Positions 1 through 64,000 of a stretch of DNA of 64,000 bases are shown here, piece after piece (the stretch's first letter is position 1; every line of letters starts with the position of its first letter). Under the pieces are notes generated by a model. The model made no database searches and was not told the origin of the DNA. It saw nothing but the letters and a program-made list of their open reading frames with translations. Source of the stretch: a virus; IMG/VR virus record IMGVR_UViG_3300017963_000190, positions 186,001 through 250,000 of that record; one strand, given 5' to 3'. The position numbers were made by a program, and so were the translations under genes.

Positions 1-264
1 GATTCATTAGAAGAAGAGGAAGAATTTGCAGCACGGCAGGACTTTGTGGAGTCTGTGTTAGACCACCTGGAGCCGGACCAGCGCAATCTAGTGTGTCTTC
101 GCTACGGAGTTATTGACAGCGTAAAGGTTGAGTTAAGTCCTCGTCAGGTTCTGCGTGAGACATTCCGTCAAGCAGCGTGTAGAGCAATTTTGCAGAGGTC
201 TATGGCGGTCACCGCGGATGAGCGTCTGTCTCTGCTTCGTCCAGAAGAGCTTCCTCCCGAATAA
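1..264 (+). CDS. C-terminal part of a possible sigma-like protein (5' end outside window)
   Basis: The frame is open from base 1, so this is the last 87 residues of a longer protein; an internal GTG at 46 is not needed as a start. The stretch LEPDQRNLVCLRYGV resembles the start of sigma70 region 4 (L-x-x-R-x-x-x-x-L-R-Y-G) and is followed by a possible helix-turn-helix (LSPRQVLRETFRQAACRAIL). If right, it could be the phage sigma factor for the lone TAAAAT promoters in this window. That link is inference; the resemblance is short and the rest of the protein is missing. Confidence 0.4.
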   Translation, partial: DSLEEEEEFAARQDFVESVLDHLEPDQRNLVCLRYGVIDSVKVELSPRQVLRETFRQAACRAILQRSMAVTADERLSLLRPEELPPE

Positions 265-292
265 ACTTCCTGCGTGTAGGATTTCGCTTCTG

Positions 293-305
293 TCTTGTAA
301 AATAC
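293..305 (+). promoter_or_regulatory. TCTTGTAAAATAC promoter-like element
   Basis: One of about eight near-identical copies. No TTGACA-like box lies 16-18 bp upstream. It sits in the 100-base gap before the ssDNA-binding protein gene, with a 68-base leader to the ATG. Confidence 0.55.
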
Positions 306-371
306 GAGAGTGCGGCAAGCAATAGATTCACAGAACCAGAAAACTGCTGATTCACGAAAGGAGTGACGAGC

Positions 372-1691
372 ATGGCTAAGAGATCGCGTCGGATGCGTGG
401 AAGGCATTCGATTTCAGATGCACCAGGAGGCAGCTATGGGCCTAAGTGGCACGAGATGCTTACGTACATCACGAAGCCAAAAAAGGGGAAGCTGCGAGAG
501 GTTCGTATTGCTGGAGGGTTTTTTGTAATCTTCCAGCACTACGTGAAATTCCGTAACCGAAAGAATGCGATTTCTGGTTACTATGAGCTGTGCCCAAACT
601 GGAATTGGGAGACCGGTGAGTTCAGGCAGGGACCTGATGCCACCTGTCCCATCTGCGCAGATTTCAACGATCGAGACCTTCCCGAGCACTTGAGGATGTT
701 CGGTAGCTTCCGCTACTACTTTGACGCCTTCGACGTCACGATGGCTAAAGGTAACGGTGGCGAGACGATCTTCGGTGTCGCCTTCGTCAACAAGTACGGT
801 AAAAACGATTTGGCGTCCCTCGCGGATATTCTGGGCAATGAGGTGGATGATGAGGAGAATGGCATCTCGGTCCACTGGTTCCTCGATGAGAATGCAAAAG
901 ACGCAAAAGATCGTATGCGCTTCCACCAGGGACAAAAGATCCCGATTCGCTACGATGAGGACCGCGGCCTTTATTTGATGAAGGGTGGCAAGAAAAAGAT
1001 CTTTAAGGGTGAGCCGACCGACTTCGCGGAGATCATCACTCCCAAGTCTGGTGATGAGATCAAAAACGATCTCCAACGCAACGGCTGCTACCGTGAGCTG
1101 GAGAGCTACTTGGAGTCTCAAGGGGACGACGATATCTCTGCAGATGTTCCTGGGTGGGGTGACGACGGTGAGGAGGCAGAGGAAGAGAAGCCGAAGCGCA
1201 AGCCGCGTTCCTCTCAGAAGAAGTCGGGCAAGGGTGGCGGCAACGCTAAAGGAAAAGGCAAAAGCAAGCCTAAGTCCAAGCCCAAGCCGAAAGGAAAGGG
1301 CAAAGGTAAAGAGAAGTCCAAGAAAGCCGAGGAGGTGGAGACGCCTCCAGATGATGACGAGTGGGGATCTTCCGACGAGGGTTCACCTGGCGACTGGGAT
1401 GACGATCTAGGAGATTCTGGTTCCGACGCCGCAGATGAGGACTGGGGCTCGTCCTCTGACAGTGATGAGAGCTCAGGCGAAGGTTGGGATGATGAAGGCT
1501 CGGACGACTCTGGCTCCGAAGAAGCCTCCGATGACTCTGATGATGGTGATGTGGATGGTTGGGGCGAGGCTTCTCACGACGACTCCTACTTCGGAGACGA
1601 TGATGGAGACGATGATTGGGGGAGCTCCTCCGATGAAGCCGGCGACTCGTCTGACGATGATGGGGATGCGGACGACCCTGAGGACTGGTAG
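372..1691 (+). CDS. gp32-like single-stranded DNA-binding protein with zinc site and long acidic tail
   Basis: 439 residues. ATG at 372 is chosen over GTG 363 because AAAGGAG ends 8 bases upstream. Residues 45-200 look like the gp32 core: H56, C74, C92 and C95 (CPIC) match the order of the gp32 zinc ligands (H, C, then CxxC), followed by an aromatic-rich segment (FRYYFDAFDV). A Lys-rich linker (about 285-330) leads to a Ser/Asp/Glu/Trp-rich tail of over 100 residues; gp32 also has an acidic C-terminal tail that contacts replication partners, but this one is unusually long. It heads the recombination block, just ahead of the RecA-like gene, which fits a role in coating ssDNA. Confidence 0.8.
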   Translation: MAKRSRRMRGRHSISDAPGGSYGPKWHEMLTYITKPKKGKLREVRIAGGFFVIFQHYVKFRNRKNAISGYYELCPNWNWETGEFRQGPDATCPICADFNDRDLPEHLRMFGSFRYYFDAFDVTMAKGNGGETIFGVAFVNKYGKNDLASLADILGNEVDDEENGISVHWFLDENAKDAKDRMRFHQGQKIPIRYDEDRGLYLMKGGKKKIFKGEPTDFAEIITPKSGDEIKNDLQRNGCYRELESYLESQGDDDISADVPGWGDDGEEAEEEKPKRKPRSSQKKSGKGGGNAKGKGKSKPKSKPKPKGKGKGKEKSKKAEEVETPPDDDEWGSSDEGSPGDWDDDLGDSGSDAADEDWGSSSDSDESSGEGWDDEGSDDSGSEEASDDSDDGDVDGWGEASHDDSYFGDDDGDDDWGSSSDEAGDSSDDDGDADDPEDW

Positions 1692-1710
1692 TTAGTAGAG
1701 GCAGCTGCCT

Positions 1711-2064
1711 GTGATGAATCTGGTGCAGTTAAGCGCGCGAAAATATCACGGAGAGGTAGTGCGTGTTTCTTGGGACGTAGCTATAGCCCTCAATAACCTC
1801 GGCGCGGAGCACTTGCTGCTCATCTCGCAGGAAGCCGATGAGGCTGAAATGCTACAAAGCGTCGTCACCGGGTTTTTGGCTCACCGGCAGCTGCCTCTAT
1901 ATGCCGCCCATGTTCTAGTGAGCTTGGGTAATGATGCCGCCACACAACTCGCCGTCGCAGTGGTTCCTCAAGTAAGGTACTACCGCGATGCTGCTGAGGT
2001 GGGGCGTCGATGGGGCACCGTAAATTACGAGGCTTTAGCCTCCCTTTTAGGGCTTTCTAGGTGA
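1711..2064 (+). CDS. Hypothetical protein between SSB and recombinase
   Basis: 117 residues from GTG 1711, or 116 from the adjacent ATG 1714. Not recognised. It is compact with hydrophobic strands (HLLLISQEADEAE; YAAHVLVSLG) and no cysteines. It lies 19 bases after the SSB gene and 7 before the RecA-like gene, so a DNA-handling role is likely by position only. Confidence 0.75.
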   Translation: MMNLVQLSARKYHGEVVRVSWDVAIALNNLGAEHLLLISQEADEAEMLQSVVTGFLAHRQLPLYAAHVLVSLGNDAATQLAVAVVPQVRYYRDAAEVGRRWGTVNYEALASLLGLSR

Positions 2065-2071
2065 GCGCACG

Positions 2072-3373
2072 ATGGCTAAAAAAGAGAAGGATGACGCGAA
2101 AATAATGTCTGCAGTGGACGCGGTTTCTGTCGCGTTCGAGGAGCTGGACGACCTTGACTGCATTAACCTGCAGCAGGGGAAGCGCGTGCGTGATGCCATG
2201 TCCACCGGAAGCCTTTCGCTTGACCTCATTAAGGGTGGTGGAAACAAACCGGGCCTCATGGAAACCATTTTCGGCCCAGAAGGTTCCGGTAAATCAACCC
2301 TCATTAATTCGTACATCGTCAGCGCACAATCATTGAACATACCTGCTATCTTGTACGATCCAGAATCTGGCTCAGATCCGGTGTACATGCGCACGCAAGG
2401 CGTTGACCTGCGTTATCAGATCTCTGTTAAAGAGGGGAAGAAGACTGTCAAAAAACCCGGATTCTTCTACACACAACCAGAATGCGGAGAAGACGTCTAC
2501 CGTCATATCTTACGGACGCTGCGCCGACTTCCCATCGTAGATGATGGACCAGCTCAAATTCTTTTCTTGATTGATAGCTTTGAGGGGATGGCTAGCGAAG
2601 AGGTCGATGAGAAAGGTGAGGGTGGGCGTATTGCGGATGAAGCGCGCATGCATTCTTACTACCTAAAGAGAGTTGTTCCACGGTTGCGCCGTCGGGGAGC
2701 CATCTTGGTAGGCACCAACCAAATGCGTACCGCAATAGGCACGTATGGGAATCCCCAACAGGAATCTGGTGGGCGTGCACTACGTTACTGGCCAGGATAC
2801 AAAGTTCGGGTTTCTGTTAAACGTGTGGAGGCAGACAAGATTAAGGTGCAAACGCTTCCCGTCATTTGGCGTACGACGAAAAACAAGGCGTTCCCTCCAC
2901 ATCGTAGTACGGACATGCGTATCATGATGGGACGCGGTCTCGATCCAGCCTATGACGCGCTGTACTTCTTGAAGCAGCTGGGGTACATCGAGGTACGTGG
3001 AGGAAAGACAAAAATCCTGCTACCCGGACACGGTAAGGTGTTAAGTTGGAAAGACTTCCGGCGTACTGTAGAAAATCCTGAGTTCCGTGCCAAGTGCTTT
3101 GCAATGTTGCGTAGTAATGATACCTATCGGCGCTACTTTGAGCATAGCAAGGAGTCAACCTACTTCTACGATGCCGACTACACATTCGAAGATGAGGCGG
3201 AAGATGAGGCGGAAGATGAGGAGAAACTGGCACAGCAGGTAGAAGACGATGCTGCTGAGTACGACGAGATGCGGCGCAAGCGACGCAAACGGGGAAAGCG
3301 CCCGCACGGGAAGTCGAAAAAACAGGATCACGAGGATCTCGCCTTTGACGAGGAAATGATGTTCGATGAGTAG
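2072..3373 (+). CDS. RecA/UvsX-type recombinase
   Basis: 433 residues. Walker A GPEGSGKST at 68-76; the following YDPESGSDPVYMRTQGVD matches the RecA segment around E96 (DAEHALDPVYARKLGVD type). Walker B ILFLIDS ends at S169 with D168. The L2 region at about 213-239 (NQMRTAIGTYGNPQQESGG) matches RecA NQIRMKIG...ETTTGGNAL. These are diagnostic for strand-exchange recombinases. The C-terminus is phage-specific: a repeated DEAEDEAEDEE acidic run, then a Lys/Arg-rich stretch and a second acidic end. It overlaps the next gene by 8 bases and works with the SSB upstream and SbcCD downstream. Confidence 0.93.
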   Translation: MAKKEKDDAKIMSAVDAVSVAFEELDDLDCINLQQGKRVRDAMSTGSLSLDLIKGGGNKPGLMETIFGPEGSGKSTLINSYIVSAQSLNIPAILYDPESGSDPVYMRTQGVDLRYQISVKEGKKTVKKPGFFYTQPECGEDVYRHILRTLRRLPIVDDGPAQILFLIDSFEGMASEEVDEKGEGGRIADEARMHSYYLKRVVPRLRRRGAILVGTNQMRTAIGTYGNPQQESGGRALRYWPGYKVRVSVKRVEADKIKVQTLPVIWRTTKNKAFPPHRSTDMRIMMGRGLDPAYDALYFLKQLGYIEVRGGKTKILLPGHGKVLSWKDFRRTVENPEFRAKCFAMLRSNDTYRRYFEHSKESTYFYDADYTFEDEAEDEAEDEEKLAQQVEDDAAEYDEMRRKRRKRGKRPHGKSKKQDHEDLAFDEEMMFDE

Positions 3374-4409
3374 GTTGGATCCACAGTCGACTTCGGACTT
3401 GCTGCGCACCATATTAATGGTCGCGCGTAAGCTAGGCGACGATGACTACGGGTGCTTTTTGTTTTCCGCAGCACCTGCGTTTCAGGAGGATGTGTGTGGG
3501 TTGGTTGTACGTAGGCCAGGAATGGTCAAGTTCCGCGGGTCAACCGTCGAAGCCAAAGAGCTAGTGCACCGTTTCCATTTGTTGGGCTATTACGTACTAC
3601 TCTACAAATACGATGAATTATCCTCTTGGTACTCTTCTCTAGACGCGTTACCCGCGTACCGGGAGCCGTTGCAGGAACAGCCCTTACTTGAAATAGCGGA
3701 ACACCTTCCTCCACACCAAACTTACGTAGAGCTCTTTGGTAGCGGATCGCCGATGTTTGCTGCAAAAGCGCCCGCAAATGTGGAGGTTTATAATGATGTG
3801 TATAGTCATGTAGTCAATCTGTTCCGCATCCTGCGATACCCAGAAACACTGGGCAAGTTCTTTTTGCTGAGTCGTTTGTTCCCTCCGACACAGCCGATGG
3901 AGGAGTCTCAACTGCGGAGCCATGTACGATATGCAGAAGAGAGCGATCTTGTACTACTGGCTTATAGTTGGTTCATGCACACCTACCCAGTACTCTCTGC
4001 TTTTGTGGGGGCGCAGAGTCAGCAGACCGCATTGCTGTTTGATGGGAACACATCCGAAGTAGCTGATGCATTGATCGCGATAGATTCCAATTTCCTACTC
4101 TTTCGCGACCGCCTGATGCGCATGCAGTTCGAGTATAATGACTGGCGTCGTGTGCTTACTACTTACGACACAGATAAGACATTATTTTGGGTTGACGTGC
4201 CCACTTCTGGGCAGCATGCTCTTACTCCAGAAGAATGTGGGTTACTTGTCAACCATCTAACTTCCTGCGGAGGATCGGCAATTGTTTACATCAACGCTGA
4301 AGACCGCCATGAAATACTGGATGAGCTTTTAGCAAGCGAGGCGTCTAAGAGGCGCTCACGGTGGAAACTCATTGAGTTTAGTAGTTGCTGGATTTACAGA
4401 AAAGCCTGA
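3366..4409 (+). CDS. D12-class adenine methyltransferase-like protein with degenerate catalytic motif
   Basis: 347 residues. After an unrecognised 110-residue N-terminal domain comes a Dam/D12 layout: SAM-binding motif VELFGSGSPMF (121-131), the conserved ND (143-144) and NLFRILR. The catalytic DPPY box should follow; at the matching place, after a FW strand, the sequence reads DVPT (277-280), then H and L spaced as in the family. Without DPPY normal N6-adenine methylation is unlikely, so it may be a SAM or DNA binder. It overlaps the recombinase gene, so it is translated with it. Confidence 0.65.
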   Translation: MSRLDPQSTSDLLRTILMVARKLGDDDYGCFLFSAAPAFQEDVCGLVVRRPGMVKFRGSTVEAKELVHRFHLLGYYVLLYKYDELSSWYSSLDALPAYREPLQEQPLLEIAEHLPPHQTYVELFGSGSPMFAAKAPANVEVYNDVYSHVVNLFRILRYPETLGKFFLLSRLFPPTQPMEESQLRSHVRYAEESDLVLLAYSWFMHTYPVLSAFVGAQSQQTALLFDGNTSEVADALIAIDSNFLLFRDRLMRMQFEYNDWRRVLTTYDTDKTLFWVDVPTSGQHALTPEECGLLVNHLTSCGGSAIVYINAEDRHEILDELLASEASKRRSRWKLIEFSSCWIYRKA

Positions 4410-4457
4410 AACCAGTACACATCATCAAACGCGCGTTGGCGCACAGGAGAGATTGAG

Positions 4458-4733
4458 ATGCCTAGGAAAGCAAAAGATTCTGGAACCAAGTCCCCCAAAA
4501 GCAAGCGGCTCGCTCCGGAGAAGATGGCCCGAGCTGCGCAAATGTTTTACAAGGAGGTAGGTCCCAAGGTGGTCACCGCCTCGAAGATCAAACAATTCTA
4601 CGCAAGCATGGGCCTGCGCGTTGATAGTCAGTTGGTGGAAGCACTGGCCAAGGACTTCACCAAGACGATGCTGGGCGCTGCCAAGCGCTGCGTCGGGAAC
4701 AAACGCGGCACCGTGAGGCCTATGGACCTGTAG
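4458..4733 (+). CDS. Small basic protein with histone-fold signature
   Basis: 91 residues. A Lys-rich N-terminal tail (1-20) is followed by helix alpha1 (about 41-53), the loop LRVD, a long helix alpha2 (about 57-80), then NKRGTVRPMDL. The last part matches the L2 loop/alpha3 start of histones (H4 AKRKTVTAMDV, H3 AKRVTIMPKDI; archaeal GRKTVKAEDV). The chain stops right after PMDL, so alpha3 is cut short. RBS AGGAGAGA. It sits between DNA-repair genes. Histone-fold proteins dimerise and wrap or bridge DNA; a role in compacting phage DNA is inferred. Confidence 0.6.
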   Translation: MPRKAKDSGTKSPKSKRLAPEKMARAAQMFYKEVGPKVVTASKIKQFYASMGLRVDSQLVEALAKDFTKTMLGAAKRCVGNKRGTVRPMDL

Positions 4734-4748
4734 TTTTGGGGGACCGCG

Positions 4749-5825
4749 TTGCCTCGTTTTCTCCATACAGCGGACTTGCACCTGAATTCGCTGCGGCGGT
4801 TTAGCAAGTTCTACCTCGACCGGGCGCAGATGATGCTGCGGGAGATCCTGCGTATCGGCCACGAGCACTCGGTGGATTTTATCCTCGTGGCCGGCGATGT
4901 TTACGACCGTCGGGACATTACTCACCTGGAGCGCCAGCTGCTGTCGGAGTGGTTGGCTACATCGGATATACCTATCGTGGCCATCAGTGGCAATCACGAT
5001 AAGCGTTCCAACGAGGTGGGAGACACTTGTTTGAGCTACCTTTCCTGGCTCAGTGAGAAATTCCACGAGCATGTTGTGTACGACGGTGCACCACTCATTG
5101 TGGAGATACGCGGCTGCGCGCTTATCCTCGTACCATTTCAGGGATGGATGGATCAGGAGCTATACTTAATACTGGATGCACTGGTTCCTAGGGCAGTGGA
5201 GTCCGATTTGCCGGTGGTGGTTGCGATGCACGAAGCCGTTCAGGGCTGCGTCACTGACGTGGGAATGACGGTTACCAAATCCAACCAAATTCGCTTGGAC
5301 GACGCATTTCCAGACGTAACGTACTGGGCTCTTGGTGACATGCACGTGAATCAGCAAGTAGCAGATCGAGCATGGTATTCAGGGTCGCCGCATCAGACCA
5401 AGTTCGATGAAGTGCAAGAAAAGGGCGTTCTCATCGTAGACACCGATGATCCAAGTAATCCAGAGTTTGTTCCTGTTCCGTCCATCCCGCTTTTGATGTT
5501 GACCGAAGAGCCATTTAAGTGGCCAGACCCCACAGAAGCTTTGGTGCAGTTCCGCCCAGATGGTCCGTCACCCGAGTATGTGCTACCGCCGAACGTAGAA
5601 ATACATCCTAGTGTAATCGTAGGCGGCATCGAAAAAGAGACAAAAGAGCGACAGCTGGTAGGGATTTTCGACGGTCTTGATGACGCTTTACTGCGGGCTT
5701 CCCTTCCAGGTGAGATGCTTCCTTTAGCATGGCGAATCGCTTGTAAACTGGCACGCACGCTGCAAATAGATGTAGAGCTACCAGAAAGATACCAGACTTC
5801 CACGGAGCCCACAGAAGATGATTAA
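4749..5825 (+). CDS. sbcD: SbcD/Mre11-type nuclease subunit (T4 gp47-like)
   Basis: 358 residues from TTG 4749 with GGGGGA upstream. Metallophosphoesterase motifs in order: D9-x-H11 (TADLHL), GDVYD (49-53), GNHD (81-84), MHE (about 160) and LGDMH (about 195-199). This is the two-metal exonuclease core that pairs with the SbcC/Rad50 ATPase encoded 1.2 kb downstream; in T4 the gp46/gp47 pair resects DNA ends for recombination. It overlaps the clamp-loader gene by 8 bases. Confidence 0.9.
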   Translation: MPRFLHTADLHLNSLRRFSKFYLDRAQMMLREILRIGHEHSVDFILVAGDVYDRRDITHLERQLLSEWLATSDIPIVAISGNHDKRSNEVGDTCLSYLSWLSEKFHEHVVYDGAPLIVEIRGCALILVPFQGWMDQELYLILDALVPRAVESDLPVVVAMHEAVQGCVTDVGMTVTKSNQIRLDDAFPDVTYWALGDMHVNQQVADRAWYSGSPHQTKFDEVQEKGVLIVDTDDPSNPEFVPVPSIPLLMLTEEPFKWPDPTEALVQFRPDGPSPEYVLPPNVEIHPSVIVGGIEKETKERQLVGIFDGLDDALLRASLPGEMLPLAWRIACKLARTLQIDVELPERYQTSTEPTEDD

Positions 5826-6996
5826 CGTTCAGCACTTAGCTGTGAAATACCGTCCACGCACTCTGCGAGAGGTGATAGGACAAAAGCAGGTGGTTGGGAG
5901 TATTATTGGAGCACTGCGGCGTAAGAGCATCCCGCCGGTGATCCTCCTGCATGGACCCCATAGCACAGGCAAGACCACTATTGCCCGTCTGCTGGCCAAG
6001 TATTTGAACTGCGAGAAGCCCGACAAGGATCACACTCCTTGCGAAAAGTGCTCCAGCTGCAAGGCGTCGAACGATGTACTCGCTGGGCGTTCCGTACACA
6101 CCGATGTTACTGAGCTCAACGCAGCGCTTCATGGGGGAGTAGACGCAATCCGGCGCTTGGAGAGTTTGGCTCCGCAAGCCCCTCGTTACAATGTGCGCAT
6201 TTTTATATTGGACGAGGCGCACGGTATCACAGCTACAGCTTTCAGAGGAGCTCTAAAGCTTTTCGAGGATCCTCCTCGTCGAGCCATGTTCTTCTTGTGC
6301 ACCACAGATTTCGAGAAACTGCCTAAGCAGATTATCGATCGCTGCCACATCTTTAAGCTGACCCCGATCGATACAGATCTTATAGCGAAGCGTGTTTACC
6401 AAGTTGCAATAAAAGAGGGATTCAAGCCAGGAAATCCCAAGATGCTGAAAAAGCTGTGCCAGCAGATTGGTGCAGCGTCCGACGGTCACATGCGCCAAGC
6501 ACTGGGGCTACTAGATAATATCAGGAATTATGCTGAAGGGCAGGAAGGTTCCATCAATTGGGATAAGATGCTGCCGGAGATAATCGAGAACACTCCGGAG
6601 CTTGCCCCATATGTGACGGCTCAGCGCTACGTGGCCGCAATTTTTAGCGGGAAGCATCCTCGCGCTTTTCTGGCCATCGACAACACGCAGAACCATGACT
6701 ATCTGGTGCGCCGTGTATTGGAGTGCTTTGATTTAATCGTCTCCTCTTGGATCGATGAAGAGCACCTGGTTGACCGCGGGAAGTATTGGATGCTCAGAGG
6801 AGTACATGTACCTTCCAAGGACGTTGGCAAGAAGGTGCTGCTCCAGTCTGATGGGATGGAGGAGATCATGACGATTTACCTTGATGCGCTTGATCGTATC
6901 AAGAACTATACTACTGATCCCAAGGTTACTGTGCAAGCGGCAACACTGCGGGTCATGAAAATCATCCGTAGTTGGAATAAACTGAGCAAGAGCTGA
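5818..6996 (+). CDS. dnaX: DnaX-like clamp loader ATPase (gamma/tau type)
   Basis: 392 residues. Opens with LAVKYRPRTLREVIGQ, the hallmark DnaX start; Walker A GPHSTGKT (46-53); a four-Cys zinc module (C65, C75, C78, C81) as in bacterial DnaX; Walker B LDEAH (131-135); sensor segment CTTDFEKLPKQIIDRC. It is shorter than bacterial tau, like the gamma form. It loads a sliding clamp for the phage replicase. Tailed phages of the T4 group use gp44/62 here, so a bacterial-type DnaX suggests another lineage. It is set between the two SbcCD genes. Confidence 0.92.
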   Translation: MINVQHLAVKYRPRTLREVIGQKQVVGSIIGALRRKSIPPVILLHGPHSTGKTTIARLLAKYLNCEKPDKDHTPCEKCSSCKASNDVLAGRSVHTDVTELNAALHGGVDAIRRLESLAPQAPRYNVRIFILDEAHGITATAFRGALKLFEDPPRRAMFFLCTTDFEKLPKQIIDRCHIFKLTPIDTDLIAKRVYQVAIKEGFKPGNPKMLKKLCQQIGAASDGHMRQALGLLDNIRNYAEGQEGSINWDKMLPEIIENTPELAPYVTAQRYVAAIFSGKHPRAFLAIDNTQNHDYLVRRVLECFDLIVSSWIDEEHLVDRGKYWMLRGVHVPSKDVGKKVLLQSDGMEEIMTIYLDALDRIKNYTTDPKVTVQAATLRVMKIIRSWNKLSKS

Positions 6997-7006
6997 TAAC
7001 ATTATC

Positions 7007-9451
7007 ATGGTTCGCTTGGATTACGAATCTCTGGAATTCGAAAATGCCTACATCTACCGGCGCTGTTCTGTGCCGCTGGAGAATCAAGGGCTTGTGCTGA
7101 TCCGTGGCTTGAATATGGACGACGCTGGCTATCTGGGTGCTGGCAAGAGTTCTATATTCGAAGTCTTCTCCCAGATACAGATAGGAAAGGGTGGTAAGCC
7201 TGATCGGCGTAAAGGGGATCATCGATCTGAGATAGTCAACTCGTTTGTAGGTGGTGACCTGGCTGCACGGTTAAAGCTGCGTGTGGATGGCCATCCTTAC
7301 GAGATCCGTCAATATCGAAGCCACTACCGCCATGGCAACAAAGTCTTCATTATTGACAGGCAGACCGGCAAAAATATTCTTCCTAGGAGTGCGACCAGAG
7401 CACCTCATAAGTACGTGCGCGAGGAGCTGCTGCGTTTGGACGAGACTACGTTTTTCAATCTCATTTACTTAGTGCAAGAGCTCAACAATGTGATGATTCA
7501 CGGGTCTGAGTATGACCGCCGTAAGCGGCTCACTGTGATGTTCGACCTACACGTATATGACGAGCTTCGTGCCGCGGCAAACCGTAGTTTGGGTTTGCAG
7601 GAAACCGCCATGGCGGACATCGAGTCAGTTCGATCGGAGCTGTTCGAGGTAGAAGAACGCTTGGATGACGCACCAGATTTAGATGAGCTGGAGCAGGACC
7701 TTGAGGAGACACAGCAACAACTGCAGCAGTATCAGGAGGAGCACAGCAGCGATACCAAGAAATACACTACCTTGTCCGATCGTGTCGCCAAGCTGCAGCG
7801 CCGCGAGGAGTGCCGAACTCAAATAGTGAAACGGTTCCATGCAAAACCTTACGCATTATCAAAGAAATTCCCCAAACCAACGGATATAACTGCTGTTGAT
7901 GTCACTGCCTGGAAAAAGAAGCGGGATAATTTGAACGCCGAGCTCGCCAGCGTGACTAATGATTTATCGAAGCTGCGCAAGCGTTCTGTTTTGGAGGGCC
8001 AGCTCCGTAAATTGAGCGGGCGTGACCTAGAAGAAATCCAGCAGGAGCTGGCGGAGGTTAAAGCGCAGCTGACCTACTTGACGAAAGTGGAGCTCCCTCA
8101 ATCAGAGGAGCGTGCGGAGCTGCTGGGGAAGCTGACCAACCTGCAGGAGCCTGATGCTGATGTTTCCGTCTTGGAGGAAGAGCAGCAGGATACCACGTCA
8201 CGTGAGCGCTCGCTTACGAGCTCAATAGAAAGCCTGAGTCTGCAGTTACAGGGTGCGGTTTGTCCTACTTGCCATCGTCCTTTTGCTATGACGGCAGAGG
8301 AGATAACTGCCAAACAGGTTGAGCTCAAAGACCTTCGATCTGAGCTGGAAGAGGTGACAGCTTACTCGAATGAGCTCAAGAAACGTATTCGAGGGGCACG
8401 CATTTTTTCACAAGTGCGTTTGCGCATGAAGGCGATAGAAACAGAGCGATCTCCTGATGAGGTCATGAGCGATGTTAGGGAGAACACTAAGCTTGAGCGG
8501 CAGCTTACAGCCGAGCATGAGACGTCTCAGCGCCGCCTGCAGATAGAAGCCGAGTTGGCAGCAATGCCAAGCGAAAGTAAGGTAGAGCTGGAGGATAAGT
8601 CCAAGAAGATTGAGCGCCAGCTTACCAAGGCGGCCACGTGGTTCGACGATGCCAAGTACATCCGCGAGCGCCTAGCGGAGATGGAGAAACTTCCGCGAGG
8701 CAAGGTCCGAGAGGCGGAAAAGGATGCTCGTGAGCTACGCATCCGGATGCGTAGAGCCTCCAAATTGATTTCTGAGACAAGCTCAGAGGTAGCGCACTTA
8801 GAGAGCAGTGTTGATGAGATACGCCGTCTGCGTAGGCGTGCGACTACTCTGCGCCGCACAATACTTAAACGGGACTCAGTCATAAAGGAAATTCAGTGCT
8901 TAAAGGCGCTCCACAAAGCGTTTGGTTCTGGTGGATTGAAGCATGACCGGTTTCAGTCGATATTGACCGATGCAGCTGAGCGTACTGTTCCATCTTACGC
9001 CAACATTTTGTGGCCAAGCAGGAACGTCGAGCTCCAGCTGGATGATCAGGATGGCTCTTTGCAGCTCCAGATGGTCAGAACCGACACCAACACCATCACC
9101 AACAGCAGTCTGCTTTCTGGTGGAGAACGCCACAAGTCTGGGTTGGCCTTCCTCTTCGGGATGCGCGATCTGAAGGAGATGTACACAGGAAGCTCCGCGA
9201 ACATCTTGGTAGTGGACGAGCCTTTTGGGAACATGGACCCTTTAGGGACCGAGGGTCTTTTGTCGATCTTCTCTATGCTACGTCAGAAGTTTTGCTCGGT
9301 CTTCGTGATCAGCCATCGGCCTGAGGTGCTGTCCCACCCAATCTGGGACCAAACTTGGTGGGCAGTCCGCGAGAATAACGATGCTCAGCTTTATTTCAAT
9401 GAGCTGCCAGCGCGGTATCAGCAAATCGCGAATGAACTTGTAAAACAATAA
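7007..9451 (+). CDS. sbcC: SbcC/Rad50-type ATPase (T4 gp46-like)
   Basis: 814 residues. Walker A GYLGAGKSS (41-49), two long coiled-coil arms (about 195-690) meeting at a zinc hook CPTC (419-422), ABC signature LLSGGE (702-707) and Walker B ILVVDE (733-738, catalytic E738). This order is that of SMC-like SbcC/Rad50. It forms the end-resection complex with SbcD. The only notable oddity is the intervening DnaX gene between the partners. Confidence 0.92.
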   Translation: MVRLDYESLEFENAYIYRRCSVPLENQGLVLIRGLNMDDAGYLGAGKSSIFEVFSQIQIGKGGKPDRRKGDHRSEIVNSFVGGDLAARLKLRVDGHPYEIRQYRSHYRHGNKVFIIDRQTGKNILPRSATRAPHKYVREELLRLDETTFFNLIYLVQELNNVMIHGSEYDRRKRLTVMFDLHVYDELRAAANRSLGLQETAMADIESVRSELFEVEERLDDAPDLDELEQDLEETQQQLQQYQEEHSSDTKKYTTLSDRVAKLQRREECRTQIVKRFHAKPYALSKKFPKPTDITAVDVTAWKKKRDNLNAELASVTNDLSKLRKRSVLEGQLRKLSGRDLEEIQQELAEVKAQLTYLTKVELPQSEERAELLGKLTNLQEPDADVSVLEEEQQDTTSRERSLTSSIESLSLQLQGAVCPTCHRPFAMTAEEITAKQVELKDLRSELEEVTAYSNELKKRIRGARIFSQVRLRMKAIETERSPDEVMSDVRENTKLERQLTAEHETSQRRLQIEAELAAMPSESKVELEDKSKKIERQLTKAATWFDDAKYIRERLAEMEKLPRGKVREAEKDARELRIRMRRASKLISETSSEVAHLESSVDEIRRLRRRATTLRRTILKRDSVIKEIQCLKALHKAFGSGGLKHDRFQSILTDAAERTVPSYANILWPSRNVELQLDDQDGSLQLQMVRTDTNTITNSSLLSGGERHKSGLAFLFGMRDLKEMYTGSSANILVVDEPFGNMDPLGTEGLLSIFSMLRQKFCSVFVISHRPEVLSHPIWDQTWWAVRENNDAQLYFNELPARYQQIANELVKQ

Positions 9452-9459
9452 GGTACTCA

Positions 9460-9972
9460 ATGCTCGCTAGGATTTTTTCGCATTTGATCACCACACGCAG
9501 CGACGTAGCCATCAGCTGGCTGTGTGCTGAGTTGAAAGCAGACAGTGTGGCAGCATTTGGGATGAGCGAGCAGCGTGCGCATCTTACGGCAATGCGTAAT
9601 GATGCCTCGAAAGAGTTCTTCTGGGATGACCAGAATTTGCTGCGGCGCCTAGAGGGTTCCAAGCACTCAGCGGCTGCTTTCGCATTGCTCTGGGAACTAT
9701 GTCGCATAGCCGATCGCTGCGGCGATCTACATGTAATGGTCCGGTCGTACGTCAAAAAGAAAACAGGCGTGCTCGTAGAATCGGTGCCGTTTCTTCTTAC
9801 CCCTGAGGGACTGAATTTGGTTTGTGATAGAAAAAGTTGTAGTGGATCATCAAAAAAGTCCGATCAGGTGCTGATGAGTGTTGACAAAAACCGTCTGAGT
9901 GTGCTAGTTCCCATAGGTAATAGTGAAATGCATGGGCTGCTCTTCGGACGTCTTCGGAGGATTTCACCATGA
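9460..9972 (+). CDS. Hypothetical protein
   Basis: 170 residues, not recognised. The N-terminal 100 residues are helical; a Lys/Ser-rich patch near 130-137 precedes a short beta-rich end. It follows sbcC by 8 bases and overlaps the next ATG by 4 bases, so it belongs to the same transcript. Confidence 0.75.
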   Translation: MLARIFSHLITTRSDVAISWLCAELKADSVAAFGMSEQRAHLTAMRNDASKEFFWDDQNLLRRLEGSKHSAAAFALLWELCRIADRCGDLHVMVRSYVKKKTGVLVESVPFLLTPEGLNLVCDRKSCSGSSKKSDQVLMSVDKNRLSVLVPIGNSEMHGLLFGRLRRISP

Positions 9973-10802
9973 GCGATGCTGTTTCAGTGAAGGCGGTCGG
10001 GTTCGCCTTTTCCAGCCCGGAAGTCATTTTGCTATCGGCAAACCCACACCAGCACTTCCATGTGTATCCCCCGAAGCGTTCCGGGCAGACTGTGAAGATG
10101 TCCTCCGACGGGCGCCGCAACGTAATGCTGCTGCTTAGCATCGATAAGCTAGGCGCTCTAGAGAAGTGGGCCAAGAAGCTGCATCGTGTGCTGGTGTTTG
10201 CCCGATTAGAAGATCTCGCAGATGTGGGCATCCCGGCACTCGACGCTGATACCGATGAAGATGGCAGGGCAGTGCCAATGCGACGCCAGACCGTAGAGGA
10301 GCTAAATGGGCGCATCGAAGCCGAGGCCGTGCTTGTATCTGTGAAGCAATCAGTGCCTACTGTGAAGCGTCGAGCTCGCAAAGCAAGGGACTCCGTTGCC
10401 TACGAGGGCCCAACCTTTCGGGAGCTCCTGCGAGGGATGCGGAAGCTCGTCACTGAATCAGACGAGTTCTCTTTCCAGGAGGATGTGGGAATCCCTGCTA
10501 TCTATCGTCTTATGCACGATACTTCCCAGGAAGATTTCAAGCTCGCGTGCAAAAGGATGATCTCTGTTGGAGAGGCGCCTACGGAGAATGTGAAGGCGTT
10601 CTACCGTTGGATAGAGGGTATCGATGGTCAGGGACCAGAGCTATCGAAGGCTGTTGACGCGCACGCTTATCCGGAAGATGAAGAGGAAGAGCTTTCTATA
10701 GAGGAAGCTGCAGAGAGATTTGGTGTGGATGCCAAAGATGTAGCAGCCGTTGCCAAAGTTTACTCTCGCTTACAGGAAATAGGCAACGAAGAAGACGAGT
10801 AA
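9969..10802 (+). CDS. Hypothetical protein with possible C-terminal helix-turn-helix
   Basis: 277 residues, not recognised. The middle has a basic cluster (VKRRARKARD); the end (SIEEAAERFGVDAKDVAAVAKVY) could form a helix-turn-helix. Acidic runs flank it. Start overlaps the upstream stop (ATGA). Likely a DNA-metabolism accessory factor by position. Confidence 0.75.
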   Translation: MSDAVSVKAVGFAFSSPEVILLSANPHQHFHVYPPKRSGQTVKMSSDGRRNVMLLLSIDKLGALEKWAKKLHRVLVFARLEDLADVGIPALDADTDEDGRAVPMRRQTVEELNGRIEAEAVLVSVKQSVPTVKRRARKARDSVAYEGPTFRELLRGMRKLVTESDEFSFQEDVGIPAIYRLMHDTSQEDFKLACKRMISVGEAPTENVKAFYRWIEGIDGQGPELSKAVDAHAYPEDEEEELSIEEAAERFGVDAKDVAAVAKVYSRLQEIGNEEDE

Positions 10803-10835
10803 TTTCCAGCAATCCGACACACAGAAGGAGTTGTC

Positions 10836-11747
10836 ATGTCCAGCGATGACACTAAACCGACAGACGGTAACAATGATCTCTTCGAGAGTGCTTTAGGGCT
10901 CGACGACGAAGACGATAACCCAGAAGAGGAGGCATCCCAAGAGGAAGAAGAATCCACCGAAACCTCGCCAGAAGATACTGCCGATCCCAGCACTCCCACG
11001 GAGGAAGAGGCCTCTTCAGAGGATGAGGAAGAGGATGAGGGCTCAGAGGTCACTTACACCGTGCAAAAGGGATTCTCGGTGGAAGGGCGCACCTTCAAAA
11101 AGGGCGATGTCATCCCTGTGAAGTGCAAGTACTGTGCTCTGTGGAAAGCTGAATGGTTGGGGCGTGTTCGTTGTACTCCAACCAAGGTGATGAAGGACAC
11201 CGGCCGCGCGATGAGCTCCAATCGGTTCTCCTGCCAGAGCTTTTTCATTTGCATGGAGATGAAGCCAGAGCTGGATGCCTTTTTGCGGATGAGCCTTCCT
11301 GAGGTGCAGACCGTGCGAAAGATGCTCCCTGGCATCAAAAAACTGCTTGTCGTTGATGAGTGGTTGTCTGGGTGGATCGAGAAGCATGATTACAAAGAGA
11401 ACAGTGCCGAAGTTCTCGCTTCCGCCAAGAATTTCGTTACGGCGTTTAGCTCATCTGAGCAGCTGAGCTATATGGATCAGTACATCCGCTTCTACAGCAC
11501 CGCCTTGGCCAGGCGGGAAAAGGAGAAGCGGCCCCGCAAACCCAAGTTCGAGGCAGGGGACTGGGTGGACTGGACGGATCTAGAGACCGGGCAATCGTTC
11601 TCTGGTATCATTTTGTCGATGGGTAGAGGCATCATCAACCTTGCTGGTGTGAACGCGCAGATTGGACGTAAGTTTACGTTCAAGCTTGCCGAGTGGAAAA
11701 AGACGCGCAAGCCGAAAATCACGCGCAAGATCGCTGCCGCTGAGTAA
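10836..11747 (+). CDS. Hypothetical protein with acidic N-terminus and CxxC/KOW-like C-terminus
   Basis: 303 residues; RBS AGAAGGAG. Residues 1-70 are almost entirely D/E/S/T/P, the mirror of the SSB tail. A CKYC pair follows, then cysteines that may complete a metal site, a helical middle, and a small barrel-like end (GDWVDWTDLETGQSFSGIIL). Function unknown; lies directly before the ligase. Confidence 0.78.
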   Translation: MSSDDTKPTDGNNDLFESALGLDDEDDNPEEEASQEEEESTETSPEDTADPSTPTEEEASSEDEEEDEGSEVTYTVQKGFSVEGRTFKKGDVIPVKCKYCALWKAEWLGRVRCTPTKVMKDTGRAMSSNRFSCQSFFICMEMKPELDAFLRMSLPEVQTVRKMLPGIKKLLVVDEWLSGWIEKHDYKENSAEVLASAKNFVTAFSSSEQLSYMDQYIRFYSTALARREKEKRPRKPKFEAGDWVDWTDLETGQSFSGIILSMGRGIINLAGVNAQIGRKFTFKLAEWKKTRKPKITRKIAAAE

Positions 11748-11792
11748 TGGGCACCGAATCAGTTCGTTCATGCTGTAAGATAGGAAAAAGCG

Positions 11793-13433
11793 ATGCCTCG
11801 TGAAGGAAACCATCTTGAAGATCTAGATACCGGCACGCTCAAATCTGCTATCCTTGTCCTGGAGGATATAGAAGCGGCTGACGGCAAAAACGCGCGAGAA
11901 GAGCTGCTCCGCGTCAATAAGGACAACCAAGCTCTGCAGGAGATCCTATACTGCTCCTTGGGAACAGAGAAGTACCATATTCGTCTTCCGGACAAGATCG
12001 ATTCCGCGGATAAGCTGCTCAATCCGCTTCTGTCCTTCAAAAAGTTCTTGGTCGTGCTGCAGGTCCTGAATGCTCGAAAGATTAAAAGCACGAAGGAGGC
12101 GAAGGCCAAGGTAACGGGGTTTTTGCGCAAATGCCATCCCCGTTTGCGCAAGTGGTTTCAGCGTACCATTAATCACAATCTCCGTATTGGGGTGAGCGGC
12201 ACCACCGTCGAGAAGGTTTACGGGACAGGGTTCTGGACTGGAGCAAAGGAAGGAGAATTCCATTACCATGGCTGCTCCTTAGCCAAGAAGATGGAAGACG
12301 CTTATCCTGGAGACAAAGAGCCGGAATTCCCTGTTGCTGTCGAGTTCAAGCTGGATGGCGAGCGCTCGATGCCGTTTGTTTTCTTTGACGACGGCGACAA
12401 CTACCATGTGGAGATCTACACCCGCGGCAAGCTCCGTAAGGAGCAGGTGGAGTCTGTCGAGCCATTGATGCTGCAGTTTCTGGGTGTTGCCGAGAAGCTG
12501 GCAGAAATTAGCGGCATCGAGGATTCCGGGGGCATGTTCCTCGATGGGGAGTTCTTGGCCACGGATTGGAACGAGACATCCAGCGCCGTAGGGAAGACCG
12601 TCAACTTTGACGAAGCCGCTTTCTTGGAGCAGATCAAAGTCATTTTGTTCGACTGGGCGCCCATCAGTGCGTATATGGCGAAGCAATTTGACATGCCATG
12701 GAAGAAGCGCAAGCAGCTGCTTATGCAGGCTGCCGGCGCCAAGCGTCCTTTCGAAAAAGTTATGCGTATCGAGGACAACGTCTACGTGCTTGGGCATAAG
12801 ATAGTCCATAACATGGACGAGCTGGAGGCGTTCCACGCTAGGTCACTTGACGGTGGTTTCGAGGGAAGCATGATCAAGGTGCTCAACGCGCCTCATGTAT
12901 TCCACCGTAAGCATAAATGTATCCTTAAGCTCAAGCCGGAAGACGAGGAAACCGGTACCATTACCAGATTGGTCTCTGGTGAGGGGATGCACTCTGCCGC
13001 TTCCAACGCAGACCGTCAGCGCGTACTGTCGCTCATGCACGATTGGCAGGGAGATGGAACCTGCGATGGCATCGAGAATGATGGATCCTATTTTCATGCT
13101 ATGGGGATAGAGCATCCGGACGAAGCCGTGAAGGAGCTGCGTTCCATAATCAAGGATTCCGTTGACAGGCGTGTGTCCGTGCACCTGGATGATGACACTG
13201 TTTCGTATCGCTACGGAGAGCGGCTAGGGTTTTTCGAGGTTGACTGGAACGGTGAAACCATTCATGTTGGAGGTGGCCTACGATTCAAAGCCGGGCAGGA
13301 TGATCGGATGCGATTCTGGCAAGCTCGCGAAGATCTCGTCGGCACGAAAATAGATTTCAAGGTCCAGAAAGATCAAACAGACGTAGCGAAAGCAAGGTTC
13401 AACAAGTTCGTCAGGTTGAGAGAAGATCTCTAG
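11793..13433 (+). CDS. ATP-dependent DNA ligase
   Basis: 546 residues. An alpha-helical N-terminal DNA-binding part (1-150, including the KWFQRTINHNLRIGV segment typical of ligases) precedes the nucleotidyltransferase core: motif I EFKLDGER with adenylated K186, motif III FLDGEF (about 249), motif IV FEGSMIK (E357) and motif V ILKLKP (about 377-382). The C-terminal OB-like part follows. It seals nicks in replication and recombination; T4 gp30 is the functional parallel. Confidence 0.92.
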   Translation: MPREGNHLEDLDTGTLKSAILVLEDIEAADGKNAREELLRVNKDNQALQEILYCSLGTEKYHIRLPDKIDSADKLLNPLLSFKKFLVVLQVLNARKIKSTKEAKAKVTGFLRKCHPRLRKWFQRTINHNLRIGVSGTTVEKVYGTGFWTGAKEGEFHYHGCSLAKKMEDAYPGDKEPEFPVAVEFKLDGERSMPFVFFDDGDNYHVEIYTRGKLRKEQVESVEPLMLQFLGVAEKLAEISGIEDSGGMFLDGEFLATDWNETSSAVGKTVNFDEAAFLEQIKVILFDWAPISAYMAKQFDMPWKKRKQLLMQAAGAKRPFEKVMRIEDNVYVLGHKIVHNMDELEAFHARSLDGGFEGSMIKVLNAPHVFHRKHKCILKLKPEDEETGTITRLVSGEGMHSAASNADRQRVLSLMHDWQGDGTCDGIENDGSYFHAMGIEHPDEAVKELRSIIKDSVDRRVSVHLDDDTVSYRYGERLGFFEVDWNGETIHVGGGLRFKAGQDDRMRFWQAREDLVGTKIDFKVQKDQTDVAKARFNKFVRLREDL

Positions 13434-13463
13434 ACGACACAGATCCAGTAAAAGGAGGCAAGT

Positions 13464-14045
13464 ATGCCAAGGAAAGCAGCAAAAGAAGTGGTGATGATTC
13501 CGGTACGTGGTGCCAAGCTGGAAGTGACTGAGGGCACTCTTACGGGCGACTCCGGGGACATGTACGTGCTGGAGGCCATCACGAAGAGTGGTCGGGGGCG
13601 CGGGGTGAAGTATCACAAATCCACCTACTACATCCCGAAGCATCTCATTTCCTACTACAAGACGAAGCCAGAGGAGCTCGACTCCGACGACGTTCCAGAG
13701 GATGTCAAGGCTTCAACTACCACCGCAAAAAAGGCCACCAAAACCACCCCCACCGCCAAGCGCAAGCCTGGTCGTCCGAAGAAGACTGAAGAGGCGGAGG
13801 CAGCCCCAAAGAAGCGTGGTCGCCCACCGAAGAAGGATAAGGCGGAGGCCGCTCCCAAGAAGAAGCGCGGTCGCCCACCGAAGAAAGACAAGGCAGAAGC
13901 AGCTCCCAAGAAGCGGGGCCGTCCTCCTAAGAAGAAGACCGAAGCAGCTCCCAAGAAGAAGCGCGGTCGCCCACCGAAGAAAAAAGCGGCAGCTTCTAAG
14001 CCTAGATCGGGCCGCGCTGAAGCGCTCTTCGAGGACGATTTCTAG
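13464..14045 (+). CDS. AT-hook array DNA-binding protein
   Basis: 193 residues; strong RBS AAAAGGAGG. N-terminal domain of about 85 residues, then five AT-hooks spaced 12-17 residues apart: KPGRPKK once and KRGRPPKK four times, linked by Ala/Glu/Lys spacers such as AEAAPK. GRP cores flanked by Lys/Arg insert into the minor groove of AT-rich DNA. The linker repeats may misassemble or vary in length between relatives. The acidic tip EALFEDDF is distinct. Confidence 0.88.
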   Translation: MPRKAAKEVVMIPVRGAKLEVTEGTLTGDSGDMYVLEAITKSGRGRGVKYHKSTYYIPKHLISYYKTKPEELDSDDVPEDVKASTTTAKKATKTTPTAKRKPGRPKKTEEAEAAPKKRGRPPKKDKAEAAPKKKRGRPPKKDKAEAAPKKRGRPPKKKTEAAPKKKRGRPPKKKAAASKPRSGRAEALFEDDF

Positions 14046-14061
14046 GCCGCGTTATAGTAAC

Positions 14062-14089
14062 ATTACCCATTAATTACCCCCATATTACC
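14062..14089 (+). repeat. Three ATTACC direct repeats at exact 11-bp spacing
   Basis: ATTACC occurs at 14062, 14073 and 14084, i.e. once per helical turn on one DNA face, in the 100-base gap between the AT-hook gene and the Cys-rich regulator-like gene. This geometry suits a cooperative operator or iteron. Confidence 0.45.
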
Positions 14090-14148
14090 TTCCTTTCTCA
14101 CGTACCGGGTTTTTGTTAACCTTGGTTGTATGCCTGTGGGGGATTCGG

Positions 14149-14997
14149 ATGGCCCGACGAAGGATCCATCGAAAATGTGTGTCCTACCCAGTTTGTAAGG
14201 ACTTGCGTGCGCTCCTCAAAAAATTCGGTGTTCCAAGAGACACGGTACAAACCAACTGTGCTCCAGAGGAGGAATGGCCTTGTCATTTCTTGGTAGACAA
14301 CGCACGGTTGCTTTATGAATCCATTTTGCCAGAAAACTCAGAGGAAGCCTTGGAATTTATTTCCAAGCTGTTCCTTAAGCAAGAGCACCTGATCGATGAG
14401 AACTTCAAGCGCACTGCGTCGGAGCCGCCTTTCTATTGCCCCGAGCTTGAGCTTGATGTTTACCAGCCATGCAAAGTGTCTTCATGTTCTTTTCATACAC
14501 ATAACCCTTGGACCCTGAACTGCATTCTTTTTTATCGCTTGCGCCAGGGGCGCGATGCGTTGAATCTGAATGAGCTGTCTTTTTTGCTGAGCCAGGATGT
14601 GAGCGTTTTGCGCTCGCAGCTAAACAAGTCATTTCGGCAGTTGAGTCAGGGAGCTTTAAAGGAGACTATCGATCGTGAAACACGTGAGGAGCGTATTACC
14701 CGGTTGAACCCTCAGCATGTTTGCGTGGTGTGTGAGCGTCGCATAGAGAACAAGCGGAAGCTGGTCAAGAAATCTGGATTCCATTATTGCAGCCAAGAGT
14801 GCGCAAACCTTAAGCCCCCTCCGATAATAAAGCTTGAGCAGGAGTTCAAGCTACCCATCGACAAAATTCTTCACTTGTGTGTAGAGAAGTTCTCCAACGT
14901 TAAGTATATGTGTAGTGCGTTGGGGGTTAGCGCTTCAGCCTTTGAGGCTTGGTGCCAGAAACACCAAGTGAAAATTCCCTCCGCCAAACAACGATAA
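14149..14997 (+). CDS. Cys-rich putative DNA-binding regulator
   Basis: 282 residues from ATG 14149 (GGGGGA 6 bases upstream; a TTG 36 bases earlier lacks an RBS). Contains C-x4-C-x-x-H (CKVSSCSFH), then a helix-turn-helix-like segment (LNLNELSFLLSQDVSVLRSQL), a C-x2-C...C-x3-C finger (CVVCER...YCSQEC) and a second HTH-like end (MCSALGVSASAFEAWCQKH). The CxxxxCxxH plus HTH layout is shared with the gene at 30107. Probably a transcription regulator; exact family unknown. Confidence 0.7.
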   Translation: MARRRIHRKCVSYPVCKDLRALLKKFGVPRDTVQTNCAPEEEWPCHFLVDNARLLYESILPENSEEALEFISKLFLKQEHLIDENFKRTASEPPFYCPELELDVYQPCKVSSCSFHTHNPWTLNCILFYRLRQGRDALNLNELSFLLSQDVSVLRSQLNKSFRQLSQGALKETIDRETREERITRLNPQHVCVVCERRIENKRKLVKKSGFHYCSQECANLKPPPIIKLEQEFKLPIDKILHLCVEKFSNVKYMCSALGVSASAFEAWCQKHQVKIPSAKQR

Positions 14998-15013
14998 CCT
15001 CGTCGTCACATTC

Positions 15014-15087
15014 TGGCGAAATCAAGTTATCTCTAGGTGTAGTTGCGGCTCCGCCCAAGCTGGCTTCGCATGTGCTTTTTTCGCCAG
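15014..15087 (+). promoter_or_regulatory. Inverted repeat in 5' leader
   Basis: CTGGCGAA (15014-15021) and TTCGCCAG (15080-15087) can pair across the leader of the 15145 gene. A short T-run just before the second arm could act with it, but the role (attenuator, operator) is unclear. Confidence 0.35.
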
Positions 15088-15144
15088 CTGCAGGAACCCA
15101 AAACATCTTAGACGACCAACCATCTGAATTTGTAGGAGAAGGAA

Positions 15145-15960
15145 ATGTCCGGTTCTATCACAGGACGAATTGCTGCACGGTTCAGCGACAAAGTCAACCG
15201 TAGGGTCGCTAGCACTCGTAGCGGACGCTGGGATCTGAAGCTGGCCGACTACAAAGTGATCAGCGAAAAAGAGGCCCGTATTATGGTGGCCTACGCCCCT
15301 GAGATGGGCGCACCCAAGCGTAGCCAGGTGGATTCCTGGACCACGACTTCGCTCAATGGACATCTGCGGCTGTCTTTGGAGACGTTGCGTCATTACCCCG
15401 ACCTGTGTGTCGTGACTGCGGTGGTGGCCCGAAACGAGCGCCTGCGCCCCTTTAACGCGAGCCCACAGAATCCCAGCGTTCCCAAGGGAATGATCGCCGT
15501 GGCTAGCACACGCTTCATGGATGAGGAAAAAGTCATTTGGGAAGTGATGAGCAACAAGAACGGCGAGCGTTACCTCAGCCGGGCCACCAAAGATGATCTG
15601 GATGAGATTCTGCGTGAGCGCCAGACCCGCGAGCGCACTGCTTCCATCCACCATCGTCTACGCCTGGCCGATCTGGTCACCGCCGGCATCCATAACCTGG
15701 AGCCAGGGGACAAGGTGCGCTTTTCCTACGAAGGCATCTTGCAGCAAGGCGAGGTTTCCAAGGTCGGCAAGGACAACGTTACCATCAAAGCCAACGGTAC
15801 CTCCGTGACAGTGGATCGTCTGGCTGTTGTGGACGTGTACGAGAAATCTCCCAAATCGCAAGCCGAGCAGGACAAGTTCCTGAAGGATTTCTTTGAGCGC
15901 GCTTACGGTGACAAGGAGTTCGCCGACAAGCTCGTCGATACCGGCTCCGGCAAGAAATAG
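15145..15960 (+). CDS. Hypothetical protein, first gene of the region-2 cluster
   Basis: 271 residues; RBS GGAGAAGG. Not recognised. C-terminal half carries a small beta-barrel-like stretch (PGDKVRFSYEGILQQGEVSKV) and a Lys-rich end. Codon use is cleaner and more G/C-ending than in the tRNA region, typical of well-expressed phage proteins; a virion role is possible but unproven. Confidence 0.78.
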   Translation: MSGSITGRIAARFSDKVNRRVASTRSGRWDLKLADYKVISEKEARIMVAYAPEMGAPKRSQVDSWTTTSLNGHLRLSLETLRHYPDLCVVTAVVARNERLRPFNASPQNPSVPKGMIAVASTRFMDEEKVIWEVMSNKNGERYLSRATKDDLDEILRERQTRERTASIHHRLRLADLVTAGIHNLEPGDKVRFSYEGILQQGEVSKVGKDNVTIKANGTSVTVDRLAVVDVYEKSPKSQAEQDKFLKDFFERAYGDKEFADKLVDTGSGKK

Positions 15961-15986
15961 CCTACCTTTAGCAAGGGGATCTAGCA

Positions 15987-16568
15987 ATGAAAAACCCGAA
16001 GTTTATTCGAGTGCATGGCACCCTATACCGTCGGCGTTCTGCTGAAGTTCCCACGGTCATTCGGGTGGGTGGTTACTTCTACAAGCTGTCGCAGCATAGT
16101 GAGGAGCGTGCCAAGGCTTTAGACATGATTGAGGACTTTCAGCAGGCTCTGCAGACCGCCGTCGAATCGGTTCCAGAAGGGGATCAACAGGCGGATAAGG
16201 TACGTGAGCTCTTCAAGAAGATCAACGTTTCTATGGGCAACGTGGCCGCGCGTGTAGCCAATCACGACGATGAGCAAGCCAAAGAGTTCTGGCGCCGCAC
16301 CGGAAACGTCCTGCTGCAGGCGATGCCGCTTATGAAGAGGACATTCACCGACGTTGCCGCGCGGTGGTTTGGGAACCTGGCGATCCGCCTGGACGAGACG
16401 TTGGAAGAGCTTTTCCAAGCTGTCGAGTCTGCCGAGCTAGCCAAAGAAGAGGACGCTGAGCCGGAACCGAAGAAGCAGATGCACGCCAACTTCGAGCGGC
16501 CGAAGCAACGGAAGCACCCGCCGTTCATTCAGGTTAGCGGCAACCTCTACCGACTCAAAGCTGAGTAG
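15987..16568 (+). CDS. IR-G-Y module protein, three copies
   Basis: 193 residues; RBS AAGGGGAT. Two copies of the P-x-x-I-R-x-x-G-x-x-Y module open the protein (PKFIRVHGTLYRR; PTVIRVGGYFYKL), a helical middle of about 130 residues follows, and a third copy (PPFIQVSGNLYRL) is the C-terminus. The same module occurs in eight further proteins up to 23.9 kb. Function unknown. Confidence 0.82.
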   Translation: MKNPKFIRVHGTLYRRRSAEVPTVIRVGGYFYKLSQHSEERAKALDMIEDFQQALQTAVESVPEGDQQADKVRELFKKINVSMGNVAARVANHDDEQAKEFWRRTGNVLLQAMPLMKRTFTDVAARWFGNLAIRLDETLEELFQAVESAELAKEEDAEPEPKKQMHANFERPKQRKHPPFIQVSGNLYRLKAE

Positions 16569-16571
16569 GTC

Positions 16572-17882
16572 ATGCCTGAGAAGCCGGCTGCATACCACGT
16601 GACGCTCACTGCGGTGCGTCACTATAAGCCTGGATCCGGGCCGCCAGAGAAGCCAGACATTTGGAACTTCTCTCAGATGGTTTGGTCGACCAAAGGCTAC
16701 TCTGGTGCCCTCGTGGAAATGCTCAACAAGTTCTTCGAGTGGTACCCGGATAATGGTGTTATCTTGCCCAACGGCAAGCGTGATAACGTCGTGCTCACTC
16801 CCGAAAACCGCGGACGTGCTTCTGGCTACTTAAAAGGTAAGCCGCAGCACGAGAGCGGAAACTACCGGCTGGAAAATGATGATGCGATCCTGCATGTCAA
16901 CAAAATGCGTGCATTGTCAGGAGAAACTCCGCAACGGTTGACTCCAAAGAGCGATAAGGAGTACTCCGACGCTCTGCAGAAAAACATCCAGTCCATAGAT
17001 CCCTACTACGAATCGGTGGTGCAGATGCCTTCTCCAATACGCGGAAGCAGCGAAGTCCCCAAATACATCAAGTTGAACGGGTGTCTTTACCGGCAGGCAG
17101 CCGAGCTTTTCGAGGATGCAACTCTCGAAGACAGCATTGGGGTATTCAATGAGCAAATGGAGGAGGTGACCAAGGAATTGGTCCAAATCTCCGAGATGCT
17201 TATGGATGCTGGTGAGAAGCTGCGTGAGGGCGATACAACATTTCCAGAGGTGATCCAAGAGGCAGCTGTCCGCGTGTACAAGATTCTCATGGAAGAGGTG
17301 CTTGTTGCACGAGATATGGCTCGCTCTATTAGAGCCAAAATGCCGAAGAAGCAAATGGTGGCCAAGACACTTCAGTACAAGGGCGCCACCTATGAGCTCG
17401 TTGCTCAACCTCACAAAGGAAAGCCTGATGTGAGAGAGGAGCAACAAGAAGAGTTGAGCACAGGTGAGCAGGTAGCCGATTCCCACCTTCGTGCGGTTAT
17501 CTCAGATGCGCGTGCAGTGCAAAAAAGAGCACATGAGCTTATGCACTCACTGCACAACATGGGGAAGCAGGCGCGGATTTGTATGGAGCGTGATGGGGAA
17601 ATTTCCCCTGAGCATGTTGACGTCATGCAGTCCGACAAGCGGATCGAAGAGCTGTACGCTCCGATGCGTTCCATGGAGAAATCCAACCGGCAGCTCAATT
17701 ACACCGTAGACGCCGCGATCTCTTCTATGAAGGGCGTTGTTCACCAGCTGGACGCCATGGTAGATGAGTGGCATGCTGCGCGTGATACCATGAATGCTCC
17801 AAACACTTCCCGAGAGCTCACGGAGCCGATGCTCCTTTCCGACAACCCGTCCGCGGTGTTTGATGAGCTTGGTGGTCTGTAG
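16572..17882 (+). CDS. IR-G-Y module protein, two copies
   Basis: 436 residues. An N-terminal domain of 160 residues is unrelated to its neighbours; module copies PKYIKLNGCLYRQ (about 162) and AKTLQYKGATYEL (about 262) each precede a helical block of about 90-150 residues. So the module seems to act as a header placed before helical domains. Starts 3 bases after the previous stop. Confidence 0.8.
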   Translation: MPEKPAAYHVTLTAVRHYKPGSGPPEKPDIWNFSQMVWSTKGYSGALVEMLNKFFEWYPDNGVILPNGKRDNVVLTPENRGRASGYLKGKPQHESGNYRLENDDAILHVNKMRALSGETPQRLTPKSDKEYSDALQKNIQSIDPYYESVVQMPSPIRGSSEVPKYIKLNGCLYRQAAELFEDATLEDSIGVFNEQMEEVTKELVQISEMLMDAGEKLREGDTTFPEVIQEAAVRVYKILMEEVLVARDMARSIRAKMPKKQMVAKTLQYKGATYELVAQPHKGKPDVREEQQEELSTGEQVADSHLRAVISDARAVQKRAHELMHSLHNMGKQARICMERDGEISPEHVDVMQSDKRIEELYAPMRSMEKSNRQLNYTVDAAISSMKGVVHQLDAMVDEWHAARDTMNAPNTSRELTEPMLLSDNPSAVFDELGGL

Positions 17883-17892
17883 GGTTACTGTG

Positions 17893-18075
17893 ATGCACAA
17901 ACAATTCACCAATCCATTTAATAGGCGTATCGAGGGTGCGATGCGTCGACGCATGGCGAAGGGTACTGAGCGGACCACCAAAGAAGATGCCATCGCAAAG
18001 CGCATCCTTGGGGACGAAATCCGCCGAAGGATTGCTGAGTATAAGGAACGGTTTGGCGAGGACCCGGATCTATAG
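17893..18075 (+). CDS. Small basic hypothetical protein
   Basis: 60 residues from ATG 17893 (a longer frame back to 17794 would run into the upstream gene). Arg/Lys-rich, predicted helical (AKRILGDEIRRRIAEYKERFG). Not recognised. Confidence 0.6.
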   Translation: MHKQFTNPFNRRIEGAMRRRMAKGTERTTKEDAIAKRILGDEIRRRIAEYKERFGEDPDL

Positions 18076-18083
18076 GAGGTTCC

Positions 18084-18296
18084 ATGCGCCGTGTCAGACT
18101 GAGTAGTCGTGGGGCAATACGTCACGTGAACTATGGTCCAGGGACCGCGGGTACCGGACTAGCCCCTTCTCCGGGTCGCGTAGTGCGCATCATTCCTGGT
18201 ATTCCAGCAAACAATCGAGGCGTACGGCGCCCTTCGCATCCGGTTAACTATTTACCCTTCCATCCTTTCCGTACACATACCCCGGGCTATTACTAG
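18084..18296 (+). CDS. Small Pro/Gly/Arg-rich hypothetical protein
   Basis: 70 residues with an excellent AGGAGG 5 bases before ATG. Rich in Arg, Pro, Gly, His; no cysteines; probably disordered. Ends 2 bases before the next gene. Confidence 0.65.
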   Translation: MRRVRLSSRGAIRHVNYGPGTAGTGLAPSPGRVVRIIPGIPANNRGVRRPSHPVNYLPFHPFRTHTPGYY

Positions 18297-18298
18297 TC

Positions 18299-20521
18299 AT
18301 GCCCAAATATCTGTTCCATACGACCTCATTACCAGGGTTGCTCTCTATTATGGGCAGCCACTCTGTGCAATCAGAGGCGCCATTTGTATCTTTTTCTGAG
18401 ATACCTCATGTGGGCGACATCAGCCACAATGATGTCGTCATTGTCTTCAAGCACTCCAAACTAGCTCCGCAGCTCCTGCAGGTGGACTACACAGAAGACT
18501 GGTACAACAAGCATCCCGAACAGGCAGCCTACGTTGCTGGTGAGGGGTGGTTGGAGCAGTTCATCTATCCAGAAGAGTGCATCGACAAAGATGGGTTTGA
18601 GGACGAAGAGTGCATGGAGGAGGCGTACAAGGAGGGGGAGATTTCTTCCTTCCTATTTAAAAGCGATGAGCGTGAGTGGGTGTCTAAGGAAGAAGACCAT
18701 CCAGTAACCTTCGACCCAGAGGCGGTGGACCGGATCTTGGTGGTGGATGAACGTCAGGTGGACGCGGTGAAGGGCGCTCTGGAGGATGCCAACTTTGATC
18801 TTCCTGTGGATGTTCGGCAGGCGGGGGTACGCGTAGCATCGCCATCCCTTCCTTCTGGGGCAGGATTCCTCTTCACCGATGGTATTCGGATCCTACTCCT
18901 CAAACGCAGCATCGACAACGATGAAGCAGGCACGTGGGGTATTCCTGGCGGTGGTGTTTATAATGGCGAAACCCCACAGGATGGGGCCCTGCGTGAATGC
19001 ATGGAGGAGATTGGTTCCGTACCACCGCACAGGATTCTGGATTGGTTTGTCTTCCAGTGCGATGATCCGCACTTCGGTACCTTCGAGTACACCACTTTTC
19101 TTGCGCAGGTAGAGCCAGCTTTTGTGGAGGGGTTCCTACCTGTGCTGGATCATGAGAGCACAGGGTGGGGTTGGTACGATGAAGAGGGGGTCAAAGCGCT
19201 CACTCTGCACCCCGGCCTTGACACGTTATTTGAGCACACCACCCCATTTTTCCAGCATATTGACAACCGCACCGCGCAGACAGAAGAAGAGCTGCAGAAG
19301 CTGCCCATCGACGTGCTGGACCGCATGGCTTTTGGGGTAGTGGAGGGCGTCCAAGAACTTCCTGTAGGCGATATCAAGATCAAGTACGCTGACGACTACA
19401 ACAACGCTGTGGCAGAGATTGAAGAGGGCTTGTGGGAAGGGAACGAGTCAGCGCTGGAGGAGCCGGTAGAGGTTTCTTTGGAGCGGGGCATCTATTGGCT
19501 GGAAGACGGTCACCATCGCTATGTAATGGCTAGAGGGTTGGGACGCGATACCATTTTGGCTGATCTGTCCATCAAGGACAATCCCGTGAGAGCGCTCATG
19601 CGACGGAATGCTATCGAGGAATCTGTGCAGTTACCACGTACCATTCGTTACCAGGGAGCAACGTATCAGGCTGTCACCGCAGGCCTTAGCACCGTATTAT
19701 TGAACAGGGCTGTATCGGATGCTCAGAAGAAGCAGGAGCTGCGTCCGTACGTCGACCTGTTCATGAAGCAGTTAGGCCGAAAGGAATCCTACAAAAAGAA
19801 TGCGGATAAAATCCTGTCTGCAGTAGAGGCCCTTTTAATGGCACCCTTCGCTCCGGCTGCAGAGTCTTCGGTGCATAGCGTGAAGGAATCAGTCAAGGCT
19901 TATGATCATCTGCAAAACCAAGTGAATGCCCTAGAGGCGTCCATGGGGGACGATCCCCAAGAGGCGATCAGTAAGATACAGAAGCTATTCGACGACTTCT
20001 ACGCTGAGACGCTCCCCAAAGTCCCAGCTTGGCATAAGGCATTTGGCGAGACCGCCAAGGATTTACTTATCGAACCAGGACTGCTCCCAGCCTCCGCTCG
20101 GATGTTGTACTACCTGAAAAAGGCTTTAAAGGAAGCAGAGCGGCTCAAGCTCCTGAGTGATGAGGGAGAAGAGGTCGACAAAGATGAAGTCCGCGAAGCC
20201 TTGGATGAGATTCTGCGTGAGCCTGTTTGGGTGAAGGAAAAGCAGAAAGAAGAAGCTCGGCGTAAAAAAGAGCAAGCTCCAGCGAAAGTGCAGCAGGAGC
20301 TGGAGGGGTTGTTCCCAACAAAGGAGAAGGGAAAAGAGGCCCCGGTACCGCTAACGAAGCGGAAAGAGGAAGCACCCGTCCCGCTTGTTCGCCGTAAGAA
20401 AACTCCTCCTGAGCCAGTTCCTGCTAAACAGGAGCGCGTGCCCGAACCACAACCGGTAGCAGAGGGTGGTGGTTTCCTTAAGCTCGACCCAGCAATTGTT
20501 AGGAGGCTGGTTAATGTCTAG
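18299..20521 (+). CDS. ADP-ribosyltransferase-like / Nudix / ParB-like fusion with IR-G-Y module
   Basis: 740 residues. Residues 3-55 (YLFHTTSLPGLLSIMGS... VSFSEIPHV) resemble the start of ART/DarT-type folds (Y-H-x-T, L-x-x-I, then S-x-x-P). Residues 185-320 form a Nudix hydrolase with a perfect box: G218-x5-E224-x7-R232-E-x-x-E-E-x-G239. Residues 340-430 hold a ParB/Srx-like DGHHRY (403-408). The IR-G-Y module PRTIRYQGATY (446-456) then precedes a helical, Lys/Glu/Pro-rich C-terminus. Nudix enzymes often split ADP-ribose or NAD derivatives, so an NAD/ADP-ribose effector is plausible. The ART assignment is the least certain part. Confidence 0.72.
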   Translation: MPKYLFHTTSLPGLLSIMGSHSVQSEAPFVSFSEIPHVGDISHNDVVIVFKHSKLAPQLLQVDYTEDWYNKHPEQAAYVAGEGWLEQFIYPEECIDKDGFEDEECMEEAYKEGEISSFLFKSDEREWVSKEEDHPVTFDPEAVDRILVVDERQVDAVKGALEDANFDLPVDVRQAGVRVASPSLPSGAGFLFTDGIRILLLKRSIDNDEAGTWGIPGGGVYNGETPQDGALRECMEEIGSVPPHRILDWFVFQCDDPHFGTFEYTTFLAQVEPAFVEGFLPVLDHESTGWGWYDEEGVKALTLHPGLDTLFEHTTPFFQHIDNRTAQTEEELQKLPIDVLDRMAFGVVEGVQELPVGDIKIKYADDYNNAVAEIEEGLWEGNESALEEPVEVSLERGIYWLEDGHHRYVMARGLGRDTILADLSIKDNPVRALMRRNAIEESVQLPRTIRYQGATYQAVTAGLSTVLLNRAVSDAQKKQELRPYVDLFMKQLGRKESYKKNADKILSAVEALLMAPFAPAAESSVHSVKESVKAYDHLQNQVNALEASMGDDPQEAISKIQKLFDDFYAETLPKVPAWHKAFGETAKDLLIEPGLLPASARMLYYLKKALKEAERLKLLSDEGEEVDKDEVREALDEILREPVWVKEKQKEEARRKKEQAPAKVQQELEGLFPTKEKGKEAPVPLTKRKEEAPVPLVRRKKTPPEPVPAKQERVPEPQPVAEGGGFLKLDPAIVRRLVNV

Positions 20522-20972
20522 CCCCAAGAAAATACGATTCCGCGGCGCCATTTATGAGGCAGTTGAACTTCCCCTCGATCTCCTTCATGCTGAACTTGTT
20601 GAGGCAGCTGGTGCCGCTCCGAGAAGCAAAGAGGAATGGCAGGAATTTGCCAGCGACGTCTTCGATTTCTACAAGAATCAGCTAAGCGAAATGGGCGCCC
20701 TACGCGAGCTGGAAGATGGTATGGGTTCCTTGCGCGAGCTTCTTGCTTCTGCAAAGAAAGATTTCCGAAAAGCAAAGCACAGCAAGAACGTTCTGGACAT
20801 CTTGCAGGCGCTTGTATCCGCGCGCTACCTAGCTGGAACAACTTCACAGTCATCGAGTTTGGTTAAAGGACTAAAGTCCATAAAGAAATGGGCCAAGCAG
20901 CACGAGAAGCTCAAGAAGAAGATGGAGAAGATGCGTCAGCCCAAGCAGAAAATCAAGAAGTGGTTCAAGTAG
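20514..20972 (+). CDS. IR-G-Y module protein, one N-terminal copy
   Basis: 152 residues from ATG 20514, set by AGGAGG at 20501; overlaps the previous stop by 8 bases. Module PKKIRFRGAIYEA at residues 4-16, then a helical body and a very basic end (KKKMEKMRQPKQKIKKW). Confidence 0.8.
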   Translation: MSSPKKIRFRGAIYEAVELPLDLLHAELVEAAGAAPRSKEEWQEFASDVFDFYKNQLSEMGALRELEDGMGSLRELLASAKKDFRKAKHSKNVLDILQALVSARYLAGTTSQSSSLVKGLKSIKKWAKQHEKLKKKMEKMRQPKQKIKKWFK

Positions 20973-20980
20973 GTGCCGCG

Positions 20981-21610
20981 ATGTCGATGAAGAACCCCAC
21001 GAAACTGCGCTATATGGGTGCTACCTACGTGCGAGCGGATGCTTTGGACGTAGGGGAGCTGAGCTCGAAAATAGAAGAGACCAAGGATTATGGTGTGGGG
21101 GAGTCAACAATTTATCCTCCACCCGCTGCAGGTAAGAAAGAGCAGGACCGCATAGCAGCCGCGCTGGATAAGTACCCAGACATCACCAAGATGACAAACC
21201 CGGTGGTGCAGCGTATGCGCCAAGAGCTCTCGGACATGCAGCGCCTGGCTGCTGAGTCCGCGTCAATTTTGACGAAGCTGTCACGGTTTATAGCTACAGC
21301 AGAGGCCGAAGATGTGGACATGCCAAAGAATCCAGAGGAGTCCCCTTTTCGGACATTTGCTGCCTTCCCAGGGGTCATCGATGCTGTCACCTTGGGTGGG
21401 GAGCTCCCCGAATACCTGAGCGAGCTTGGGTTTGACATCAACACCCTAGCGTCCAAATCCAAGGCGCTACGTGAGCTCGGGCAGAAGGTGGCCGTAGACG
21501 CCCAGAACGCGATCACCGGCGCACTGAAGGAAACAAAGGAACCCAAAGACAAAGAGGAGACGGGTGGCCCAGAGCGCACACTTGAGATGCCGGAACCAGC
21601 AGCTGCTTGA
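20981..21610 (+). CDS. IR-G-Y module protein, one N-terminal copy
   Basis: 209 residues from ATG 20981 (AAGTAGGT upstream). Module PTKLRYMGATYVR at residues 6-18, then a mostly helical body and a charged, Pro-rich tail. Last module gene on the + strand. Confidence 0.8.
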   Translation: MSMKNPTKLRYMGATYVRADALDVGELSSKIEETKDYGVGESTIYPPPAAGKKEQDRIAAALDKYPDITKMTNPVVQRMRQELSDMQRLAAESASILTKLSRFIATAEAEDVDMPKNPEESPFRTFAAFPGVIDAVTLGGELPEYLSELGFDINTLASKSKALRELGQKVAVDAQNAITGALKETKEPKDKEETGGPERTLEMPEPAAA

Positions 21611-21613
21611 CAT

Positions 21614-21799
21614 TTGGCTGCTGTGATGTACAAATACTCCCCGAGGTTAGAAACCATGCACGAGACACGCGAACATAAGTGGATGCCGTTGGAGGCCCAA
21701 GGAGCCTCAACGCCCTCGTGTCTCCCAGGGATTGAGGTCTCCATGACCGCGAATCTGTTCAGTGGTTATGCACTCGATCCCAAAGAGCCTGGCGGCTAA
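21614..21799 (+). CDS. Possible small protein
   Basis: 61 residues from TTG 21614 or ATG 21626. No good RBS, no motif. A TTGACA (21607) with TACAAA 16 bp on lies at its start, so the stretch may instead be a promoter and leader. Doubtful. Confidence 0.3.
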   Translation: MAAVMYKYSPRLETMHETREHKWMPLEAQGASTPSCLPGIEVSMTANLFSGYALDPKEPGG

Positions 21800-21826
21800 C
21801 CTTGTAACCCGAGAGGATCACACGAG

Positions 21827-21865
21827 AAAGGCCGCCCGGCAACGAAGCTAGGCGGCCTTTTTTAT
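21827..21865 (+). terminator. Rho-independent terminator
   Basis: Stem GGCCGCC / GGCGGCC (21830-21836 with 21851-21857), flanked by AAA and followed by TTTTTT. Ends the + strand module cluster. Confidence 0.85.
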
Positions 21866-22059
21866 TGCGCGAGCTCCCATAGACCGTAGGGACACAGGTT
21901 GGAGTTGGAGTAGCAGGTCCTACGGTTTGGGGTGAGACTAGACCCAGTTTCGGATCTCATCTGATTCTGCGGCTTTTCAATAGCAAGCTCCCGCATGCCA
22001 TCGTGGGGCCGCTCCTTTCAGTCTTTGACAACTGAATAGCAAACGATGAAAACGCCTCC
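21866..22059. other. Non-coding gap with a hairpin between converging clusters
   Basis: No ORF supported. ACCGTAG-g-GAC (from 21883) can pair with GTCCTACGGT (to 21926). A TTGACA at 22025 lacks a convincing -10. AATAGCAA occurs twice (near 21980 and 22035). Nothing else seen. Confidence 0.4.
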
Positions 22060-22116
22060 CAGGTGGGGGAGGGCAGACGTAGTCCGCGTCAATTATTACA
22101 CGTCCTCCCCCACCTG
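22060..22116. terminator. 13-bp perfect inverted repeat, probable bidirectional terminator
   Basis: CAGGTGGGGGAGG (22060-22072) pairs with CCTCCCCCACCTG (22104-22116) across a 31-base loop; ATATTTTT follows on +. It directly abuts the end of the minus-strand cluster. Confidence 0.6.
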
Positions 22117-22122
22117 ATATTT

Positions 22123-22443
22123 TTACTTGTAGAGTCCTTGCCTGCGGAGATCGTTGGCGAAGTAAGTGACAAGAGTTTGGAAGTGTCTGTAGTTGGCTTC
22201 AAGCTCGGAATTGTTTTCTTTTGAGCTCAAAGCTTCGCGGGCCACATCCGCCGCGATCTGAAAGAGATCGAAGAGCCTGATAAGCGGGGACTGGTCTATT
22301 TCTTCCTGCGGCACGTACTCAAGCAGGTCTTCTACTGCATCCTGCATGCGTTCCACACCAGCGGCCATCTGGTCTCTATCAGACGCACACCTGTACAGGT
22401 GGCCTTGCACCCTGATGAACTTAGGTGGTTGTTTCTTCTTCAT
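22123..22443 (-). CDS. IR-G-Y module protein, one N-terminal copy
   Basis: 106 residues; start at 22443 (ATG) is preceded by AAAAGG at proper distance, so the GTG 9 bases earlier is not used. Module PKFIRVQGHLYRC near residue 6, nearly identical to the first copy in the 15987 gene, then helices. Confidence 0.8.
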   Translation of the reverse strand: MKKKQPPKFIRVQGHLYRCASDRDQMAAGVERMQDAVEDLLEYVPQEEIDQSPLIRLFDLFQIAADVAREALSSKENNSELEANYRHFQTLVTYFANDLRRQGLYK

Positions 22444-22457
22444 CACGCGCACCTTTT

Positions 22458-22799
22458 CTATTCTGGGCCGCCGGGCTGCGGAATGTATTCATGGAGAGGG
22501 TATAGACGGTCGAGGAGAGCTATCCAGCCAGTACGCTCGGTACCATATTGGACGCCATAGTAAATCTTGTCGAGCATCTCTACAAAATCCCTGAAGCGCT
22601 TTTTGTCTTCAGGTTTCTCGTAACCATACTCTTCGAGCAGCTTCACTATTTCCTGTAGAGCAGTGTGGGCTTCTGTGAGATGCTTCTCGAAGCGCTCGCG
22701 CGGCTCATAAACCGCTTTTTGGAACGCTTTTGTTTTCTCATCGTACTGAGCTTGTACGTATATGCGACCGCTGAAGCGGATCTTTTTTGGTGCGCCCAT
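22458..22799 (-). CDS. IR-G-Y module protein, one N-terminal copy
   Basis: 113 residues; CGGAG upstream of the start. Module PKKIRFSGRIYVQ at residues 4-16, followed by a long helical, Glu/Lys-rich body ending in PQPGG. Confidence 0.8.
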   Translation of the reverse strand: MGAPKKIRFSGRIYVQAQYDEKTKAFQKAVYEPRERFEKHLTEAHTALQEIVKLLEEYGYEKPEDKKRFRDFVEMLDKIYYGVQYGTERTGWIALLDRLYPLHEYIPQPGGPE

Positions 22800-22820
22800 G
22801 TTATATACTCCGGTTTCTTA

Positions 22821-22905
22821 GGTAGCGTACCCAAGCGGCTTACGGGGCCCGCCTGCTAAGCGGGTGCACGGAAACGTGCCGTGGGTTCGAATCCCACCGC
22901 TACCT
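22821..22905 (+). tRNA. tRNA-Ser(GCT)
   Basis: 85 nt, class II. Acceptor GGTAGCG/CGCTACC, loop with anticodon GCT, long variable arm, TTCGAAT T-loop. No CCA encoded. Lies on + inside a minus-strand gene block. Confidence 0.95.
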
Positions 22906-23397
22906 CTACTTTGCAGCTTTAAGCATGCGATCTGCCATACCGTCAAAAGCCTTCGCCACACCCATAGCGTTCGCGTAGTCCTTCTCCAATCCAAGTCGCT
23001 TTAGGAATGGAGCAAGGGCTCTGATGTCCATAGCGATGTCTGCAGCAGCCTGCATCGCCTGCTCAGCATTCATCTGTGCTTTTTTGTACACCTTTCCGGC
23101 GATACGTACTTCATCAGAATCGTCCAGGCGCTTGTACAGAACGCCTCCCACCTTGATCTGCTTCGGAGGAGCTTCTGGCTGCACGAGCTTGTACAAGTGA
23201 CCACCCATCTTGATCTTCTTCGGAGGAGGCGTGGATGCCTTAGTTTCTTTTCCCTTGGTGGATAGAGCATCCATAGTCTTCTCGACGGTGCCCTCTGGAT
23301 CTTTGGCGGTTTCAGGATCGTCCTTCTTTTGCTTGGCTTCCCACTCTTTGACTTCTTTGCCCACTTCAGATTTCTTGTTGTCTTTTTCCTTTGCCAT
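22906..23397 (-). CDS. IR-G-Y module protein, three tandem copies
   Basis: 163 residues. A disordered Lys/Glu-rich N-terminus (1-55) leads to three modules in a row: PKKIKMGGHLYKL, PKQIKVGGVLYKR and DEVRIAGKVYKK, spaced 17-21 residues apart, then a helical end. Tandem copies show the module is a self-contained unit. Confidence 0.82.
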   Translation of the reverse strand: MAKEKDNKKSEVGKEVKEWEAKQKKDDPETAKDPEGTVEKTMDALSTKGKETKASTPPPKKIKMGGHLYKLVQPEAPPKQIKVGGVLYKRLDDSDEVRIAGKVYKKAQMNAEQAMQAAADIAMDIRALAPFLKRLGLEKDYANAMGVAKAFDGMADRMLKAAK

Positions 23398-23429
23398 GAG
23401 GTGCCTCGAATATTAGTTGTGGGTGAGAA

Positions 23430-23906
23430 CTACTCACCAGGGGTTTCTTCGGTCTCGCAGAGGGATTTCAAGCTGTCCGCGAGTGTGCAGATTTGGTCGA
23501 CTGTGATTCCAGCGCCGCCCAAAACCATTTTGATTACTTCAGCAGCGTCGGGAGGTATATCGGTGGCAGCGAACTTTTCTTTCCACAGCTGCGGGTAGTC
23601 CACGCCAAACCGTGCGGCAAGCTCCTCCGCTTTTGCCCGCGTGTCTTTTAGAGGATCGCCGATAATCCCAGGCATTGGGGTTGTCTTGCTAGGCAGCGCG
23701 GACTTAGCCCTGTACACCCATTGAAGGTTTGCGTAGTCCTCTTTCTCCAGCTGCCCGTCGTCTCTTTTTCTTTCCATCGCACGGGCCAGGTTGTGCAATA
23801 GGACACCAAGCACACGCTTTTCGAGGTCGAATCTGCTAGGTTCTTGTGGATCCGCCTGTACATACAGCTGGCCTTTGTAGCGAATACGAGAAGGTGGTTT
23901 GGTCAT
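23430..23906 (-). CDS. IR-G-Y module protein, one N-terminal copy
   Basis: 158 residues from ATG 23906 (GAGGGATC upstream); the longer frame to 24002 would run into a tRNA. Module PSRIRYKGQLYVQ near residue 5, then a helical body. Confidence 0.8.
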   Translation of the reverse strand: MTKPPSRIRYKGQLYVQADPQEPSRFDLEKRVLGVLLHNLARAMERKRDDGQLEKEDYANLQWVYRAKSALPSKTTPMPGIIGDPLKDTRAKAEELAARFGVDYPQLWKEKFAATDIPPDAAEVIKMVLGGAGITVDQICTLADSLKSLCETEETPGE

Positions 23907-23968
23907 ACTGATCCCTCTTACACAGCTTTTGGGGGTTGCATAGGATTCAGTAATAGATAACTTGTTTC

Positions 23969-24054
23969 GGTGAGTTGGCCGAGATGGTTTAAGGCGGTGC
24001 ACTCGAACTGCACTGTACCGAAAGGTACCAAGGGTTCGAATCCCTTACTCACCT
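23969..24054 (+). tRNA. tRNA-Ser(CGA)
   Basis: 86 nt class II; anticodon stem TGCA/TGCA with loop CTCGAAC; variable arm GTACC-GAAA-GGTAC. Confidence 0.93.
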
Positions 24055-24141
24055 TACCGGATAAGCGACGGCCGGTAGGCTTGGCCAGCCAAATCACCTA
24101 ACTGGGTCACAGAGATCTTTTGGTGGTACGTCGCGCAAATC
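24055..24141 (+). ncRNA. Structured spacer element, copy 1
   Basis: Starts directly at a tRNA 3' end. ACCGG/CCGGT hairpin whose loop GCGACG can pair with downstream CGTCGC (pseudoknot), plus CACC/GGTG. The same layout recurs in copy 2. Confidence 0.45.
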
Positions 24142-24142
24142 T

Positions 24143-24230
24143 GGCGGGGTGTCCGAGTGGTTGAAGGAGCCGGGCTGTAAACTCGGTGCCGCAGTGCTAA
24201 ACATCGTAGGTTCGAATCCTACCCCCGTCA
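24143..24230 (+). tRNA. tRNA-Tyr(GTA)
   Basis: 88 nt class II; acceptor GGCGGGG/CCCCGTC, loop CTGTAAA, long variable arm. Confidence 0.93.
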
Positions 24231-24306
24231 TACCGGACAGCGACGGCCGGGAGGCCCTTTACGCCAAACCACCTACCTAGGCTATGGGTGGTACGTCGTG
24301 CGCCAT
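24231..24306 (+). ncRNA. Structured spacer element, copy 2
   Basis: Again starts at the tRNA 3' end with TACCGGA, shares GCGACGGCCGG, CACCTA and GGTGGTACGTCG with copy 1 while intervening bases differ, so pairing is conserved more than sequence. Followed by about 80 bases with a further TCGG/CCGA-type stem. Confidence 0.45.
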
Positions 24307-24389
24307 GGTAGCGTCGCTCCATAGACGTGACGGCGCGTGGTCGGCAGAGAGTAGAGGATCGCAACCTCGATTTCTGTCCGATCACGAAC

Positions 24390-24462
24390 GGAGCGATAGT
24401 ACAAATGGCAAGTGCACCGGGTCGTAACCCCGCAAATCTAGGTTCGAATCCTAGTCGCTCCA
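24390..24462 (+). tRNA. tRNA with unusual anticodon loop (GTA or CGT)
   Basis: 73 nt; acceptor GGAGCGA/TCGCTCC, D-arm and T-arm are good. The anticodon stem CGGG/CCCG leaves loop TCGTAAC, so base 33 is C instead of the near-universal U. Read in register the anticodon is GTA; a one-base slip would give CGT (Thr). Confidence 0.7.
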
Positions 24463-24474
24463 TTTCCTACGCAG

Positions 24475-24487
24475 TCTTGTAAAATAC
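24475..24487 (+). promoter_or_regulatory. TCTTGTAAAATAC promoter-like element
   Basis: TAAAAT ends 7 bases before the ATG at 24493, implying a leaderless or nearly leaderless transcript. Confidence 0.6.
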
Positions 24488-24492
24488 AGGGG

Positions 24493-25539
24493 ATGCCTAT
24501 TTACGCTGGAATAGGGAGCAGGAATCCGTCTAGCAGTGTTTCTGCTTTGGCCCGAAAAGTAGCCCGATACCTCGCTGTTAGCGGGCATACCCTACGAACA
24601 GGCGCCGCAAAAGGAATCGACCAGATCATGGCCGAGGCAGCCTTGGAGGTAGGCGGCCCCGTAGATCTCTGCCTTCCATGGGATACTTTTTCGAGAGATT
24701 GGGTGCGGCGCATACGTGATCGGTTTGGATCGCTGGTCCAGCTGGAACCGTTGCTTAGTAGCGATGAAGAAGCATTCCACTCGGTACAAGCATTCCACCC
24801 AAATCCCGACGCACTGAAACGCAACGGTCTTCGGTTGCACGCCAGGAATTACCGAATTCTACATCCAATCGGAGGAGGGCTTGTACGTTGCGTGGTAGCC
24901 GCACCTCGGAATAATAGTGGCGGTACCATGCAAGGCGTACGGATCGCCGAGACATTGCAGGTACCTGTTGTGCGGTTGGACCTAGTCCCAGCTATGGACG
25001 TCAAACGTTGGTTGGACAAACGCCTTGGAATGAAGAAGCCAAAAGGTGCAACTCTGCTACAGGCACAGCGCCATGTGCAAGAAGCACTAAAACCTGGCGC
25101 CGGGGCAATTGATTGTCCCTGCTGTAAACAGCGGGTCCAGCTCTACAGGCGGCGCTTAAACAGCGAGATGGCGCGCTGGCTGATCCTTCTATCCAGGGTG
25201 TTCCTGTCTAATGGGCGTAGGTGGGTAAGCGTTAAGGATTCACCTCTTAAAGAGACCCGCGGAGGGGACTACGCCAAGCTGCAGCACTGGGGTTTAATCG
25301 AGCAGCGCCCAAACACTGATGAGAAGAAACGTACCTCAGGGTATTGGCGCCCAACTACAAAAGGGGTCAATTTCGCGAAGAACCGTACCAGGGTTCCTTC
25401 TCATATCTACATCTTCAACAACACAGTTTACGGGCAATCAGAAGAAACCGTTTCCATAGTAGACGCGCTAGGCGTGAAGTTCGACTACCGGGATGTAGTG
25501 CGCACAGCATTGAAGAGTAATACAAAGGAAAAGAAATGA
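24493..25539 (+). CDS. DprA/SLOG-like Rossmann protein with C-terminal zinc and winged-helix-like part
   Basis: 348 residues. YAGIGSR (4-10) and RTGAAKGID (about 36-44) are the nucleotide-binding loops of the DprA/YspA SLOG group, here with NPDAL and PRNNSGG later in the fold. After residue 205 comes CPCC (zinc pair) and a helix-turn-helix-like segment with KLQHWGLIEQRP. SLOG proteins bind nucleotides or ssDNA; whether this one aids DNA processing or senses nucleotides is open. Confidence 0.7.
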   Translation: MPIYAGIGSRNPSSSVSALARKVARYLAVSGHTLRTGAAKGIDQIMAEAALEVGGPVDLCLPWDTFSRDWVRRIRDRFGSLVQLEPLLSSDEEAFHSVQAFHPNPDALKRNGLRLHARNYRILHPIGGGLVRCVVAAPRNNSGGTMQGVRIAETLQVPVVRLDLVPAMDVKRWLDKRLGMKKPKGATLLQAQRHVQEALKPGAGAIDCPCCKQRVQLYRRRLNSEMARWLILLSRVFLSNGRRWVSVKDSPLKETRGGDYAKLQHWGLIEQRPNTDEKKRTSGYWRPTTKGVNFAKNRTRVPSHIYIFNNTVYGQSEETVSIVDALGVKFDYRDVVRTALKSNTKEKK

Positions 25540-25742
25540 ACATTCAGGAGCGGGTTTGGCCTCCACAGGAATTGGAAATCGGTCCGATCGAGACTAGTTG
25601 GTGGACCTCTTTTACTTCCTACGAGAAGGAAGACGCTGTACCTACTACAGGTATAACGTTATCCTTTCCTAAAGGGTGGAAACCTGCTTTGCAGCTCTAT
25701 TTCTGGAGATGGTCCGTTCAGTTAGGCTGGTTTATTGAGTGA
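25536..25742 (+). CDS. Small Trp-rich hypothetical protein
   Basis: 68 residues, 7 Trp. Overlaps the previous stop by 4 bases (ATGA) and ends exactly where the split tRNA-Ser begins. Not recognised. Confidence 0.7.
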   Translation: MNIQERVWPPQELEIGPIETSWWTSFTSYEKEDAVPTTGITLSFPKGWKPALQLYFWRWSVQLGWFIE

Positions 25743-25780
25743 GGCAGGTTGTCCGAGAGGTTTAAGGTGGTGGCCTTGAA
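25743..25780 (+). tRNA. 5' half of interrupted tRNA-Ser(TGA)
   Basis: Acceptor GGCAGGT, Ser-type D-arm, 5' anticodon strand GTGGC and loop bases CTTGAA. The 3' half lies at 26698-26742; joined, they make a full class II tRNA with loop CTTGAAA. Confidence 0.8.
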
Positions 25781-25833
25781 CAACTGGTTTGTAGTTATGT
25801 TCTAATAACAAAATTATATACCAGGAGTTCAGC

Positions 25834-26616
25834 ATGGACGCAAAAAGCAAGGCTGAGTGGCTACGGAAGCACAGATACTGGTCATACAAAGAAATCTCTG
25901 TCCACCTTGGAGTTCCTAAGTCTACTGTTTGTTACTGGCTACGCGACATTCAGCTTACGGCGGTGGAGCAGGCAGAGATTGGCGCTAGAACTAAGGAGCT
26001 AGTTAAGCATGCTGCGATTGCATCAAACAAGCGCAGAAAGGGAGAGAAAAGGCGTTACGCGCGCAGACGTTCTAGTGCTACTCGTGGGCCCAGCCACGCA
26101 GAGCGTGCTAGGGAGAACAGGCAGCATTTATTGACCAAAAGTAGGGAGCGTGTAAAGTTGCATGGATTACAGATGACCCAAGATTCCTTGGCTTTAGTAG
26201 GAGCTGCTATTTACTGGGCTGAGGGGGAGAAAATCGGCAGTATGGCTTTATCCAACTCCGACCCTGCGCTCCTACAGTTGTATGTTCGTTGGTTGACTAC
26301 TATTTTACGTGTTGATCCAAGAAGGTTATCTTTTAGGGTGTCCGCTCACTTAGATTGCTCCTTTTCTCACAGTGAGCTGGAAGAATACTGGCGTACTGTA
26401 CTGTCTATGCCTAAGGCTGTATTTGAGAAGCCGTATTCGATTCCTATTAAAAATAAGAAGAGGAGAAAAAAGTTGAAGCATGGAATGCTTCGTGTGCGCG
26501 TTTCGCGCCCATTGCGTAGTCTTGCTAAGTATTACTCGGTAGCTGAGATCCTTGGTGTGGACGCCGAGTCCTTGTTTGTAAACCGTGTATCACCATTACA
26601 CGTTTTGGAGGAGTGA
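25834..26616 (+). CDS. LAGLIDADG-like endonuclease with N-terminal HTH
   Basis: 260 residues; RBS CAGGAG. N-terminal HTH (YKEISVHLGVPKSTVCYWLRD, split here as about 18-38), a basic linker, then GAAIYWAEGEK with SNSDPALLQLYVRWL, the pattern of small LAGLIDADG-type proteins in which the A-I-Y-W-x-E-G helix carries the acidic metal ligand. The stop codon overlaps the 5' end of the tRNA-Ser at 26607. Most likely the homing enzyme of the element. Confidence 0.65.
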   Translation: MDAKSKAEWLRKHRYWSYKEISVHLGVPKSTVCYWLRDIQLTAVEQAEIGARTKELVKHAAIASNKRRKGEKRRYARRRSSATRGPSHAERARENRQHLLTKSRERVKLHGLQMTQDSLALVGAAIYWAEGEKIGSMALSNSDPALLQLYVRWLTTILRVDPRRLSFRVSAHLDCSFSHSELEEYWRTVLSMPKAVFEKPYSIPIKNKKRRKKLKHGMLRVRVSRPLRSLAKYYSVAEILGVDAESLFVNRVSPLHVLEE

Positions 26617-26691
26617 CCGAATTGGCGAAAGTGCTTGGCTTGAAACCAAGTGTACCGAAAGGTACTGGGGGTTCGAATCCCTCCTCCTCCG
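26607..26691 (+). tRNA. tRNA-Ser(TGA), intact, carried in the element
   Basis: 85 nt class II; acceptor GGAGGAG/CTCCTCC, anticodon stem CTTGG/CCAAG, loop CTTGAAA. Its sequence differs from the split tRNA outside the anticodon loop. Confidence 0.93.
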
Positions 26692-26697
26692 TTTGAA

Positions 26698-26742
26698 AGC
26701 CATTGGGCGAAAGCCCCGGGGGTTCGAATCCCTCACCTGCCG
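26698..26742 (+). tRNA. 3' half of interrupted tRNA-Ser(TGA)
   Basis: A + GCCAT anticodon strand, variable arm GGGC-GAAA-GCCC, T-arm and ACCTGCC, which pairs perfectly with the GGCAGGT at 25743. Confidence 0.8.
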
Positions 26743-26756
26743 TTAAGGAGGCGAAG

Positions 26757-27194
26757 ATGAAAAAGGTATGGATCGCAATCATTGTGCTGTTTGCTCTCGT
26801 CATGGCTTGTGAGAGCGACTGGTGTCAGGGTACGAAGGTACACAAGCCGAAATCGTACACAGAGACCAAAGGTAAAACGGAGCCCTACTACGAGATGGGC
26901 AAAAAACCCTTCTATATCCCCATGGGCTGCAGCTCCTACGAGTGTAGCTTCAATGCTCAGGTTTACGTGAACCTGTTCAATCCTACGAAGCGTGAGGTGA
27001 AGGCCGACGTTGAGTGTGGATTCAAGCAGGGCGACTACTTGGCGGGAACCAGCAAAAAGGATAATATCACTATCCCCGCTGCGACCGACTTGAAAGGTAC
27101 TATGCGTCGGGTCGACATGACGCAGCAGTTGAGCGTGCAGAAAGGATCCGACCCAGAACACCTGGAGATATCCTGCCATGCGACGTTCCATTAG
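26757..27194 (+). CDS. Putative lipoprotein
   Basis: 145 residues; AAGGAGG before ATG 26757. Signal peptide KKVWIAIIVLFALVMA with lipobox VMAC (Cys 18). Mature part has paired cysteines and beta strands. Presumably membrane-anchored in the host envelope. Translationally coupled to the next lipoprotein by a 17-base overlap. Confidence 0.8.
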   Translation: MKKVWIAIIVLFALVMACESDWCQGTKVHKPKSYTETKGKTEPYYEMGKKPFYIPMGCSSYECSFNAQVYVNLFNPTKREVKADVECGFKQGDYLAGTSKKDNITIPAATDLKGTMRRVDMTQQLSVQKGSDPEHLEISCHATFH

Positions 27195-27741
27195 CCTCCT
27201 CGCAATCTTTGCGTTGCTTTTGGTTGGGTGCCCACGGAAGGGGTACCGCAGCTGGTTCTCCAACGTCACCAACTATAAGTACGACGTAAAGAAGGCCAAA
27301 AAGACACCTGCTGGCGTGCGTTACTTTGCGCCGGCTAAGGACGACACACAAGCCTTTCGCGATAAGCTGGACGTGCTTACACACGAGCTCGCTGCTTGCC
27401 TCCCAAAGATCGACCCGAAGTGGCAGGTACGTCGAGACTGGTTCGTGGTTTTCGTTCCTCCCGACTGGTACGTGTCTACTTGTAGCAAGCAGCAGCTTGT
27501 TCCGTCTACTCCTCCTTGCAGGGGTTGCCGCAAGAAAGGGTTGGACATTCCAGACAAGTGCTGTGGTCTTAGGAAACCCACAGCTGAGTGTCCATGCGTC
27601 TGCAACATGAGAGCGGTGGTGCAGGACAACTACGTAATAGTCACTTCACCAAACCTGCTCCTTTACAAAGCAGAGCTCGCACGGTTGATTACGAATAACA
27701 ATAACGTGTGGGGGCACGAGCAGATTCGAAAATGCCTGTAG
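27178..27741 (+). CDS. Putative Cys-rich lipoprotein
   Basis: 187 residues. Lipobox LLVGC (Cys 18). A cysteine cluster CRGC...CC...CPCVC near 118-141 suggests disulfides or metal. Function unknown; candidate envelope or superinfection-exclusion factor by location only. Confidence 0.8.
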   Translation: MRRSISLLAIFALLLVGCPRKGYRSWFSNVTNYKYDVKKAKKTPAGVRYFAPAKDDTQAFRDKLDVLTHELAACLPKIDPKWQVRRDWFVVFVPPDWYVSTCSKQQLVPSTPPCRGCRKKGLDIPDKCCGLRKPTAECPCVCNMRAVVQDNYVIVTSPNLLLYKAELARLITNNNNVWGHEQIRKCL

Positions 27742-27777
27742 CTCTATTTATTTCACCGGTGCCAAGGAGGTGCAACT

Positions 27778-27933
27778 ATGCTCGACTTCCTGGTGATTAT
27801 TATCCTCATGGGGATTCTACTTTGGATGACCCGTCCGTCTAAACAGGGAACGTACTACCTGAATAAAAGCATAGATACCCTACTGTTGCGCCAAAAGAAG
27901 AAACGTCGTGGAGAGGACAAAGATGAGCAATGA
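27778..27933 (+). CDS. 51-aa single-pass membrane protein
   Basis: Strong AGGAGG. One hydrophobic helix (FLVIIILMGILLWM) followed by a basic tail. Overlaps the next gene by 11 bases. Confidence 0.7.
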   Translation: MLDFLVIIILMGILLWMTRPSKQGTYYLNKSIDTLLLRQKKKRRGEDKDEQ

Positions 27934-28174
27934 ACCGTTCAATCCAGGTTGCCCGAAGTGCTTTGACCAGCATCCTGTGGTGGTGAAGTCGGCAGATGGG
28001 AAAAAGACTTACGCTCGCTGTCGCTGCGGCAAGTCTGAGGTAGCCACCGATCATCCTCTAGCGTCCATTAGAAAGGCGTGGAATGAGGAGCTCACGCGGG
28101 ACGACAAAGAGAAGGAGTTCCTCCGGCGCAGTTGCAAGAAAACGCGAAGGAGTCGGTTCCTTTCTGGAGACTAG
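27923..28174 (+). CDS. Lar-like zinc-ribbon protein
   Basis: 83 residues from ATG 27923. CPKC (10-13) and CRCG (34-37 region) with the downstream IRKAWNEE match the restriction-alleviation Lar layout (C-P-x-C, C-x-C-G, A-x-x-A-W-N). Lar proteins modulate type I restriction; here the role is inferred from this weak resemblance. A basic tail follows. Confidence 0.55.
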   Translation: MSNEPFNPGCPKCFDQHPVVVKSADGKKTYARCRCGKSEVATDHPLASIRKAWNEELTRDDKEKEFLRRSCKKTRRSRFLSGD

Positions 28175-28183
28175 GGGTGCAGA

Positions 28184-28477
28184 ATGATTTTCACCATCGG
28201 GCATACCATTTCTTACGCGACTGCATTCCGAGAGGAGCCAGAGCTTTTGAAGCTCGGTCGTACCGATGAGCACCCCGGAGGCGGCGTTTGGGAAACTCGG
28301 CAAGCTGCGCAGGACTTTTTGGACAGCATGCCAAATGAATACTGCCCAAACTGGCAAGCCAAGGACTTCTCTGTTTATGGTGTAGACGCCGATTGGGAGG
28401 AGGACACCTACGAGGATTTCTTCACTCCTTGGCGACTGCTCAAAAGAGATGCCCAGTTAATAAAATTATCAGATTAG
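28184..28477 (+). CDS. Hypothetical protein
   Basis: 97 residues, acidic C-terminal half, conserved-looking YSYATAF/QAAQDFLDS pattern but no family recognised. Confidence 0.72.
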   Translation: MIFTIGHTISYATAFREEPELLKLGRTDEHPGGGVWETRQAAQDFLDSMPNEYCPNWQAKDFSVYGVDADWEEDTYEDFFTPWRLLKRDAQLIKLSD

Positions 28478-28495
28478 GCAGCAGGAGGTTTACTT

Positions 28496-28759
28496 ATGCC
28501 TGTGACACGACGTGGATTTTTAGGCATTGGGGCAGCCATTCTTGGGAGTGCGTTGCTTCCCTCAGTGGAATCAGACTACGATCCGGAGCACGAGGTGCTC
28601 CTCACTCATCTGGAGAAGGAGGGCTTACGTGATGGTCCTCCGCAGTTCGAGAAGCTTGGGAAGTTGATCGCTGAAGAGATTATGGCGACTATGGAACGTC
28701 CAAGTTTTACCGACCGAATTTTTGGGAAGCTTGACATCCCTGCCGAGATTCCCTGCTAG
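28496..28759 (+). CDS. Small protein with Tat-like signal
   Basis: 87 residues; AGGAGG. N-terminus TRRGFLGIGAAILGSALLPS has twin Arg, FLG and a hydrophobic run as in Tat signals. Mature part is acidic and helical. Suggests export in a folded state, unusual for a phage protein. Confidence 0.7.
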   Translation: MPVTRRGFLGIGAAILGSALLPSVESDYDPEHEVLLTHLEKEGLRDGPPQFEKLGKLIAEEIMATMERPSFTDRIFGKLDIPAEIPC

Positions 28760-28775
28760 TAAATTATCAGATTGA

Positions 28776-28864
28776 GGTGGGTTGTCCGAGTCTGGCTTAA
28801 GGTGCTGTCTTGGAACGGCAGTGCACCCTAACTGGTGCCGGGGGTTCGAATCCCTCACCCACCG
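28776..28864 (+). tRNA. tRNA-Ser(GGA)
   Basis: 89 nt class II; loop TTGGAAC, acceptor GGTGGGT/ACCCACC. Completes Ser GCT, CGA, TGA, GGA. Confidence 0.92.
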
Positions 28865-28894
28865 TACAAGCCCAATTATGCTACGAGGCTTTTT

Positions 28895-29122
28895 ATGAAC
28901 ACTTTATACTTGGTCATGCAAAAAGAAGTGTACCACATTATTGTTTTGAATTCTGGGGAGCATGGTGACCGTACCGCATGTGGAATTGAGACCTACACAA
29001 AAGACGGTAACACCAGCTATGGAACGCGCCCCTCCTACGTTTCGGAAGAGCTCCCCACCGAAAGTCGCTTTTGCAAAGCTTGCGCTAAAGCTTTGGTGAA
29101 GCACACCCCCGCGCCCCTGTAG
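28895..29122 (+). CDS. Small hypothetical protein with CxxC
   Basis: 75 residues from ATG 28895. FCKAC near the end and an earlier TACG may bind zinc. Its stop lies inside the next tRNA (29113). Confidence 0.65.
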   Translation: MNTLYLVMQKEVYHIIVLNSGEHGDRTACGIETYTKDGNTSYGTRPSYVSEELPTESRFCKACAKALVKHTPAPL

Positions 29123-29185
29123 CTCAGTCGGCAGAGCATCTCCTTGGTAGGGAGGAGGTCGCTGGTTCAATTCCAGTCGGGGGCT
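29113..29185 (+). tRNA. tRNA-Thr(GGT)
   Basis: 73 nt; loop TTGGTAG, good stems; overlaps the upstream CDS end by 10 bases. Confidence 0.93.
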
Positions 29186-29188
29186 TCT

Positions 29189-29260
29189 GGTCCCGTAGTC
29201 TAGCGGTCAGGACACCGGCCTCTCACGTCGGAAGCCCGGGTTCAATTCCCGGCGGGATCA
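29189..29260 (+). tRNA. tRNA-Glu(CTC)
   Basis: 72 nt; acceptor GGTCCCG/CGGGATC, loop CTCTCAC. Confidence 0.94.
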
Positions 29261-29273
29261 TTTCCAATCACAT

Positions 29274-29286
29274 ATTGTAAAATAAG
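29274..29286 (+). promoter_or_regulatory. ATTGTAAAATAAG promoter-like element
   Basis: TAAAAT ends 8 bases before the tRNA-Gly 5' end, the same distance as copies placed before ATG codons. Confidence 0.5.
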
Positions 29287-29291
29287 GCTAT

Positions 29292-29364
29292 GCGGGAGTA
29301 ACTCAATTGGTAGAGTGTCAGCCTTCCAAGCTGAACGTTGCGGGTTCAAGTCCCGTTTCCCGCT
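29292..29364 (+). tRNA. tRNA-Gly(TCC)
   Basis: 73 nt; loop CTTCCAA, stem TCAGC/GCTGA. Confidence 0.94.
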
Positions 29365-29380
29365 CTACGTTGGATGGGCC

Positions 29381-29635
29381 ATGTCAGAGGTATTCTCCAA
29401 AGAGGAATCCGATCGTTTCTTCTCGCTGAGAAAGAAGGGATGGCGGGAGTGTACCTACCGAGAACTAAGTTGGGCGCGTAAGCTGCTTTTACGTATAGTA
29501 GAGGCTAAAGCTGTCCATCGATTCTATGGCAGCGAGGAGGCACTGACGTGGGCTTTTCCTCTCGATTTCGCGTCCCTTGATAATCTTGTGCGCGACGCAA
29601 GGGAAACCTTCCAGCGGAAGGTGAAGCTTGTTTAA
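29381..29635 (+). CDS. Small hypothetical protein
   Basis: 84 residues from ATG 29381; helical and basic. Not recognised. Confidence 0.68.
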   Translation: MSEVFSKEESDRFFSLRKKGWRECTYRELSWARKLLLRIVEAKAVHRFYGSEEALTWAFPLDFASLDNLVRDARETFQRKVKLV

Positions 29636-29655
29636 TTACGGAGGCAGCATTATCC

Positions 29656-29943
29656 ATGGCAACTGTCAAAATGATCACAGCTCCTGAGAACAAAATCTCC
29701 GTCAACGGCTACTACGACAAAGTTGTTGATGGTGGGTGGGTTACTTTTGAGCCAGAGGCAGCGATAGAGATCCGCCGGGATCCACATCTTCCGAAAGAAG
29801 TACCTACTGTGATCATACATGAGGGAAACGAAAAAATCGATTTGGTGCGACGTCTTAAACTCTACGAACACGCGTTTATCGGGCTAGCGTTGTGGTGCAC
29901 TGCACTCACAGCCGTGGCGGTAATTCTATTTTTGCGGGGGTAG
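29656..29943 (+). CDS. Tail-anchored membrane protein, unknown
   Basis: 95 residues; GGAGG upstream. Soluble beta-rich N-terminus, then a C-terminal membrane helix (FIGLALWCTALTAVAVILFL). Stop falls in the next tRNA. Confidence 0.72.
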   Translation: MATVKMITAPENKISVNGYYDKVVDGGWVTFEPEAAIEIRRDPHLPKEVPTVIIHEGNEKIDLVRRLKLYEHAFIGLALWCTALTAVAVILFLRG

Positions 29944-30006
29944 CTCAGTTGGCAGAGCGACGGCTTGCCAAGCCGTAGGTCGCGGGTCCGAATCCCGTTC
30001 CCCGCT
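29934..30006 (+). tRNA. tRNA-Gly(GCC)
   Basis: 73 nt; loop TTGCCAA, stem ACGGC/GCCGT. Confidence 0.94.
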
Positions 30007-30106
30007 CAACTTTTCCGGCAAAGCTGCGAAGTAACTTACTTTCTAAATAATAGGCTAAATCGTATGTTTGTGTTTAGTCACCTTTTATTCAGTTAGGGGA
30101 CTCACG

Positions 30107-30514
30107 ATGAAAGCCGGGAATGGCGGTAATAATGGAACCCAATCAAAGGCAGTGACCGTGGACTTTGAGAGCAACCTCAAAGTCTTGCATAGACCGAGAA
30201 ATTGTCCGTCGTCGCGTCCGTGCCGACGCCTGGAGTGTCGTTATCACTTGGCAATTGATGCGGTATCTAGGCGTAGGCGCCCAACGTTTCGACATAATTT
30301 TCCGGGGGTACCTCTTGAGGATCTCCAAGAAACCTGCGCATTAGAAGCAGCGGAGCGAAACGGTGGCTTAACTCACGCAGAGATTGCTGTTCTCATGAAC
30401 ACGTCCACGGAACAGATTAAACAGATAGAGCAAGTAGCGCTCAAAAAAGTGAGTATCAAACTCCGGGAGCTTAGGAGTACTGGTGATCTTTATCCCTCAC
30501 TTTTGTTAGTGTAG
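30107..30514 (+). CDS. Sigma-region-4-like DNA-binding protein with CxxxxCxxH
   Basis: 135 residues from ATG 30107. CRRLECRYHLAID (cysteines and His) precedes GLTHAEIAVLMNTSTEQIKQ, IEQVALKKV, a sigma region 4 style HTH (L-T-x-x-E-I-A-x-x-x-x-x-S-x-E-x-I-K-Q-I-E). Likely a transcription regulator. Shares the Cys/His element with the 14149 gene. Confidence 0.65.
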   Translation: MKAGNGGNNGTQSKAVTVDFESNLKVLHRPRNCPSSRPCRRLECRYHLAIDAVSRRRRPTFRHNFPGVPLEDLQETCALEAAERNGGLTHAEIAVLMNTSTEQIKQIEQVALKKVSIKLRELRSTGDLYPSLLLV

Positions 30515-30545
30515 CTCAGCAGGTAGAGCACCTCCTCGTGGTTAT
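30511..30545 (+). pseudogene. tRNA 5'-half remnant
   Basis: TAGTGTAGCTCAGCAGG followed by TAGAGCACCTCCTC gives a D-arm and the start of an anticodon arm, then the tRNA breaks off 10 bases before the next tRNA. Overlaps the 30107 gene stop. Confidence 0.5.
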
Positions 30546-30555
30546 TGGTCTTGAT

Positions 30556-30640
30556 GCCCGGGTCGCCTAGTTGGTCGATGGCACCGGATTTGTAATCCGG
30601 AAGCTTTAAGCTCACGCAGGTTCGAATCCTGTCCCGGGCT
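30556..30640 (+). tRNA. tRNA with Thr anticodon TGT but class II variable arm
   Basis: 85 nt; acceptor GCCCGGG/CCCGGGC, stem CCGGA/TCCGG, loop TTTGTAA (TGT). A 15-base variable region with AGC/GCT stem is atypical for Thr and more like Leu/Ser/Tyr tRNAs. Confidence 0.8.
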
Positions 30641-30657
30641 TTTCCTTGGAGGACGCT

Positions 30658-30933
30658 ATGGGATCAAAAACAGCAGAAGGTTACGTTTGCATAAAGAACG
30701 TGACAGACTTGCTGAAGATTGCAGAGGACCACCCAGGAATAAACACCGTGCGTTACTACGATAGTCTGGCTTTTGGGGATCTCATTCAAGTGTATCTGTG
30801 GGATTCAGGGAACCATCGAGGGCACGGTGGGTTGTGCTTAACGAAAGACCAGTTTGAGCTGTTTAAGAAAAAAGCACCTAATTTGCATTTTGTTAATTAT
30901 GCCCATACGGGGGGTATTAAATGCAACCTTTAA
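30658..30933 (+). CDS. Hypothetical protein, paralogue pair member A
   Basis: 91 residues from ATG 30658 (TGGAGGA upstream). Aligns with the following gene: I..HPGINTVRYYDSL / I..NPEIEVVQYESL, then GDLIQVYLWDS / GQIHVELLDS. Tandem duplication, overlapping by 13 bases. Function unknown. Confidence 0.72.
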   Translation: MGSKTAEGYVCIKNVTDLLKIAEDHPGINTVRYYDSLAFGDLIQVYLWDSGNHRGHGGLCLTKDQFELFKKKAPNLHFVNYAHTGGIKCNL

Positions 30934-31139
30934 CGTCCGATGATATAGTGAAGCTTATAGAAGCGAACCCTGAGATCGAAGTCGTCCAATACGAGTCCCT
31001 GCATTTGAATGGTCAAATTCACGTGGAGCTTCTGGACAGCAATCGTCAATATATTATCGGCGGTGCCGTGCTTACTAGCCAGGATTTCTCTTCGATACAA
31101 ACGCAACTTGGAGGACGGGTGAGATTTTTGCCAGCGTAG
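30921..31139 (+). CDS. Hypothetical protein, paralogue pair member B
   Basis: 72 residues; shorter copy of the previous protein. Its stop lies within tRNA-Thr(CGT). Confidence 0.72.
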   Translation: MQPLTSDDIVKLIEANPEIEVVQYESLHLNGQIHVELLDSNRQYIIGGAVLTSQDFSSIQTQLGGRVRFLPA

Positions 31140-31201
31140 CTCAGGCGGCAGAGCAGTGGTTTCGTACTCCACAGGTGCCGGTTCGACTCCGGTCGCTGGC
31201 T
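31130..31201 (+). tRNA. tRNA-Thr(CGT)
   Basis: 72 nt; acceptor GCCAGCG/CGCTGGC, loop TTCGTAC with a T-T mismatch closing the stem. Confidence 0.9.
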
Positions 31202-31204
31202 CTT

Positions 31205-31276
31205 GTCGGGGTAGTTCAGCAGGCCGAACAGCTGGCTCATATCCAGTAGACGCGGGTTCGAATCCCGCCCTCGACA
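31205..31276 (+). tRNA. tRNA-Met(CAT), elongator type
   Basis: 72 nt; loop CTCATAT, position 1-72 paired (G-C), so elongator Met or a CAT-Ile precursor; the two cannot be told apart by sequence alone. Confidence 0.88.
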
Positions 31277-31280
31277 TTTT

Positions 31281-31352
31281 GAGCGGGTAGTCAAGTGGTT
31301 TGGCGCGGCTCTGCAAAAGCCGTTTACGTGGGTTCAAATCCCATCCCGCTCT
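31281..31352 (+). tRNA. tRNA-Cys(GCA)
   Basis: 72 nt; stem CGGCT/AGCCG, loop CTGCAAA. Confidence 0.94.
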
Positions 31353-31364
31353 TTTTGCCACGCG

Positions 31365-31377
31365 TCTTGTAAAATAC
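31365..31377 (+). promoter_or_regulatory. TCTTGTAAAATAC promoter-like element
   Basis: Exact copy of the consensus, 30 bases before the EF-Tu-like gene, whose RBS lies between. Confidence 0.6.
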
Positions 31378-31405
31378 GGGAGAGTTGTCAGCACAGGAGA
31401 TTTCT

Positions 31406-31729
31406 ATGCCAGGCGCAGACGTAGTGGTGGACACATTCACATACCAGGATTTTCATGAAGTAAAGGATCGTGGTTTGGTGGTGACGGGAACGCTCGATAA
31501 TGATGCCAGGCTTATTGAGGCAGGTATGCACCTGAAGACGCGCTTCCGTGAGTTTGAGATCACGGGTGTTGAACGTCGAGCTACCATGCGACGCACTACG
31601 GTGGTCGGCTTCCTTCTCAAGGGCCTACGTGAGGAGCATCTAGCCCGTTTTCGCAAGGGGGACAGGTACTCGGTCCTGTCTGATATGGATCACATGTCCA
31701 CCGCGCATTTCTATGGCACATCGTTGTAG
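31406..31729 (+). CDS. EF-Tu domain 2-like beta-barrel protein
   Basis: 107 residues from ATG 31406 (ACAGGAG). The order F-x-x-x-D-x-x-x-V-K-x-R-G-x-V-V-T-G (11-28), I-E-A-G (37-40), I-T-G-V-E (52-56), V-G-F-L-L-K-G-L (67-74) and a final K-G-D matches domain 2 of EF-Tu/IF-2 GTPases (RGTVVTG, GVE, VGVLLRG). There is no GTPase domain. Domain 2 of such factors contacts aminoacyl-tRNA ends or the ribosome. The GGQ protein is next door, so a translation role is inferred. Confidence 0.65.
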   Translation: MPGADVVVDTFTYQDFHEVKDRGLVVTGTLDNDARLIEAGMHLKTRFREFEITGVERRATMRRTTVVGFLLKGLREEHLARFRKGDRYSVLSDMDHMSTAHFYGTSL

Positions 31730-31749
31730 GGATTTAGGGTACCACCGTA

Positions 31750-32205
31750 ATGGGCAAGCTGCTTTTCAAAGTGACGCGTAAGGACCTGAAGGTCGAATTT
31801 TTTCGTGCCGGCGGTAAAGGCGGTCAGCATCAAAACAAGACCTCGTCTGCGTGCCGCATCCGGCATCCTCCCTCTGGGGCTGTAGGGGAGTCCAGAGAGG
31901 AGCGTAGCCAGCATCAAAATAGACGCATCGCCTTTAAGCGGATGGCGCAGTCCAAAAAGTTCCAGAATTGGGCCAGAGCTCAAGCTGCTGCTATTGAGCA
32001 GGGCTACCGAGACACGGAACAAAAAGTGTCTCAGATGATGGCGTCTGATAATGTAAAGATCGACTACGTCACCACTTGGGAATGTGATGGTTGTGGGAAG
32101 ACCGAGACCATCACAGCTTCCGATCCCAACAAGAAGCCCGAGTGGTTAGCTATAGGAGAGCTCCAAGAAGAGGAGCACTTGTGCACTAGATGCGCAGGCA
32201 AGTAA
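31750..32205 (+). CDS. GGQ-motif release-factor-like protein with zinc finger
   Basis: 151 residues. [15 protein letters not shown] (17-31) is the peptidyl-tRNA hydrolysis loop of class I release factors and ArfB/PrfH; the catalytic GGQ is 24-26, and the downstream [18 protein letters not shown] also fits the RF-1 domain. No codon-recognition domain is present. A C-terminal CDGCG...CTRC finger replaces the ArfB tail. It could free stalled ribosomes or hydrolyse peptidyl-tRNA during phage takeover. Confidence 0.85.
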
Positions 32206-32210
32206 TTAAC

Positions 32211-32282
32211 GGGGATGTGGTGTAACCCGGTAACACGCGTGCTTTGGGAGCACGAGTTCGAAGTTCAAATCTTCCATCCCCG
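32211..32282 (+). tRNA. tRNA-Pro(TGG)
   Basis: 72 nt; stem CGTGC/GCACG, loop TTTGGGA. Confidence 0.93.
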
Positions 32283-32304
32283 ATCGCACAGGAGGCATTA
32301 GACT

Positions 32305-32808
32305 ATGGCCCAGCAAGTGAAGAAATCAGACATCAGGATCACTCGTTTCCGTCTTCCAGATGAGGACCTCCGTACGCAAGGGTCCGGCTGCTTGATCTAC
32401 CACATCCCAACGAAGCAGAGCTTTGTAAAGGAGACAGAGCAACCATTCCCCTCTAACAAGAAAGACGCGATGAGCCAGTTGTGCTCCGCTCTTGGTACCA
32501 CTGTGGAGGCCCTTGAGCAGCAAGAGGACCGCACAGTATTTCCTGAGTGGACTACCACGGAGCTGTACACCCGGGACTACGGTTTGTTCATTATCACGGT
32601 CTTCTTCCTTAAGGGAGAGGAAGACCCCGAGCTCGAAGGGTGGACGTGGGGGCTAGAGAGTTCCAGGAACTGGGTGCACGATCCTGGCATCTACGAGACG
32701 TCAGAGGGAGCTATCCGCGCAGCGGAGAAGTGGGCGTCCGAAATGTTGGAAGAAGAAAACTCCGACGACAAAAAGGATGAGAGCAAAGCAAAAAAGCCGA
32801 ATGGGTGA
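32305..32808 (+). CDS. Hypothetical protein
   Basis: 167 residues; AGGAGG upstream. Mixed alpha/beta with many aromatic residues and a charged Lys/Asp tail. Not recognised. Confidence 0.78.
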   Translation: MAQQVKKSDIRITRFRLPDEDLRTQGSGCLIYHIPTKQSFVKETEQPFPSNKKDAMSQLCSALGTTVEALEQQEDRTVFPEWTTTELYTRDYGLFIITVFFLKGEEDPELEGWTWGLESSRNWVHDPGIYETSEGAIRAAEKWASEMLEEENSDDKKDESKAKKPNG

Positions 32809-32939
32809 TCCCAGAGATCACCCCGGAGATAGCTAAGCAGCTGGCACAGGAATGCCGCGAAATTCGTGCTGAGCATCATAAGATACTCAAGAGGATGTGG
32901 CACATCCCCCTTCATGAACGGCTTGCGGTGTCTAGGTAA
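32805..32939 (+). CDS. 44-aa hypothetical protein, GTGA overlap
   Basis: GTG 32805 overlaps the previous stop (GTGA). Helical and charged (PEIAKQLAQECREIRAEHHK). Too short for the usual gene callers; coupling supports it. Confidence 0.5.
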   Translation: MIPEITPEIAKQLAQECREIRAEHHKILKRMWHIPLHERLAVSR

Positions 32940-32954
32940 AGGGAGGCAGAGATT

Positions 32955-33194
32955 ATGATGGACGATAAACTCATCGAGCGTTTGCAGGATCGCTTGGATG
33001 CTTACCACGATTTGTCCAAGTTCCGGGAAGCGGTAAATCAATCTCCTCAACTAGCTGCGCAAGTCGGAGGATTCCAACACGCAGACGCCGTCATGGATTT
33101 TATGAATAAGTGCCAAACGCATCTAGCAAAGCTCGTTTTTCTGCAGCTTCGTGAGCTAGATCGGGAGCTCTCCCCTAATGTCGATAGCGCGTGA
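32955..33194 (+). CDS. Hypothetical helical protein
   Basis: 79 residues (ATG ATG start at 32955/32958, GGGAGG upstream). All-helical. Overlaps the next gene by 17 bases. Confidence 0.72.
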   Translation: MMDDKLIERLQDRLDAYHDLSKFREAVNQSPQLAAQVGGFQHADAVMDFMNKCQTHLAKLVFLQLRELDRELSPNVDSA

Positions 33195-33516
33195 AGAAGC
33201 AGAGCGCCTCGGCCTGCAGATAGAGCGACTGCTCACCTGGGATTTCGGAAAAGGTATGGCACGCCGTTTGGCAGAGGGTGAGCTCCCCGACCGTATTCTT
33301 TACGGCCTTGATGAGCTTGAGATCTCCAACAAACTCGTGGCGCGTGGGGACCAAGAATTCCCTGAAGACATTGTTACTTGTGAGCAAACAGGGCTTCCTC
33401 TGCGTCCCCTTTATATTCACCTTCCCAGTGGGAGGATAAAACGCGCTGTACCTATTAGTTGGGGCGAGGGCGTCGATTACTATGATTACCGAGACCTCGC
33501 AGGAGCAAGCAAGTGA
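33178..33516 (+). CDS. Hypothetical protein
   Basis: 112 residues; overlapped at both ends. Not recognised; the segment TCEQTGLPLRPLYIHLPSG is the most distinctive part. Confidence 0.72.
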   Translation: MSIAREEAERLGLQIERLLTWDFGKGMARRLAEGELPDRILYGLDELEISNKLVARGDQEFPEDIVTCEQTGLPLRPLYIHLPSGRIKRAVPISWGEGVDYYDYRDLAGASK

Positions 33517-33917
33517 TCAAGCATGTAGATTTCTTTCCGGAAGACGTTCTTGTGAACATGCCAGGGGACGAGTACACCGGTGTTATTTCCATCTGCGATA
33601 TCGATCACAACGTTGATAGGCTTTTTGACCACCGGTGGGCACAAGTGCTTCGGTTGAAATTCGACGACATCGATCACCCGCGTCCACACTATCACCTTTT
33701 TACGGAGACCCAAGCAAGGCATATTCTACAGTGGCTAGAAAAACATGCTGGCTCGTTGTTGGCCATTTACGTGCATTGCTGGGCAGGAGTTTCACGCTCC
33801 GCTGCTGTGGCACGATTCATTGCGCGTAAGTATGGATTACCATTTGACGAGGCGAAAGGAAAGTCGTACAATCGCTACGTTTACTCGATGCTAGAGAGCG
33901 TAGACGCGCAGAGATAA
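33513..33917 (+). CDS. Dual-specificity/tyrosine phosphatase-like protein
   Basis: 134 residues from GTG 33513. IYVHCWAGVSRSAA contains the P-loop H88-C89-x5-R95 of Cys-dependent phosphatases, with nucleophile C89 and binding Arg 95; the upstream ISICDID strand and D (general acid candidates D49-D54) fit the DSP fold. Could dephosphorylate host proteins or RNA 5' ends. Confidence 0.82.
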   Translation: MIKHVDFFPEDVLVNMPGDEYTGVISICDIDHNVDRLFDHRWAQVLRLKFDDIDHPRPHYHLFTETQARHILQWLEKHAGSLLAIYVHCWAGVSRSAAVARFIARKYGLPFDEAKGKSYNRYVYSMLESVDAQR

Positions 33918-33924
33918 AATATAC

Positions 33925-33994
33925 GGCGGCAGTTGGGAAAGGCCAGCCTTTCCCCCTCCCCAGTCCCCCTTTGGTCTATTACCTCCTTGCCGCC
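33925..33994 (+). ncRNA. Nested hairpin upstream of tRNA-Ala
   Basis: Outer GGCGGCA/TGCCGCC (33925-33931 with 33988-33994), inner perfect GGGAAAGG-CCAG-CCTTTCCC (33935-33954). No T-run, so RNA processing or stabilising element is more likely than a terminator. Confidence 0.5.
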
Positions 33995-33998
33995 ATTT

Positions 33999-34072
33999 GG
34001 GGCCATAGCTCAGCTCGGGAGAGCGCTTGACTGGCAGTCAAGAGGTCGTGGGTTCGATCCCCACTGGCTCCA
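33999..34072 (+). tRNA. tRNA-Ala(GGC)
   Basis: 74 nt; loop CTGGCAG, stem CTTGA/TCAAG. Confidence 0.94.
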
Positions 34073-34092
34073 TCACACAGAGGAATTACACG

Positions 34093-34308
34093 ATGACTAA
34101 TGAGCAAATCGATAAGCTCACCGACATTATCTGCACGATGATGCTAGACTTTCAAAGCCGTACACCCGACAATCCCATCACCCGCGAGGATATTCGAGGC
34201 TACGTCGTGAAGGTGAACGAGGTCGAAGAGCCAGAGAAAGAAGAGCTCCCCGACCGCGAGCCCACGTACATCACCTTTCCTGTTGGGCACACCGCCAGCA
34301 CTTGGTGA
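34093..34308 (+). CDS. Small acidic hypothetical protein
   Basis: 71 residues from ATG 34093; helical then Glu/Pro-rich. Not recognised. Confidence 0.68.
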   Translation: MTNEQIDKLTDIICTMMLDFQSRTPDNPITREDIRGYVVKVNEVEEPEKEELPDREPTYITFPVGHTASTW

Positions 34309-34316
34309 AATTTTAA

Positions 34317-34390
34317 GGGGCCATAGCTCAGTTTGGGAGAGCACCGCCCTTGCAAGGCGGGTGTCGCCGGTTCGAGCCCGGCTGGCTCCA
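34317..34390 (+). tRNA. tRNA-Ala(TGC)
   Basis: 74 nt; loop CTTGCAA, stem CCGCC/GGCGG. Confidence 0.94.
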
Positions 34391-34439
34391 TTATTCACCT
34401 CCTCTGCGCAGCATTGGAGCTGCGAAGGAGGATATAGCC

Positions 34440-34685
34440 ATGAGGCTAAGCATTGGAAGTCACGTTGTGTTTATCGACACCCATTACCAGGAGCACGAAG
34501 CGCTGATCACCGCCATTCACGGTGACCCCGCATCCAAGCCGTGTGTGAACCTGCTCTACGTTTCTAAGCAGACGGGGAAGCAGGACCAATACGGCCAGCA
34601 GATCGAGCGCCCCTCTTCGGTGGTCCACATCAAGGACAACACCGCGGGTGGGTACTGCTGGAAGTTCCCTGGAGAGGAGAAGTAG
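34440..34685 (+). CDS. Small hypothetical protein
   Basis: 81 residues from ATG 34440 (GAAGGAGG). Beta-rich, IGSHVVFIDTHYQEHEAL suggests a KOW/SH3-like barrel. Function unknown. Confidence 0.68.
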   Translation: MRLSIGSHVVFIDTHYQEHEALITAIHGDPASKPCVNLLYVSKQTGKQDQYGQQIERPSSVVHIKDNTAGGYCWKFPGEEK

Positions 34686-34692
34686 CGTGACA

Positions 34693-34729
34693 GCCGTGGC
34701 TGGGGCCGAGCAGGCGCCTGCCCCCACGG
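34693..34729 (+). other. Strong GC hairpin
   Basis: CCGTGG...CCACGG with inner GGGGC/GCCCC and a palindromic GCAGGCGCCTGC top. No T-run. Separates two gene groups. Confidence 0.45.
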
Positions 34730-34757
34730 GTTCTAGTGCTGCGTAGAGGAGGCGTAA

Positions 34758-34868
34758 TTGCCCTTATCCATGAAACTTACCTTGGCACTATTCAGCGCGC
34801 TCGTATTCACCTACGGTTGCGTGCGCTTGCTTCTGCATTTGCTACTGACCCCGTTCTGTGGGCGATAA
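34758..34868 (+). CDS. 36-aa hydrophobic peptide with possible lipobox
   Basis: TTG 34758 is 5 bases after AGGAGG; ATG 34770 is in frame but too far. Sequence LALFSALVFTYGC ends in a Cys like a lipobox, then LLLHLLL. Could be a small lipoprotein or lysis-type peptide. Confidence 0.5.
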   Translation: MPLSMKLTLALFSALVFTYGCVRLLLHLLLTPFCGR

Positions 34869-34880
34869 GGAATCGGAGCA

Positions 34881-35087
34881 ATGACACAAGTTCGCACAAC
34901 TACCCTGTTTGCTGTGGTGGATGAAACAGGAGCAACTGCGCCTCTTTACCTGGGTGGTGACAATGATGGCCTCAGCGTCTTTTTGACGCGGGAGCGCGCA
35001 GAGTACTTCAAGAATGAGTACCAACAGCTTTTTCCCGAAAAAGAGTTTGTGATACAGGAATTCGGAGTCCTTCCAGACGAAGAATAG
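34881..35087 (+). CDS. Small hypothetical protein
   Basis: 68 residues; GGAG upstream. Pattern LFAVVDETG...GGDNDGLSVFLTRERAEYF looks like a small domain common in phage accessory proteins reading 'value display'; no function known. Confidence 0.68.
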   Translation: MTQVRTTTLFAVVDETGATAPLYLGGDNDGLSVFLTRERAEYFKNEYQQLFPEKEFVIQEFGVLPDEE

Positions 35088-35110
35088 CTCAGCAAAGGAG
35101 GCGAGCAAAA

Positions 35111-35770
35111 ATGAGGAACGTACAGAGAGCTGCAGTAGCAATTGTGGCGTTAGCCCTTGTGGCCGGATGCCCACCACCTGATCCAAACAACCCAGCTAGC
35201 AAGTATCAGCCAGGCTACACGACTGTGACCATTGCTAAAGCGGTGCTCAACGCCGGTTACGCAACTTTCATGGGTGTGGAAGCCAATGTGCGCGAGGGAT
35301 GCACCAAGAAGATCTGCGTTAAGCTGCATCCTGATCAAGGCAGCCAAGCATTCAAGGATTGCATGGGGAAGGATCACTCCGCTGCCCCAGAGTTCAAAAC
35401 GTGTTATGGAAAGATGGCTCAAGCTAAGGCTATCATCGATAAGGTTCATCCTCTAGCAATATCGGTGATCGACGAGGTGAAGGCAGCTTTAGATTTTGTA
35501 GTGCAATATGAAATTGCGAAACTGGCCAAGGAAAATGCGAAAGATCCAGCGAAACTCAAGGAATTCTGCGACAAGGTGTTCCCTGCAAAATCGGGCGAAG
35601 AGTATCAGAAGTGCATCGCTGGTCAGCCATTAAAAAAGGGAGATTGGGACGGCCTCTTGAAAAAGGGATCCTGCTTGGTGTACAATGGTCTGGCCTTTTT
35701 CCCAGATCAGTACGCCAAGTACGTGATGCCTGTGCGTATCTGGTTCAAGGGTTACGGCGGATGTAAGTAG
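35111..35770 (+). CDS. Putative lipoprotein with paired cysteines
   Basis: 219 residues; AAAGGAGG. Lipobox LVAGC (Cys 20), then PPPDPNNP linker. Eight or more cysteines in a helical mature part indicate disulfides outside the cytoplasm. Candidate envelope modifier. Confidence 0.82.
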   Translation: MRNVQRAAVAIVALALVAGCPPPDPNNPASKYQPGYTTVTIAKAVLNAGYATFMGVEANVREGCTKKICVKLHPDQGSQAFKDCMGKDHSAAPEFKTCYGKMAQAKAIIDKVHPLAISVIDEVKAALDFVVQYEIAKLAKENAKDPAKLKEFCDKVFPAKSGEEYQKCIAGQPLKKGDWDGLLKKGSCLVYNGLAFFPDQYAKYVMPVRIWFKGYGGCK

Positions 35771-35819
35771 CCACAACGCCTTCCCTCCGCGATCCAGCCT
35801 TTATGGAAAGAGCGCAACG

Positions 35820-36317
35820 ATGAGCAGTGGGAAAAACACGAGTTGGCACTTTGTGGATGGGGAGCCTCATAAGGGGACTCCAGAAGATTGCGCCAAGTGT
35901 GCTCGTATAAAAAAGCGCGGTGGCTTGACCAAGAGGCAGCTTTCCAAACGTAATGGGCGTCGTGGAGGGAAGGCAAACAATCGAAACGCTACTCGGCATT
36001 GTGCCTGTGGTGCTGTCATTAAAAGCACGAACAAGACAGGAAAATGTCGTAAATGCTGGAACCATTGGCGAAGCAAGCAGAGCCAGTCACAGGTATCCAA
36101 AAAATCTTCTGGCGAAAAATTCTGTGTGGAGTGCGGTAAAGGAGTGTCCGACCAAAATGTGAGCGGTTACTGTGTGAAGTGCTGGAGGAAATCGGCTGCT
36201 TGGAAGAAGACTCGCGATGAACACAGTCGGTGGTTAATTACTATGCGCCATCAGAAAGAGGAGGTAAGAGAAACCGAGATACTGGCTCCTCTTGACAAGA
36301 GTAGGCTGTTGGATTAG
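35820..36317 (+). CDS. Zinc-finger-rich basic protein
   Basis: 165 residues. Three metal sites by eye: CAKC, CACG...CRKC and CVECG...CVKC; the last two pairs form repeated CxxC-x15-CxxC-W units. Lys/Arg-rich. Probably binds nucleic acid; family unknown. Confidence 0.72.
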   Translation: MSSGKNTSWHFVDGEPHKGTPEDCAKCARIKKRGGLTKRQLSKRNGRRGGKANNRNATRHCACGAVIKSTNKTGKCRKCWNHWRSKQSQSQVSKKSSGEKFCVECGKGVSDQNVSGYCVKCWRKSAAWKKTRDEHSRWLITMRHQKEEVRETEILAPLDKSRLLD

Positions 36318-36333
36318 ACTCCTTAACGTTTGT

Positions 36334-36409
36334 TGCGGAGTAGGGAAGTCAGGCCGTTCCCGCCGGGCCCATAACCCGGAGATCGCAAGTTCAAATCTTG
36401 CCTCCGCTA
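36334..36409 (+). tRNA. Initiator-like tRNA-fMet(CAT)
   Basis: 76 nt. T-arm sets the 3' strand as CTCCGCT; its partner gives a T1 x T72 mismatch while bases 2-7 pair. Anticodon stem ends in three G-C pairs (GGG/CCC) around loop CCCATAA. Both are initiator tRNA hallmarks (unpaired 1-72, three G-C pairs). Confidence 0.8.
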
Positions 36410-36431
36410 TTTTTCCCGAGGAGAGTTTCTC

Positions 36432-36596
36432 GTGGATCCCAACTATAAAGCCGTCGCTAACGCCGGATTTAATGCATGGTTAGAGTCGCTGCCAGCGGAT
36501 GATTGGGGAGACTCCTTCGATAATTGGGTACCTGTATATTGGGATGAAGAGAAAAGTGAGTGGGTGGAGGGAGAAAGGCCAGAAAGTGAAGAGTAG
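36432..36596 (+). CDS. 54-aa acidic hypothetical protein
   Basis: GTG 36432 after GAGGAGAG. Trp/Asp/Glu-rich (NAWLESLPADDWGDSFDNW). Not recognised; too short for usual callers. Confidence 0.55.
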   Translation: MDPNYKAVANAGFNAWLESLPADDWGDSFDNWVPVYWDEEKSEWVEGERPESEE

Positions 36597-36828
36597 AGCT
36601 TACAGGCGAGCTCAGCGGCAGCGTTTATGGAAGAAGCGCCAAACGTACTACGGCGGCTGGGTGGCTAGGCATGCCTACGGTAAGATGTTCATCGATACGC
36701 CTAAGAGATGCTCCTGCTCAGGTTGTAGTCAGAACTGGGAGCGTAAGCACATGGGACGAGTAACACGGCAGGAAGAGATCTCAGAGCTACGCATGCAGGA
36801 GCAGCTCCTTGAAGAGGGGATCGGATGA
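36587..36828 (+). CDS. Small basic protein with CSCxxC
   Basis: 80 residues from GTG 36587 (AGGGAGAAAGG upstream); an ATG at 36544 in frame would overlap the previous gene more. RCSCSGCSQNWE...TRQEE resembles a widespread small family with CSCxxCGNPR and T-x-Q-E. Likely a metal-binding RNA/DNA-associated microprotein. Confidence 0.62.
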
Positions 36829-37391
36829 ACGTCTACTTGGTGATAGGTCACTTTGCCTGCTTCGGGGATGACTGCTTATGGAATGTGGCAGTTTTTACGG
36901 ACAAGGAACGGGCAGAGAGCTGGTGCGCTGAGGCCAAGAAGTTTGCTGATCGGATATATGCGTTGTGCGAGAAGAGTTGGGAGGGTCACGCGCATGCTAC
37001 GTCTGTTCCGCAAGAGTTCGGTGATCTCTACCACAAAATGGACATGGATTGCATAGGGGATGAGAGTAGCACCGAAGAGGATCTCAAGGCCTCGATGACC
37101 GAGTGGGGTCGGTTGCAGGATATGTTCAGGTACAACCTGAACCCATTTGATCACAAGGATTCTGCTATGCAATGGATACGCGAGCGCTGTCCCATCGAGT
37201 ACCGTGTCCACGATTTTGAGCTCGATCCTCCTTTACCGCAAACCCTCCACCAAGAAATCACTCCAGAAAACACGCCGCTTCTGGCTAGACAAGTCGCCGA
37301 GGCCGACTATAAAAAGCTCCAGGAGTTGTGGGATCTTTCTCCGGAGCAACGCTTCGAGACGTACGACCCGGAAAAAGACGACGACTTCTAG
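36825..37391 (+). CDS. Hypothetical protein
   Basis: 188 residues, ATGA overlap. VYLVIGHFACFGDDCLWNVAVFTDKERAESW is a beta-alpha unit found in small phage proteins; Asp/Glu-rich tail. Function unknown. Confidence 0.75.
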   Translation: MNVYLVIGHFACFGDDCLWNVAVFTDKERAESWCAEAKKFADRIYALCEKSWEGHAHATSVPQEFGDLYHKMDMDCIGDESSTEEDLKASMTEWGRLQDMFRYNLNPFDHKDSAMQWIRERCPIEYRVHDFELDPPLPQTLHQEITPENTPLLARQVAEADYKKLQELWDLSPEQRFETYDPEKDDDF

Positions 37392-37393
37392 TT

Positions 37394-37468
37394 GGGGGTG
37401 TGGTGAAGCCTGGAGTTCACGCGGCGTTGTCAGCGCCGAGGCCGCGGGTTCGAATCCCGTCACCCCCG
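37394..37468 (+). tRNA. tRNA-Asp(GTC)
   Basis: 75 nt; stem CGGCG/CGCCG, loop TTGTCAG. Confidence 0.94.
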
Positions 37469-37484
37469 TAGGGAAGCTTTCCGC

Positions 37485-37549
37485 CAATTCACAAGTAGTT
37501 ACTTTAAACAAAGGCAACTACGTTAGCCTCAGCCACTTGTGAATTGGAG
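37485..37549 (+). promoter_or_regulatory. Long leader hairpin sequestering an RBS
   Basis: CCAATTCACAAGT pairs perfectly with ACTTGTGAATTGG (13 bp); inner GTAGTT/AACTAC. The 3' arm ends in the GG of the GGAGG that serves ATG 37555, so folding would hide the ribosome site. Confidence 0.65.
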
Positions 37550-37554
37550 GCACC

Positions 37555-37659
37555 ATGTTTATTGTTGGTCTCACGATTGTTGGTCTGTGTTTGCTGCTCA
37601 CCATCGGAATGCTCTTCTACGCTATCAGAGACAGAAGAAATCCACCTCATATGTTGTAA
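37555..37659 (+). CDS. 34-aa single-pass membrane peptide
   Basis: RBS TTGGAGG. One hydrophobic helix (VGLTIVGLCLLLTIGMLFYA) then a basic tail. Size and shape match small toxic or holin-like peptides; its translation appears gated by the leader hairpin. Confidence 0.65.
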   Translation: MFIVGLTIVGLCLLLTIGMLFYAIRDRRNPPHML

Positions 37660-37670
37660 AGTAAGATTGT

Positions 37671-37744
37671 GGCGCGGTAGGCAAGCGGTTTAAGCCACCG
37701 GCCTTTCACGCCGGTCATCGCGGGTTCAAATCCCGTCCGCGTCT
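37671..37744 (+). tRNA. tRNA-Glu(TTC)
   Basis: 74 nt; stem CCGGC/GCCGG, loop CTTTCAC. A weak TTGTAAAGTAAG element at 37654 precedes it. Confidence 0.93.
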
Positions 37745-37760
37745 TCAGGAGGCGAAAGCA

Positions 37761-37967
37761 ATGTCTGATGAATATGTAGAGGTTTACGTTGATGAGGTGG
37801 TGGCAGAGACCGACGAAGCCATCTTGATCAAACCTTTTATCGACGAGCCCTTTGAGGCATGGATCCCTAAAAGCTGTATCAGCAAGGATTCGGGGGTGCG
37901 CCATAAAGGCGAAGGCGGCGTCTTGGAGATCAAGGAATACATGGCTGAAAAGAAAGAGCTCATCTAG
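37761..37967 (+). CDS. Small acidic hypothetical protein
   Basis: 68 residues; AGGAGG. Pattern DEAILIKPFIDEPFEAWIPKS resembles small phage proteins that follow a 'value converts to lysine/Trp strand' barrel; function unknown. Confidence 0.7.
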   Translation: MSDEYVEVYVDEVVAETDEAILIKPFIDEPFEAWIPKSCISKDSGVRHKGEGGVLEIKEYMAEKKELI

Positions 37968-37975
37968 GAGCGATC

Positions 37976-38326
37976 ATGTATTATTTGATCCATCCGGTCG
38001 CTCCTGAGGGCATCGAGACACCAGATTCCAATGTGGAATCGGCCCTCACCTACTTGGACTACTTGGTGCGCGAGCTCAGCCTTCCAGTAGCCGCTCCATG
38101 GGTACCTTACGTAATGCTCTACGGGAATAGTCCAGAGCACCGAGAGGCATGCTTAGAGAACTCCATCAAGATGCTTAAGCGCTTTGACGGAGTGATTATG
38201 GTGGGGCCACGGTTCTCAGCGGGCATGCGCGCAGAAGCGAGGGCAGCTATGGAAGCCGGCAAAGAAGTAATCGACGCCATCGGCACATGGGATCACTTCG
38301 TCGCGGTGTTTCGCGAATGGCTTTAG
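37976..38326 (+). CDS. DUF4406/nucleoside deoxyribosyltransferase-like SLOG protein
   Basis: 116 residues. YLIHPV (strand 1), HREACLENSIKMLKRFDGVIMVGPRFSAGMRAEARAA (read in parts about 57-93) match the layout R..L......D.v...G..S.GM..E...A of this superfamily. Such proteins act on nucleotides or are inactive relatives. Confidence 0.65.
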   Translation: MYYLIHPVAPEGIETPDSNVESALTYLDYLVRELSLPVAAPWVPYVMLYGNSPEHREACLENSIKMLKRFDGVIMVGPRFSAGMRAEARAAMEAGKEVIDAIGTWDHFVAVFREWL

Positions 38327-38329
38327 TCG

Positions 38330-38515
38330 ATGGCCGTCCTCGCCTGCGTTACAAACTGGAGATGTCCTTCATGTGGGGAGGAGTCTCTGGACAATGATCC
38401 ATGGGAAGGACCTGTGTACTGGGCAATGCCGGTCGATTTGCCTGTGTGGTGCTTCCTTTGCGGCTGGATGGGTACCGTCGGTGATCTTTCTGGAAACACG
38501 GAATTCAAATTTTAA
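38330..38515 (+). CDS. Zinc-ribbon microprotein
   Basis: 61 residues with CPSCG and CFLCG pairs about 28 residues apart and many Trp. Ends at the base before tRNA-Ala(CGC). Confidence 0.7.
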   Translation: MAVLACVTNWRCPSCGEESLDNDPWEGPVYWAMPVDLPVWCFLCGWMGTVGDLSGNTEFKF

Positions 38516-38588
38516 GGGGCTGTAGCTCAGCTGGGAGAGCGCTAGAATCGCACTCTAGAGGTCAGGGGTTCGATCCCCCTCAGCTCCA
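38516..38588 (+). tRNA. tRNA-Ala(CGC)
   Basis: 73 nt; stem CTAGA/TCTAG, loop ATCGCAC. Confidence 0.94.
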
Positions 38589-38604
38589 AATCGGATTACG
38601 CTAT

Positions 38605-38856
38605 ATGGTATTGTCAAGTAAGATGTATGAATCTTTGGCAGGTCGTACTGTTCGCCTTTTGCGCGCGTATACCGTCGAAGAAGATTGCCTACCTTCAGCT
38701 CCATTTAAATTCAGCATTTGTCTTCCCAAAGGATTACGGGGCACCGTGATCAAAGTGGTCATGATTCCAGAATCTAAGGTATTCGTGGACTTCTCTATCG
38801 GCGAGACAAAAATTCAATGCTGGATCCCCAAATTACTCACCGAACTTGTAAAATAG
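38605..38856 (+). CDS. Small hypothetical protein
   Basis: 83 residues; beta-rich (GTVIKVVMIPESKVFVDFSIGETKIQCWIP, shown by parts) suggesting an SH3-like barrel. Weak RBS. Confidence 0.65.
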   Translation: MVLSSKMYESLAGRTVRLLRAYTVEEDCLPSAPFKFSICLPKGLRGTVIKVVMIPESKVFVDFSIGETKIQCWIPKLLTELVK

Positions 38857-38890
38857 CTGGTAGTAGTTCTAGCTCACAGGAGAACCAGCT

Positions 38891-39202
38891 ATGCCAGAGG
38901 ACAGAAAATCAGACTTAGTAGAAATCGGGGCACTGTGGATTGGGGAAACGAAGACGGGGGAGATGTATCTCAACGGGAAAATGGGTAGAGCCAAACTGCT
39001 CGTGTTCCGCAACAAGTTCAAGGACACAGATAGGCATCCAGACTACAAGGTCTACGTCACCAATCCTGAGCGTCAAGATCAAGATCGAGCGCAGCCGCCA
39101 GCAGACAAGTTCCAGCAGTCTATGACATCCCCGCAGCAAGATAAGAAGTCCGATAGCCACGTTCCACCAGACGAGGATCCCTACGACGAGATTCCATTCT
39201 GA
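38891..39202 (+). CDS. DUF736-like protein with SSB-type C-terminal tip
   Basis: 103 residues. GALWIGETKTGEMYLNGKM and LVFRNK...PDYKVYV match the DUF736-like fold. The chain ends DPYDEIPF, closely like the DDDIPF tip of bacterial SSB that recruits repair and replication proteins. This suggests an SSB-mimic or ssDNA-associated protein. Confidence 0.65.
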   Translation: MPEDRKSDLVEIGALWIGETKTGEMYLNGKMGRAKLLVFRNKFKDTDRHPDYKVYVTNPERQDQDRAQPPADKFQQSMTSPQQDKKSDSHVPPDEDPYDEIPF

Positions 39203-39214
39203 GGTGCAATCATC

Positions 39215-40129
39215 ATGCTCGATCGTATTAGAAAAGCCTTTCGCGAGAACGTCTACACGCATCTTATCAACGACGATCGTCTACCCAACAAAAAGAAGGG
39301 GTCGGTGTGGCGCCACGGACGTTTGTACATTCGCCCTCGCAAAGAAAAGAGGCTGAAGCTCACGAACAGATCTCCAGAGGCACATGTCAGCTGGGCGCTT
39401 CTTGGGGCTGCTCATCATTTGTGCTTCCACATTCGCCTGGAGTCTCCAGGTGGAGAAGATGACATCAGCATTTCCGGTGGCATCCCGTACCTCTTCTACT
39501 TAGGAGGAAGTGTAGAGGGGCTAGTACCGCAGGAGGTCAAGCAGTGGATCGGTCTCTACAATCCAGGCGCCAAGACAGGGGACGTCTATATTGACAGGTC
39601 CATTGGCTGGTCGATTCACGACGGCACTGCTTGGATTTCCATCTGGGAAAACGATAACGGGTGGAGCAGTAGAGACCCGAAGTGGTGGAAGTTCAACTTT
39701 TCCATCAACCCTCTAGATCTTCTGGGCCGCAAGAAGTACACTAGCGAGGTCGTCGAGGAGAAGACGGTGGCCATCCCGATGCCTGAGGGAAGCTACCCAG
39801 CGAAGATTAAGTTGTGTGCAGATACATGGGCACGTCCGCGCTGGCCTCGTTGGCCGTTCTCGGAAACCATTTTGCGCATGCACGCTGATATGGTCAAACC
39901 CATCCCCACTCCCGGTAAAGGCGAAAATTCTTGGGATTGTGGTGACGATGCGGTGTGCGGTTTAACAGCTCCCGCGCGCACAATGGAAGAGGCGGTAGGT
40001 AAGCTAGTAGCTACTGCTTTGCAGGACAGGCAGCGTTACGGTGGAAGCCACGAGTTCACACCGCGGGATCCACCTCCTGATGAAGCCACAGAAAATGCGC
40101 CGGTAGAGATGAAGAACGCCGATGCCTAA
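39215..40129 (+). CDS. Hypothetical protein
   Basis: 304 residues, Trp-rich, many beta strands. VWRHGRLYIRP at about 32-42 is a possible distant copy of the IR-G-Y module. Function unknown; overlaps the next gene by 8 bases. Confidence 0.75.
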   Translation: MLDRIRKAFRENVYTHLINDDRLPNKKKGSVWRHGRLYIRPRKEKRLKLTNRSPEAHVSWALLGAAHHLCFHIRLESPGGEDDISISGGIPYLFYLGGSVEGLVPQEVKQWIGLYNPGAKTGDVYIDRSIGWSIHDGTAWISIWENDNGWSSRDPKWWKFNFSINPLDLLGRKKYTSEVVEEKTVAIPMPEGSYPAKIKLCADTWARPRWPRWPFSETILRMHADMVKPIPTPGKGENSWDCGDDAVCGLTAPARTMEEAVGKLVATALQDRQRYGGSHEFTPRDPPPDEATENAPVEMKNADA

Positions 40130-40220
40130 GACGATGCGCGATTTATTACTGGGCTTCACTGTAGGCGCGGTGATCTTCTCTGTTCTAGCGTTGACTCTAG
40201 GATACTGTTACCATGGCTGA
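40122..40220 (+). CDS. 32-aa membrane peptide
   Basis: One hydrophobic helix (LLLGFTVGAVIFSVLALTLG). Overlaps both neighbours by 8 bases, which supports it as real. Confidence 0.6.
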   Translation: MPKTMRDLLLGFTVGAVIFSVLALTLGYCYHG

Positions 40221-40395
40221 AGAAAACGGACATGATTGGATCACCAACGGGCTCGAACAGGCAGTCCCATTCACAGGCCCACAGCCAGATGATGAACCAC
40301 GGGTAGAGCATGTTCCAGAGGACCTGGCTAGCGTAGCGCGTGATGCGGGTATGCTCATTAATCCAGCAATTGCTAGGCACGGGAAGCTAGCTTGA
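40213..40395 (+). CDS. Small acidic hypothetical protein
   Basis: 60 residues. Pro/Glu-rich; no motif. Confidence 0.62.
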   Translation: MAEENGHDWITNGLEQAVPFTGPQPDDEPRVEHVPEDLASVARDAGMLINPAIARHGKLA

Positions 40396-40832
40396 CCGTG
40401 GGGATAGGGTCTAAACGAAAACGCCTTAGGCGCTTAAAGGCAAAGTACGGTGGTCCAGGGCTGCTACCAGCAGGAGAAACGAAAATGAAATTGAAGTATG
40501 GTGGTTCAGGTGTACCTCCTACAGGACCGCATCCCAATCCTCCTCGTCCGAAACCGCGCCCGGATTCTCACAAAGAAGACGCTTGCAAGTGCTCCAACGA
40601 CTGCGGTGCTACAATAGCTGCCCTGAAGATGCTTGCGCAGTCCCTGGAACGAGAAAATGAATTTCTGCGCGACGAGCTCAAGCGGCTGCGCGAAGGAGCC
40701 CCAGAAAATTGGGTCCACCTAGGCCAAGGTGGGGAGTACGTCCGCAATTTGGGGGATCCTTTGTGGGAGCGCGGCGAGTTCGTGTGTGAGTATAAAGAAC
40801 CAAAAGAACCAGGAGAATCCGATGACAAGTGA
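40392..40832 (+). CDS. Hypothetical protein with CxCxxxC and coiled coil
   Basis: 146 residues from TTG 40392. Basic, Gly/Pro-rich start with repeated KYGG, then CKCSNDC, then a short coiled coil (ALKMLAQSLERENEFLRDEL). Start is uncertain (no good RBS). Confidence 0.6.
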   Translation: MTVGIGSKRKRLRRLKAKYGGPGLLPAGETKMKLKYGGSGVPPTGPHPNPPRPKPRPDSHKEDACKCSNDCGATIAALKMLAQSLERENEFLRDELKRLREGAPENWVHLGQGGEYVRNLGDPLWERGEFVCEYKEPKEPGESDDK

Positions 40833-41928
40833 TAACGGGGGCCTGAATTTCAACGAGATAAAGCTCACAGCAGAAATAGTTTTCAGAAAGAAAAGCGGAG
40901 CCATCATCGACCTCAGCGATCCGGATTTTTCGGGCTCCAATTTTTTCAAGGCGTGGCATGAAGGGGTTGTTTGGCGTGATATCGAGTTAGAGTTAACAGG
41001 CGCAACGTGGGAAGATCTTACTTCTTACGTTCGTAGTGTTTCCCTCTCGTCCAACCCCATAACGCTCTTTGAGCTGCTGGAGAATTTCTGCACCCCCATC
41101 CAGGAGTGCGTGCTCTCGCTCAACGAGCAGCTCAATCTCGTTCATCGCTTTCTAGACAATCAAAGTCTTCCGCCAGAAGGTATTCCTGTAATTAATCTTG
41201 AGGGCAAGGAACAGGTTGTGTGGACTACCAACGGCTTGTCCGATGGAACGGTGGTTGAAGGAACCCTTCCAGCCAATAAGCTGTATCCCTACGTATACCC
41301 TGTGGACAGCACCTTCATTATGGATCAGATGGAGCTCTTCAAAGAGGATATTTCTGTGAAGGAGCTCTTCCACAAGGTTGTTCTCTGCATGTTGAAGGTG
41401 GCTACCAAAGACAACGCTACCTTATGCTTCATGCTGGACCAGGCAGCAGAAGCGCAGGGGCATCGTTATGCAGCCGAGCAGCTATCGCCAGCATCAGTGC
41501 AGTATCTTCGGCATGAGATTGAAAAGTGGCAGCTACCGGCCCCGCAGATGCTGGTCACCCCCAGAGCCGTGTCTGAGCTCCTGGGGGATCCAGACCATAT
41601 CCGGTTCATGGATTTGGTAACAAAAATGGAGCTCTTCTCGCGAGGTATTGTTGGGCGATGGGGCGGCATAGAGCTCATCTGCGTGGGGTCCAACTACGAT
41701 AGTTTTGTGGAGTATGGCAGCCACTCAGAGGCGATGTTGTGCACTGCGCCCTCCTCTTTGGGGATTAGGCAGGTGCGTGTTCCGTTGCTGGTGCACCCAG
41801 TCATCTTGCCGCCACCTACCACGCAGAAGACACCACCCGAAAAAGTTGGGTGGTATGTGTATCAAAAGGTCACCACCAGCATCCTTCAGTCTCGTGGTGT
41901 GGCCACCTGTACGCGTTTGAAGAAGTAG
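40822..41928 (+). CDS. Hypothetical protein with capsid-like segment
   Basis: 368 residues from ATG 40822. The segment PQMLVTPRAVSELLGDPDH, FMDLVTKMELFSRGIVGRWGGIELI (about 250-295) resembles the axial/P-domain region of phage major capsid proteins (pick a strand, LL-x-D-P-x, G-x-V-G-x-x-G-G-x-x-I). The context is not structural, so this may be a chance or repurposed fold. Confidence 0.6.
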   Translation: MTSDNGGLNFNEIKLTAEIVFRKKSGAIIDLSDPDFSGSNFFKAWHEGVVWRDIELELTGATWEDLTSYVRSVSLSSNPITLFELLENFCTPIQECVLSLNEQLNLVHRFLDNQSLPPEGIPVINLEGKEQVVWTTNGLSDGTVVEGTLPANKLYPYVYPVDSTFIMDQMELFKEDISVKELFHKVVLCMLKVATKDNATLCFMLDQAAEAQGHRYAAEQLSPASVQYLRHEIEKWQLPAPQMLVTPRAVSELLGDPDHIRFMDLVTKMELFSRGIVGRWGGIELICVGSNYDSFVEYGSHSEAMLCTAPSSLGIRQVRVPLLVHPVILPPPTTQKTPPEKVGWYVYQKVTTSILQSRGVATCTRLKK

Positions 41929-41940
41929 GGCGGCACACAC

Positions 41941-42186
41941 ATGGAACACAAATACTACTGTGCAGTTATCGTCAACGAGCATGACAGGAAGCCACGCAAC
42001 TGCCTTTTCAAGAGCGTGTTCCCTCCTTTGTGGGTTGTTGGTTCTTATTCCAGTGGTATGTGGGCCACGCAGCGCTTTATTCTTTTGAATTTCTGGGAAA
42101 TTTCTGAAGAGCATTATCTCCAGTTTCCCTCAGAAATGAGAGATTTTGCGGAGAGCACGTGGCAGCGCAGGAACGAAGCTCTATAG
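41941..42186 (+). CDS. Small hypothetical protein
   Basis: 81 residues rich in aromatics. Not recognised. Confidence 0.68.
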   Translation: MEHKYYCAVIVNEHDRKPRNCLFKSVFPPLWVVGSYSSGMWATQRFILLNFWEISEEHYLQFPSEMRDFAESTWQRRNEAL

Positions 42187-42195
42187 GTCGTTACG

Positions 42196-42402
42196 ATGCC
42201 CCTTTACGAGTACCTTTGCAACAGCTGTGGTGAGCTCACCGAGCATGAGTGCAAGATGGCTGACCGTCCCAAGCAGGTGCGCTGCGAGCACTGCAGCTCG
42301 ACGAACACGCAGCAGCTCATTTCCGGTACCAGCTTCATGCTAAAAGGCGGTGGCTGGGGTTCCTCTGGGTATTCATCCGGAGGAAAGAAAAAGAGGAAGT
42401 AG
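42196..42402 (+). CDS. FmdB-family zinc ribbon protein
   Basis: 68 residues. MPLYEYLCNSCGE, then VRCEHC, LISGTSFMLKGGGWGSSGYS: near-canonical FmdB ribbon with C8/C11 and a second CxxC. Common in phages and bacteria; a putative regulator. Confidence 0.88.
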   Translation: MPLYEYLCNSCGELTEHECKMADRPKQVRCEHCSSTNTQQLISGTSFMLKGGGWGSSGYSSGGKKKRK

Positions 42403-42645
42403 ATGTCCTACGATGTCAACGGTAAAGTGGGGTATGAAGTTAAGTACTGCTCCAATTGCCTGGCAGCTGGTATATTAAGTGAGGTGCGTGGTGAGATTAC
42501 TCCGTCAGCCTTGCACAAGTGCGAAGCGTGTGGTTTCACGCATGGTGGGTTTAAGGCTGCCAGAGCTAAAGAGTTTCTGCAGAGGAAGATAGACATCCTC
42601 CAAAGCGCTATGGCCCAGCTAAATAAGAATGACCTCGGATCATAA
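42403..42645 (+). CDS. Zinc-ribbon microprotein
   Basis: 80 residues: CSNC and CEAC pairs followed by a helix. Directly adjoins FmdB with no gap. Confidence 0.72.
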   Translation: MSYDVNGKVGYEVKYCSNCLAAGILSEVRGEITPSALHKCEACGFTHGGFKAARAKEFLQRKIDILQSAMAQLNKNDLGS

Positions 42646-42829
42646 GAAAGCACCCGGACCTAATGGCCGCATTATGCTGCGCCTTCCTAAGTCTCTACAC
42701 AAGAAGTGCGTGGAGCTTGCCAAGCGGGAAAATACGAGCCTCAATCAGTTTATCTTAGGTGCCGTTGCTGAGAGGGTGGGCGCTACTCAGATGTACCACG
42801 AGCTCGCAGATCGGTTAGAGCAGAAGTAA
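42629..42829 (+). CDS. Ribbon-helix-helix (HicB/Arc-type) DNA-binding protein
   Basis: 66 residues. GRIMLRLPKSLHKKCVELAK, RENTSLNQFILGAVAERV is a textbook RHH: strand, helix, SLNQFI, helix. Likely a repressor. Overlaps the previous gene by 17 bases. Confidence 0.8.
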   Translation: MTSDHKKAPGPNGRIMLRLPKSLHKKCVELAKRENTSLNQFILGAVAERVGATQMYHELADRLEQK

Positions 42830-42888
42830 GTCTTCTTGACATCTCGCCTTTTTCTGCCATTAGTCGTGAAGGTTTATACAAAATACGA

Positions 42889-42959
42889 GGGTTCATAGTT
42901 CAATGGCAGAACGAGTGGCTGTTAACCACTAAGTCCCAGTTCGACTCTGGGTGAGCCCG
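42889..42959 (+). tRNA. tRNA-Asn(GTT)
   Basis: 71 nt; stem AGTGG/CCACT, loop CTGTTAA. Preceded by TATACAAAATACG, a variant of the TAAAAT element. Confidence 0.93.
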
Positions 42960-42962
42960 CTA

Positions 42963-43032
42963 GGCCCTTCTTGTAGCTCAGCTGGTAGAGCATGGGACTC
43001 CGAGGTCGTGGGTTCGAGTCCCACCTGGCCCG
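42963..43032 (+). pseudogene. Decayed tRNA-Arg(CCG)-like
   Basis: Good D-arm and T-arm, but after TGGGACTCCGA the 3' anticodon strand is missing (about 7 bases) and the acceptor sides do not pair (CTTCTTG versus CTGGCCC). Confidence 0.6.
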
Positions 43033-43067
43033 CTACTTATGTCGAGGCGACGCGCGAGGAGCCGTTG

Positions 43068-43322
43068 ATGAGTAGATCACGCAAACGAAGTCGGGTAGTA
43101 GTAATCGTTCGAGGCAGTCTTGGCAGGCTTTTCCGACGTAGGGCGAACAAGGCTATGCGTCGGCGCACGAAGCTAGCGCTTGTTCGAGGTCGATATGAGC
43201 ACGCTCCCAGGCGGCTTGAGGAGGTAAGCGATATCTACGATTACAAGGACTGGAGTCGTTACGTAACCAGTGAGGACTCTGAGAGCTTGCACCGTGCGCT
43301 CAAGAAGCAGATGCGGAAGTAA
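43068..43322 (+). CDS. Small Arg/Lys-rich hypothetical protein
   Basis: 84 residues from ATG 43068 (GAGGAG). The first half is strongly basic; likely nucleic-acid binding. Confidence 0.65.
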   Translation: MSRSRKRSRVVVIVRGSLGRLFRRRANKAMRRRTKLALVRGRYEHAPRRLEEVSDIYDYKDWSRYVTSEDSESLHRALKKQMRK

Positions 43323-43396
43323 CGGGCGGAGGGCTTGAAGGTAAGCCGCCTGACTGGGGGTCAGGAGTTGTGCGGGTTCGACTCCCGCTCGCCCGA
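43323..43396 (+). tRNA. tRNA-Pro(GGG)
   Basis: 74 nt; loop CTGGGGG, stem CCTGA/TCAGG. Confidence 0.93.
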
Positions 43397-43406
43397 TAGG
43401 TACTTT

Positions 43407-43479
43407 GGTGCCGTAGCTCAGCAGGTAGAGCAGTGGACTGAAAATCCACGTGTCGGTGATTCGACTTCACCCGGTACCA
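43407..43479 (+). tRNA. tRNA-Phe(GAA)
   Basis: 73 nt; stem GTGGA/TCCAC, loop CTGAAAA. Confidence 0.94.
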
Positions 43480-43484
43480 CTTCG

Positions 43485-43558
43485 CGGGGAGTAGCTCAGA
43501 CTGGAAGAGTGCTCGGTTCGGATCCGAGAGGTCGCAGGTTCAAGTCCTGTCTCCCCGA
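43485..43558 (+). tRNA. tRNA-Pro(CGG)
   Basis: 74 nt; stem CTCGG/CCGAG, loop TTCGGAT. Confidence 0.94.
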
Positions 43559-43570
43559 TTTCTTCCTACC

Positions 43571-43599
43571 TTGACATCGTCATCCATTCAGCTTATGCT
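43571..43599 (+). promoter_or_regulatory. Sigma70-type promoter
   Basis: TTGACA, 17 bp, TATGCT. Directly after a tRNA-Pro; drives the 43695 gene. Confidence 0.75.
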
Positions 43600-43694
43600 C
43601 TTACCGATTCTGAAGAGGCAGGCGCAACAGCTCTTCGGAAGTTGGCAGCTGGGGGCGCCACTCCGCTGCCGCCCTCTTGTTTATGGGGTGCGTT

Positions 43695-43889
43695 ATGTGG
43701 GACACCTTTGAGGATGGTTACCGCGACGCTTCGGGGGGTTGGCCTCCGAGGGGGTACAAAGAGGATTACAAGCGCGGGCGCGCAGCGTGGCACAAGGAAG
43801 CCAGGAGACGGCTTCTTGCTTCTTTAGATCCTACTAAACCAAAGCACATATCTATTTTGATCCGGCTTCCAGAAGAGTCACCAGAATAG
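43695..43889 (+). CDS. Small basic hypothetical protein
   Basis: 64 residues from ATG 43695. Tyr/Trp/Arg-rich (GYKEDYKRGRAAW). Convergent with and overlapping the end of the minus-strand lipoprotein gene. Confidence 0.6.
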   Translation: MWDTFEDGYRDASGGWPPRGYKEDYKRGRAAWHKEARRRLLASLDPTKPKHISILIRLPEESPE

Positions 43890-44541
43890 TCGCCCCGCCA
43901 CCTCCCATCGTAGGTCCTTGGTACTGGCACGGCACGTCTGGCTTGTACTGAGTGCCTCCCTTGCATCCATCCTTCCCCGGTTTCTGTCCACACGGTGGGC
44001 TCTTGCGTGCCACGCAGACATCACATCCTAGCGGGAATACGCCGTAGAGCTTCTCATTTCCCTTGGAGCTCATGACAGGTCCGAAGGTGAACGTTCCCTT
44101 GGCATTCTTGACCGACATCACGAGGGGCAAGTTGAAGCCGTCTACCAGGCTGATGTCCAGGATGTCGTACCATTTGGGGTTGTTGATGTTGAGCTCAGCT
44201 TTGGTGCTGCCGCAGCCCACAGGAGCTCCGAAGGCGATCGTCGCGTTCAGGTACTTCCCGCCGAGAGGGAGATTCTGAGATTTCTTTTTGGGCAGAGTGA
44301 AACCGCATTTCAAGGCTGCTGATGGTGTGCAGAATGTTTTCCAGTCGGCCGCCACTATTTTTGAGTCCGACCCAAACGACACGTACACTTTGGTATCGGC
44401 GCCTGTGCTGTTCAGCAGTGTTGCTGTAGTAGGCGTTCCAGATTTTACGGGGGCTTCCTTTTTCTGAGGCTTTTCCTTGCACGCTACCGCTAACGGTAGT
44501 AGCATAGCAAAGAGAAACGCGAGAAAGCGGTATTGCTTCAT
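43852..44541 (-). CDS. Thaumatin-like lipoprotein
   Basis: 229 residues; ATG 44541 preceded by AAAGGAC. Signal peptide with lipobox LAVAC (Cys 21). WYDILDISLVDGFNLPL (124-140) is the signature of thaumatin/PR-5 proteins (DISLVDGFN), with cysteines C71, C79, C110 and a later CDVC...CG. Thaumatin folds bind or cleave glucans. Lone minus-strand gene between + genes, so probably an acquired cargo gene. Confidence 0.75.
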   Translation of the reverse strand: MKQYRFLAFLFAMLLPLAVACKEKPQKKEAPVKSGTPTTATLLNSTGADTKVYVSFGSDSKIVAADWKTFCTPSAALKCGFTLPKKKSQNLPLGGKYLNATIAFGAPVGCGSTKAELNINNPKWYDILDISLVDGFNLPLVMSVKNAKGTFTFGPVMSSKGNEKLYGVFPLGCDVCVARKSPPCGQKPGKDGCKGGTQYKPDVPCQYQGPTMGGGGATILVTLLEAGSK

Positions 44542-44616
44542 TGTACTGTCCTTTTGTGGTGGATGTTTCAGTTGAGTAGATTTAATCAAGATCGGCGGCT
44601 GGAAAAGCGCCGCGCG

Positions 44617-44629
44617 TCTTGTAAAATTC
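44617..44629 (+). promoter_or_regulatory. TCTTGTAAAATTC promoter-like element
   Basis: TAAAAT ends 6 bases before ATG 44634, implying a leaderless message. Confidence 0.6.
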
Positions 44630-44633
44630 ACAG

Positions 44634-45197
44634 ATGGACAACGATTCGTGGTGGGAGCAGTGGTGGAAGACTGATGGAGGCAAAATGCTGACGCAACGAG
44701 AACTGCAGGACAAAATTCTTACTATGCTTCCTACCTACCGTAGGGAGCTACAGAAGATGGAGAATCGTTTAATTACTTGTGGAGCGGTCGACCGTCACTT
44801 TGTGAGCGAGAGCTTCACAAGGGTTGGCATCCACATTTTTGGAGAGGCTTCAGAAGGCCATAACGCTCCCATCGATTATCTTCCCCATGACCACCAGCTG
44901 TACATTATCCGAGCGGAGGTTTCTCCTGTATCAGATGGAGACGCTTTCATGATTAAGGGTAAAGGCAACGAGAGCTGTCCGCTTTGTGGCAAACCTATTC
45001 CGGTGCAGCTCAAGGAAGCTCTGGTACCACAGGATCTAGTGCTTGTGGGATGTCCTGTGCTTAAGGAGGGGGAAATAGTTATCGACGTGTTACCTATTTT
45101 CTCTCCTACCTTGGTCAAGGACGCTATCAGCGTGTGTCTTAACCTTCCTCATCAGCGCAGTAAAAATCCGATGACGCGAGTGTCTCGGCTGCTCTAG
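44634..45197 (+). CDS. Hypothetical protein with CxxC
   Basis: 187 residues. ESCPLCGKPI (zinc pair) in an alpha/beta body. No RBS; a TAAAAT element 6 bases upstream points to leaderless translation. Confidence 0.72.
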   Translation: MDNDSWWEQWWKTDGGKMLTQRELQDKILTMLPTYRRELQKMENRLITCGAVDRHFVSESFTRVGIHIFGEASEGHNAPIDYLPHDHQLYIIRAEVSPVSDGDAFMIKGKGNESCPLCGKPIPVQLKEALVPQDLVLVGCPVLKEGEIVIDVLPIFSPTLVKDAISVCLNLPHQRSKNPMTRVSRLL

Positions 45198-45200
45198 GAG

Positions 45201-45485
45201 ATGCGCATGGATTACCCTGAACGAAATATAACAGAAAAAGACTTAATCCGTTCTGCGGTGCTGGCCTGCAAAAGCTATTACAGCGGTGGCCCGGATCCAA
45301 CCACCGGCACCTACCTTTTCACATCGGCCACTTTTTCCAACGCCTTCAACAAGGTGACCGGCATCAAGGGTCCTATAGACGGCCTCATCGTACAAGCGAT
45401 GCTCTGCGGGCGCGATTGGGTAATAGAGCTGCCCAAGAATTACTGGCAGCTCACAGAAGCAATTCTCATGGAGCACATTCTATGA
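45201..45485 (+). CDS. Hypothetical protein
   Basis: 94 residues. Unknown. ATG at 45201 or 45207. Overlaps the next gene by 4 bases. Confidence 0.7.
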   Translation: MRMDYPERNITEKDLIRSAVLACKSYYSGGPDPTTGTYLFTSATFSNAFNKVTGIKGPIDGLIVQAMLCGRDWVIELPKNYWQLTEAILMEHIL

Positions 45486-45874
45486 CGATATCCAAGAAGA
45501 TGCCAAAGCATAAAAAAGGCTGCGCGTTTCTGGAAGACCCTGATCAGCTGTGCACCTGCAACGCCAAGTATCTGGGAAAACCCTTTGCGCATTGGCAAAC
45601 GCGGGCGCAGGAGCTCGTAATGGACACGCTTTTGCGTGGTGTGTACCAGTATCAAGATCCGGACGAGCTGTTCTGCCTGCCTCGGCATCTTGCTTCCCGG
45701 AAACTGTTCCAGCTGGCTTACTCCGTAGATCCCGCCATTCTGCGCAAAACTGCTGATGAACATACTCGTTGTGCGGCCGGGTTCGTGTCCATCATGGCGG
45801 AAATAACCGAGGGCAAGTGGCTTCCATACTTTGATCCTGCGACTTGTGGGCTGCCAGATAAGCGCAAAGCTTGA
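45482..45874 (+). CDS. Hypothetical protein with Cys cluster
   Basis: 130 residues from ATG 45482. CTC and further Cys near the N-terminus; helical. Not recognised. Confidence 0.7.
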   Translation: MTISKKMPKHKKGCAFLEDPDQLCTCNAKYLGKPFAHWQTRAQELVMDTLLRGVYQYQDPDELFCLPRHLASRKLFQLAYSVDPAILRKTADEHTRCAAGFVSIMAEITEGKWLPYFDPATCGLPDKRKA

Positions 45875-45899
45875 CAACGTCTTGCAGCTTGCTTAAACT
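45871..45899 (+). promoter_or_regulatory. Sigma70-type promoter
   Basis: TTGACA, 17 bp, TAAACT, overlapping the upstream stop. Serves the ribbon/phosphoesterase pair. Confidence 0.65.
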
Positions 45900-46015
45900 G
45901 TTCGTGCTGTGGGTCTGAGACTAAAAATCTTCCTCGTGGTGAGGAGGTGAGTGGAGTCAAGGCGCAAGCGGGCAGCTTTAAGTAAGCCCCGGCCCACACA
46001 ATTTTGAGCACAAAA

Positions 46016-46132
46016 ATGCTGACCTGGCCATGTCCCAAATGTTATCTGCGTGACCTCGTTGAGCTCAGGGACGGTTATTGGTGCCGCCATTGCGGACACT
46101 ATATTCCTTATGATTTCGAGGAAGAGAAATGA
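46016..46132 (+). CDS. 38-aa zinc-ribbon peptide
   Basis: CPKC...CRHCG in 38 residues; overlaps the next gene by ATGA, which supports translation. Confidence 0.6.
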   Translation: MLTWPCPKCYLRDLVELRDGYWCRHCGHYIPYDFEEEK

Positions 46133-46707
46133 CTGTTTGGTTCACGAGCGATTGGCACCTCTTCCACGATAATATCCTGAAGCTTGTCCCACGTCCGTTC
46201 AAGAACGTGCAGCAGATGCATAGTGTCATCTTGGCGAACTACCGGTCGTGTGTGCGCGAGGGCGATGTGGTGCATTTTCTTGGGGACCTGACTCTGCGCG
46301 GCCCCTCTGGCATCGAGGCAGTTCGCAGGCTCGTGGGGGGTTTACCTGGCACCAAGCATTTCGTCCTGGGTAATCACGATCGCTTAAAAGTGCAGAGCCT
46401 TTTGAAAATGGGCTTTGCCAGCGTGCACTCCTCATTGGTGTTACGCCATGGATCGTGTCAATATTTACACGTGCACGATCCGGATGAGGATCTGAACACA
46501 GGTTGGTCGTACGCACCGCGTATCATCTGTGGGCATGTACACGAGAAATGGAGGTACCGTGCTGAGCCTCGACCAGCAGTGAACGTAGGTGTGGACGCCT
46601 GGGGCTTTCAGCCAGTGCGCAGGCATACCGTGATGACTCTATTCGACAACCCACCTGACAGCTTTCGCAGGATGCTTGTGGGCAACGCAGCTGACTTTGC
46701 GGCGTGA
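46129..46707 (+). CDS. Calcineurin-like metallophosphoesterase
   Basis: 192 residues. SDWHLFHDN (7-15), FLGDLTL (about 51), LGNHDR (about 80-85), HVHDPDE and CGHVHE (about 134) cover all metal ligands. Cytoplasmic, unlike the second phosphoesterase at 60636. Substrate unknown (nucleotides or RNA ends are common). Confidence 0.88.
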   Translation: MTVWFTSDWHLFHDNILKLVPRPFKNVQQMHSVILANYRSCVREGDVVHFLGDLTLRGPSGIEAVRRLVGGLPGTKHFVLGNHDRLKVQSLLKMGFASVHSSLVLRHGSCQYLHVHDPDEDLNTGWSYAPRIICGHVHEKWRYRAEPRPAVNVGVDAWGFQPVRRHTVMTLFDNPPDSFRRMLVGNAADFAA

Positions 46708-46711
46708 TCTC

Positions 46712-47179
46712 ATGACCGACGATTGGAAAGAAAGGGCAGCTTCTATTTTGCTTCCTGGAGAAGTGATCCAGGAGCCTGAGAAGCCTAAACCAAAGAAAAT
46801 CAAGCGTAGTAAGAAGAAGCAAAGTTCTAAGCGGGTGCCTACAAAGGGTGTTTTTTCTTACGAGTATAATGAGAGCGATGATGGTCTTCTTATTAAGGGC
46901 CTTCAGCGAGCGCTAGACGTACCAGCGGATGGTATAATCGGGCCTCGTACACTAACTGCCTGGAAGAATGCCTATGATGCAGATGGCGTTTTTATGGTGA
47001 AGAACAACACAAATGCCGCAGTTATTTTGCCTGGCGTAGAGATTACGTTGGATCCTTTTGAGGAACGTATAATTGTAGTACCCAGTTCTGTGTGGCAGAA
47101 CGATAATTTACTTGCAATGGTACGGAGAGCTTACATCAGCATTGCTCCAGTTCCTGTACCAGAAAAATGGTGGCTATAG
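46712..47179 (+). CDS. Peptidoglycan-binding-like protein
   Basis: 155 residues from ATG 46712. A Lys-rich N-terminal third, then LLIKGLQRALDVPADGIIGP, RTLTAW: a PG_binding_1 repeat (LQ..L....DG..GP.T..A). No lytic domain is visible. Its end overlaps tRNA-His. Confidence 0.65.
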   Translation: MTDDWKERAASILLPGEVIQEPEKPKPKKIKRSKKKQSSKRVPTKGVFSYEYNESDDGLLIKGLQRALDVPADGIIGPRTLTAWKNAYDADGVFMVKNNTNAAVILPGVEITLDPFEERIIVVPSSVWQNDNLLAMVRRAYISIAPVPVPEKWWL

Positions 47180-47241
47180 CTCAGTTGGTTAGAGCGCTGG
47201 TTTGTGGCATCAGAGGTCATTAAAACTCTTGACGGCCACCC
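47169..47241 (+). tRNA. tRNA-His(GTG), copy 1, defective T-arm
   Basis: 73 nt; acceptor GGTGGCT/GGCCACC, anticodon stem CTGGT/ATCAG, loop TTGTGGC. T-arm is abnormal: GTCA/TGAC with a 10-base loop lacking the TTC motif. Confidence 0.65.
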
Positions 47242-47932
47242 TTATTATGGTACCATTGGTGTAGCGGTCTGCACGCTAGATTGTGGTCCTAGAAGCATCA
47301 GTTCGACTCTGATATGGTACCTTTACCTGCCTTCAAAGAAAAACATCCCACGCGTTTGTGAGTTTTGTGGATCGGATTTTTTGGCGCGAATAACGGAAAT
47401 TCGTCGAGGTAAAGCTCGTTTTTGTAGCCGATCTTGTGCGGCACGAAGCAAGCCACCTGTTTTGGCAGGAGCCACTGGTCCGGCAAACCCAAATTGGCGG
47501 GGTGGTGTAATATGCTCCAGTGCTGGGTACCACTATGTTCGTATGCATGAGCACCCACGGGCCACCAATAATGGCTATGTAAAGCGGGCTGACTTGGTCA
47601 TGGAAGAGGTTTTAGGGAGGGAGCTTCTTCCAGATGAAATTGTGCATCATAAAAATGAAGACAAAGGCGACGATTCGCCAGAAAATCTGGAGGTAATAAC
47701 TTACTCCGCGCATTCTTCCCTGCACGGGAAAGCCCGTGGTAAAAAACCTGTTGAGCAAAAATCAGATCACCCAACTAATCGCCGTTATGAATGGCCTGCG
47801 GATGAGATACTTTTGCAATGGCGACGTAACGCGTCTTTACGTGAAATAGCGGCGGAGATGGGATGTAGCCATAAGAGTGTAGATAGACGCATAAAGAAAA
47901 TACAAAAACGGGGCAAAAGGCAGCTTTGGTAG
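47204..47932 (+). CDS. HNH homing endonuclease at tRNA-His
   Basis: Up to 242 residues. Frame opens at GTG 47204, which is the His anticodon itself, and runs through tRNA-His copy 2; the true start may be a later non-ATG codon near 47330. Core: CEFCGSDF...CSRSC finger, NPNWRGG, HEHPRATNNGYV, LVMEEVLGR and VHHKNEDKGDDSPENLEV, the HNH block of I-HmuI-like enzymes, with a C-terminal HTH (LREIAAEMGCSHKSVDRRI). Confidence 0.8.
   Translation: MASEVIKTLDGHPYYGTIGVAVCTLDCGPRSISSTLIWYLYLPSKKNIPRVCEFCGSDFLARITEIRRGKARFCSRSCAARSKPPVLAGATGPANPNWRGGVICSSAGYHYVRMHEHPRATNNGYVKRADLVMEEVLGRELLPDEIVHHKNEDKGDDSPENLEVITYSAHSSLHGKARGKKPVEQKSDHPTNRRYEWPADEILLQWRRNASLREIAAEMGCSHKSVDRRIKKIQKRGKRQLW
47249..47322 (+). 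tRNA. tRNA-His(GTG), copy 2
   Basis: 74 nt; acceptor GGTACCA/TGGTACC, loop TTGTGGT, good T-arm; A-C mismatch at stem top. Lies 7 bases after copy 1. Confidence 0.82.
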
Positions 47933-47953
47933 CTAATCCGACTAGCCACCCTA

Positions 47954-47966
47954 CCTTGTAAAATAT
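47954..47966 (+). promoter_or_regulatory. CCTTGTAAAATAT promoter-like element
   Basis: 15 bases before the ATG at 47980, with GAAGAGG between. Confidence 0.5.
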
Positions 47967-47979
47967 TGAAGAGGAATTA

Positions 47980-48363
47980 ATGATGGAGAAACATATCCTG
48001 CGAAAATTTAAGCTCGATGCTAAGACGGCGGCGCACACTCCCGATGCGCGTGTGGGGGAATGGGTAGTGTGCATCCCAGACGAAGACTGGATATGCCCTG
48101 GGTGCGGTTGCGGTAATGAGGGCGGTGATGGTTTGTATTCTGATGACGATAGGGAATCCGTCGGGGATATTGATAGTCTCATCTTCTACTACGATGAGCT
48201 TTTACTGTGTAGTAAGTGTGAGTGGGAAGGTGCCGCTGGAACTTTGTACAACTTAGCAATGAAAGCCAAGGACATGGTTCAGTGCCCGTGCTGCAAAGGT
48301 GATGGAAGTGTGCGCAGTAAAAAAGCAGCAGAGTACAAGAAGCTAAAGAAGAGGAAGTCATGA
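47980..48363 (+). CDS. Zinc-rich hypothetical protein
   Basis: 127 residues. CPGCGCG, CSKC and CPCC give three metal pairs; the last with GDGS resembles a DnaJ-type zinc knuckle. ATGA overlap with the next gene. Confidence 0.72.
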   Translation: MMEKHILRKFKLDAKTAAHTPDARVGEWVVCIPDEDWICPGCGCGNEGGDGLYSDDDRESVGDIDSLIFYYDELLLCSKCEWEGAAGTLYNLAMKAKDMVQCPCCKGDGSVRSKKAAEYKKLKKRKS

Positions 48364-48866
48364 GCAACGATGGAGACTTCGAGGGGAGGATCGTTCCTTT
48401 CCAAGCTTTGATGAAGGGGCGTGGTCCTGATACCGTTGTCCGTTTTCTCACCAAGGAGCTCTACACAGAAATCCAGTGCAGGGTGATGGAAGACAAGTAC
48501 TGGCGTCAGGTGGAGCATGCTAGGGAAAAAGGCCACCAGCCTAGTCAGTTGCTGATACAGAAACTAGAAGCCCTCAACCGCTGCGAGACGCTGGACGAGT
48601 TTGCCTACTGGCTTCAGGACCAAAGCGGCCGGGCGATGCTGGTGTGCAACGCGTGTGGGAGGGTGGATGTGGAGGAGGTGCTGGAGATCAAAGAAAACGG
48701 AGAGCGCCGCCGCCTTTGTACATCCTGCTGCCACAGCCTGGGGCTCCTGGAGATCTACTCTGGGGCAAAGGCTTTGATGCCAGTTGATCGCGTGGTTCGA
48801 CAAAAGGACCCCAATATCATCGATGTTGAAGCAACGGTTATTGATGTTGAGGTAGACGAGGACTAG
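48360..48866 (+). CDS. Zinc-finger hypothetical protein
   Basis: 168 residues. Helical N-terminus, then CNACG...CTSCC finger and an acidic tail (IDVEATVIDVEVDED). Confidence 0.74.
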   Translation: MSNDGDFEGRIVPFQALMKGRGPDTVVRFLTKELYTEIQCRVMEDKYWRQVEHAREKGHQPSQLLIQKLEALNRCETLDEFAYWLQDQSGRAMLVCNACGRVDVEEVLEIKENGERRRLCTSCCHSLGLLEIYSGAKALMPVDRVVRQKDPNIIDVEATVIDVEVDED

Positions 48867-48867
48867 T

Positions 48868-49227
48868 ATGCCTGAAGCTAAGAAAGAGGTCATCTGGGTT
48901 ATGTGTCCCAGCTGTGGGGCAGTTGCATTATCTGACGATGGGCATATCCCAAACAACTGGCCAGCGCCGGAAATAGAATATACTTCCACAGGTAGGTTTA
49001 GGCGATTATTACGCAAGGGGCGTTATATTGCCGAGCAGCATTTCATGGCGTGTAATATCTGCATGGAGTTCGTTTGCCCCACATGCTTAACCGATCATGA
49101 AGGCAATCTGATGGAATGGTGCATTGCCTGCGAGACAAAAGAAAAAGGGTTGCGTGTAGACCACCCGGATCCACGGTTGCGCATCGACGCCGTTTCTTTG
49201 ACCCTTTTACGGGAGAAGTATAAATGA
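48868..49227 (+). CDS. Zinc-finger hypothetical protein
   Basis: 119 residues: CPSCG, CNIC, CPTC and CIAC, four CxxC pairs as in double ribbons. Forms a set with its two neighbours. Confidence 0.74.
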   Translation: MPEAKKEVIWVMCPSCGAVALSDDGHIPNNWPAPEIEYTSTGRFRRLLRKGRYIAEQHFMACNICMEFVCPTCLTDHEGNLMEWCIACETKEKGLRVDHPDPRLRIDAVSLTLLREKYK

Positions 49228-49403
49228 TGACAGCTGAAGAATTCGCAGCCTTATATATTCTTACGGTTGCTTCAAGCCTGCAGAAATATACCCAGCAGAC
49301 TACTCCTGGCATGAAAGCGCAAAGTGTGGAGGAGACGTTCGACCGCATGCGCATAGAGGGCTACGTGGTTGTGCGCCAGGAAGACGCTGGTTCTCCCTGC
49401 TGA
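49224..49403 (+). CDS. 59-aa hypothetical protein
   Basis: ATGATG start overlapping the upstream stop. Helical; no motif. Confidence 0.6.
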   Translation: MMTAEEFAALYILTVASSLQKYTQQTTPGMKAQSVEETFDRMRIEGYVVVRQEDAGSPC

Positions 49404-49406
49404 GGG

Positions 49407-49544
49407 ATGCGTGCCTGTGCTCATACGGTTATTGAGAAAGAGTTGGGATTGCCGCCACCGGATGAGGTGTACCCACTAAAAGATATGGACCTCTCTGGCG
49501 TGTGGGAGCGTGTGCGCAAGCGAATAGCAGACGGCACCATCTAG
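49407..49544 (+). CDS. 45-aa hypothetical protein
   Basis: Starts 3 bases after the previous stop (TGAGGGATG). Helical, charged. Not recognised. Confidence 0.5.
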   Translation: MRACAHTVIEKELGLPPPDEVYPLKDMDLSGVWERVRKRIADGTI

Positions 49545-49546
49545 AC

Positions 49547-49574
49547 TTGACAACGACACCAATCTGGCTATAGT
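49547..49574 (+). promoter_or_regulatory. Sigma70-type promoter
   Basis: TTGACA, 16 bp, TATAGT; upstream of tRNA-Lys, with a CCCAGAA/TTCTGGG hairpin in the leader. Confidence 0.75.
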
Positions 49575-49641
49575 ACCATTGTTATGTTGATGAACTTCCA
49601 CAGAGTGCGCTTGAAACCCATGGCCCAGAACTCAATTTTCT

Positions 49642-49713
49642 GGGTCGGTGGTGTAAAGGTTGCACAACGGACTTTTAATCCGTCCGGAGCAGGTTCGATT
49701 CCTGTCCGGCCCA
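49642..49713 (+). tRNA. tRNA-Lys(TTT)
   Basis: 72 nt; stem ACGGA/TCCGT, loop CTTTTAA. Confidence 0.93.
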
Positions 49714-49729
49714 TTTCTTGAGGTGACGT

Positions 49730-50341
49730 TTGTCCTCATTCAAGCCACACGATCTTGAACGTACGCCACTCAAGGTGAGCAGTCAAGGGTTCGTGTTGGC
49801 TGAATGCCCCAAGCACCCGTATGCGTGGAAGCGAGATGGTTGCGTGCATTTTCACCGGTTGGTGATGGAGAACCATCTTGGACGGTACCTTCGCGAAGAT
49901 GAGTTCGTATTCCACAAAGACGAGGACAGAAAAAATAACGATATAGAGAATCTGAGAATCGTTATCCGGTCTCCGGCAACACGGGTGTACAAACCAAGGA
50001 GCGCACCACCGAAGAGGATTTGTGGTGTGTGCAAGGAGGGGTTTCGTCCGGAGTGGCTGGAGTGCAAAGCGAACTACAGCGATTCTAAGTACTGCTCGGA
50101 TTTTTGCCGAGCAGAAGCCAAAAGGAGCGCTAAGAAAAAGGCGCACGCGGTAGGAAGGGACTTCAAGAAAATCGAACCACCCAGTCGCGAAGAGCTGGCG
50201 GCTTTGATTTGGGAGTATCCATCAACCAAGCTTGCTGAAAAGTTTGGTGTGTCCGACCGCACCGTCGGCAACTGGTGCAAGAGGTATGGGATAGATAAAC
50301 CACCACGAGGATACTGGGCCTCGATAAGGTCTAGGCAGTGA
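49730..50341 (+). CDS. HNH homing endonuclease between tRNA-Lys and tRNA-Trp
   Basis: 203 residues from TTG 49730 (GAGGTG upstream). VHFHRLVMENHLGRYL and FHKDEDRKNNDIENLRIV form the HNH block, but the usual VHH reads VFH. A CGVCKEG...CSDFC finger and a C-terminal HTH (STKLAEKFGVSDRTVGNWCK) follow. It ends 9 bases before an abnormal tRNA-Trp. Confidence 0.8.
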   Translation: MSSFKPHDLERTPLKVSSQGFVLAECPKHPYAWKRDGCVHFHRLVMENHLGRYLREDEFVFHKDEDRKNNDIENLRIVIRSPATRVYKPRSAPPKRICGVCKEGFRPEWLECKANYSDSKYCSDFCRAEAKRSAKKKAHAVGRDFKKIEPPSREELAALIWEYPSTKLAEKFGVSDRTVGNWCKRYGIDKPPRGYWASIRSRQ

Positions 50342-50350
50342 AAATTATCT

Positions 50351-50417
50351 GGGTCGCGATCTGGGATCAGAGAGGGCTCCAACCCCTCCCAGCCGGGTTC
50401 AATTCCTGGGCGACCTG
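50351..50417 (+). tRNA. tRNA-Trp(CCA) with shrunken D-arm
   Basis: 67 nt; acceptor GGGTCGC/GCGACCT, stem GAGGG/CCCTC, loop CTCCAAC, good T-arm. Only about 14 bases between acceptor and anticodon arm (GATC-TGG-GATC), and no U8. Confidence 0.7.
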
Positions 50418-50694
50418 TCTCGGTGCTTAAGGTAAACGCGTGACCTATCTATCGCAGCGGGCGCCAAAGCTGCTGTAGGAGCATCGTGAAATCGGTCCTT
50501 CGATAAGGGGAAAGAAGGATCGAGGGTGTGGGATACCGAGTCGGTGGGCCCCCTCGGTTAGTATCTGTTGCCGCTCTTGTGTGGCAGGTACTAGCCCATT
50601 GCAGCCGTTGGTACCCTGAAGATGGGCTACAGGGTCCGGTCCACTGCCCCGAGTATCTAAAACGATGCGTGGAGCCCTCTCCCACACCCACCTT
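50418..50694 (+). ncRNA. Large structured RNA between tRNA-Trp and tRNA-Val
   Basis: No ORF. GGGTGTGGGA (50524) pairs with TCCCACACCC (50680), 10 bp, closing a domain that holds GATAC-CGAG/CTCGG-GTATC, TGCC/GGCA, GGTACT/AGTATC (50587 with 50652) and a pseudoknot: TAGCCCAT/ATGGGCTA (50592, 50622) with loop ACCCTG to CAGGGT (50613, 50630). Upstream stems GCAGC/GCTGC and TCCTTC/GAAGGA. Not a class I recognise. Confidence 0.6.
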
Positions 50695-50768
50695 GGGCGA
50701 TTAGCTCAGCCTGGAAGAGCGCTGTCTTGACTCGGCAGATGTCACAGGTTCAAGTCCTGTATCGCCCA
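50695..50768 (+). tRNA. tRNA-Val(GAC)
   Basis: 74 nt; stem CTGTC/GGCAG, loop TTGACTC. Confidence 0.93.
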
Positions 50769-50945
50769 GAGGGGCTAAGAGCCCCTACTCAGGACCTGGT
50801 CCAGTCTGAGGCTACCCAGGTGCCAGTGAGCCACGAGGCGGGTGCGCTGCGAGCTCGTGGATGACGCCTGGGATGTTGCAAGCGCACAGGCCGGTGCTCC
50901 GGTTGTCCGCCCGATATTTCTGGAGCACTCGACCACGGACCATTA
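50769..50945 (+). ncRNA. Second structured RNA with pseudoknot, between tRNA-Val and tRNA-Ile
   Basis: Hairpin GGGGCT-AAG-AGCCCC first. Then CCCAGGTG/CGCCTGGG (50815, 50865) encloses CCACGAG/CTCGTGG (50831, 50854), whose loop GTGCGCT (50842) pairs with AGCGCAC (50881) outside: a 7-bp pseudoknot. GTGCTCC/GGAGCAC (50894, 50922) closes the 3' part. Confidence 0.58.
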
Positions 50946-51018
50946 GGGCTTGTAGCTTAGTGGCTAAAGCGCACGCCTGATAAGCGTGAGATCGACGGTT
51001 CGAGTCCGTCCAGGCCCA
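50946..51018 (+). tRNA. tRNA-Ile(GAT)
   Basis: 73 nt; stem CACGC/GCGTG, loop CTGATAA. Confidence 0.94.
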
Positions 51019-51024
51019 CTTTGC

Positions 51025-51099
51025 GCGCCCGTAGCTCAGTTGGATCAGAGCATCGGTCTACGGAACCGAGGGCCGCAGGTTCGAGTCCTGCCGGGCGTA
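51025..51099 (+). tRNA. tRNA-Arg(ACG)
   Basis: 75 nt; stem TCGGT/ACCGA, loop CTACGGA. A34 would need conversion to inosine by host TadA. Confidence 0.93.
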
Positions 51100-51114
51100 A
51101 AAGGAGGCTTACCA

Positions 51115-51279
51115 ATGGCCGATGAAGATCCGTATGAGGATACCCTTCCAGAAGTCAAGGACATGACAACGTTGGGGTTGCTTGACGAGCTCGCCACGTT
51201 CTATCCTGGGCTGGAAGATCAAGAAGCCTTTATTGAGCTCACACGCCGCATCAAATCCTCAGGGGCTGCCAATGCGTAA
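51115..51279 (+). CDS. 54-aa acidic hypothetical protein
   Basis: ATG 51115, AGGAGG upstream. Acidic start then a helix. Overlaps the next gene by 8 bases. Confidence 0.62.
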   Translation: MADEDPYEDTLPEVKDMTTLGLLDELATFYPGLEDQEAFIELTRRIKSSGAANA

Positions 51280-51508
51280 ACTATTACGACGTCTTTGGTG
51301 CCGCCTCCGCTTCCACGATCTGCAAATCGTTAAACACATTCACGGGGACATCAAGCACGGTACCCGTCTGCTGAAGTGCCGGAGGTGCGAGCGCCGCTTT
51401 GTGATGTCCGATCCCCACCGAGCCTTTTTCTGCTACTCCGACAATCCCATGTTCGCGCGAGACCTCATGAAGTTGTATGGGCTGCCAGCGGATGACTTGT
51501 ATGGATAA
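51272..51508 (+). CDS. Small basic protein with CxxC
   Basis: 78 residues. CRRC pair, Arg/His-rich N-terminus; possibly nucleic-acid binding. Confidence 0.66.
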   Translation: MRKLLRRLWCRLRFHDLQIVKHIHGDIKHGTRLLKCRRCERRFVMSDPHRAFFCYSDNPMFARDLMKLYGLPADDLYG

Positions 51509-51549
51509 TGCGGACCCGTTTCCACCTATCACTTTTCCTAAGTGTATTC

Positions 51550-51578
51550 TTGACACCAAGCCCCTCACTGGTTATATA
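51550..51578 (+). promoter_or_regulatory. Sigma70-type promoter
   Basis: TTGACA, 17 bp, TATATA; followed by AAAGGAGG and the radical-SAM gene. Confidence 0.75.
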
Positions 51579-51597
51579 CTAGTAAAGGAGGTGCAGC

Positions 51598-52404
51598 ATG
51601 CCCTTCCAACCCTTCCTGATTAGCAAACAGAAACAGTTCACCAACGGGATCGTCTATGGCCTACGCACCGCGGATGGCTACCCTATCGAGGTCACCGATA
51701 CCTTCCTCCCCTGCTACACCAAAGATGCTGTTGGGCGCCGGCAGAACAAGCTGACGGGGGTTGGCGTAGGAGATCGTTACGAGCGTTGGATGGTAGGCGT
51801 ATCTGTGATGAGTGGCTGCCCCGTACGCTGCAAATTCTGCGCAACAGGTCAGCTTAAGAAGTGGCGTTCTCTCACCGCGCAGGAGATAGCTGCCCAGGTC
51901 CAGTTCATCCTGGAGCGCAACTTGCGCTACGATCCTGCTAAATCTTACGAGTTCAAAGTGAACTACACCCGTATGGGGGAGCCATTTCTCAACATTGAGG
52001 AAGTGATTCAAGCCATCCATTTGATCGACGAGCTTCTGCCAAACGTTGACGTACACCACTACATCTCCACTATTGGAATCGTCGGCTCAGACTTCGACTG
52101 GATCGCAGACAACGTCACTCTGCAACTCTCCCTTCACTCTCTCGACCCTGAACGCCGCAATTGGTTGATCCCCTACAAGAAGAAGCTCACCATCCCAGAG
52201 CTCGGCGACGTCAGAACGTACAGCGATCTGAAAACTACCCTCAACCTCACTCTGGTGGAAGAAGCCGACTTCGACATCGTGCGGCTGCAGAAATTCTTCC
52301 CTCCAGAGCACTTCTTCGTCAAGCTCAGTCCCATCAATCCAAACGAAACCTCAGAGAGACACGGCTTAGGTACCGGTGTTATCGACGAGGTTAATTTGCA
52401 TTAG
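51598..52404 (+). CDS. Radical-SAM RlmN-like methyltransferase core, lacking the C-terminal Cys motif
   Basis: 268 residues; ATG 51598. [4Fe-4S] motif C74-x3-C78-x2-C81 in GCPVRCKFCATGQLKKW, LTAQEIAAQV, then MGEPFLN (about 126-132) and LQLSLHS, all in RlmN order (CxxxCxFCATG, LTaxEI, MGMGEPLxN). RlmN methylates A2503 of 23S rRNA and A37 of some tRNAs through a methylated Cys in a C-terminal AACGQL segment. This chain stops about 100 residues short of that; the segment is on the next gene. It may modify phage or host tRNA, or protect ribosomes. Confidence 0.82.
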   Translation: MPFQPFLISKQKQFTNGIVYGLRTADGYPIEVTDTFLPCYTKDAVGRRQNKLTGVGVGDRYERWMVGVSVMSGCPVRCKFCATGQLKKWRSLTAQEIAAQVQFILERNLRYDPAKSYEFKVNYTRMGEPFLNIEEVIQAIHLIDELLPNVDVHHYISTIGIVGSDFDWIADNVTLQLSLHSLDPERRNWLIPYKKKLTIPELGDVRTYSDLKTTLNLTLVEEADFDIVRLQKFFPPEHFFVKLSPINPNETSERHGLGTGVIDEVNLH

Positions 52405-52418
52405 CGAGGAGGCACGCT

Positions 52419-52562
52419 ATGGATACCGACAAGATCAAAGAAGAACTGGAAGCTGCTGGGTATGACCACGCAGTAGCGATTGCGACCCAAGCTGAGGTGG
52501 AAGCGGGCGCTGCCTGTGGGCAGCTCAGCGTCATCACAGAGAGTGAGGAAGACCAGCAATAA
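52419..52562 (+). CDS. 47-aa protein carrying the RlmN catalytic tail (AACGQL)
   Basis: Strong GAGGAGG before ATG 52419, in a different frame from the upstream gene. Sequence ELEAAGYDHAVAIATQ, AEVEAGAACGQLS matches the end of RlmN (G-x-x-x-x-V-R-x-x-x-G-x-D-I-x-A-A-C-G-Q-L), with the methyl-carrying Cys at residue 33. Two-gene layout implies a split enzyme. Confidence 0.72.
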   Translation: MDTDKIKEELEAAGYDHAVAIATQAEVEAGAACGQLSVITESEEDQQ

Positions 52563-52566
52563 GTGC

Positions 52567-52595
52567 TTGACAACGTCAAAGGGGCGTGCTTAACT
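52567..52595 (+). promoter_or_regulatory. Sigma70-type promoter
   Basis: TTGACA, 17 bp, TTAACT; its start point would fall at or next to the ATG at 52603, giving a leaderless message. Confidence 0.7.
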
Positions 52596-52602
52596 TGCTG
52601 GC

Positions 52603-52827
52603 ATGCCAACCTACCTCATTGACGATCAAGCTGCCTTTGATGCTGCTCTCGCTCGTCTTAGAAAAGAGCGTGACGCAGAAGAGCGCTCTTTTTTCTCTTC
52701 AGACCCTCCTCCTGTTCACGTTATTTCTACACAGACGTTTGAGCGCCAATATCAGGAGACGAACGAGCGCTGCAGGCAAGAACTATTCAGTGTATTCAAG
52801 ATCCCAAAGGGTCTGATGGAGAAATAA
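52603..52827 (+). CDS. Small hypothetical protein
   Basis: 74 residues; helical, charged. No RBS; probably leaderless from the promoter 7 bases upstream. Confidence 0.65.
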   Translation: MPTYLIDDQAAFDAALARLRKERDAEERSFFSSDPPPVHVISTQTFERQYQETNERCRQELFSVFKIPKGLMEK

Positions 52828-52829
52828 GG

Positions 52830-53048
52830 ATGTCTGATGAGATTCAATACTTGACCATCGAATGCCCCCTATGTGGAGGCAAGTCCGCTATCCCTCATGC
52901 TTCCGAGCTCAGTGACATCGTCCACTGTGTTGTGGGTTGCCCAGGTTGTGGGAAGCATCTTCTGTGTTTGCCTCCTGGAAAGCTTGTCAAGTTTGACGAC
53001 CAGGGAGAACACCGGGATTATCCTGTGCACGAGCTGCCAAAAGGGTAG
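52830..53048 (+). CDS. Zinc-ribbon microprotein
   Basis: 72 residues; CPLCGG and CPGCGK pairs about 26 residues apart, AAGG upstream. Confidence 0.72.
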   Translation: MSDEIQYLTIECPLCGGKSAIPHASELSDIVHCVVGCPGCGKHLLCLPPGKLVKFDDQGEHRDYPVHELPKG

Positions 53049-53052
53049 CCCG

Positions 53053-53065
53053 TCTTGTAAAATAC
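53053..53065 (+). promoter_or_regulatory. TCTTGTAAAATAC promoter-like element
   Basis: Exact copy; TAAAAT ends 9 bases before ATG 53073. Confidence 0.62.
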
Positions 53066-53072
53066 AATTAAG

Positions 53073-53453
53073 ATGAGCGACTTTTTGATTTGCCGCAAGT
53101 GCGGCAGCCTCAAGCGGGCGCATACCCATATTGTCTTTCACGACTTTGGCTTCCAGCTAGGGGAGCCTGGCGTTCATTATTGCCCCACCTGCGATCCTGA
53201 GCCGGCGCCCCCGCAAGTGCATCCTATTACCGATCCCGAGGAAGTGTTTGGGAGCAATATCGCCGGAATGATTTTTGCCTCCCTGAAAGAAAAAGAAGCC
53301 AGGATTAAAGCGCTCGAAGACGCTGTGCGGGAGATGCTCAAGTATGAATGCCCGCGCTGCGATCTGGACGTGCAGGCAGCAGTAGACGTTTACGGCGTGC
53401 AGTTGACCATCACCGGAGTGTTCGATGACAACGAAGAAAAAGAGCCGCGTTGA
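53073..53453 (+). CDS. Zinc-ribbon plus coiled-coil protein
   Basis: 126 residues: CRKCG...CPTC ribbon, a helix (EKEARIKALEDAVREML) and CPRC. Overlaps the next gene by 29 bases. Confidence 0.74.
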   Translation: MSDFLICRKCGSLKRAHTHIVFHDFGFQLGEPGVHYCPTCDPEPAPPQVHPITDPEEVFGSNIAGMIFASLKEKEARIKALEDAVREMLKYECPRCDLDVQAAVDVYGVQLTITGVFDDNEEKEPR

Positions 53454-56217
53454 CCTCCTGAAGGAGATGTTCAAGGAGTATGGGCTCGATACCGAGTTCT
53501 TTTCGCAGTATGCCACGTACGTTGGGACGCAGCTAGATGAGGTGGATCGGGATCTATGGCAAATATGCCAAAGCTACAGCTTGGATGTAGAATCGGATTT
53601 TGAGCGCGCGAAGTCCGATCCAAAAATCCAGGCCTTGGGGGCTGCCATGGCTGCCACCACAAAAGAGTTCCTGGGAATAGGAGCTCCACGCAGCCCAGAA
53701 GAAGCATTTGCGGCTCGTAATGTAGGGGTGCCCAATACTACACTCCGTCAAGCAGAAACCGCAGTCATACTAGGTGCAACAGAGGTTACTCCGATGAGCG
53801 CAACAAAGTCCACAAAGAAACCGCAGGGTGCGGGAAGCAACCAAGAGGAAGTAATCGATCCGGCAAGGGAGCGGGCTATCACTTTATCCAATTGCTTGGA
53901 ATTTCTGCAGTCAGGTGCAGCAGAGGACTTGCTTGTAGACGCGCGCATTCGCGTTTCGGAGCATCGACATGCCCAATCCAAGTACCGGCACGATCTGAGT
54001 GTGAACAATACTGTCCTGATGCCAGTTGCTATCTTGCGGTTGCTTGCGCACTTTGACAGGTCCTCTGAAGGCTGGGCGCAACTGTGGCCTGCGTTGAAGA
54101 GGTGGCGCGTAGCTACCATTTTCCGAGATGCGCATCGAAAGGATCTACCAGAAAATATTCGTGTACCGGCGCAGCTGGCTGTCGATGTGTTAACGGTTAT
54201 CTGCCCGCTTGCAAACGAGCGCAAGATCTCCGACCAGCTGATAAAAGAGAAGAAGAGCACCGCTTATCATACGTCTGCGATAGATCCTTCACAACGCTCC
54301 AACATGCTGGACACGGAGCCGCTATTCGTTCAGTACGGAGAATTCCCTCAGGTGTTCATGCAGAAGGGCGGTACCGTTACTTGTGACGTGTCCAAGCCAA
54401 ACATTATAGTTGACGTGCGGGCAGAAACCACCTCCCTTGTTGGGCATCTTCTGCCGTCAGAAGGATTCACTGCGCCGTCCGACGCGACGATGACCGTAGT
54501 AAACTTTCCGTATGAAAACACGGACAAGCTGGTTTGTGTACTTACTCATGGGGATCTGTACCTGGTTAAGCGAAAGTATATTCCAGAGAGCAAGTATTTA
54601 GATGTTGGGCCGCTCTTTAAAGACTGGGGAAACCTGTGCATGGCTTTTGCGCTCCCAGATGGTACGGTCACCTGTGATTTCGACAAGGGCGGGAAGGCCC
54701 TGGGGCGCGTGTGGTCGCCGAACATGTCTGTTCCTGCAGGGGAGCAGGTAGTCGAGGTTCAGTATGAAGACACCGGGAAGCTGATACGAATTTGCATGCG
54801 TGGCATGGCAATGGCACTAAAGATGCCGGAGAAACCACAATACATCAGGCCAGGCGTGTACAGTGCTTCTGTTGTCGATGGCAAGTATCCTTTGCTTAAT
54901 TCAGAGACGGGCCGTTTTTCGTCTGAGAAGACTAATGAAGCCAACAAGCCAAGAGGCGCAGGAGACTACAAGCTCACCACGAACCGGTATGTGCGTCCTC
55001 AGCTTAATACTAATAAGAGGTACGTAGCGTCCAAGGCATCCAAACCCCATTCGTCTGAGACTGGCCGGGTAGCGTCGGATAAGCCTAATATGAAAGAGGT
55101 TGGCAGTAAGAATGGCTACCACCGCAAAACGATATCCGCAAACTACAAAGACACAGAGCTCCGTGTGATTCTGCCATTCCTCTTCACTACGGAATTCGAG
55201 CGGATGGCAGAGGATAGTCTCTATGGGTCTGCAGAGGCTAGGTGGCTCACAGAGGACCTCGGTATTCCCTACACCAAGCTTAATAATTGCGTGGACGCTT
55301 CGCAGGTACGCGAGCTTGTTTGTGAGAGACTGAGGCGCCTACCATGTACGCACACGCTGTTTCAAATTCCAGGATATCTACGACCAATTTTGCACCTGCT
55401 TCATGCAGGGGGCGCCACGTTCGAGAAGGACGCGCACTGGACGCATGTCCATCAACGAGAAGAATTTTCTCTTACTATCAACGATGCCCCTTTGGAATTC
55501 CATCGGATTGGGTTCTGTCGAGATGGTCGTACTCTACGCCTGCAGATTCCTCGGCATACCAATTCGGTAGACTTTAGACCAGATCAAAACGTCCAGGACC
55601 TGAAGCGGTTCACGCTACGGTTACGCTGCCTTTCTGCATGGCATGAGATTATTTTTGCCGACTGCTTCGTTAAGCAATACGAAGAGGCCGGAGAGATCAT
55701 TCATATTTGGTATACAGGTGGACGAAGGAGCTACGGTTGCCTGCCCAACCCGCATGGGGAGACGATGGATATGTTGGGCATCTCAGGTCCGTACCCACCT
55801 CTAATCGACAACACAAAGCTTCTTGCCCCAGTTGAGGACTACCTTATTTCATGGACCAAGGGAAAGCGGCGCCGCCAGGTAGCGGTGACTTGCATGGATC
55901 AGCTCACGGTCGAAGTGAACGGCGTGCCGATACAACCAGACTGCATCGAGTTTGAGGCATTCCCAGAAACAACTCCGCATCCGCGCGTCCATTTATTGAT
56001 GAGCGGGAAGGATTGGGATGCGCATAAGGATTCGTACATCCCCTCGTTCATCAATGAGGAATTTCCAATCAAGATCACCCTTAAGGATAAGGGGGTGGTG
56101 CTCAGGTCGGATAGGTGCGTTGGCAAAATGAAAAACGCGAGCCAGGATAAGAAGTTCCGGCTTCGCGTGACGATGCTTAATTTGGAGGCGGTTGGCCGTG
56201 AGCCAAAAGAAGATTAA
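53425..56217 (+). CDS. Large hypothetical protein with internal repeats
   Basis: 930 residues, not recognised. Three parts: helical N-terminus (1-300), a middle of beta repeats in which V-x-C-D-x-x-K-x-x-x-V and KLV-C/R-I-C-x-x-G-x recur (about 325-480), and a C-terminal beta/alpha part. SETGRFSSEKTNE and SSETGRVASDKPN form a second short repeat (about 492 and 545). Heads a five-gene overlapping operon. Could be a structural, adhesin-like or regulatory protein. Confidence 0.78.
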   Translation: MTTKKKSRVDLLKEMFKEYGLDTEFFSQYATYVGTQLDEVDRDLWQICQSYSLDVESDFERAKSDPKIQALGAAMAATTKEFLGIGAPRSPEEAFAARNVGVPNTTLRQAETAVILGATEVTPMSATKSTKKPQGAGSNQEEVIDPARERAITLSNCLEFLQSGAAEDLLVDARIRVSEHRHAQSKYRHDLSVNNTVLMPVAILRLLAHFDRSSEGWAQLWPALKRWRVATIFRDAHRKDLPENIRVPAQLAVDVLTVICPLANERKISDQLIKEKKSTAYHTSAIDPSQRSNMLDTEPLFVQYGEFPQVFMQKGGTVTCDVSKPNIIVDVRAETTSLVGHLLPSEGFTAPSDATMTVVNFPYENTDKLVCVLTHGDLYLVKRKYIPESKYLDVGPLFKDWGNLCMAFALPDGTVTCDFDKGGKALGRVWSPNMSVPAGEQVVEVQYEDTGKLIRICMRGMAMALKMPEKPQYIRPGVYSASVVDGKYPLLNSETGRFSSEKTNEANKPRGAGDYKLTTNRYVRPQLNTNKRYVASKASKPHSSETGRVASDKPNMKEVGSKNGYHRKTISANYKDTELRVILPFLFTTEFERMAEDSLYGSAEARWLTEDLGIPYTKLNNCVDASQVRELVCERLRRLPCTHTLFQIPGYLRPILHLLHAGGATFEKDAHWTHVHQREEFSLTINDAPLEFHRIGFCRDGRTLRLQIPRHTNSVDFRPDQNVQDLKRFTLRLRCLSAWHEIIFADCFVKQYEEAGEIIHIWYTGGRRSYGCLPNPHGETMDMLGISGPYPPLIDNTKLLAPVEDYLISWTKGKRRRQVAVTCMDQLTVEVNGVPIQPDCIEFEAFPETTPHPRVHLLMSGKDWDAHKDSYIPSFINEEFPIKITLKDKGVVLRSDRCVGKMKNASQDKKFRLRVTMLNLEAVGREPKED

Positions 56218-56569
56218 GCGTAAGCAGCCGCGCATCAAATTCACTCCACACATCGAGAAGCGTGTAGAGGTGCCGCGGCCAGCGCACAGCGGAGTTGTCT
56301 GGGTTGACGAGGTCGAGTATGGGATCACTGTGCGCGACGGCGGTGTTGTGCTGACAGCCAGACCAAATAATGGAGCTAGCAGCAATAATGATGAGAGCGG
56401 CACCGCGCACAACACTCCTTTGGAGGAGACTTCTAGCACGTCCAATCAGGTAACCCGTCCTGCGCCAATAGCTATAGTGATGGACACCGCTGAAGCGAAA
56501 GCGGTCGGCCGCTATCTATTGGAAGCCTCGAAGCTTGCCAGCCGCATGAGGGGGACACGAAATGGCTAG
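56192..56569 (+). CDS. Hypothetical protein
   Basis: 125 residues from TTG 56192 (or GTG 56198). Basic start, disordered Ser/Thr/Asn middle, helical end. Confidence 0.68.
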   Translation: MAVSQKKIKRKQPRIKFTPHIEKRVEVPRPAHSGVVWVDEVEYGITVRDGGVVLTARPNNGASSNNDESGTAHNTPLEETSSTSNQVTRPAPIAIVMDTAEAKAVGRYLLEASKLASRMRGTRNG

Positions 56570-57188
56570 CTATGCAGCTACTGTGCATGAAAACCTTTTG
56601 TGTGCACCGACGGTTTACGGGTTTGATGGTTTGGAAGAGCTGCGCGTGGCGGATCATCTTTTCCTGACCTCCGGTAACGGATACAAGTGGGAGGCTGGGG
56701 AGCTCGTTGACAAATTCCCAGAGGAGTCCCCTCGTCCTTACTGGGGTACGTACATTAGGGATGTTCTCTATTTGTACTATGCGTACCAGGGGGTCCTTGT
56801 CGGGGAACCTAAGATGACCGACTCACTGCAAACTTTAATCTGCGTTGGGGAGCTTAAACAGTTTTCAGAAGAAGCCGCATTGCAGCGCTTCTTAGAAGAG
56901 GAAAGGGAGAAGGGACTCTCTTTCGCTCAGGTCTCCCCACGTTACAGTAGAGCCTTTAACGTTCCAGACGATGTGAAACCAGATTGGCTAGACGCCATGA
57001 TAGGTTTCTTGGAGATAGTGGTAGAAGCCCGTGCGGACATATTTAGTGTGCAGATGGAAAGTGCTGCTCAGCAGCAGGAGACTTGTAGGGAGCAGCTACA
57101 GAAGCTCAAGGGATTTCGTAAAGAGCGGAGTGAGTCAACTGTACGTGGGGCTGTTTGGCACCACAACCTTCGTTGCGGGAATTTGTAG
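56562..57188 (+). CDS. Hypothetical protein
   Basis: 208 residues; mixed alpha/beta, C-terminal coiled coil. Not recognised. Its stop shares one base with the next GTG. Confidence 0.75.
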   Translation: MASYAATVHENLLCAPTVYGFDGLEELRVADHLFLTSGNGYKWEAGELVDKFPEESPRPYWGTYIRDVLYLYYAYQGVLVGEPKMTDSLQTLICVGELKQFSEEAALQRFLEEEREKGLSFAQVSPRYSRAFNVPDDVKPDWLDAMIGFLEIVVEARADIFSVQMESAAQQQETCREQLQKLKGFRKERSESTVRGAVWHHNLRCGNL

Positions 57189-57541
57189 TGGCCACTGATT
57201 TAGACAGGCTGCATGAGGTAGCCAAGTGGGATCGCGTTCCAGGGGTCAGACCGTTTGTTCCACGTGGGGGCGGGGTAACCTATTATGACTGCCACTTGGT
57301 AGCAGGGGTAGTAAGCTTGGGCGAGGAAGCTGTCGCTTGTGTGGTGCCTGAGTATCGGTGGTTAGCTCATGTTTTACCGATGATGCGCGAAGTTTTTCAG
57401 GAAGCCGGCTTACCTTTTAAACGGACCTCACAATTAAGATTTGAATCCGGAGAAACGCTCATTCGCTTTGCAATATGCGCAAACCCTGATTTTGCTTTGC
57501 GCTTCTGCGGGTACACAGAAGCTATGGTATATTTCCGATGA
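57188..57541 (+). CDS. Hypothetical protein
   Basis: 117 residues from GTG 57188. Beta-rich; no motif known. Confidence 0.7.
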   Translation: MATDLDRLHEVAKWDRVPGVRPFVPRGGGVTYYDCHLVAGVVSLGEEAVACVVPEYRWLAHVLPMMREVFQEAGLPFKRTSQLRFESGETLIRFAICANPDFALRFCGYTEAMVYFR

Positions 57542-57906
57542 GCCGCAAGATGCAGACACCAATCCCTATCGAATCTTATGCGCGTGAGGGGCGTAAACTA
57601 CTAGCGCAGCCAGGAGGAGCTCGTCTGGCCTTGGAGTTCCTGCTTGATTGTCTGGAGCGCCACAAGGATGAGCTGCGAGAACTGAGAACCGCACCTGCTC
57701 CGAAGACGCCAGCCTTGGCTGATTTGGGCCTTAGATTCGGTCAGATGAAAGAGGTGGTGGGAGAGCAGGTGGCAATTATGGAGCGGGCTCTAATTGTGGA
57801 GGCTCTTTATCGTACCGATGGGAATGCGACTAAGGCAGCAGAGCTTCTTGGGATAAGTCGTAAGGGTATCCAGCTGAAGATGCAGTCTTTGGGGATCAAG
57901 CGGTAG
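57538..57906 (+). CDS. Fis/NtrC-type HTH regulator
   Basis: 122 residues. C-terminal ALIVEALYRTDGNATKAAEL, LGISRKGIQLKMQSLGI is a Fis-family HTH as at the end of NtrC regulators. The N-terminal part is helical and may dimerise. Last gene of the 53425 operon. Confidence 0.82.
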   Translation: MSRKMQTPIPIESYAREGRKLLAQPGGARLALEFLLDCLERHKDELRELRTAPAPKTPALADLGLRFGQMKEVVGEQVAIMERALIVEALYRTDGNATKAAELLGISRKGIQLKMQSLGIKR

Positions 57907-57908
57907 AA

Positions 57909-57977
57909 AGGGCACGACGGGATTTGAACCCGCGTTGTCGGGGGCCTTAATCCTCGACAACCATCCAAAGCGCGCCC
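57909..57977 (-). tRNA. tRNA-like sequence with aberrant D and anticodon arms
   Basis: 69 nt. Perfect T-arm and acceptor 3' CGTGCCC; a matching 5' GGGCGCG lies 69 bases away, but the D-arm is cut short and the anticodon stem is about 9 bp (TTGTCGAGG/CCCCCGACAA with a mismatch). Probably a decayed or odd tRNA. Confidence 0.4.
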
Positions 57978-58096
57978 AAGCGGCCCGAGTGGTTGTACCC
58001 TCACACCCGGACCTAGTATTGCCAGTATATTCGAATCACCGATGGCATTTAAGCTGCTGCGTAAGGCATTAAGTCTTGCGTGCTGTCTTTACACTA

Positions 58097-58140
58097 CAAA
58101 CCCATAAAGAGAGGGTTTGGCGGGAATCAAACCCGCACTT
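58097..58140 (-). tRNA. tRNA-like halves in permuted order, unit B
   Basis: Reading the minus strand: T-arm (GCGGG-TTTGATT-CCCGC) and CAAACCC come first, then 9 bases, then GGGTTTG and a D-arm-like TAGTGTAAAG. The acceptor strands pair across the short linker. Confidence 0.4.
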
Positions 58141-58234
58141 CAAGATAGTTTGTCGGCAGCGTTCGAGCCGGTGAAACTGGCGAATGCTTAGTTTTGGAGA
58201 ATAGCTTGACGTTCAGTTCGGGCATCTATAAAGC

Positions 58235-58393
58235 CTCGACAGCCGTCTGCATCAGACACGACGACCGCGTTTACCAGATTTCGCCACCCGTACGCAAAGT
58301 AATGGGGCTGGGAGGCGCATCGCGTCTCCACTGTTTAAGCGCATCGCGTCTAAACGCCCCGATTGTACGGGGAAGGGTTCGAACCTCCAAGTC
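58235..58393 (-). tRNA. tRNA-Leu-like halves in permuted order, unit A
   Basis: Minus strand order: T-arm (GGAGG-TTCGAAC-CCTTC), CCCGTAC-A, a 70-base linker folding as GGGGC/GCCCC around two hairpins with repeated GACGCGATGCGC, then GTACGGG and TGGCGAAATCTGGTAAACGCG, a typical Leu D-arm. The anticodon arm is irregular. Confidence 0.45.
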
Positions 58394-58465
58394 GAGTTTG
58401 GTGTGCTTCATAATCATCGCCCTTGAGATTCCTGCTTAAGTTAAGCTTGTCTCCATCCTAAGCCG

Positions 58466-58699
58466 TTATGTGTTTTTTACCACCTCTCTAGTCCAGCGAA
58501 GAGCTCCAAGCTCTAGTTGGTTTTCTGATTCCTTTACATCCGCTTGCTCCCCAGCAGCAATGCGCTGGGAATAGGACAGACCATCTTTGGCCATCTGCAG
58601 CTGGCTCTTCACTTCCACCTCCAGCTGCTTGATGCGCCGGTCGAGGAAAAAGAGAGCTCGCTCTTTGGACACTGTGGGATCGATGTTTTCTGCGGACAT
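58466..58699 (-). CDS. Hypothetical coiled-coil protein
   Basis: 77 residues; AGGAGA before ATG. Helical throughout. Confidence 0.7.
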   Translation of the reverse strand: MSAENIDPTVSKERALFFLDRRIKQLEVEVKSQLQMAKDGLSYSQRIAAGEQADVKESENQLELGALRWTREVVKNT

Positions 58700-58700
58700 G

Positions 58701-58892
58701 TTATCTCCTGGAACTTACTCTGCACTGCCCGGCTTGATGATAGGTACCACACTCACTGCAATAACTTACTCTAAAGTCGCTTTGCTTTCGGCTTAACCGA
58801 TCAAGCTCACGTTCAAGGCGTGATACCGTTGCCTCTAGTTCTGCTACCCTTTTCTCCAGCAGTGCGCTGTTCTCTTTTTGTTGATCCGCCAT
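58701..58892 (-). CDS. Coiled coil plus Cys motif microprotein
   Basis: 63 residues: a coiled coil (LEKRVAELEATVSRLEREL) and CSECG...QC near the end. One base from the next gene. Confidence 0.7.
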   Translation of the reverse strand: MADQQKENSALLEKRVAELEATVSRLERELDRLSRKQSDFRVSYCSECGTYHQAGQCRVSSRR

Positions 58893-58894
58893 AG

Positions 58895-59629
58895 CTAGCC
58901 TAGCAGATATCCGAAGACCGCTTCTCCCACCGATTTCGCTGGAGCCTCTACCGAGTTCGCTTCCTCCCTGGCGAATTTGATCGCCTTGAGCAAAGCCTGC
59001 ACCCTTTTCTGGAGCTCCTTCTTTCGCGCGGCAGTTACCGCCCCAGAGTGTTTTACAGTGACCCAGTGTCCTACGACCTGATCCTCCGTGATCAACTGCG
59101 TCTGGGCTGGGTGGTTATCTGTGGCATCATAAAGCACGATTGGCTTTTGGACCTTCTTTGTACGCGTCGTACGCTGCGCTGTGGACTTGAACAAGCTTGT
59201 TGCAGGGTCTTCCGTCCAGTCGTAGGCTGGGTCCAGCACAGGCAAGTGCTCGATGGCCGTGTTGAGATCGGTTACTTGCTTCTCCAGAAATAGCAGGTGC
59301 GTCGCCGGAACAGCCTTCAGAATGGTGACACCACCAACCACGACGTCGGCTTTGGCCTCGCAGTTTGCATGGTCCTTGGCTGCCACCACGTCGAAGTGTT
59401 CAGTCATGGATTCGGCGATATCTTGCAGAACTTGCTCAGCGTTTAGCTGGACAAGTTTCTTTTCGTCTGGCAGCTCCTCCCCTTCTTCATCGGTTTTCTC
59501 GAAGGTTTTTGCGAAGCCGTCAAAGAGCGCCGGTTTCTGGATGGACTTATAGAGCTCGGTGACGAGTTTGTACACCCGGCTCTTGATGCCTTTTTCTACT
59601 GCGATCACTTGGTGCAGCTTAGTTGCCAT
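58895..59629 (-). CDS. Conserved-type phage hypothetical protein
   Basis: 244 residues. ATKLHQVIAVEKGIKSR start and a conserved-looking HLLFLEKQVTDLNTAI helix; Lys/Thr-rich middle. I think it belongs to a family seen in other phages, function unknown. Driven by the promoter at 59675-59703. Confidence 0.75.
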   Translation of the reverse strand: MATKLHQVIAVEKGIKSRVYKLVTELYKSIQKPALFDGFAKTFEKTDEEGEELPDEKKLVQLNAEQVLQDIAESMTEHFDVVAAKDHANCEAKADVVVGGVTILKAVPATHLLFLEKQVTDLNTAIEHLPVLDPAYDWTEDPATSLFKSTAQRTTRTKKVQKPIVLYDATDNHPAQTQLITEDQVVGHWVTVKHSGAVTAARKKELQKRVQALLKAIKFAREEANSVEAPAKSVGEAVFGYLLG

Positions 59630-59674
59630 GATAATGTTTCTCCAATCAGTTTGAATTTGACATTGTCAAGCTCA

Positions 59675-59703
59675 TTTATAAGCCGACGTTTGCCTGCTGT
59701 CAA
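59675..59703 (-). promoter_or_regulatory. Sigma70-type promoter, minus strand
   Basis: TTGACA (59703-59698), 17 bp, TATAAA (59680-59675). A TTGTAAAAT element (59717-59730, minus) lies just upstream, so two promoter types are stacked here. Confidence 0.78.
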
Positions 59704-59716
59704 GCAACACATGCAA

Positions 59717-59730
59717 TTATTTTACAAGTT
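59717..59730 (-). promoter_or_regulatory. AACTTGTAAAATAA promoter-like element, minus strand
   Basis: Same element as on +, now correctly oriented for the minus-strand operon, which argues for a real signal. Confidence 0.6.
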
Positions 59731-59810
59731 GACGCGGACAGAAGTAATCGAAACTTCAACTGCGTGACCCTTAACCACACTGTGATACCTTTTCACCATG
59801 TCCGCAAAAT

Positions 59811-59904
59811 TGCCGGGGACAGGACTTGAACCTGTAGTCGTCTGCGCAAGGGAACGTCTTCCCCATTGCTCTGAAACGAGTTCTGCCAGTTGAACTACCC
59901 CGAC
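59811..59904 (-). tRNA. tRNA with hairpin inserted in anticodon loop
   Basis: 94 nt; acceptor GTCGGGG/CCCCGGC, normal D-arm and T-arm. Anticodon stem TCGTT/GACGA opens onto about 30 bases with a strong hairpin GCAA-GGGAA/TTCCC-TTGC. Anticodon uncertain: CAG (Leu) if the insert follows position 38. Confidence 0.6.
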
Positions 59905-59907
59905 GAG

Positions 59908-59992
59908 TGGTCGGTGAGGAATCGAACCTCATACAAGGAAGGCACGTATTCGTACCAACACCTGCAGCTCCACAGCCCGACCGAGTTATCAT
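59908..59992 (-). tRNA. tRNA-like sequence, class II size, identity unclear
   Basis: 85 nt; GGTCGG/CCGACC and a good T-arm (TGAGG-TTCGATT-CCTCA). Middle part has GGTACG/CGTGCC with a short loop; no standard anticodon with U33. Confidence 0.45.
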
Positions 59993-60414
59993 GCGTTCAC
60001 CTTCCTCCATTTCGTCCACACTTCGTGCAGCGTTTTCCAGATGGATGGGCGCACTGGGACGTACTTCTCCCGTACCTCCTTCTGGATCTTGTCTACACGC
60101 TGCTGATGGATCCGTCGCTTGTCTTTGATGAGCTCTTCTTGGCGTTGGGTAAACTCCAGGAAGCTCCCCATGCTGACCAACGGGATGTTGCTGAGGTACT
60201 TGCCGCGGACGCTCTTGGGCCCAGGCTCCAGGCCGATGGCCATGAGCTGGCCGCCATACTCACCATGGGACTCTTCCACACGATGGATGGGGACCTTCAG
60301 CGCTTCGAGGTTACGAGCTAGCCGGCGTAGGAGCCGCTCGTTCTCGATGCCTACGACGACAGCGTAGGTGCCTGGAGAGAGGTCTCCTGGCGACGATTCC
60401 CCGGCGGCGTGCAC
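59989..60414 (-). CDS. Hypothetical protein
   Basis: 141 residues from GTG 60414. YAVVVGIENERLLRRLARNL, then EYGGQLMAIGLEPG and LSNIPLV recall a small alpha/beta family with peptidyl-tRNA hydrolase 2-like shape, but I cannot confirm it. Basic helical C-terminus. Confidence 0.68.
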   Translation of the reverse strand: MHAAGESSPGDLSPGTYAVVVGIENERLLRRLARNLEALKVPIHRVEESHGEYGGQLMAIGLEPGPKSVRGKYLSNIPLVSMGSFLEFTQRQEELIKDKRRIHQQRVDKIQKEVREKYVPVRPSIWKTLHEVWTKWRKVNA

Positions 60415-60560
60415 GAGCTGGGCACATGCTAGCCCTACTGGGATATCGGTTCTGACGACACAATAATGGGTTGTGGGATCAAAGGGAGGGGGCTGACTGT
60501 CAAGGGTTACGGCGCATCATGCATTCCTTTGGTAGGTGTTCTTGTTCTGTAGCAGCCAGT

Positions 60561-60589
60561 CTAAGCATCTGGCCCCAGGAAGTCAAGCA
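60561..60589 (-). promoter_or_regulatory. Possible promoter, minus strand
   Basis: TTGACT, 17 bp, TAGACT on the minus strand, 150 bases before the 60414 start. The rest of the 60415-60635 gap shows nothing more. Confidence 0.4.
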
Positions 60590-60635
60590 TCTTTTTGAAG
60601 TTATTCTTAAGTAATGCAATTTGTGAGGAAATTTT

Positions 60636-61439
60636 ATGGTACCTACTATGATCGTGAGCGTCACTCTGTCTATTTTGACGCTCACACCCACACCAACATG
60701 GAACTTTGCAGTAATAGGCGACACGCAAGCTAACCCGCGGATCTTCGATCGAGCCATCGCCGACATTAAGAAAAGGAGGCCAGACTTTGCGGTCCACCTA
60801 GGGGACATGGGCTACTGCGGGAGCTACAACTTCTGGAACCGTCACCGCCGGCTCATGAAAGCGTCGGGCGTCCCCTGGAAGGTCGTGCTGGGCAACCATG
60901 AGCTTTACCAATGCGACCCCAATTTATCCAGATACTCGAAGGCGCGCTGGCTTCGCTACTGGTATAATGACGGTGGGGCAGCTTACAGATCTTTCACACA
61001 TAAGGGGATCAGGTTCCTGCTGCTTGACACAGCCAACGTATGGACGCCGCTGGCTCAGAACCTGTTCTTGCGCAAGTACCTGTCGAGCTCGAATACGGTA
61101 TTCATGTTCGGCCACCGTCCCCTTCCGTACCCCCACAACCCCAAATTCACTTTCGCCGGAGGAAAGCGTTGGGTGTGGTACCGGTACATGGGACCCTCTC
61201 GACATGGCTGGGCCGGTATTCAAATGTGGAAATTAATCTACCGTTACCGCTCAAAGATCAAAGCCTATTTTCATGGTCATCACCATAGCCGTATCGATTA
61301 TAAATTGAACGGTGTCAATGTGCATTGTACAGCAGGTGGGGGAGGTAACCTAGAAACTAGCAAGGACATCTTCCATTATCTGATGGTGCATGTGAACGGC
61401 AGGCGGTACTCCGTAAAAACGATCCCACTGGGGAACTGA
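60636..61439 (+). CDS. Exported calcineurin-like metallophosphoesterase
   Basis: 267 residues; GAGG upstream. N-terminal hydrophobic signal (MIVSVTLSILTLTPTPT). Motifs VIGDTQ (D about 29), LGDMG (56-60), LGNHE (about 86-90), FGHRP (about 160) and FHGHHH (about 223). All metal ligands present. Similar to secreted purple-phosphatase-like or icc-type enzymes. Presumably acts in the periplasm or outside. Confidence 0.85.
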   Translation: MVPTMIVSVTLSILTLTPTPTWNFAVIGDTQANPRIFDRAIADIKKRRPDFAVHLGDMGYCGSYNFWNRHRRLMKASGVPWKVVLGNHELYQCDPNLSRYSKARWLRYWYNDGGAAYRSFTHKGIRFLLLDTANVWTPLAQNLFLRKYLSSSNTVFMFGHRPLPYPHNPKFTFAGGKRWVWYRYMGPSRHGWAGIQMWKLIYRYRSKIKAYFHGHHHSRIDYKLNGVNVHCTAGGGGNLETSKDIFHYLMVHVNGRRYSVKTIPLGN

Positions 61440-61480
61440 TTTTGATGGTTAGTTTTTAGTAATTTACCGGAGAAGCTGTA

Positions 61481-63040
61481 ATGTCAGTCAAGGTGACCAA
61501 CAGAACACGTTCCGTTTTGTCTATTCCCAGCCCGATTGGGGACAACCTTCGGTCAGGAGAATCTAAAGTCTATCCGTACGTGGAATGGGATGCGGCTATT
61601 AATGATTCGCGTATACGTCGTTTGCTGGCCAAGCATCGTATCTCTGTGGATAATCTTGATTCTTGTCCGCAAACCGATGTTACCTCAGGCCCTCTCGATA
61701 TTTACGTGGATGCAGCCCTGGGAAGTGATTCTGTGGGCGAGGGGACTTTAAACAGCCCGTACGCCACACCAACACGCGGGATGCTGGATGTTCCAGAGAT
61801 TATACGACACAAAGTCCATGTCCATATTGCTGCGGGCACTTACACTGATTTTCCCGATCGTGTTCAGTACATGATCGAAAGTGATGGGCAGTTAACGATT
61901 GAAGGAACAGGGGCACCCACTACTGTGTACGGCCCATTTGCCATTACCAACTATTCCATGCATACCTCTTGGACGCATTCAATTATCCAAGTAGCTGCAG
62001 CCGGATGGGCGGTCGATCAGTTTTATGGGAAATGGGTATTCTTTACCAGCGGAACAGCTGCGGGTTTTGTCCTCCCCGTCCACTCCAATACAGCCGACAC
62101 AATTATCACAAATCCAGCTTGGTCTTGGATTGTTGGCGCCATTGCTCCAGGAGATACCTTTGAGATAGTTGACCCCCCTGCGATTATCTCGGTTAATCAT
62201 CCTATCGAATTTGAGCTGCTTAATCATTCATTCGCTGCTCTTCCTACAGCTCCCCATAGAGCCGCAAACTCCAAGATGGGTATTGGATCTATTAAATTCG
62301 AGACTTCAGCCACGTACGCTAATACACCATTTTCGATTACAGGTGGCAGCAATGTCTGTGATTTCGTCACGTTCCAGGTTCCAGAGGTTCCTGATTGGTG
62401 GAATCCCGTACGCGCGTTCAATACACAAGATGCAGAAATCAATATGATTGGGTTGGCCGATCCCAGCGGATTCGATAATCCATTTCTCAATGTGGGGATG
62501 AGCCGCATTCAGGCAGCGGTGGGAACGACGCCAGTGGTGTCTGGTTTCGACTATATTGCTGTGTATATAAATAATTCTCAGGTCTTGGGTTTGTGTACGC
62601 GCGTCATTGTACAGCTGAGAAAATTCTGCTACCTAGCGGAGGCATGCATTCCACGACTCGTTCTGTTCTGGAATGTCCGCGCACAAATGGCCACCGTCTA
62701 TGTAAACAATCATGGGCTGGGGGCTGGGCCGGCTGTAACCTGTAACGACCATACTACATCCTCTTACTACACGATGTACATCGAAGATATAGGAGGATCT
62801 AGTGCAATGGTGGGTGCTGCCTGCACACGCATGCTGCTGTACGCTGTGACTGGTAATACGGCCAACATTCCCAACTACGCGTTGGAGCTACAGCATATTT
62901 GTCAGGTCAGTCGTTATTCCAGCACCACGATTAGCGGCACTACCAACGACGTTTATTTTGTTGTCACCTCAACTGCTGCTGCATGGCCTGCGGTATCGAC
63001 GACAGATAATGCTGGCTCTTTCGTTACCACGATTCCATAG
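61481..63040 (+). CDS. Tailspike/beta-helix-like virion protein
   Basis: 519 residues. DIYVDAALGSDSVGEGTLNSPY (read as YVD..LGSD...GT...P, about 73-95) is the entry motif of right-handed beta-helix tailspikes and pectate-lyase-like folds. The remainder is Thr/Ser/Gly/Val-rich with Trp clusters. An N-terminal 70-residue part may attach to the virion. Probably a receptor-binding or surface protein. Confidence 0.7.
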   Translation: MSVKVTNRTRSVLSIPSPIGDNLRSGESKVYPYVEWDAAINDSRIRRLLAKHRISVDNLDSCPQTDVTSGPLDIYVDAALGSDSVGEGTLNSPYATPTRGMLDVPEIIRHKVHVHIAAGTYTDFPDRVQYMIESDGQLTIEGTGAPTTVYGPFAITNYSMHTSWTHSIIQVAAAGWAVDQFYGKWVFFTSGTAAGFVLPVHSNTADTIITNPAWSWIVGAIAPGDTFEIVDPPAIISVNHPIEFELLNHSFAALPTAPHRAANSKMGIGSIKFETSATYANTPFSITGGSNVCDFVTFQVPEVPDWWNPVRAFNTQDAEINMIGLADPSGFDNPFLNVGMSRIQAAVGTTPVVSGFDYIAVYINNSQVLGLCTRVIVQLRKFCYLAEACIPRLVLFWNVRAQMATVYVNNHGLGAGPAVTCNDHTTSSYYTMYIEDIGGSSAMVGAACTRMLLYAVTGNTANIPNYALELQHICQVSRYSSTTISGTTNDVYFVVTSTAAAWPAVSTTDNAGSFVTTIP

Positions 63041-63050
63041 GGGATAAGAC

Positions 63051-63230
63051 ATGACTACTAGAGAAGAGGTTATAGAGCACATTCGTGAAAGGCTTTTGGT
63101 CGAGTTCGGTCCTTATGAAGCTGATATCGTTGCAGAATTTGGGCAAGATATGTACGATGCTTTAGTCGCAGATGAGCTGCCCAAGGCGGAAGAGATTTTG
63201 GTAGTCCGCTTCGTTCGAGCTCTTCCTTAA
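63051..63230 (+). CDS. 59-aa hypothetical protein
   Basis: GGGGATAAGAC before ATG. Acidic and helical, ends in VVRFVRALP. Not recognised. Confidence 0.62.
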   Translation: MTTREEVIEHIRERLLVEFGPYEADIVAEFGQDMYDALVADELPKAEEILVVRFVRALP

Positions 63231-63238
63231 TATTTTCC

Positions 63239-63267
63239 TTGACAGCAGCATCCTTGCTGCTTATCCT
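63239..63267 (+). promoter_or_regulatory. Sigma70-type promoter
   Basis: TTGACA, 17 bp, TATCCT, ending 11 bases before tRNA-Arg. Confidence 0.75.
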
Positions 63268-63278
63268 ACCAACACTAC

Positions 63279-63351
63279 ACCCTCGTAGTCTAATTGGAGA
63301 GACATCGGATTTCTACTCCGGTTCATGCGGGTTCGAGTCCCGCCGAGGGTT
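63279..63351 (+). tRNA. tRNA-Arg(TCT)
   Basis: 73 nt; acceptor ACCCTCG/CGAGGGT, stem TCGGA/TCCGG, loop TTTCTAC. Confidence 0.93.
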
Positions 63352-63467
63352 CGTTAGCAACCATTAACTTGGAGCTCTACCATGCTTCGCCTTACTAGAT
63401 CTGAGCAGCAAAGTACTATCGTGATTCTCGATGGTCGAATAGGATGCTCAACGAAAAGGAGATCAGC

Positions 63468-64000
63468 ATGGGCAACGAGACCAACGTCAACGTCGACAAC
63501 CTGAAGAGGGCTTTCGAGCGCATCGGCGCTCGCCTCGAAGTCACTGAGCTCGCCGCGGAGCGCCACAACCGTCCGGTCAAGGACTGGCGCACCAAGAAGC
63601 TTTTCCACTGGCGGAAGGTTGATCCATTCTCCGCAAACGTGCGAAATGATGAGCTCGGTGAGCACTTCACCATGCGCATTGGGGACAATTCCATGGTTCC
63701 CGATGGCGCTTCCTCCACCGAGACCCCGGACCTGACGAAGATCCAGGTGCTCGATGTGCAACCCAAAGACAGGCATCTCCTCCTGCAGGTGGTTCTCGGC
63801 GAAGGCCGTGACATGCAGGTGGACAAGCTGCTCATGGGGCACGACGAGCGCCACTGGTTCATCGCCCGGTCCAACGGGTCCACCGTTCAAGAGGCCAAGG
63901 AAAACCTCAAGCCCGAGCTCGTACGCGAGCGTCAGAAGCGCAAGAAGGTCAAGCGGTCCAAGCGCAACAAGCGCAAGAACGCTGCCTTCATCCGCCAGGG
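63468..64000 (+). CDS. Hypothetical protein, 3' end outside window
   Basis: At least 177 residues from ATG 63468 (AAAAGGAG 6 bases upstream), open to the last base. Gly/Asp-rich middle with beta strands and a Lys/Arg-rich end (KRKKVKRSKRNKRKN). Codons favour G/C at the third position more than the tRNA-region genes, as for highly expressed proteins. Confidence 0.75.
   Translation, partial: MGNETNVNVDNLKRAFERIGARLEVTELAAERHNRPVKDWRTKKLFHWRKVDPFSANVRNDELGEHFTMRIGDNSMVPDGASSTETPDLTKIQVLDVQPKDRHLLLQVVLGEGRDMQVDKLLMGHDERHWFIARSNGSTVQEAKENLKPELVRERQKRKKVKRSKRNKRKNAAFIRQ

Follow-up and report, generated by a model that had tools for sequence, protein, structure and literature searches.

We describe a pair of phage genes that almost certainly represents a genuine division of an RlmN-like protein, the larger gene encoding a radical-SAM protein of the RlmN/Cfr type (here CORE) and the smaller a peptide derived from the tail of such enzymes (here PEP). 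We propose that the two products probably constitute a two-part RlmN-type radical-SAM enzyme, in which Cys33 of PEP acts as methyl carrier in trans. To our knowledge, no RlmN/Cfr-type enzyme is known in which the methyl-carrier cysteine resides on a separate subunit, and a split enzyme of the RlmN type was not found described in the open-access full-text literature. Many phages carry the pair, often beside genes that rebuild NAD, which points to unstudied chemistry, maybe used during infection.

The two genes and their relation to RlmN and Cfr

The window, that is, the whole stretch of 64,000 nucleotides analysed here, spans positions 186001-250000 of a virus record 260,067 bases long. CORE and PEP lie in it on the same (plus) strand and in different frames, with 14 nt between the stop codon of CORE and PEP and a strong ribosome-binding site before each (Table 1). 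A first-pass annotation had described a 268-aa protein with CxxxCxxC, LTAQEI and MGEP and no C-terminal cysteine, followed by a separate 47-aa gene in another frame with its own GAGGAGG, and both genes were confirmed as described. LTAQEI occupies CORE residues 92-97, the protein terminates in VIDEVNLH without the tail cysteine, and the tail of PEP carries AACGQLS. The promoter-like site upstream of CORE was missing from the output of a stricter sigma-70 scan and is hence only suggestive. The surrounding 12,141 bases (46419-58559, approximately 12.1 kb) are 100% identical in IMG/VR contig 3300017971_000311 from another dataset, which makes a local sequencing error at CORE/PEP very unlikely; no phage relatives were found at the nucleotide level for window positions 40001-64000. 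The window also contains 33 tRNA genes (22821-63352), which between them serve nearly all amino acids and 30 of which form a one-strand run at 22.8-51.1 kb, and a 757-aa ORF (18248-20518) with a Nudix hydrolase-like segment within the longer protein.

Table 1. Positions of CORE, PEP and associated features in the window
Feature	Position	Strand	Basis or remark
Promoter-like TTGACA-N17-TATATA	51550..51578	+	Just 5' of CORE; single exact match in window
CORE ribosome-binding site AAAGGAGGT	51584..51592	+	Sequence
CORE, radical-SAM protein of RlmN/Cfr type, 268 aa, lacking both HhH domain and C-terminal cysteine tail	51598..52404	+	TIGR00048, PF04055, PDB RlmN matches, conserved family A1
Gly67 codon (site of resolving cysteine C118 of E. 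coli RlmN)	51796..51798	+	Alignment with fused RlmN proteins
C74xxxC78xxC81, putative [4Fe-4S] cluster ligands	51817..51840	+	Sequence; invariant in family A1
MGEP motif, residues 126-129	51973..51984	+	Sequence; common to RlmN
PEP ribosome-binding site GAGGAGG	52406..52412	+	6 nt 5' of ATG; sequence
PEP, 47 aa, homologous to the helix, strand and cysteine loop at the C-terminus of RlmN-like enzymes	52419..52562	+	Conservation, tail homology, purifying selection
AACGQL with Cys33 (52515-52517), counterpart of methyl-carrier C355 of E. coli RlmN	52509..52526	+	Cys conservation

Comparison with family models places CORE close to RlmN and Cfr, although only in part. PF04055 and PDB entries of RlmN match it, and the RlmN model TIGR00048 aligns to residues 62-210 only (model positions 103-253 of 355, E 2.2e-21) with 76.2 bits, below the curated cut-off of 290, so that membership of the full model is not met; the RlmN and Cfr models alike match in the cluster region only. 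Within that region C74, C78 and C81 are invariant and stand in the GC..CKFC context, and MGEPFLN and LTAQEI satisfy the MGEPxxN and LTAxEI motifs of RlmN/Cfr. No plasmid homologues were detected at 1e-15. With RlmN, the C2-methyltransferase of 23S rRNA A2503 and tRNA A37, the pair shares the barrel, CxxxCxxC, MGEP, LTAxEI, the homology of the AACGQL tail and the predicted fold; with Cfr, the C8-methyltransferase of 23S rRNA A2503, it shares the superfamily (E 4e-14) and a carrier cysteine that in Cfr sits in the C-terminal tail. It differs from both in having the tail cysteine on its own gene, in lacking the N-terminal HhH domain and in the loss of the resolving cysteine (C118 in RlmN; C105, its counterpart, in Cfr).

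As judged from these alignments, CORE/PEP is therefore not simply an RlmN cut in two. No counterpart of the first ~80 residues of RlmN, which form the helical RNA-binding (HhH) domain, was found in CORE by alignment, the match beginning only at the strand that precedes the cluster motif. The position of C118 is occupied by glycine in 71 of 72 aligned rows, by cysteine in the fused true RlmN rows and by threonine or isoleucine in fused sister proteins. The methyl-carrier cysteine is not on the CORE chain; in all split loci it is on a separate gene, and the homologous segment is in PEP. The initial designation of the pair as a split RlmN-like methyltransferase thus stands as far as the split is concerned, whereas a methyltransferase acting on rRNA or tRNA has not been demonstrated, given the glycine at C118, the absent RNA-binding domain and an NAD-rich neighbourhood, three features that the designation had overlooked.

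Conservation of the pair and origin of the peptide

CORE and PEP occur together far more often than chance would allow. Alignment scans of IMG/VR and GTDB contigs, from phages and metagenome-assembled genomes, yielded 94 distinct CORE proteins, and PEP was present in 91 of the 92 assessable loci (90/94 in the fetched flanks and one elsewhere in the record), the remaining two loci being truncated by contig ends; L080 is the sole assessable CORE without PEP. The reverse search, starting from PEP, recovered CORE within 6 kb in 75 of 80 loci, two of the other five lying at contig ends, and in three records (L220, L221 and L254, which may be fragments) PEP occurs with no CORE anywhere. Similarly, a tblastn search of annotated phages found CORE-like proteins in 35 records, and the eight best of these were exactly the eight in which PEP was found independently: Bacteroides crAss-like phage tikkala, Moorella phage MTATph1, four Pectobacterium phages, Yersinia phage P778 and Vibrio phage D479. 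The search for the same gene pair in other phages, suggested at the outset, was thereby answered.

The arrangement of the two genes is flexible. PEP directly adjoins CORE in 51 loci; in another 35 it follows CORE at a distance of at least 120 nt, and in four it precedes CORE. It is never on the opposite strand, and it is often more than 1 kb away, distances of 1-2.8 kb being found. The 51 adjacent genes use all three relative frames (8, 19 and 24). Programmed frameshifting is ruled out by the use of all three frames together with the distances of 1-2.8 kb, and a single split accident by the three frames.

PEP behaves as a protein-coding gene in its own right. It has its own start codons, with a ribosome-binding site in 50 of 83 cases, and is under purifying selection (median NG86 dN/dS 0.11 over 494 pairs), third codon positions holding 67% of the differences. 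Across 26 diverse peptides, residues A20, A22, T23, E26 and the AACGQ at 31-35 do not vary, and the cysteine is invariant in 53/53 peptides of alignment A3; the motif variants SACGQL and AACGML/MM exist. One natural PEP without cysteine was seen (L059 8132-8245), which lacks exactly CGQL (AGAASIITEE) in a locus whose CORE is of normal appearance.

Searches of family libraries with PEP returned no family, only a weak SoxAX-binding match (E 0.036) that we judged to be due to chance. In a search of the six-frame ORFs of all loci (29,130) with a PEP profile, true peptides scored at least 46 bits, and the matches ranking next, from 19 down to 7 bits, were with few exceptions the C-terminal tails of fused RlmN-like proteins; each such match is weak alone, and the evidence lies in their ranking. 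In support of this, hhalign related PEP to RlmN-like tails with E 6e-6 and a probability of 69%. Phylogenetic analysis of 94 proteins placed the split proteins together with two fused relatives that have the tail in frame, L117 and L118 (98/87), and then with a cellular fused family (99/93). As the split clade was monophyletic in just 68% of bootstrap trees, a single origin of the split is likely but not proven. These fused relatives without C118 (L117, L118, L119-L126, L128, L131, L147 and L158) are nearest in the tree and have tails homologous to PEP, from which they differ in that the tail (VACGQ, SNCGQ) is in frame.

Ten members of this sister group (L119, L120, L122-L126, L128, L131 and L147) belong to a cellular three-gene set in Bacteroidota, Thermoplasmata and others, consisting of an isochorismatase-like hydrolase, a thioredoxin-reductase-like flavoprotein and the fused C118-less RlmN-like protein with its SNCGQ tail. 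A reading of the isochorismatase-like neighbour as a nicotinamidase was unsupported, the matches being generic only. A further RlmN-like family (L127, L129, L130, L132, L133, L137 and L138) has an in-frame GGGCGQLW tail, keeps the C118 cysteine and stands apart from RlmN in the tree.

Predicted structure and proposed mechanism

Structures were predicted for natural loci in which CORE and PEP share a frame, with the one stop codon read as glycine; rows from annotated phage records were left out. AlphaFold2 returned confident models for two such chains of approximately 36% identity, L012 (pLDDT 89.5, pTM 0.89) and L087 (pLDDT 91.4, pTM 0.91), in both of which PEP supplies the barrel's final helix and strand, placed with fair to high confidence (ten-residue blocks mostly at 79-97). 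The cysteine loop was modelled with low confidence (pLDDT ~65 falling to 41 in L012, ~64 in L087). The best Foldseek matches were RlmN and Cfr (E 6e-14), including C118A RlmN-tRNA complexes, and the prediction, which is not an experiment, thus meets the expectation of an RlmN/Cfr fold with its C-terminal helix, strand and loop. It should be noted that single read-through chains favour docking and that binding between two chains is outside the scope of these models; a physical complex of CORE and PEP remains an inference. Nevertheless, the idea that the two polypeptides rebuild one active site gains support from the two-way co-occurrence, the tail homology, the predicted docking in two distant read-through pairs and the near-invariant AACG, and we hold with good confidence that Cys33 works in the active site of CORE.

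We propose the following sequence of events, for which neither chemical nor binding data exist. CORE would bind the [4Fe-4S] cluster and SAM, and PEP, by docking, would complete the barrel with its missing last helix and strand and so place Cys33 in the active site. The further steps are inferred by analogy with RlmN: a first SAM would methylate Cys33, and a second would give rise to a 5'-deoxyadenosyl radical that abstracts one hydrogen of the S-methyl group. This would leave an S-CH2 radical, which would add to the substrate at an electrophilic ring carbon. That Cys33 is a methyl carrier in this strict RlmN sense is an analogy that we favour with moderate confidence, and the radical addition is likewise inferred. 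In RlmN, C118 resolves the enzyme-RNA adduct, and the C118A variant traps the crosslink (PMC9692996). If CORE/PEP follows the same path, the mechanism of that report could not be completed without C118; by inference, with glycine at this position the product may be released by another route or the peptide may stay attached to it. The natural loss of C118 would test whether release always needs that cysteine, and a detachable carrier would allow chemists to study or alter the cysteine step with the cluster domain untouched. The related suggestion that PEP is a swappable methyl carrier stays open, as PEP is often found beside a second radical-SAM gene, is fused to one once, is duplicated once and lacks CORE in three records.

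The division of one radical-SAM reaction between two gene products recalls the split lipoyl synthase LipS1/LipS2, in which both components are reported to be protein enzymes annotated as biotin synthases (PMC9585515); CORE/PEP differs in that its second part is a peptide of 40-50 residues with only the cysteine element.

Neighbouring genes and alternative readings

The neighbourhood of CORE/PEP is enriched far above chance in NAD genes, MoaA-like radical-SAM proteins (rSAM2) and a methyltransferase. Recurrent neighbours comprise rSAM2a (25 loci), rSAM2b (17), NMNAT/Nudix (20), Nampt (15), NadE (6) and NAD kinase (4), and a class I methyltransferase occurs in 23 loci, every one also with rSAM2a. 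At least one partner gene was present in 52/94 loci, none being found in the flanks of 42/94, and an NAD gene near CORE in only 26/94; after clustering at 75% identity, partner genes accompany 30 and NAD genes 18 of 54 clusters. Nampt was found in 21 of 50 related records, and in 14 of these 21 it lies within 4 kb of CORE (2.5 expected; 0/10,000 random placements). Of the control genes, PhoH lies within this distance in 1/10 and ThyA, read from positions, in 0/8. We found no description of radical-SAM genes linked to phage Nampt in the open-access full-text literature. NAD and partner genes are absent from the window's own 260-kb record, which implies that CORE and PEP are the minimal set.

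With the RNA-binding domain lost, the probable substrate is a small nucleotide or some other nucleic acid; since Nampt, NMNAT, NadE and NAD kinase recur as neighbours, our best guess is an NAD-linked molecule, an inference whose chances we place somewhat short of even. If correct, phages may modify, and not only rebuild, the NAD pool attacked by bacterial defences.

It is also quite possible, if not our preference, that the NAD genes merely mark an anti-defence island and that the substrate of CORE/PEP has nothing to do with NAD. Phage NARP2, composed of Nampt and NMNAT, has been described as countering NAD depletion (PMC12028318), and the absence of any NAD gene from the window's record speaks for a substrate unrelated to NAD; that record does not meet the NARP2 criterion, even though NARP2 genes are frequent neighbours of CORE/PEP elsewhere. 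Against this, the recurrent neighbours also include NadE and NAD kinase, both ordinary biosynthetic genes, NAD genes adjoin CORE in four of the eight clusters formed at 60% identity, the controls ThyA and PhoH show no comparable proximity, and PEP is found between NMNAT and Nampt in L220. We know of no radical-SAM component in NARP2. The L220 segment (4958-8154) carries NMNAT, PEP, Nampt and, judged by eye, a macrodomain-like (ADP-ribose-binding) gene in a row, and its record has no CORE.

Alternatively, PEP might be a substrate or scaffold whose cysteine is modified by CORE, the MoaA-like radical-SAM protein and the class I methyltransferase, with the NAD enzymes supplying the attached group, as in a peptide-derived cofactor or RiPP. 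We regard this as unlikely, although several arrangements speak for it: PEP directly follows rSAM2b in nine loci and the methyltransferase in 12 (21 in total), forms an in-frame fusion with rSAM2b in L074, occurs in duplicate in Vibrio phage D479 and, in the CORE-less record L220, stands between NMNAT and Nampt. However, the homologous segment is part of the catalyst in fused enzymes, 42 of 94 loci have no partner gene in their flanks, and helix, strand and AACG are conserved throughout PEP, whereas a RiPP precursor would combine a conserved leader with a variable core, which was not seen. In phage D479 (L008 4785-5066) the PEP unit is doubled in one ORF, the copies differing at 20 of 96 bases, mostly synonymously.

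Of comparably low probability, in our estimate, is that PEP is a consumable covalent partner and that an S-CH2 adduct, as in RlmN C118A, is the natural end product, an idea that follows from the lack of a resolving cysteine. PEP would then serve as a cysteine cofactor that is encoded by a gene, made on the ribosome and consumed by a radical-SAM enzyme, and phages would make peptide-nucleotide, perhaps peptide-NAD, conjugates, unless the second radical-SAM protein, together with the methyltransferase, took over the adduct.

Returning to the two-part enzyme with a carrier in trans, its reaction could still be the ordinary one, namely m2A-type methylation of a phage or host tRNA or rRNA adenine by an enzyme in two pieces, the split being functionally meaningless. 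The closest families are indeed RlmN and Cfr, and CORE starts ~500 nt after a tRNA-Arg in a window with 33 tRNA genes. On the other hand, the N-terminal RNA-binding domain is absent, C118 is glycine throughout the clade, and tRNA genes occur in the flanks of only 9/60 CORE loci, so that tRNA adjacency is unsupported as a general feature; NAD and radical-SAM neighbours are commoner. An RNA substrate is not excluded, but appears doubtful to us, and methylation of C2 or C8 of an RNA adenine would be no more than an inference.

Finally, a sequencing or assembly frameshift that splits one ordinary gene, as a tail motif directly downstream in another frame might suggest and as the first-pass annotation had asked to be excluded, is already refuted, with next to no residual doubt, by the identical DNA in a separate contig, by some 90 independent loci that are split likewise, often with PEP more than 1 kb away, and by the separate start codons and, often, ribosome-binding sites of PEP.
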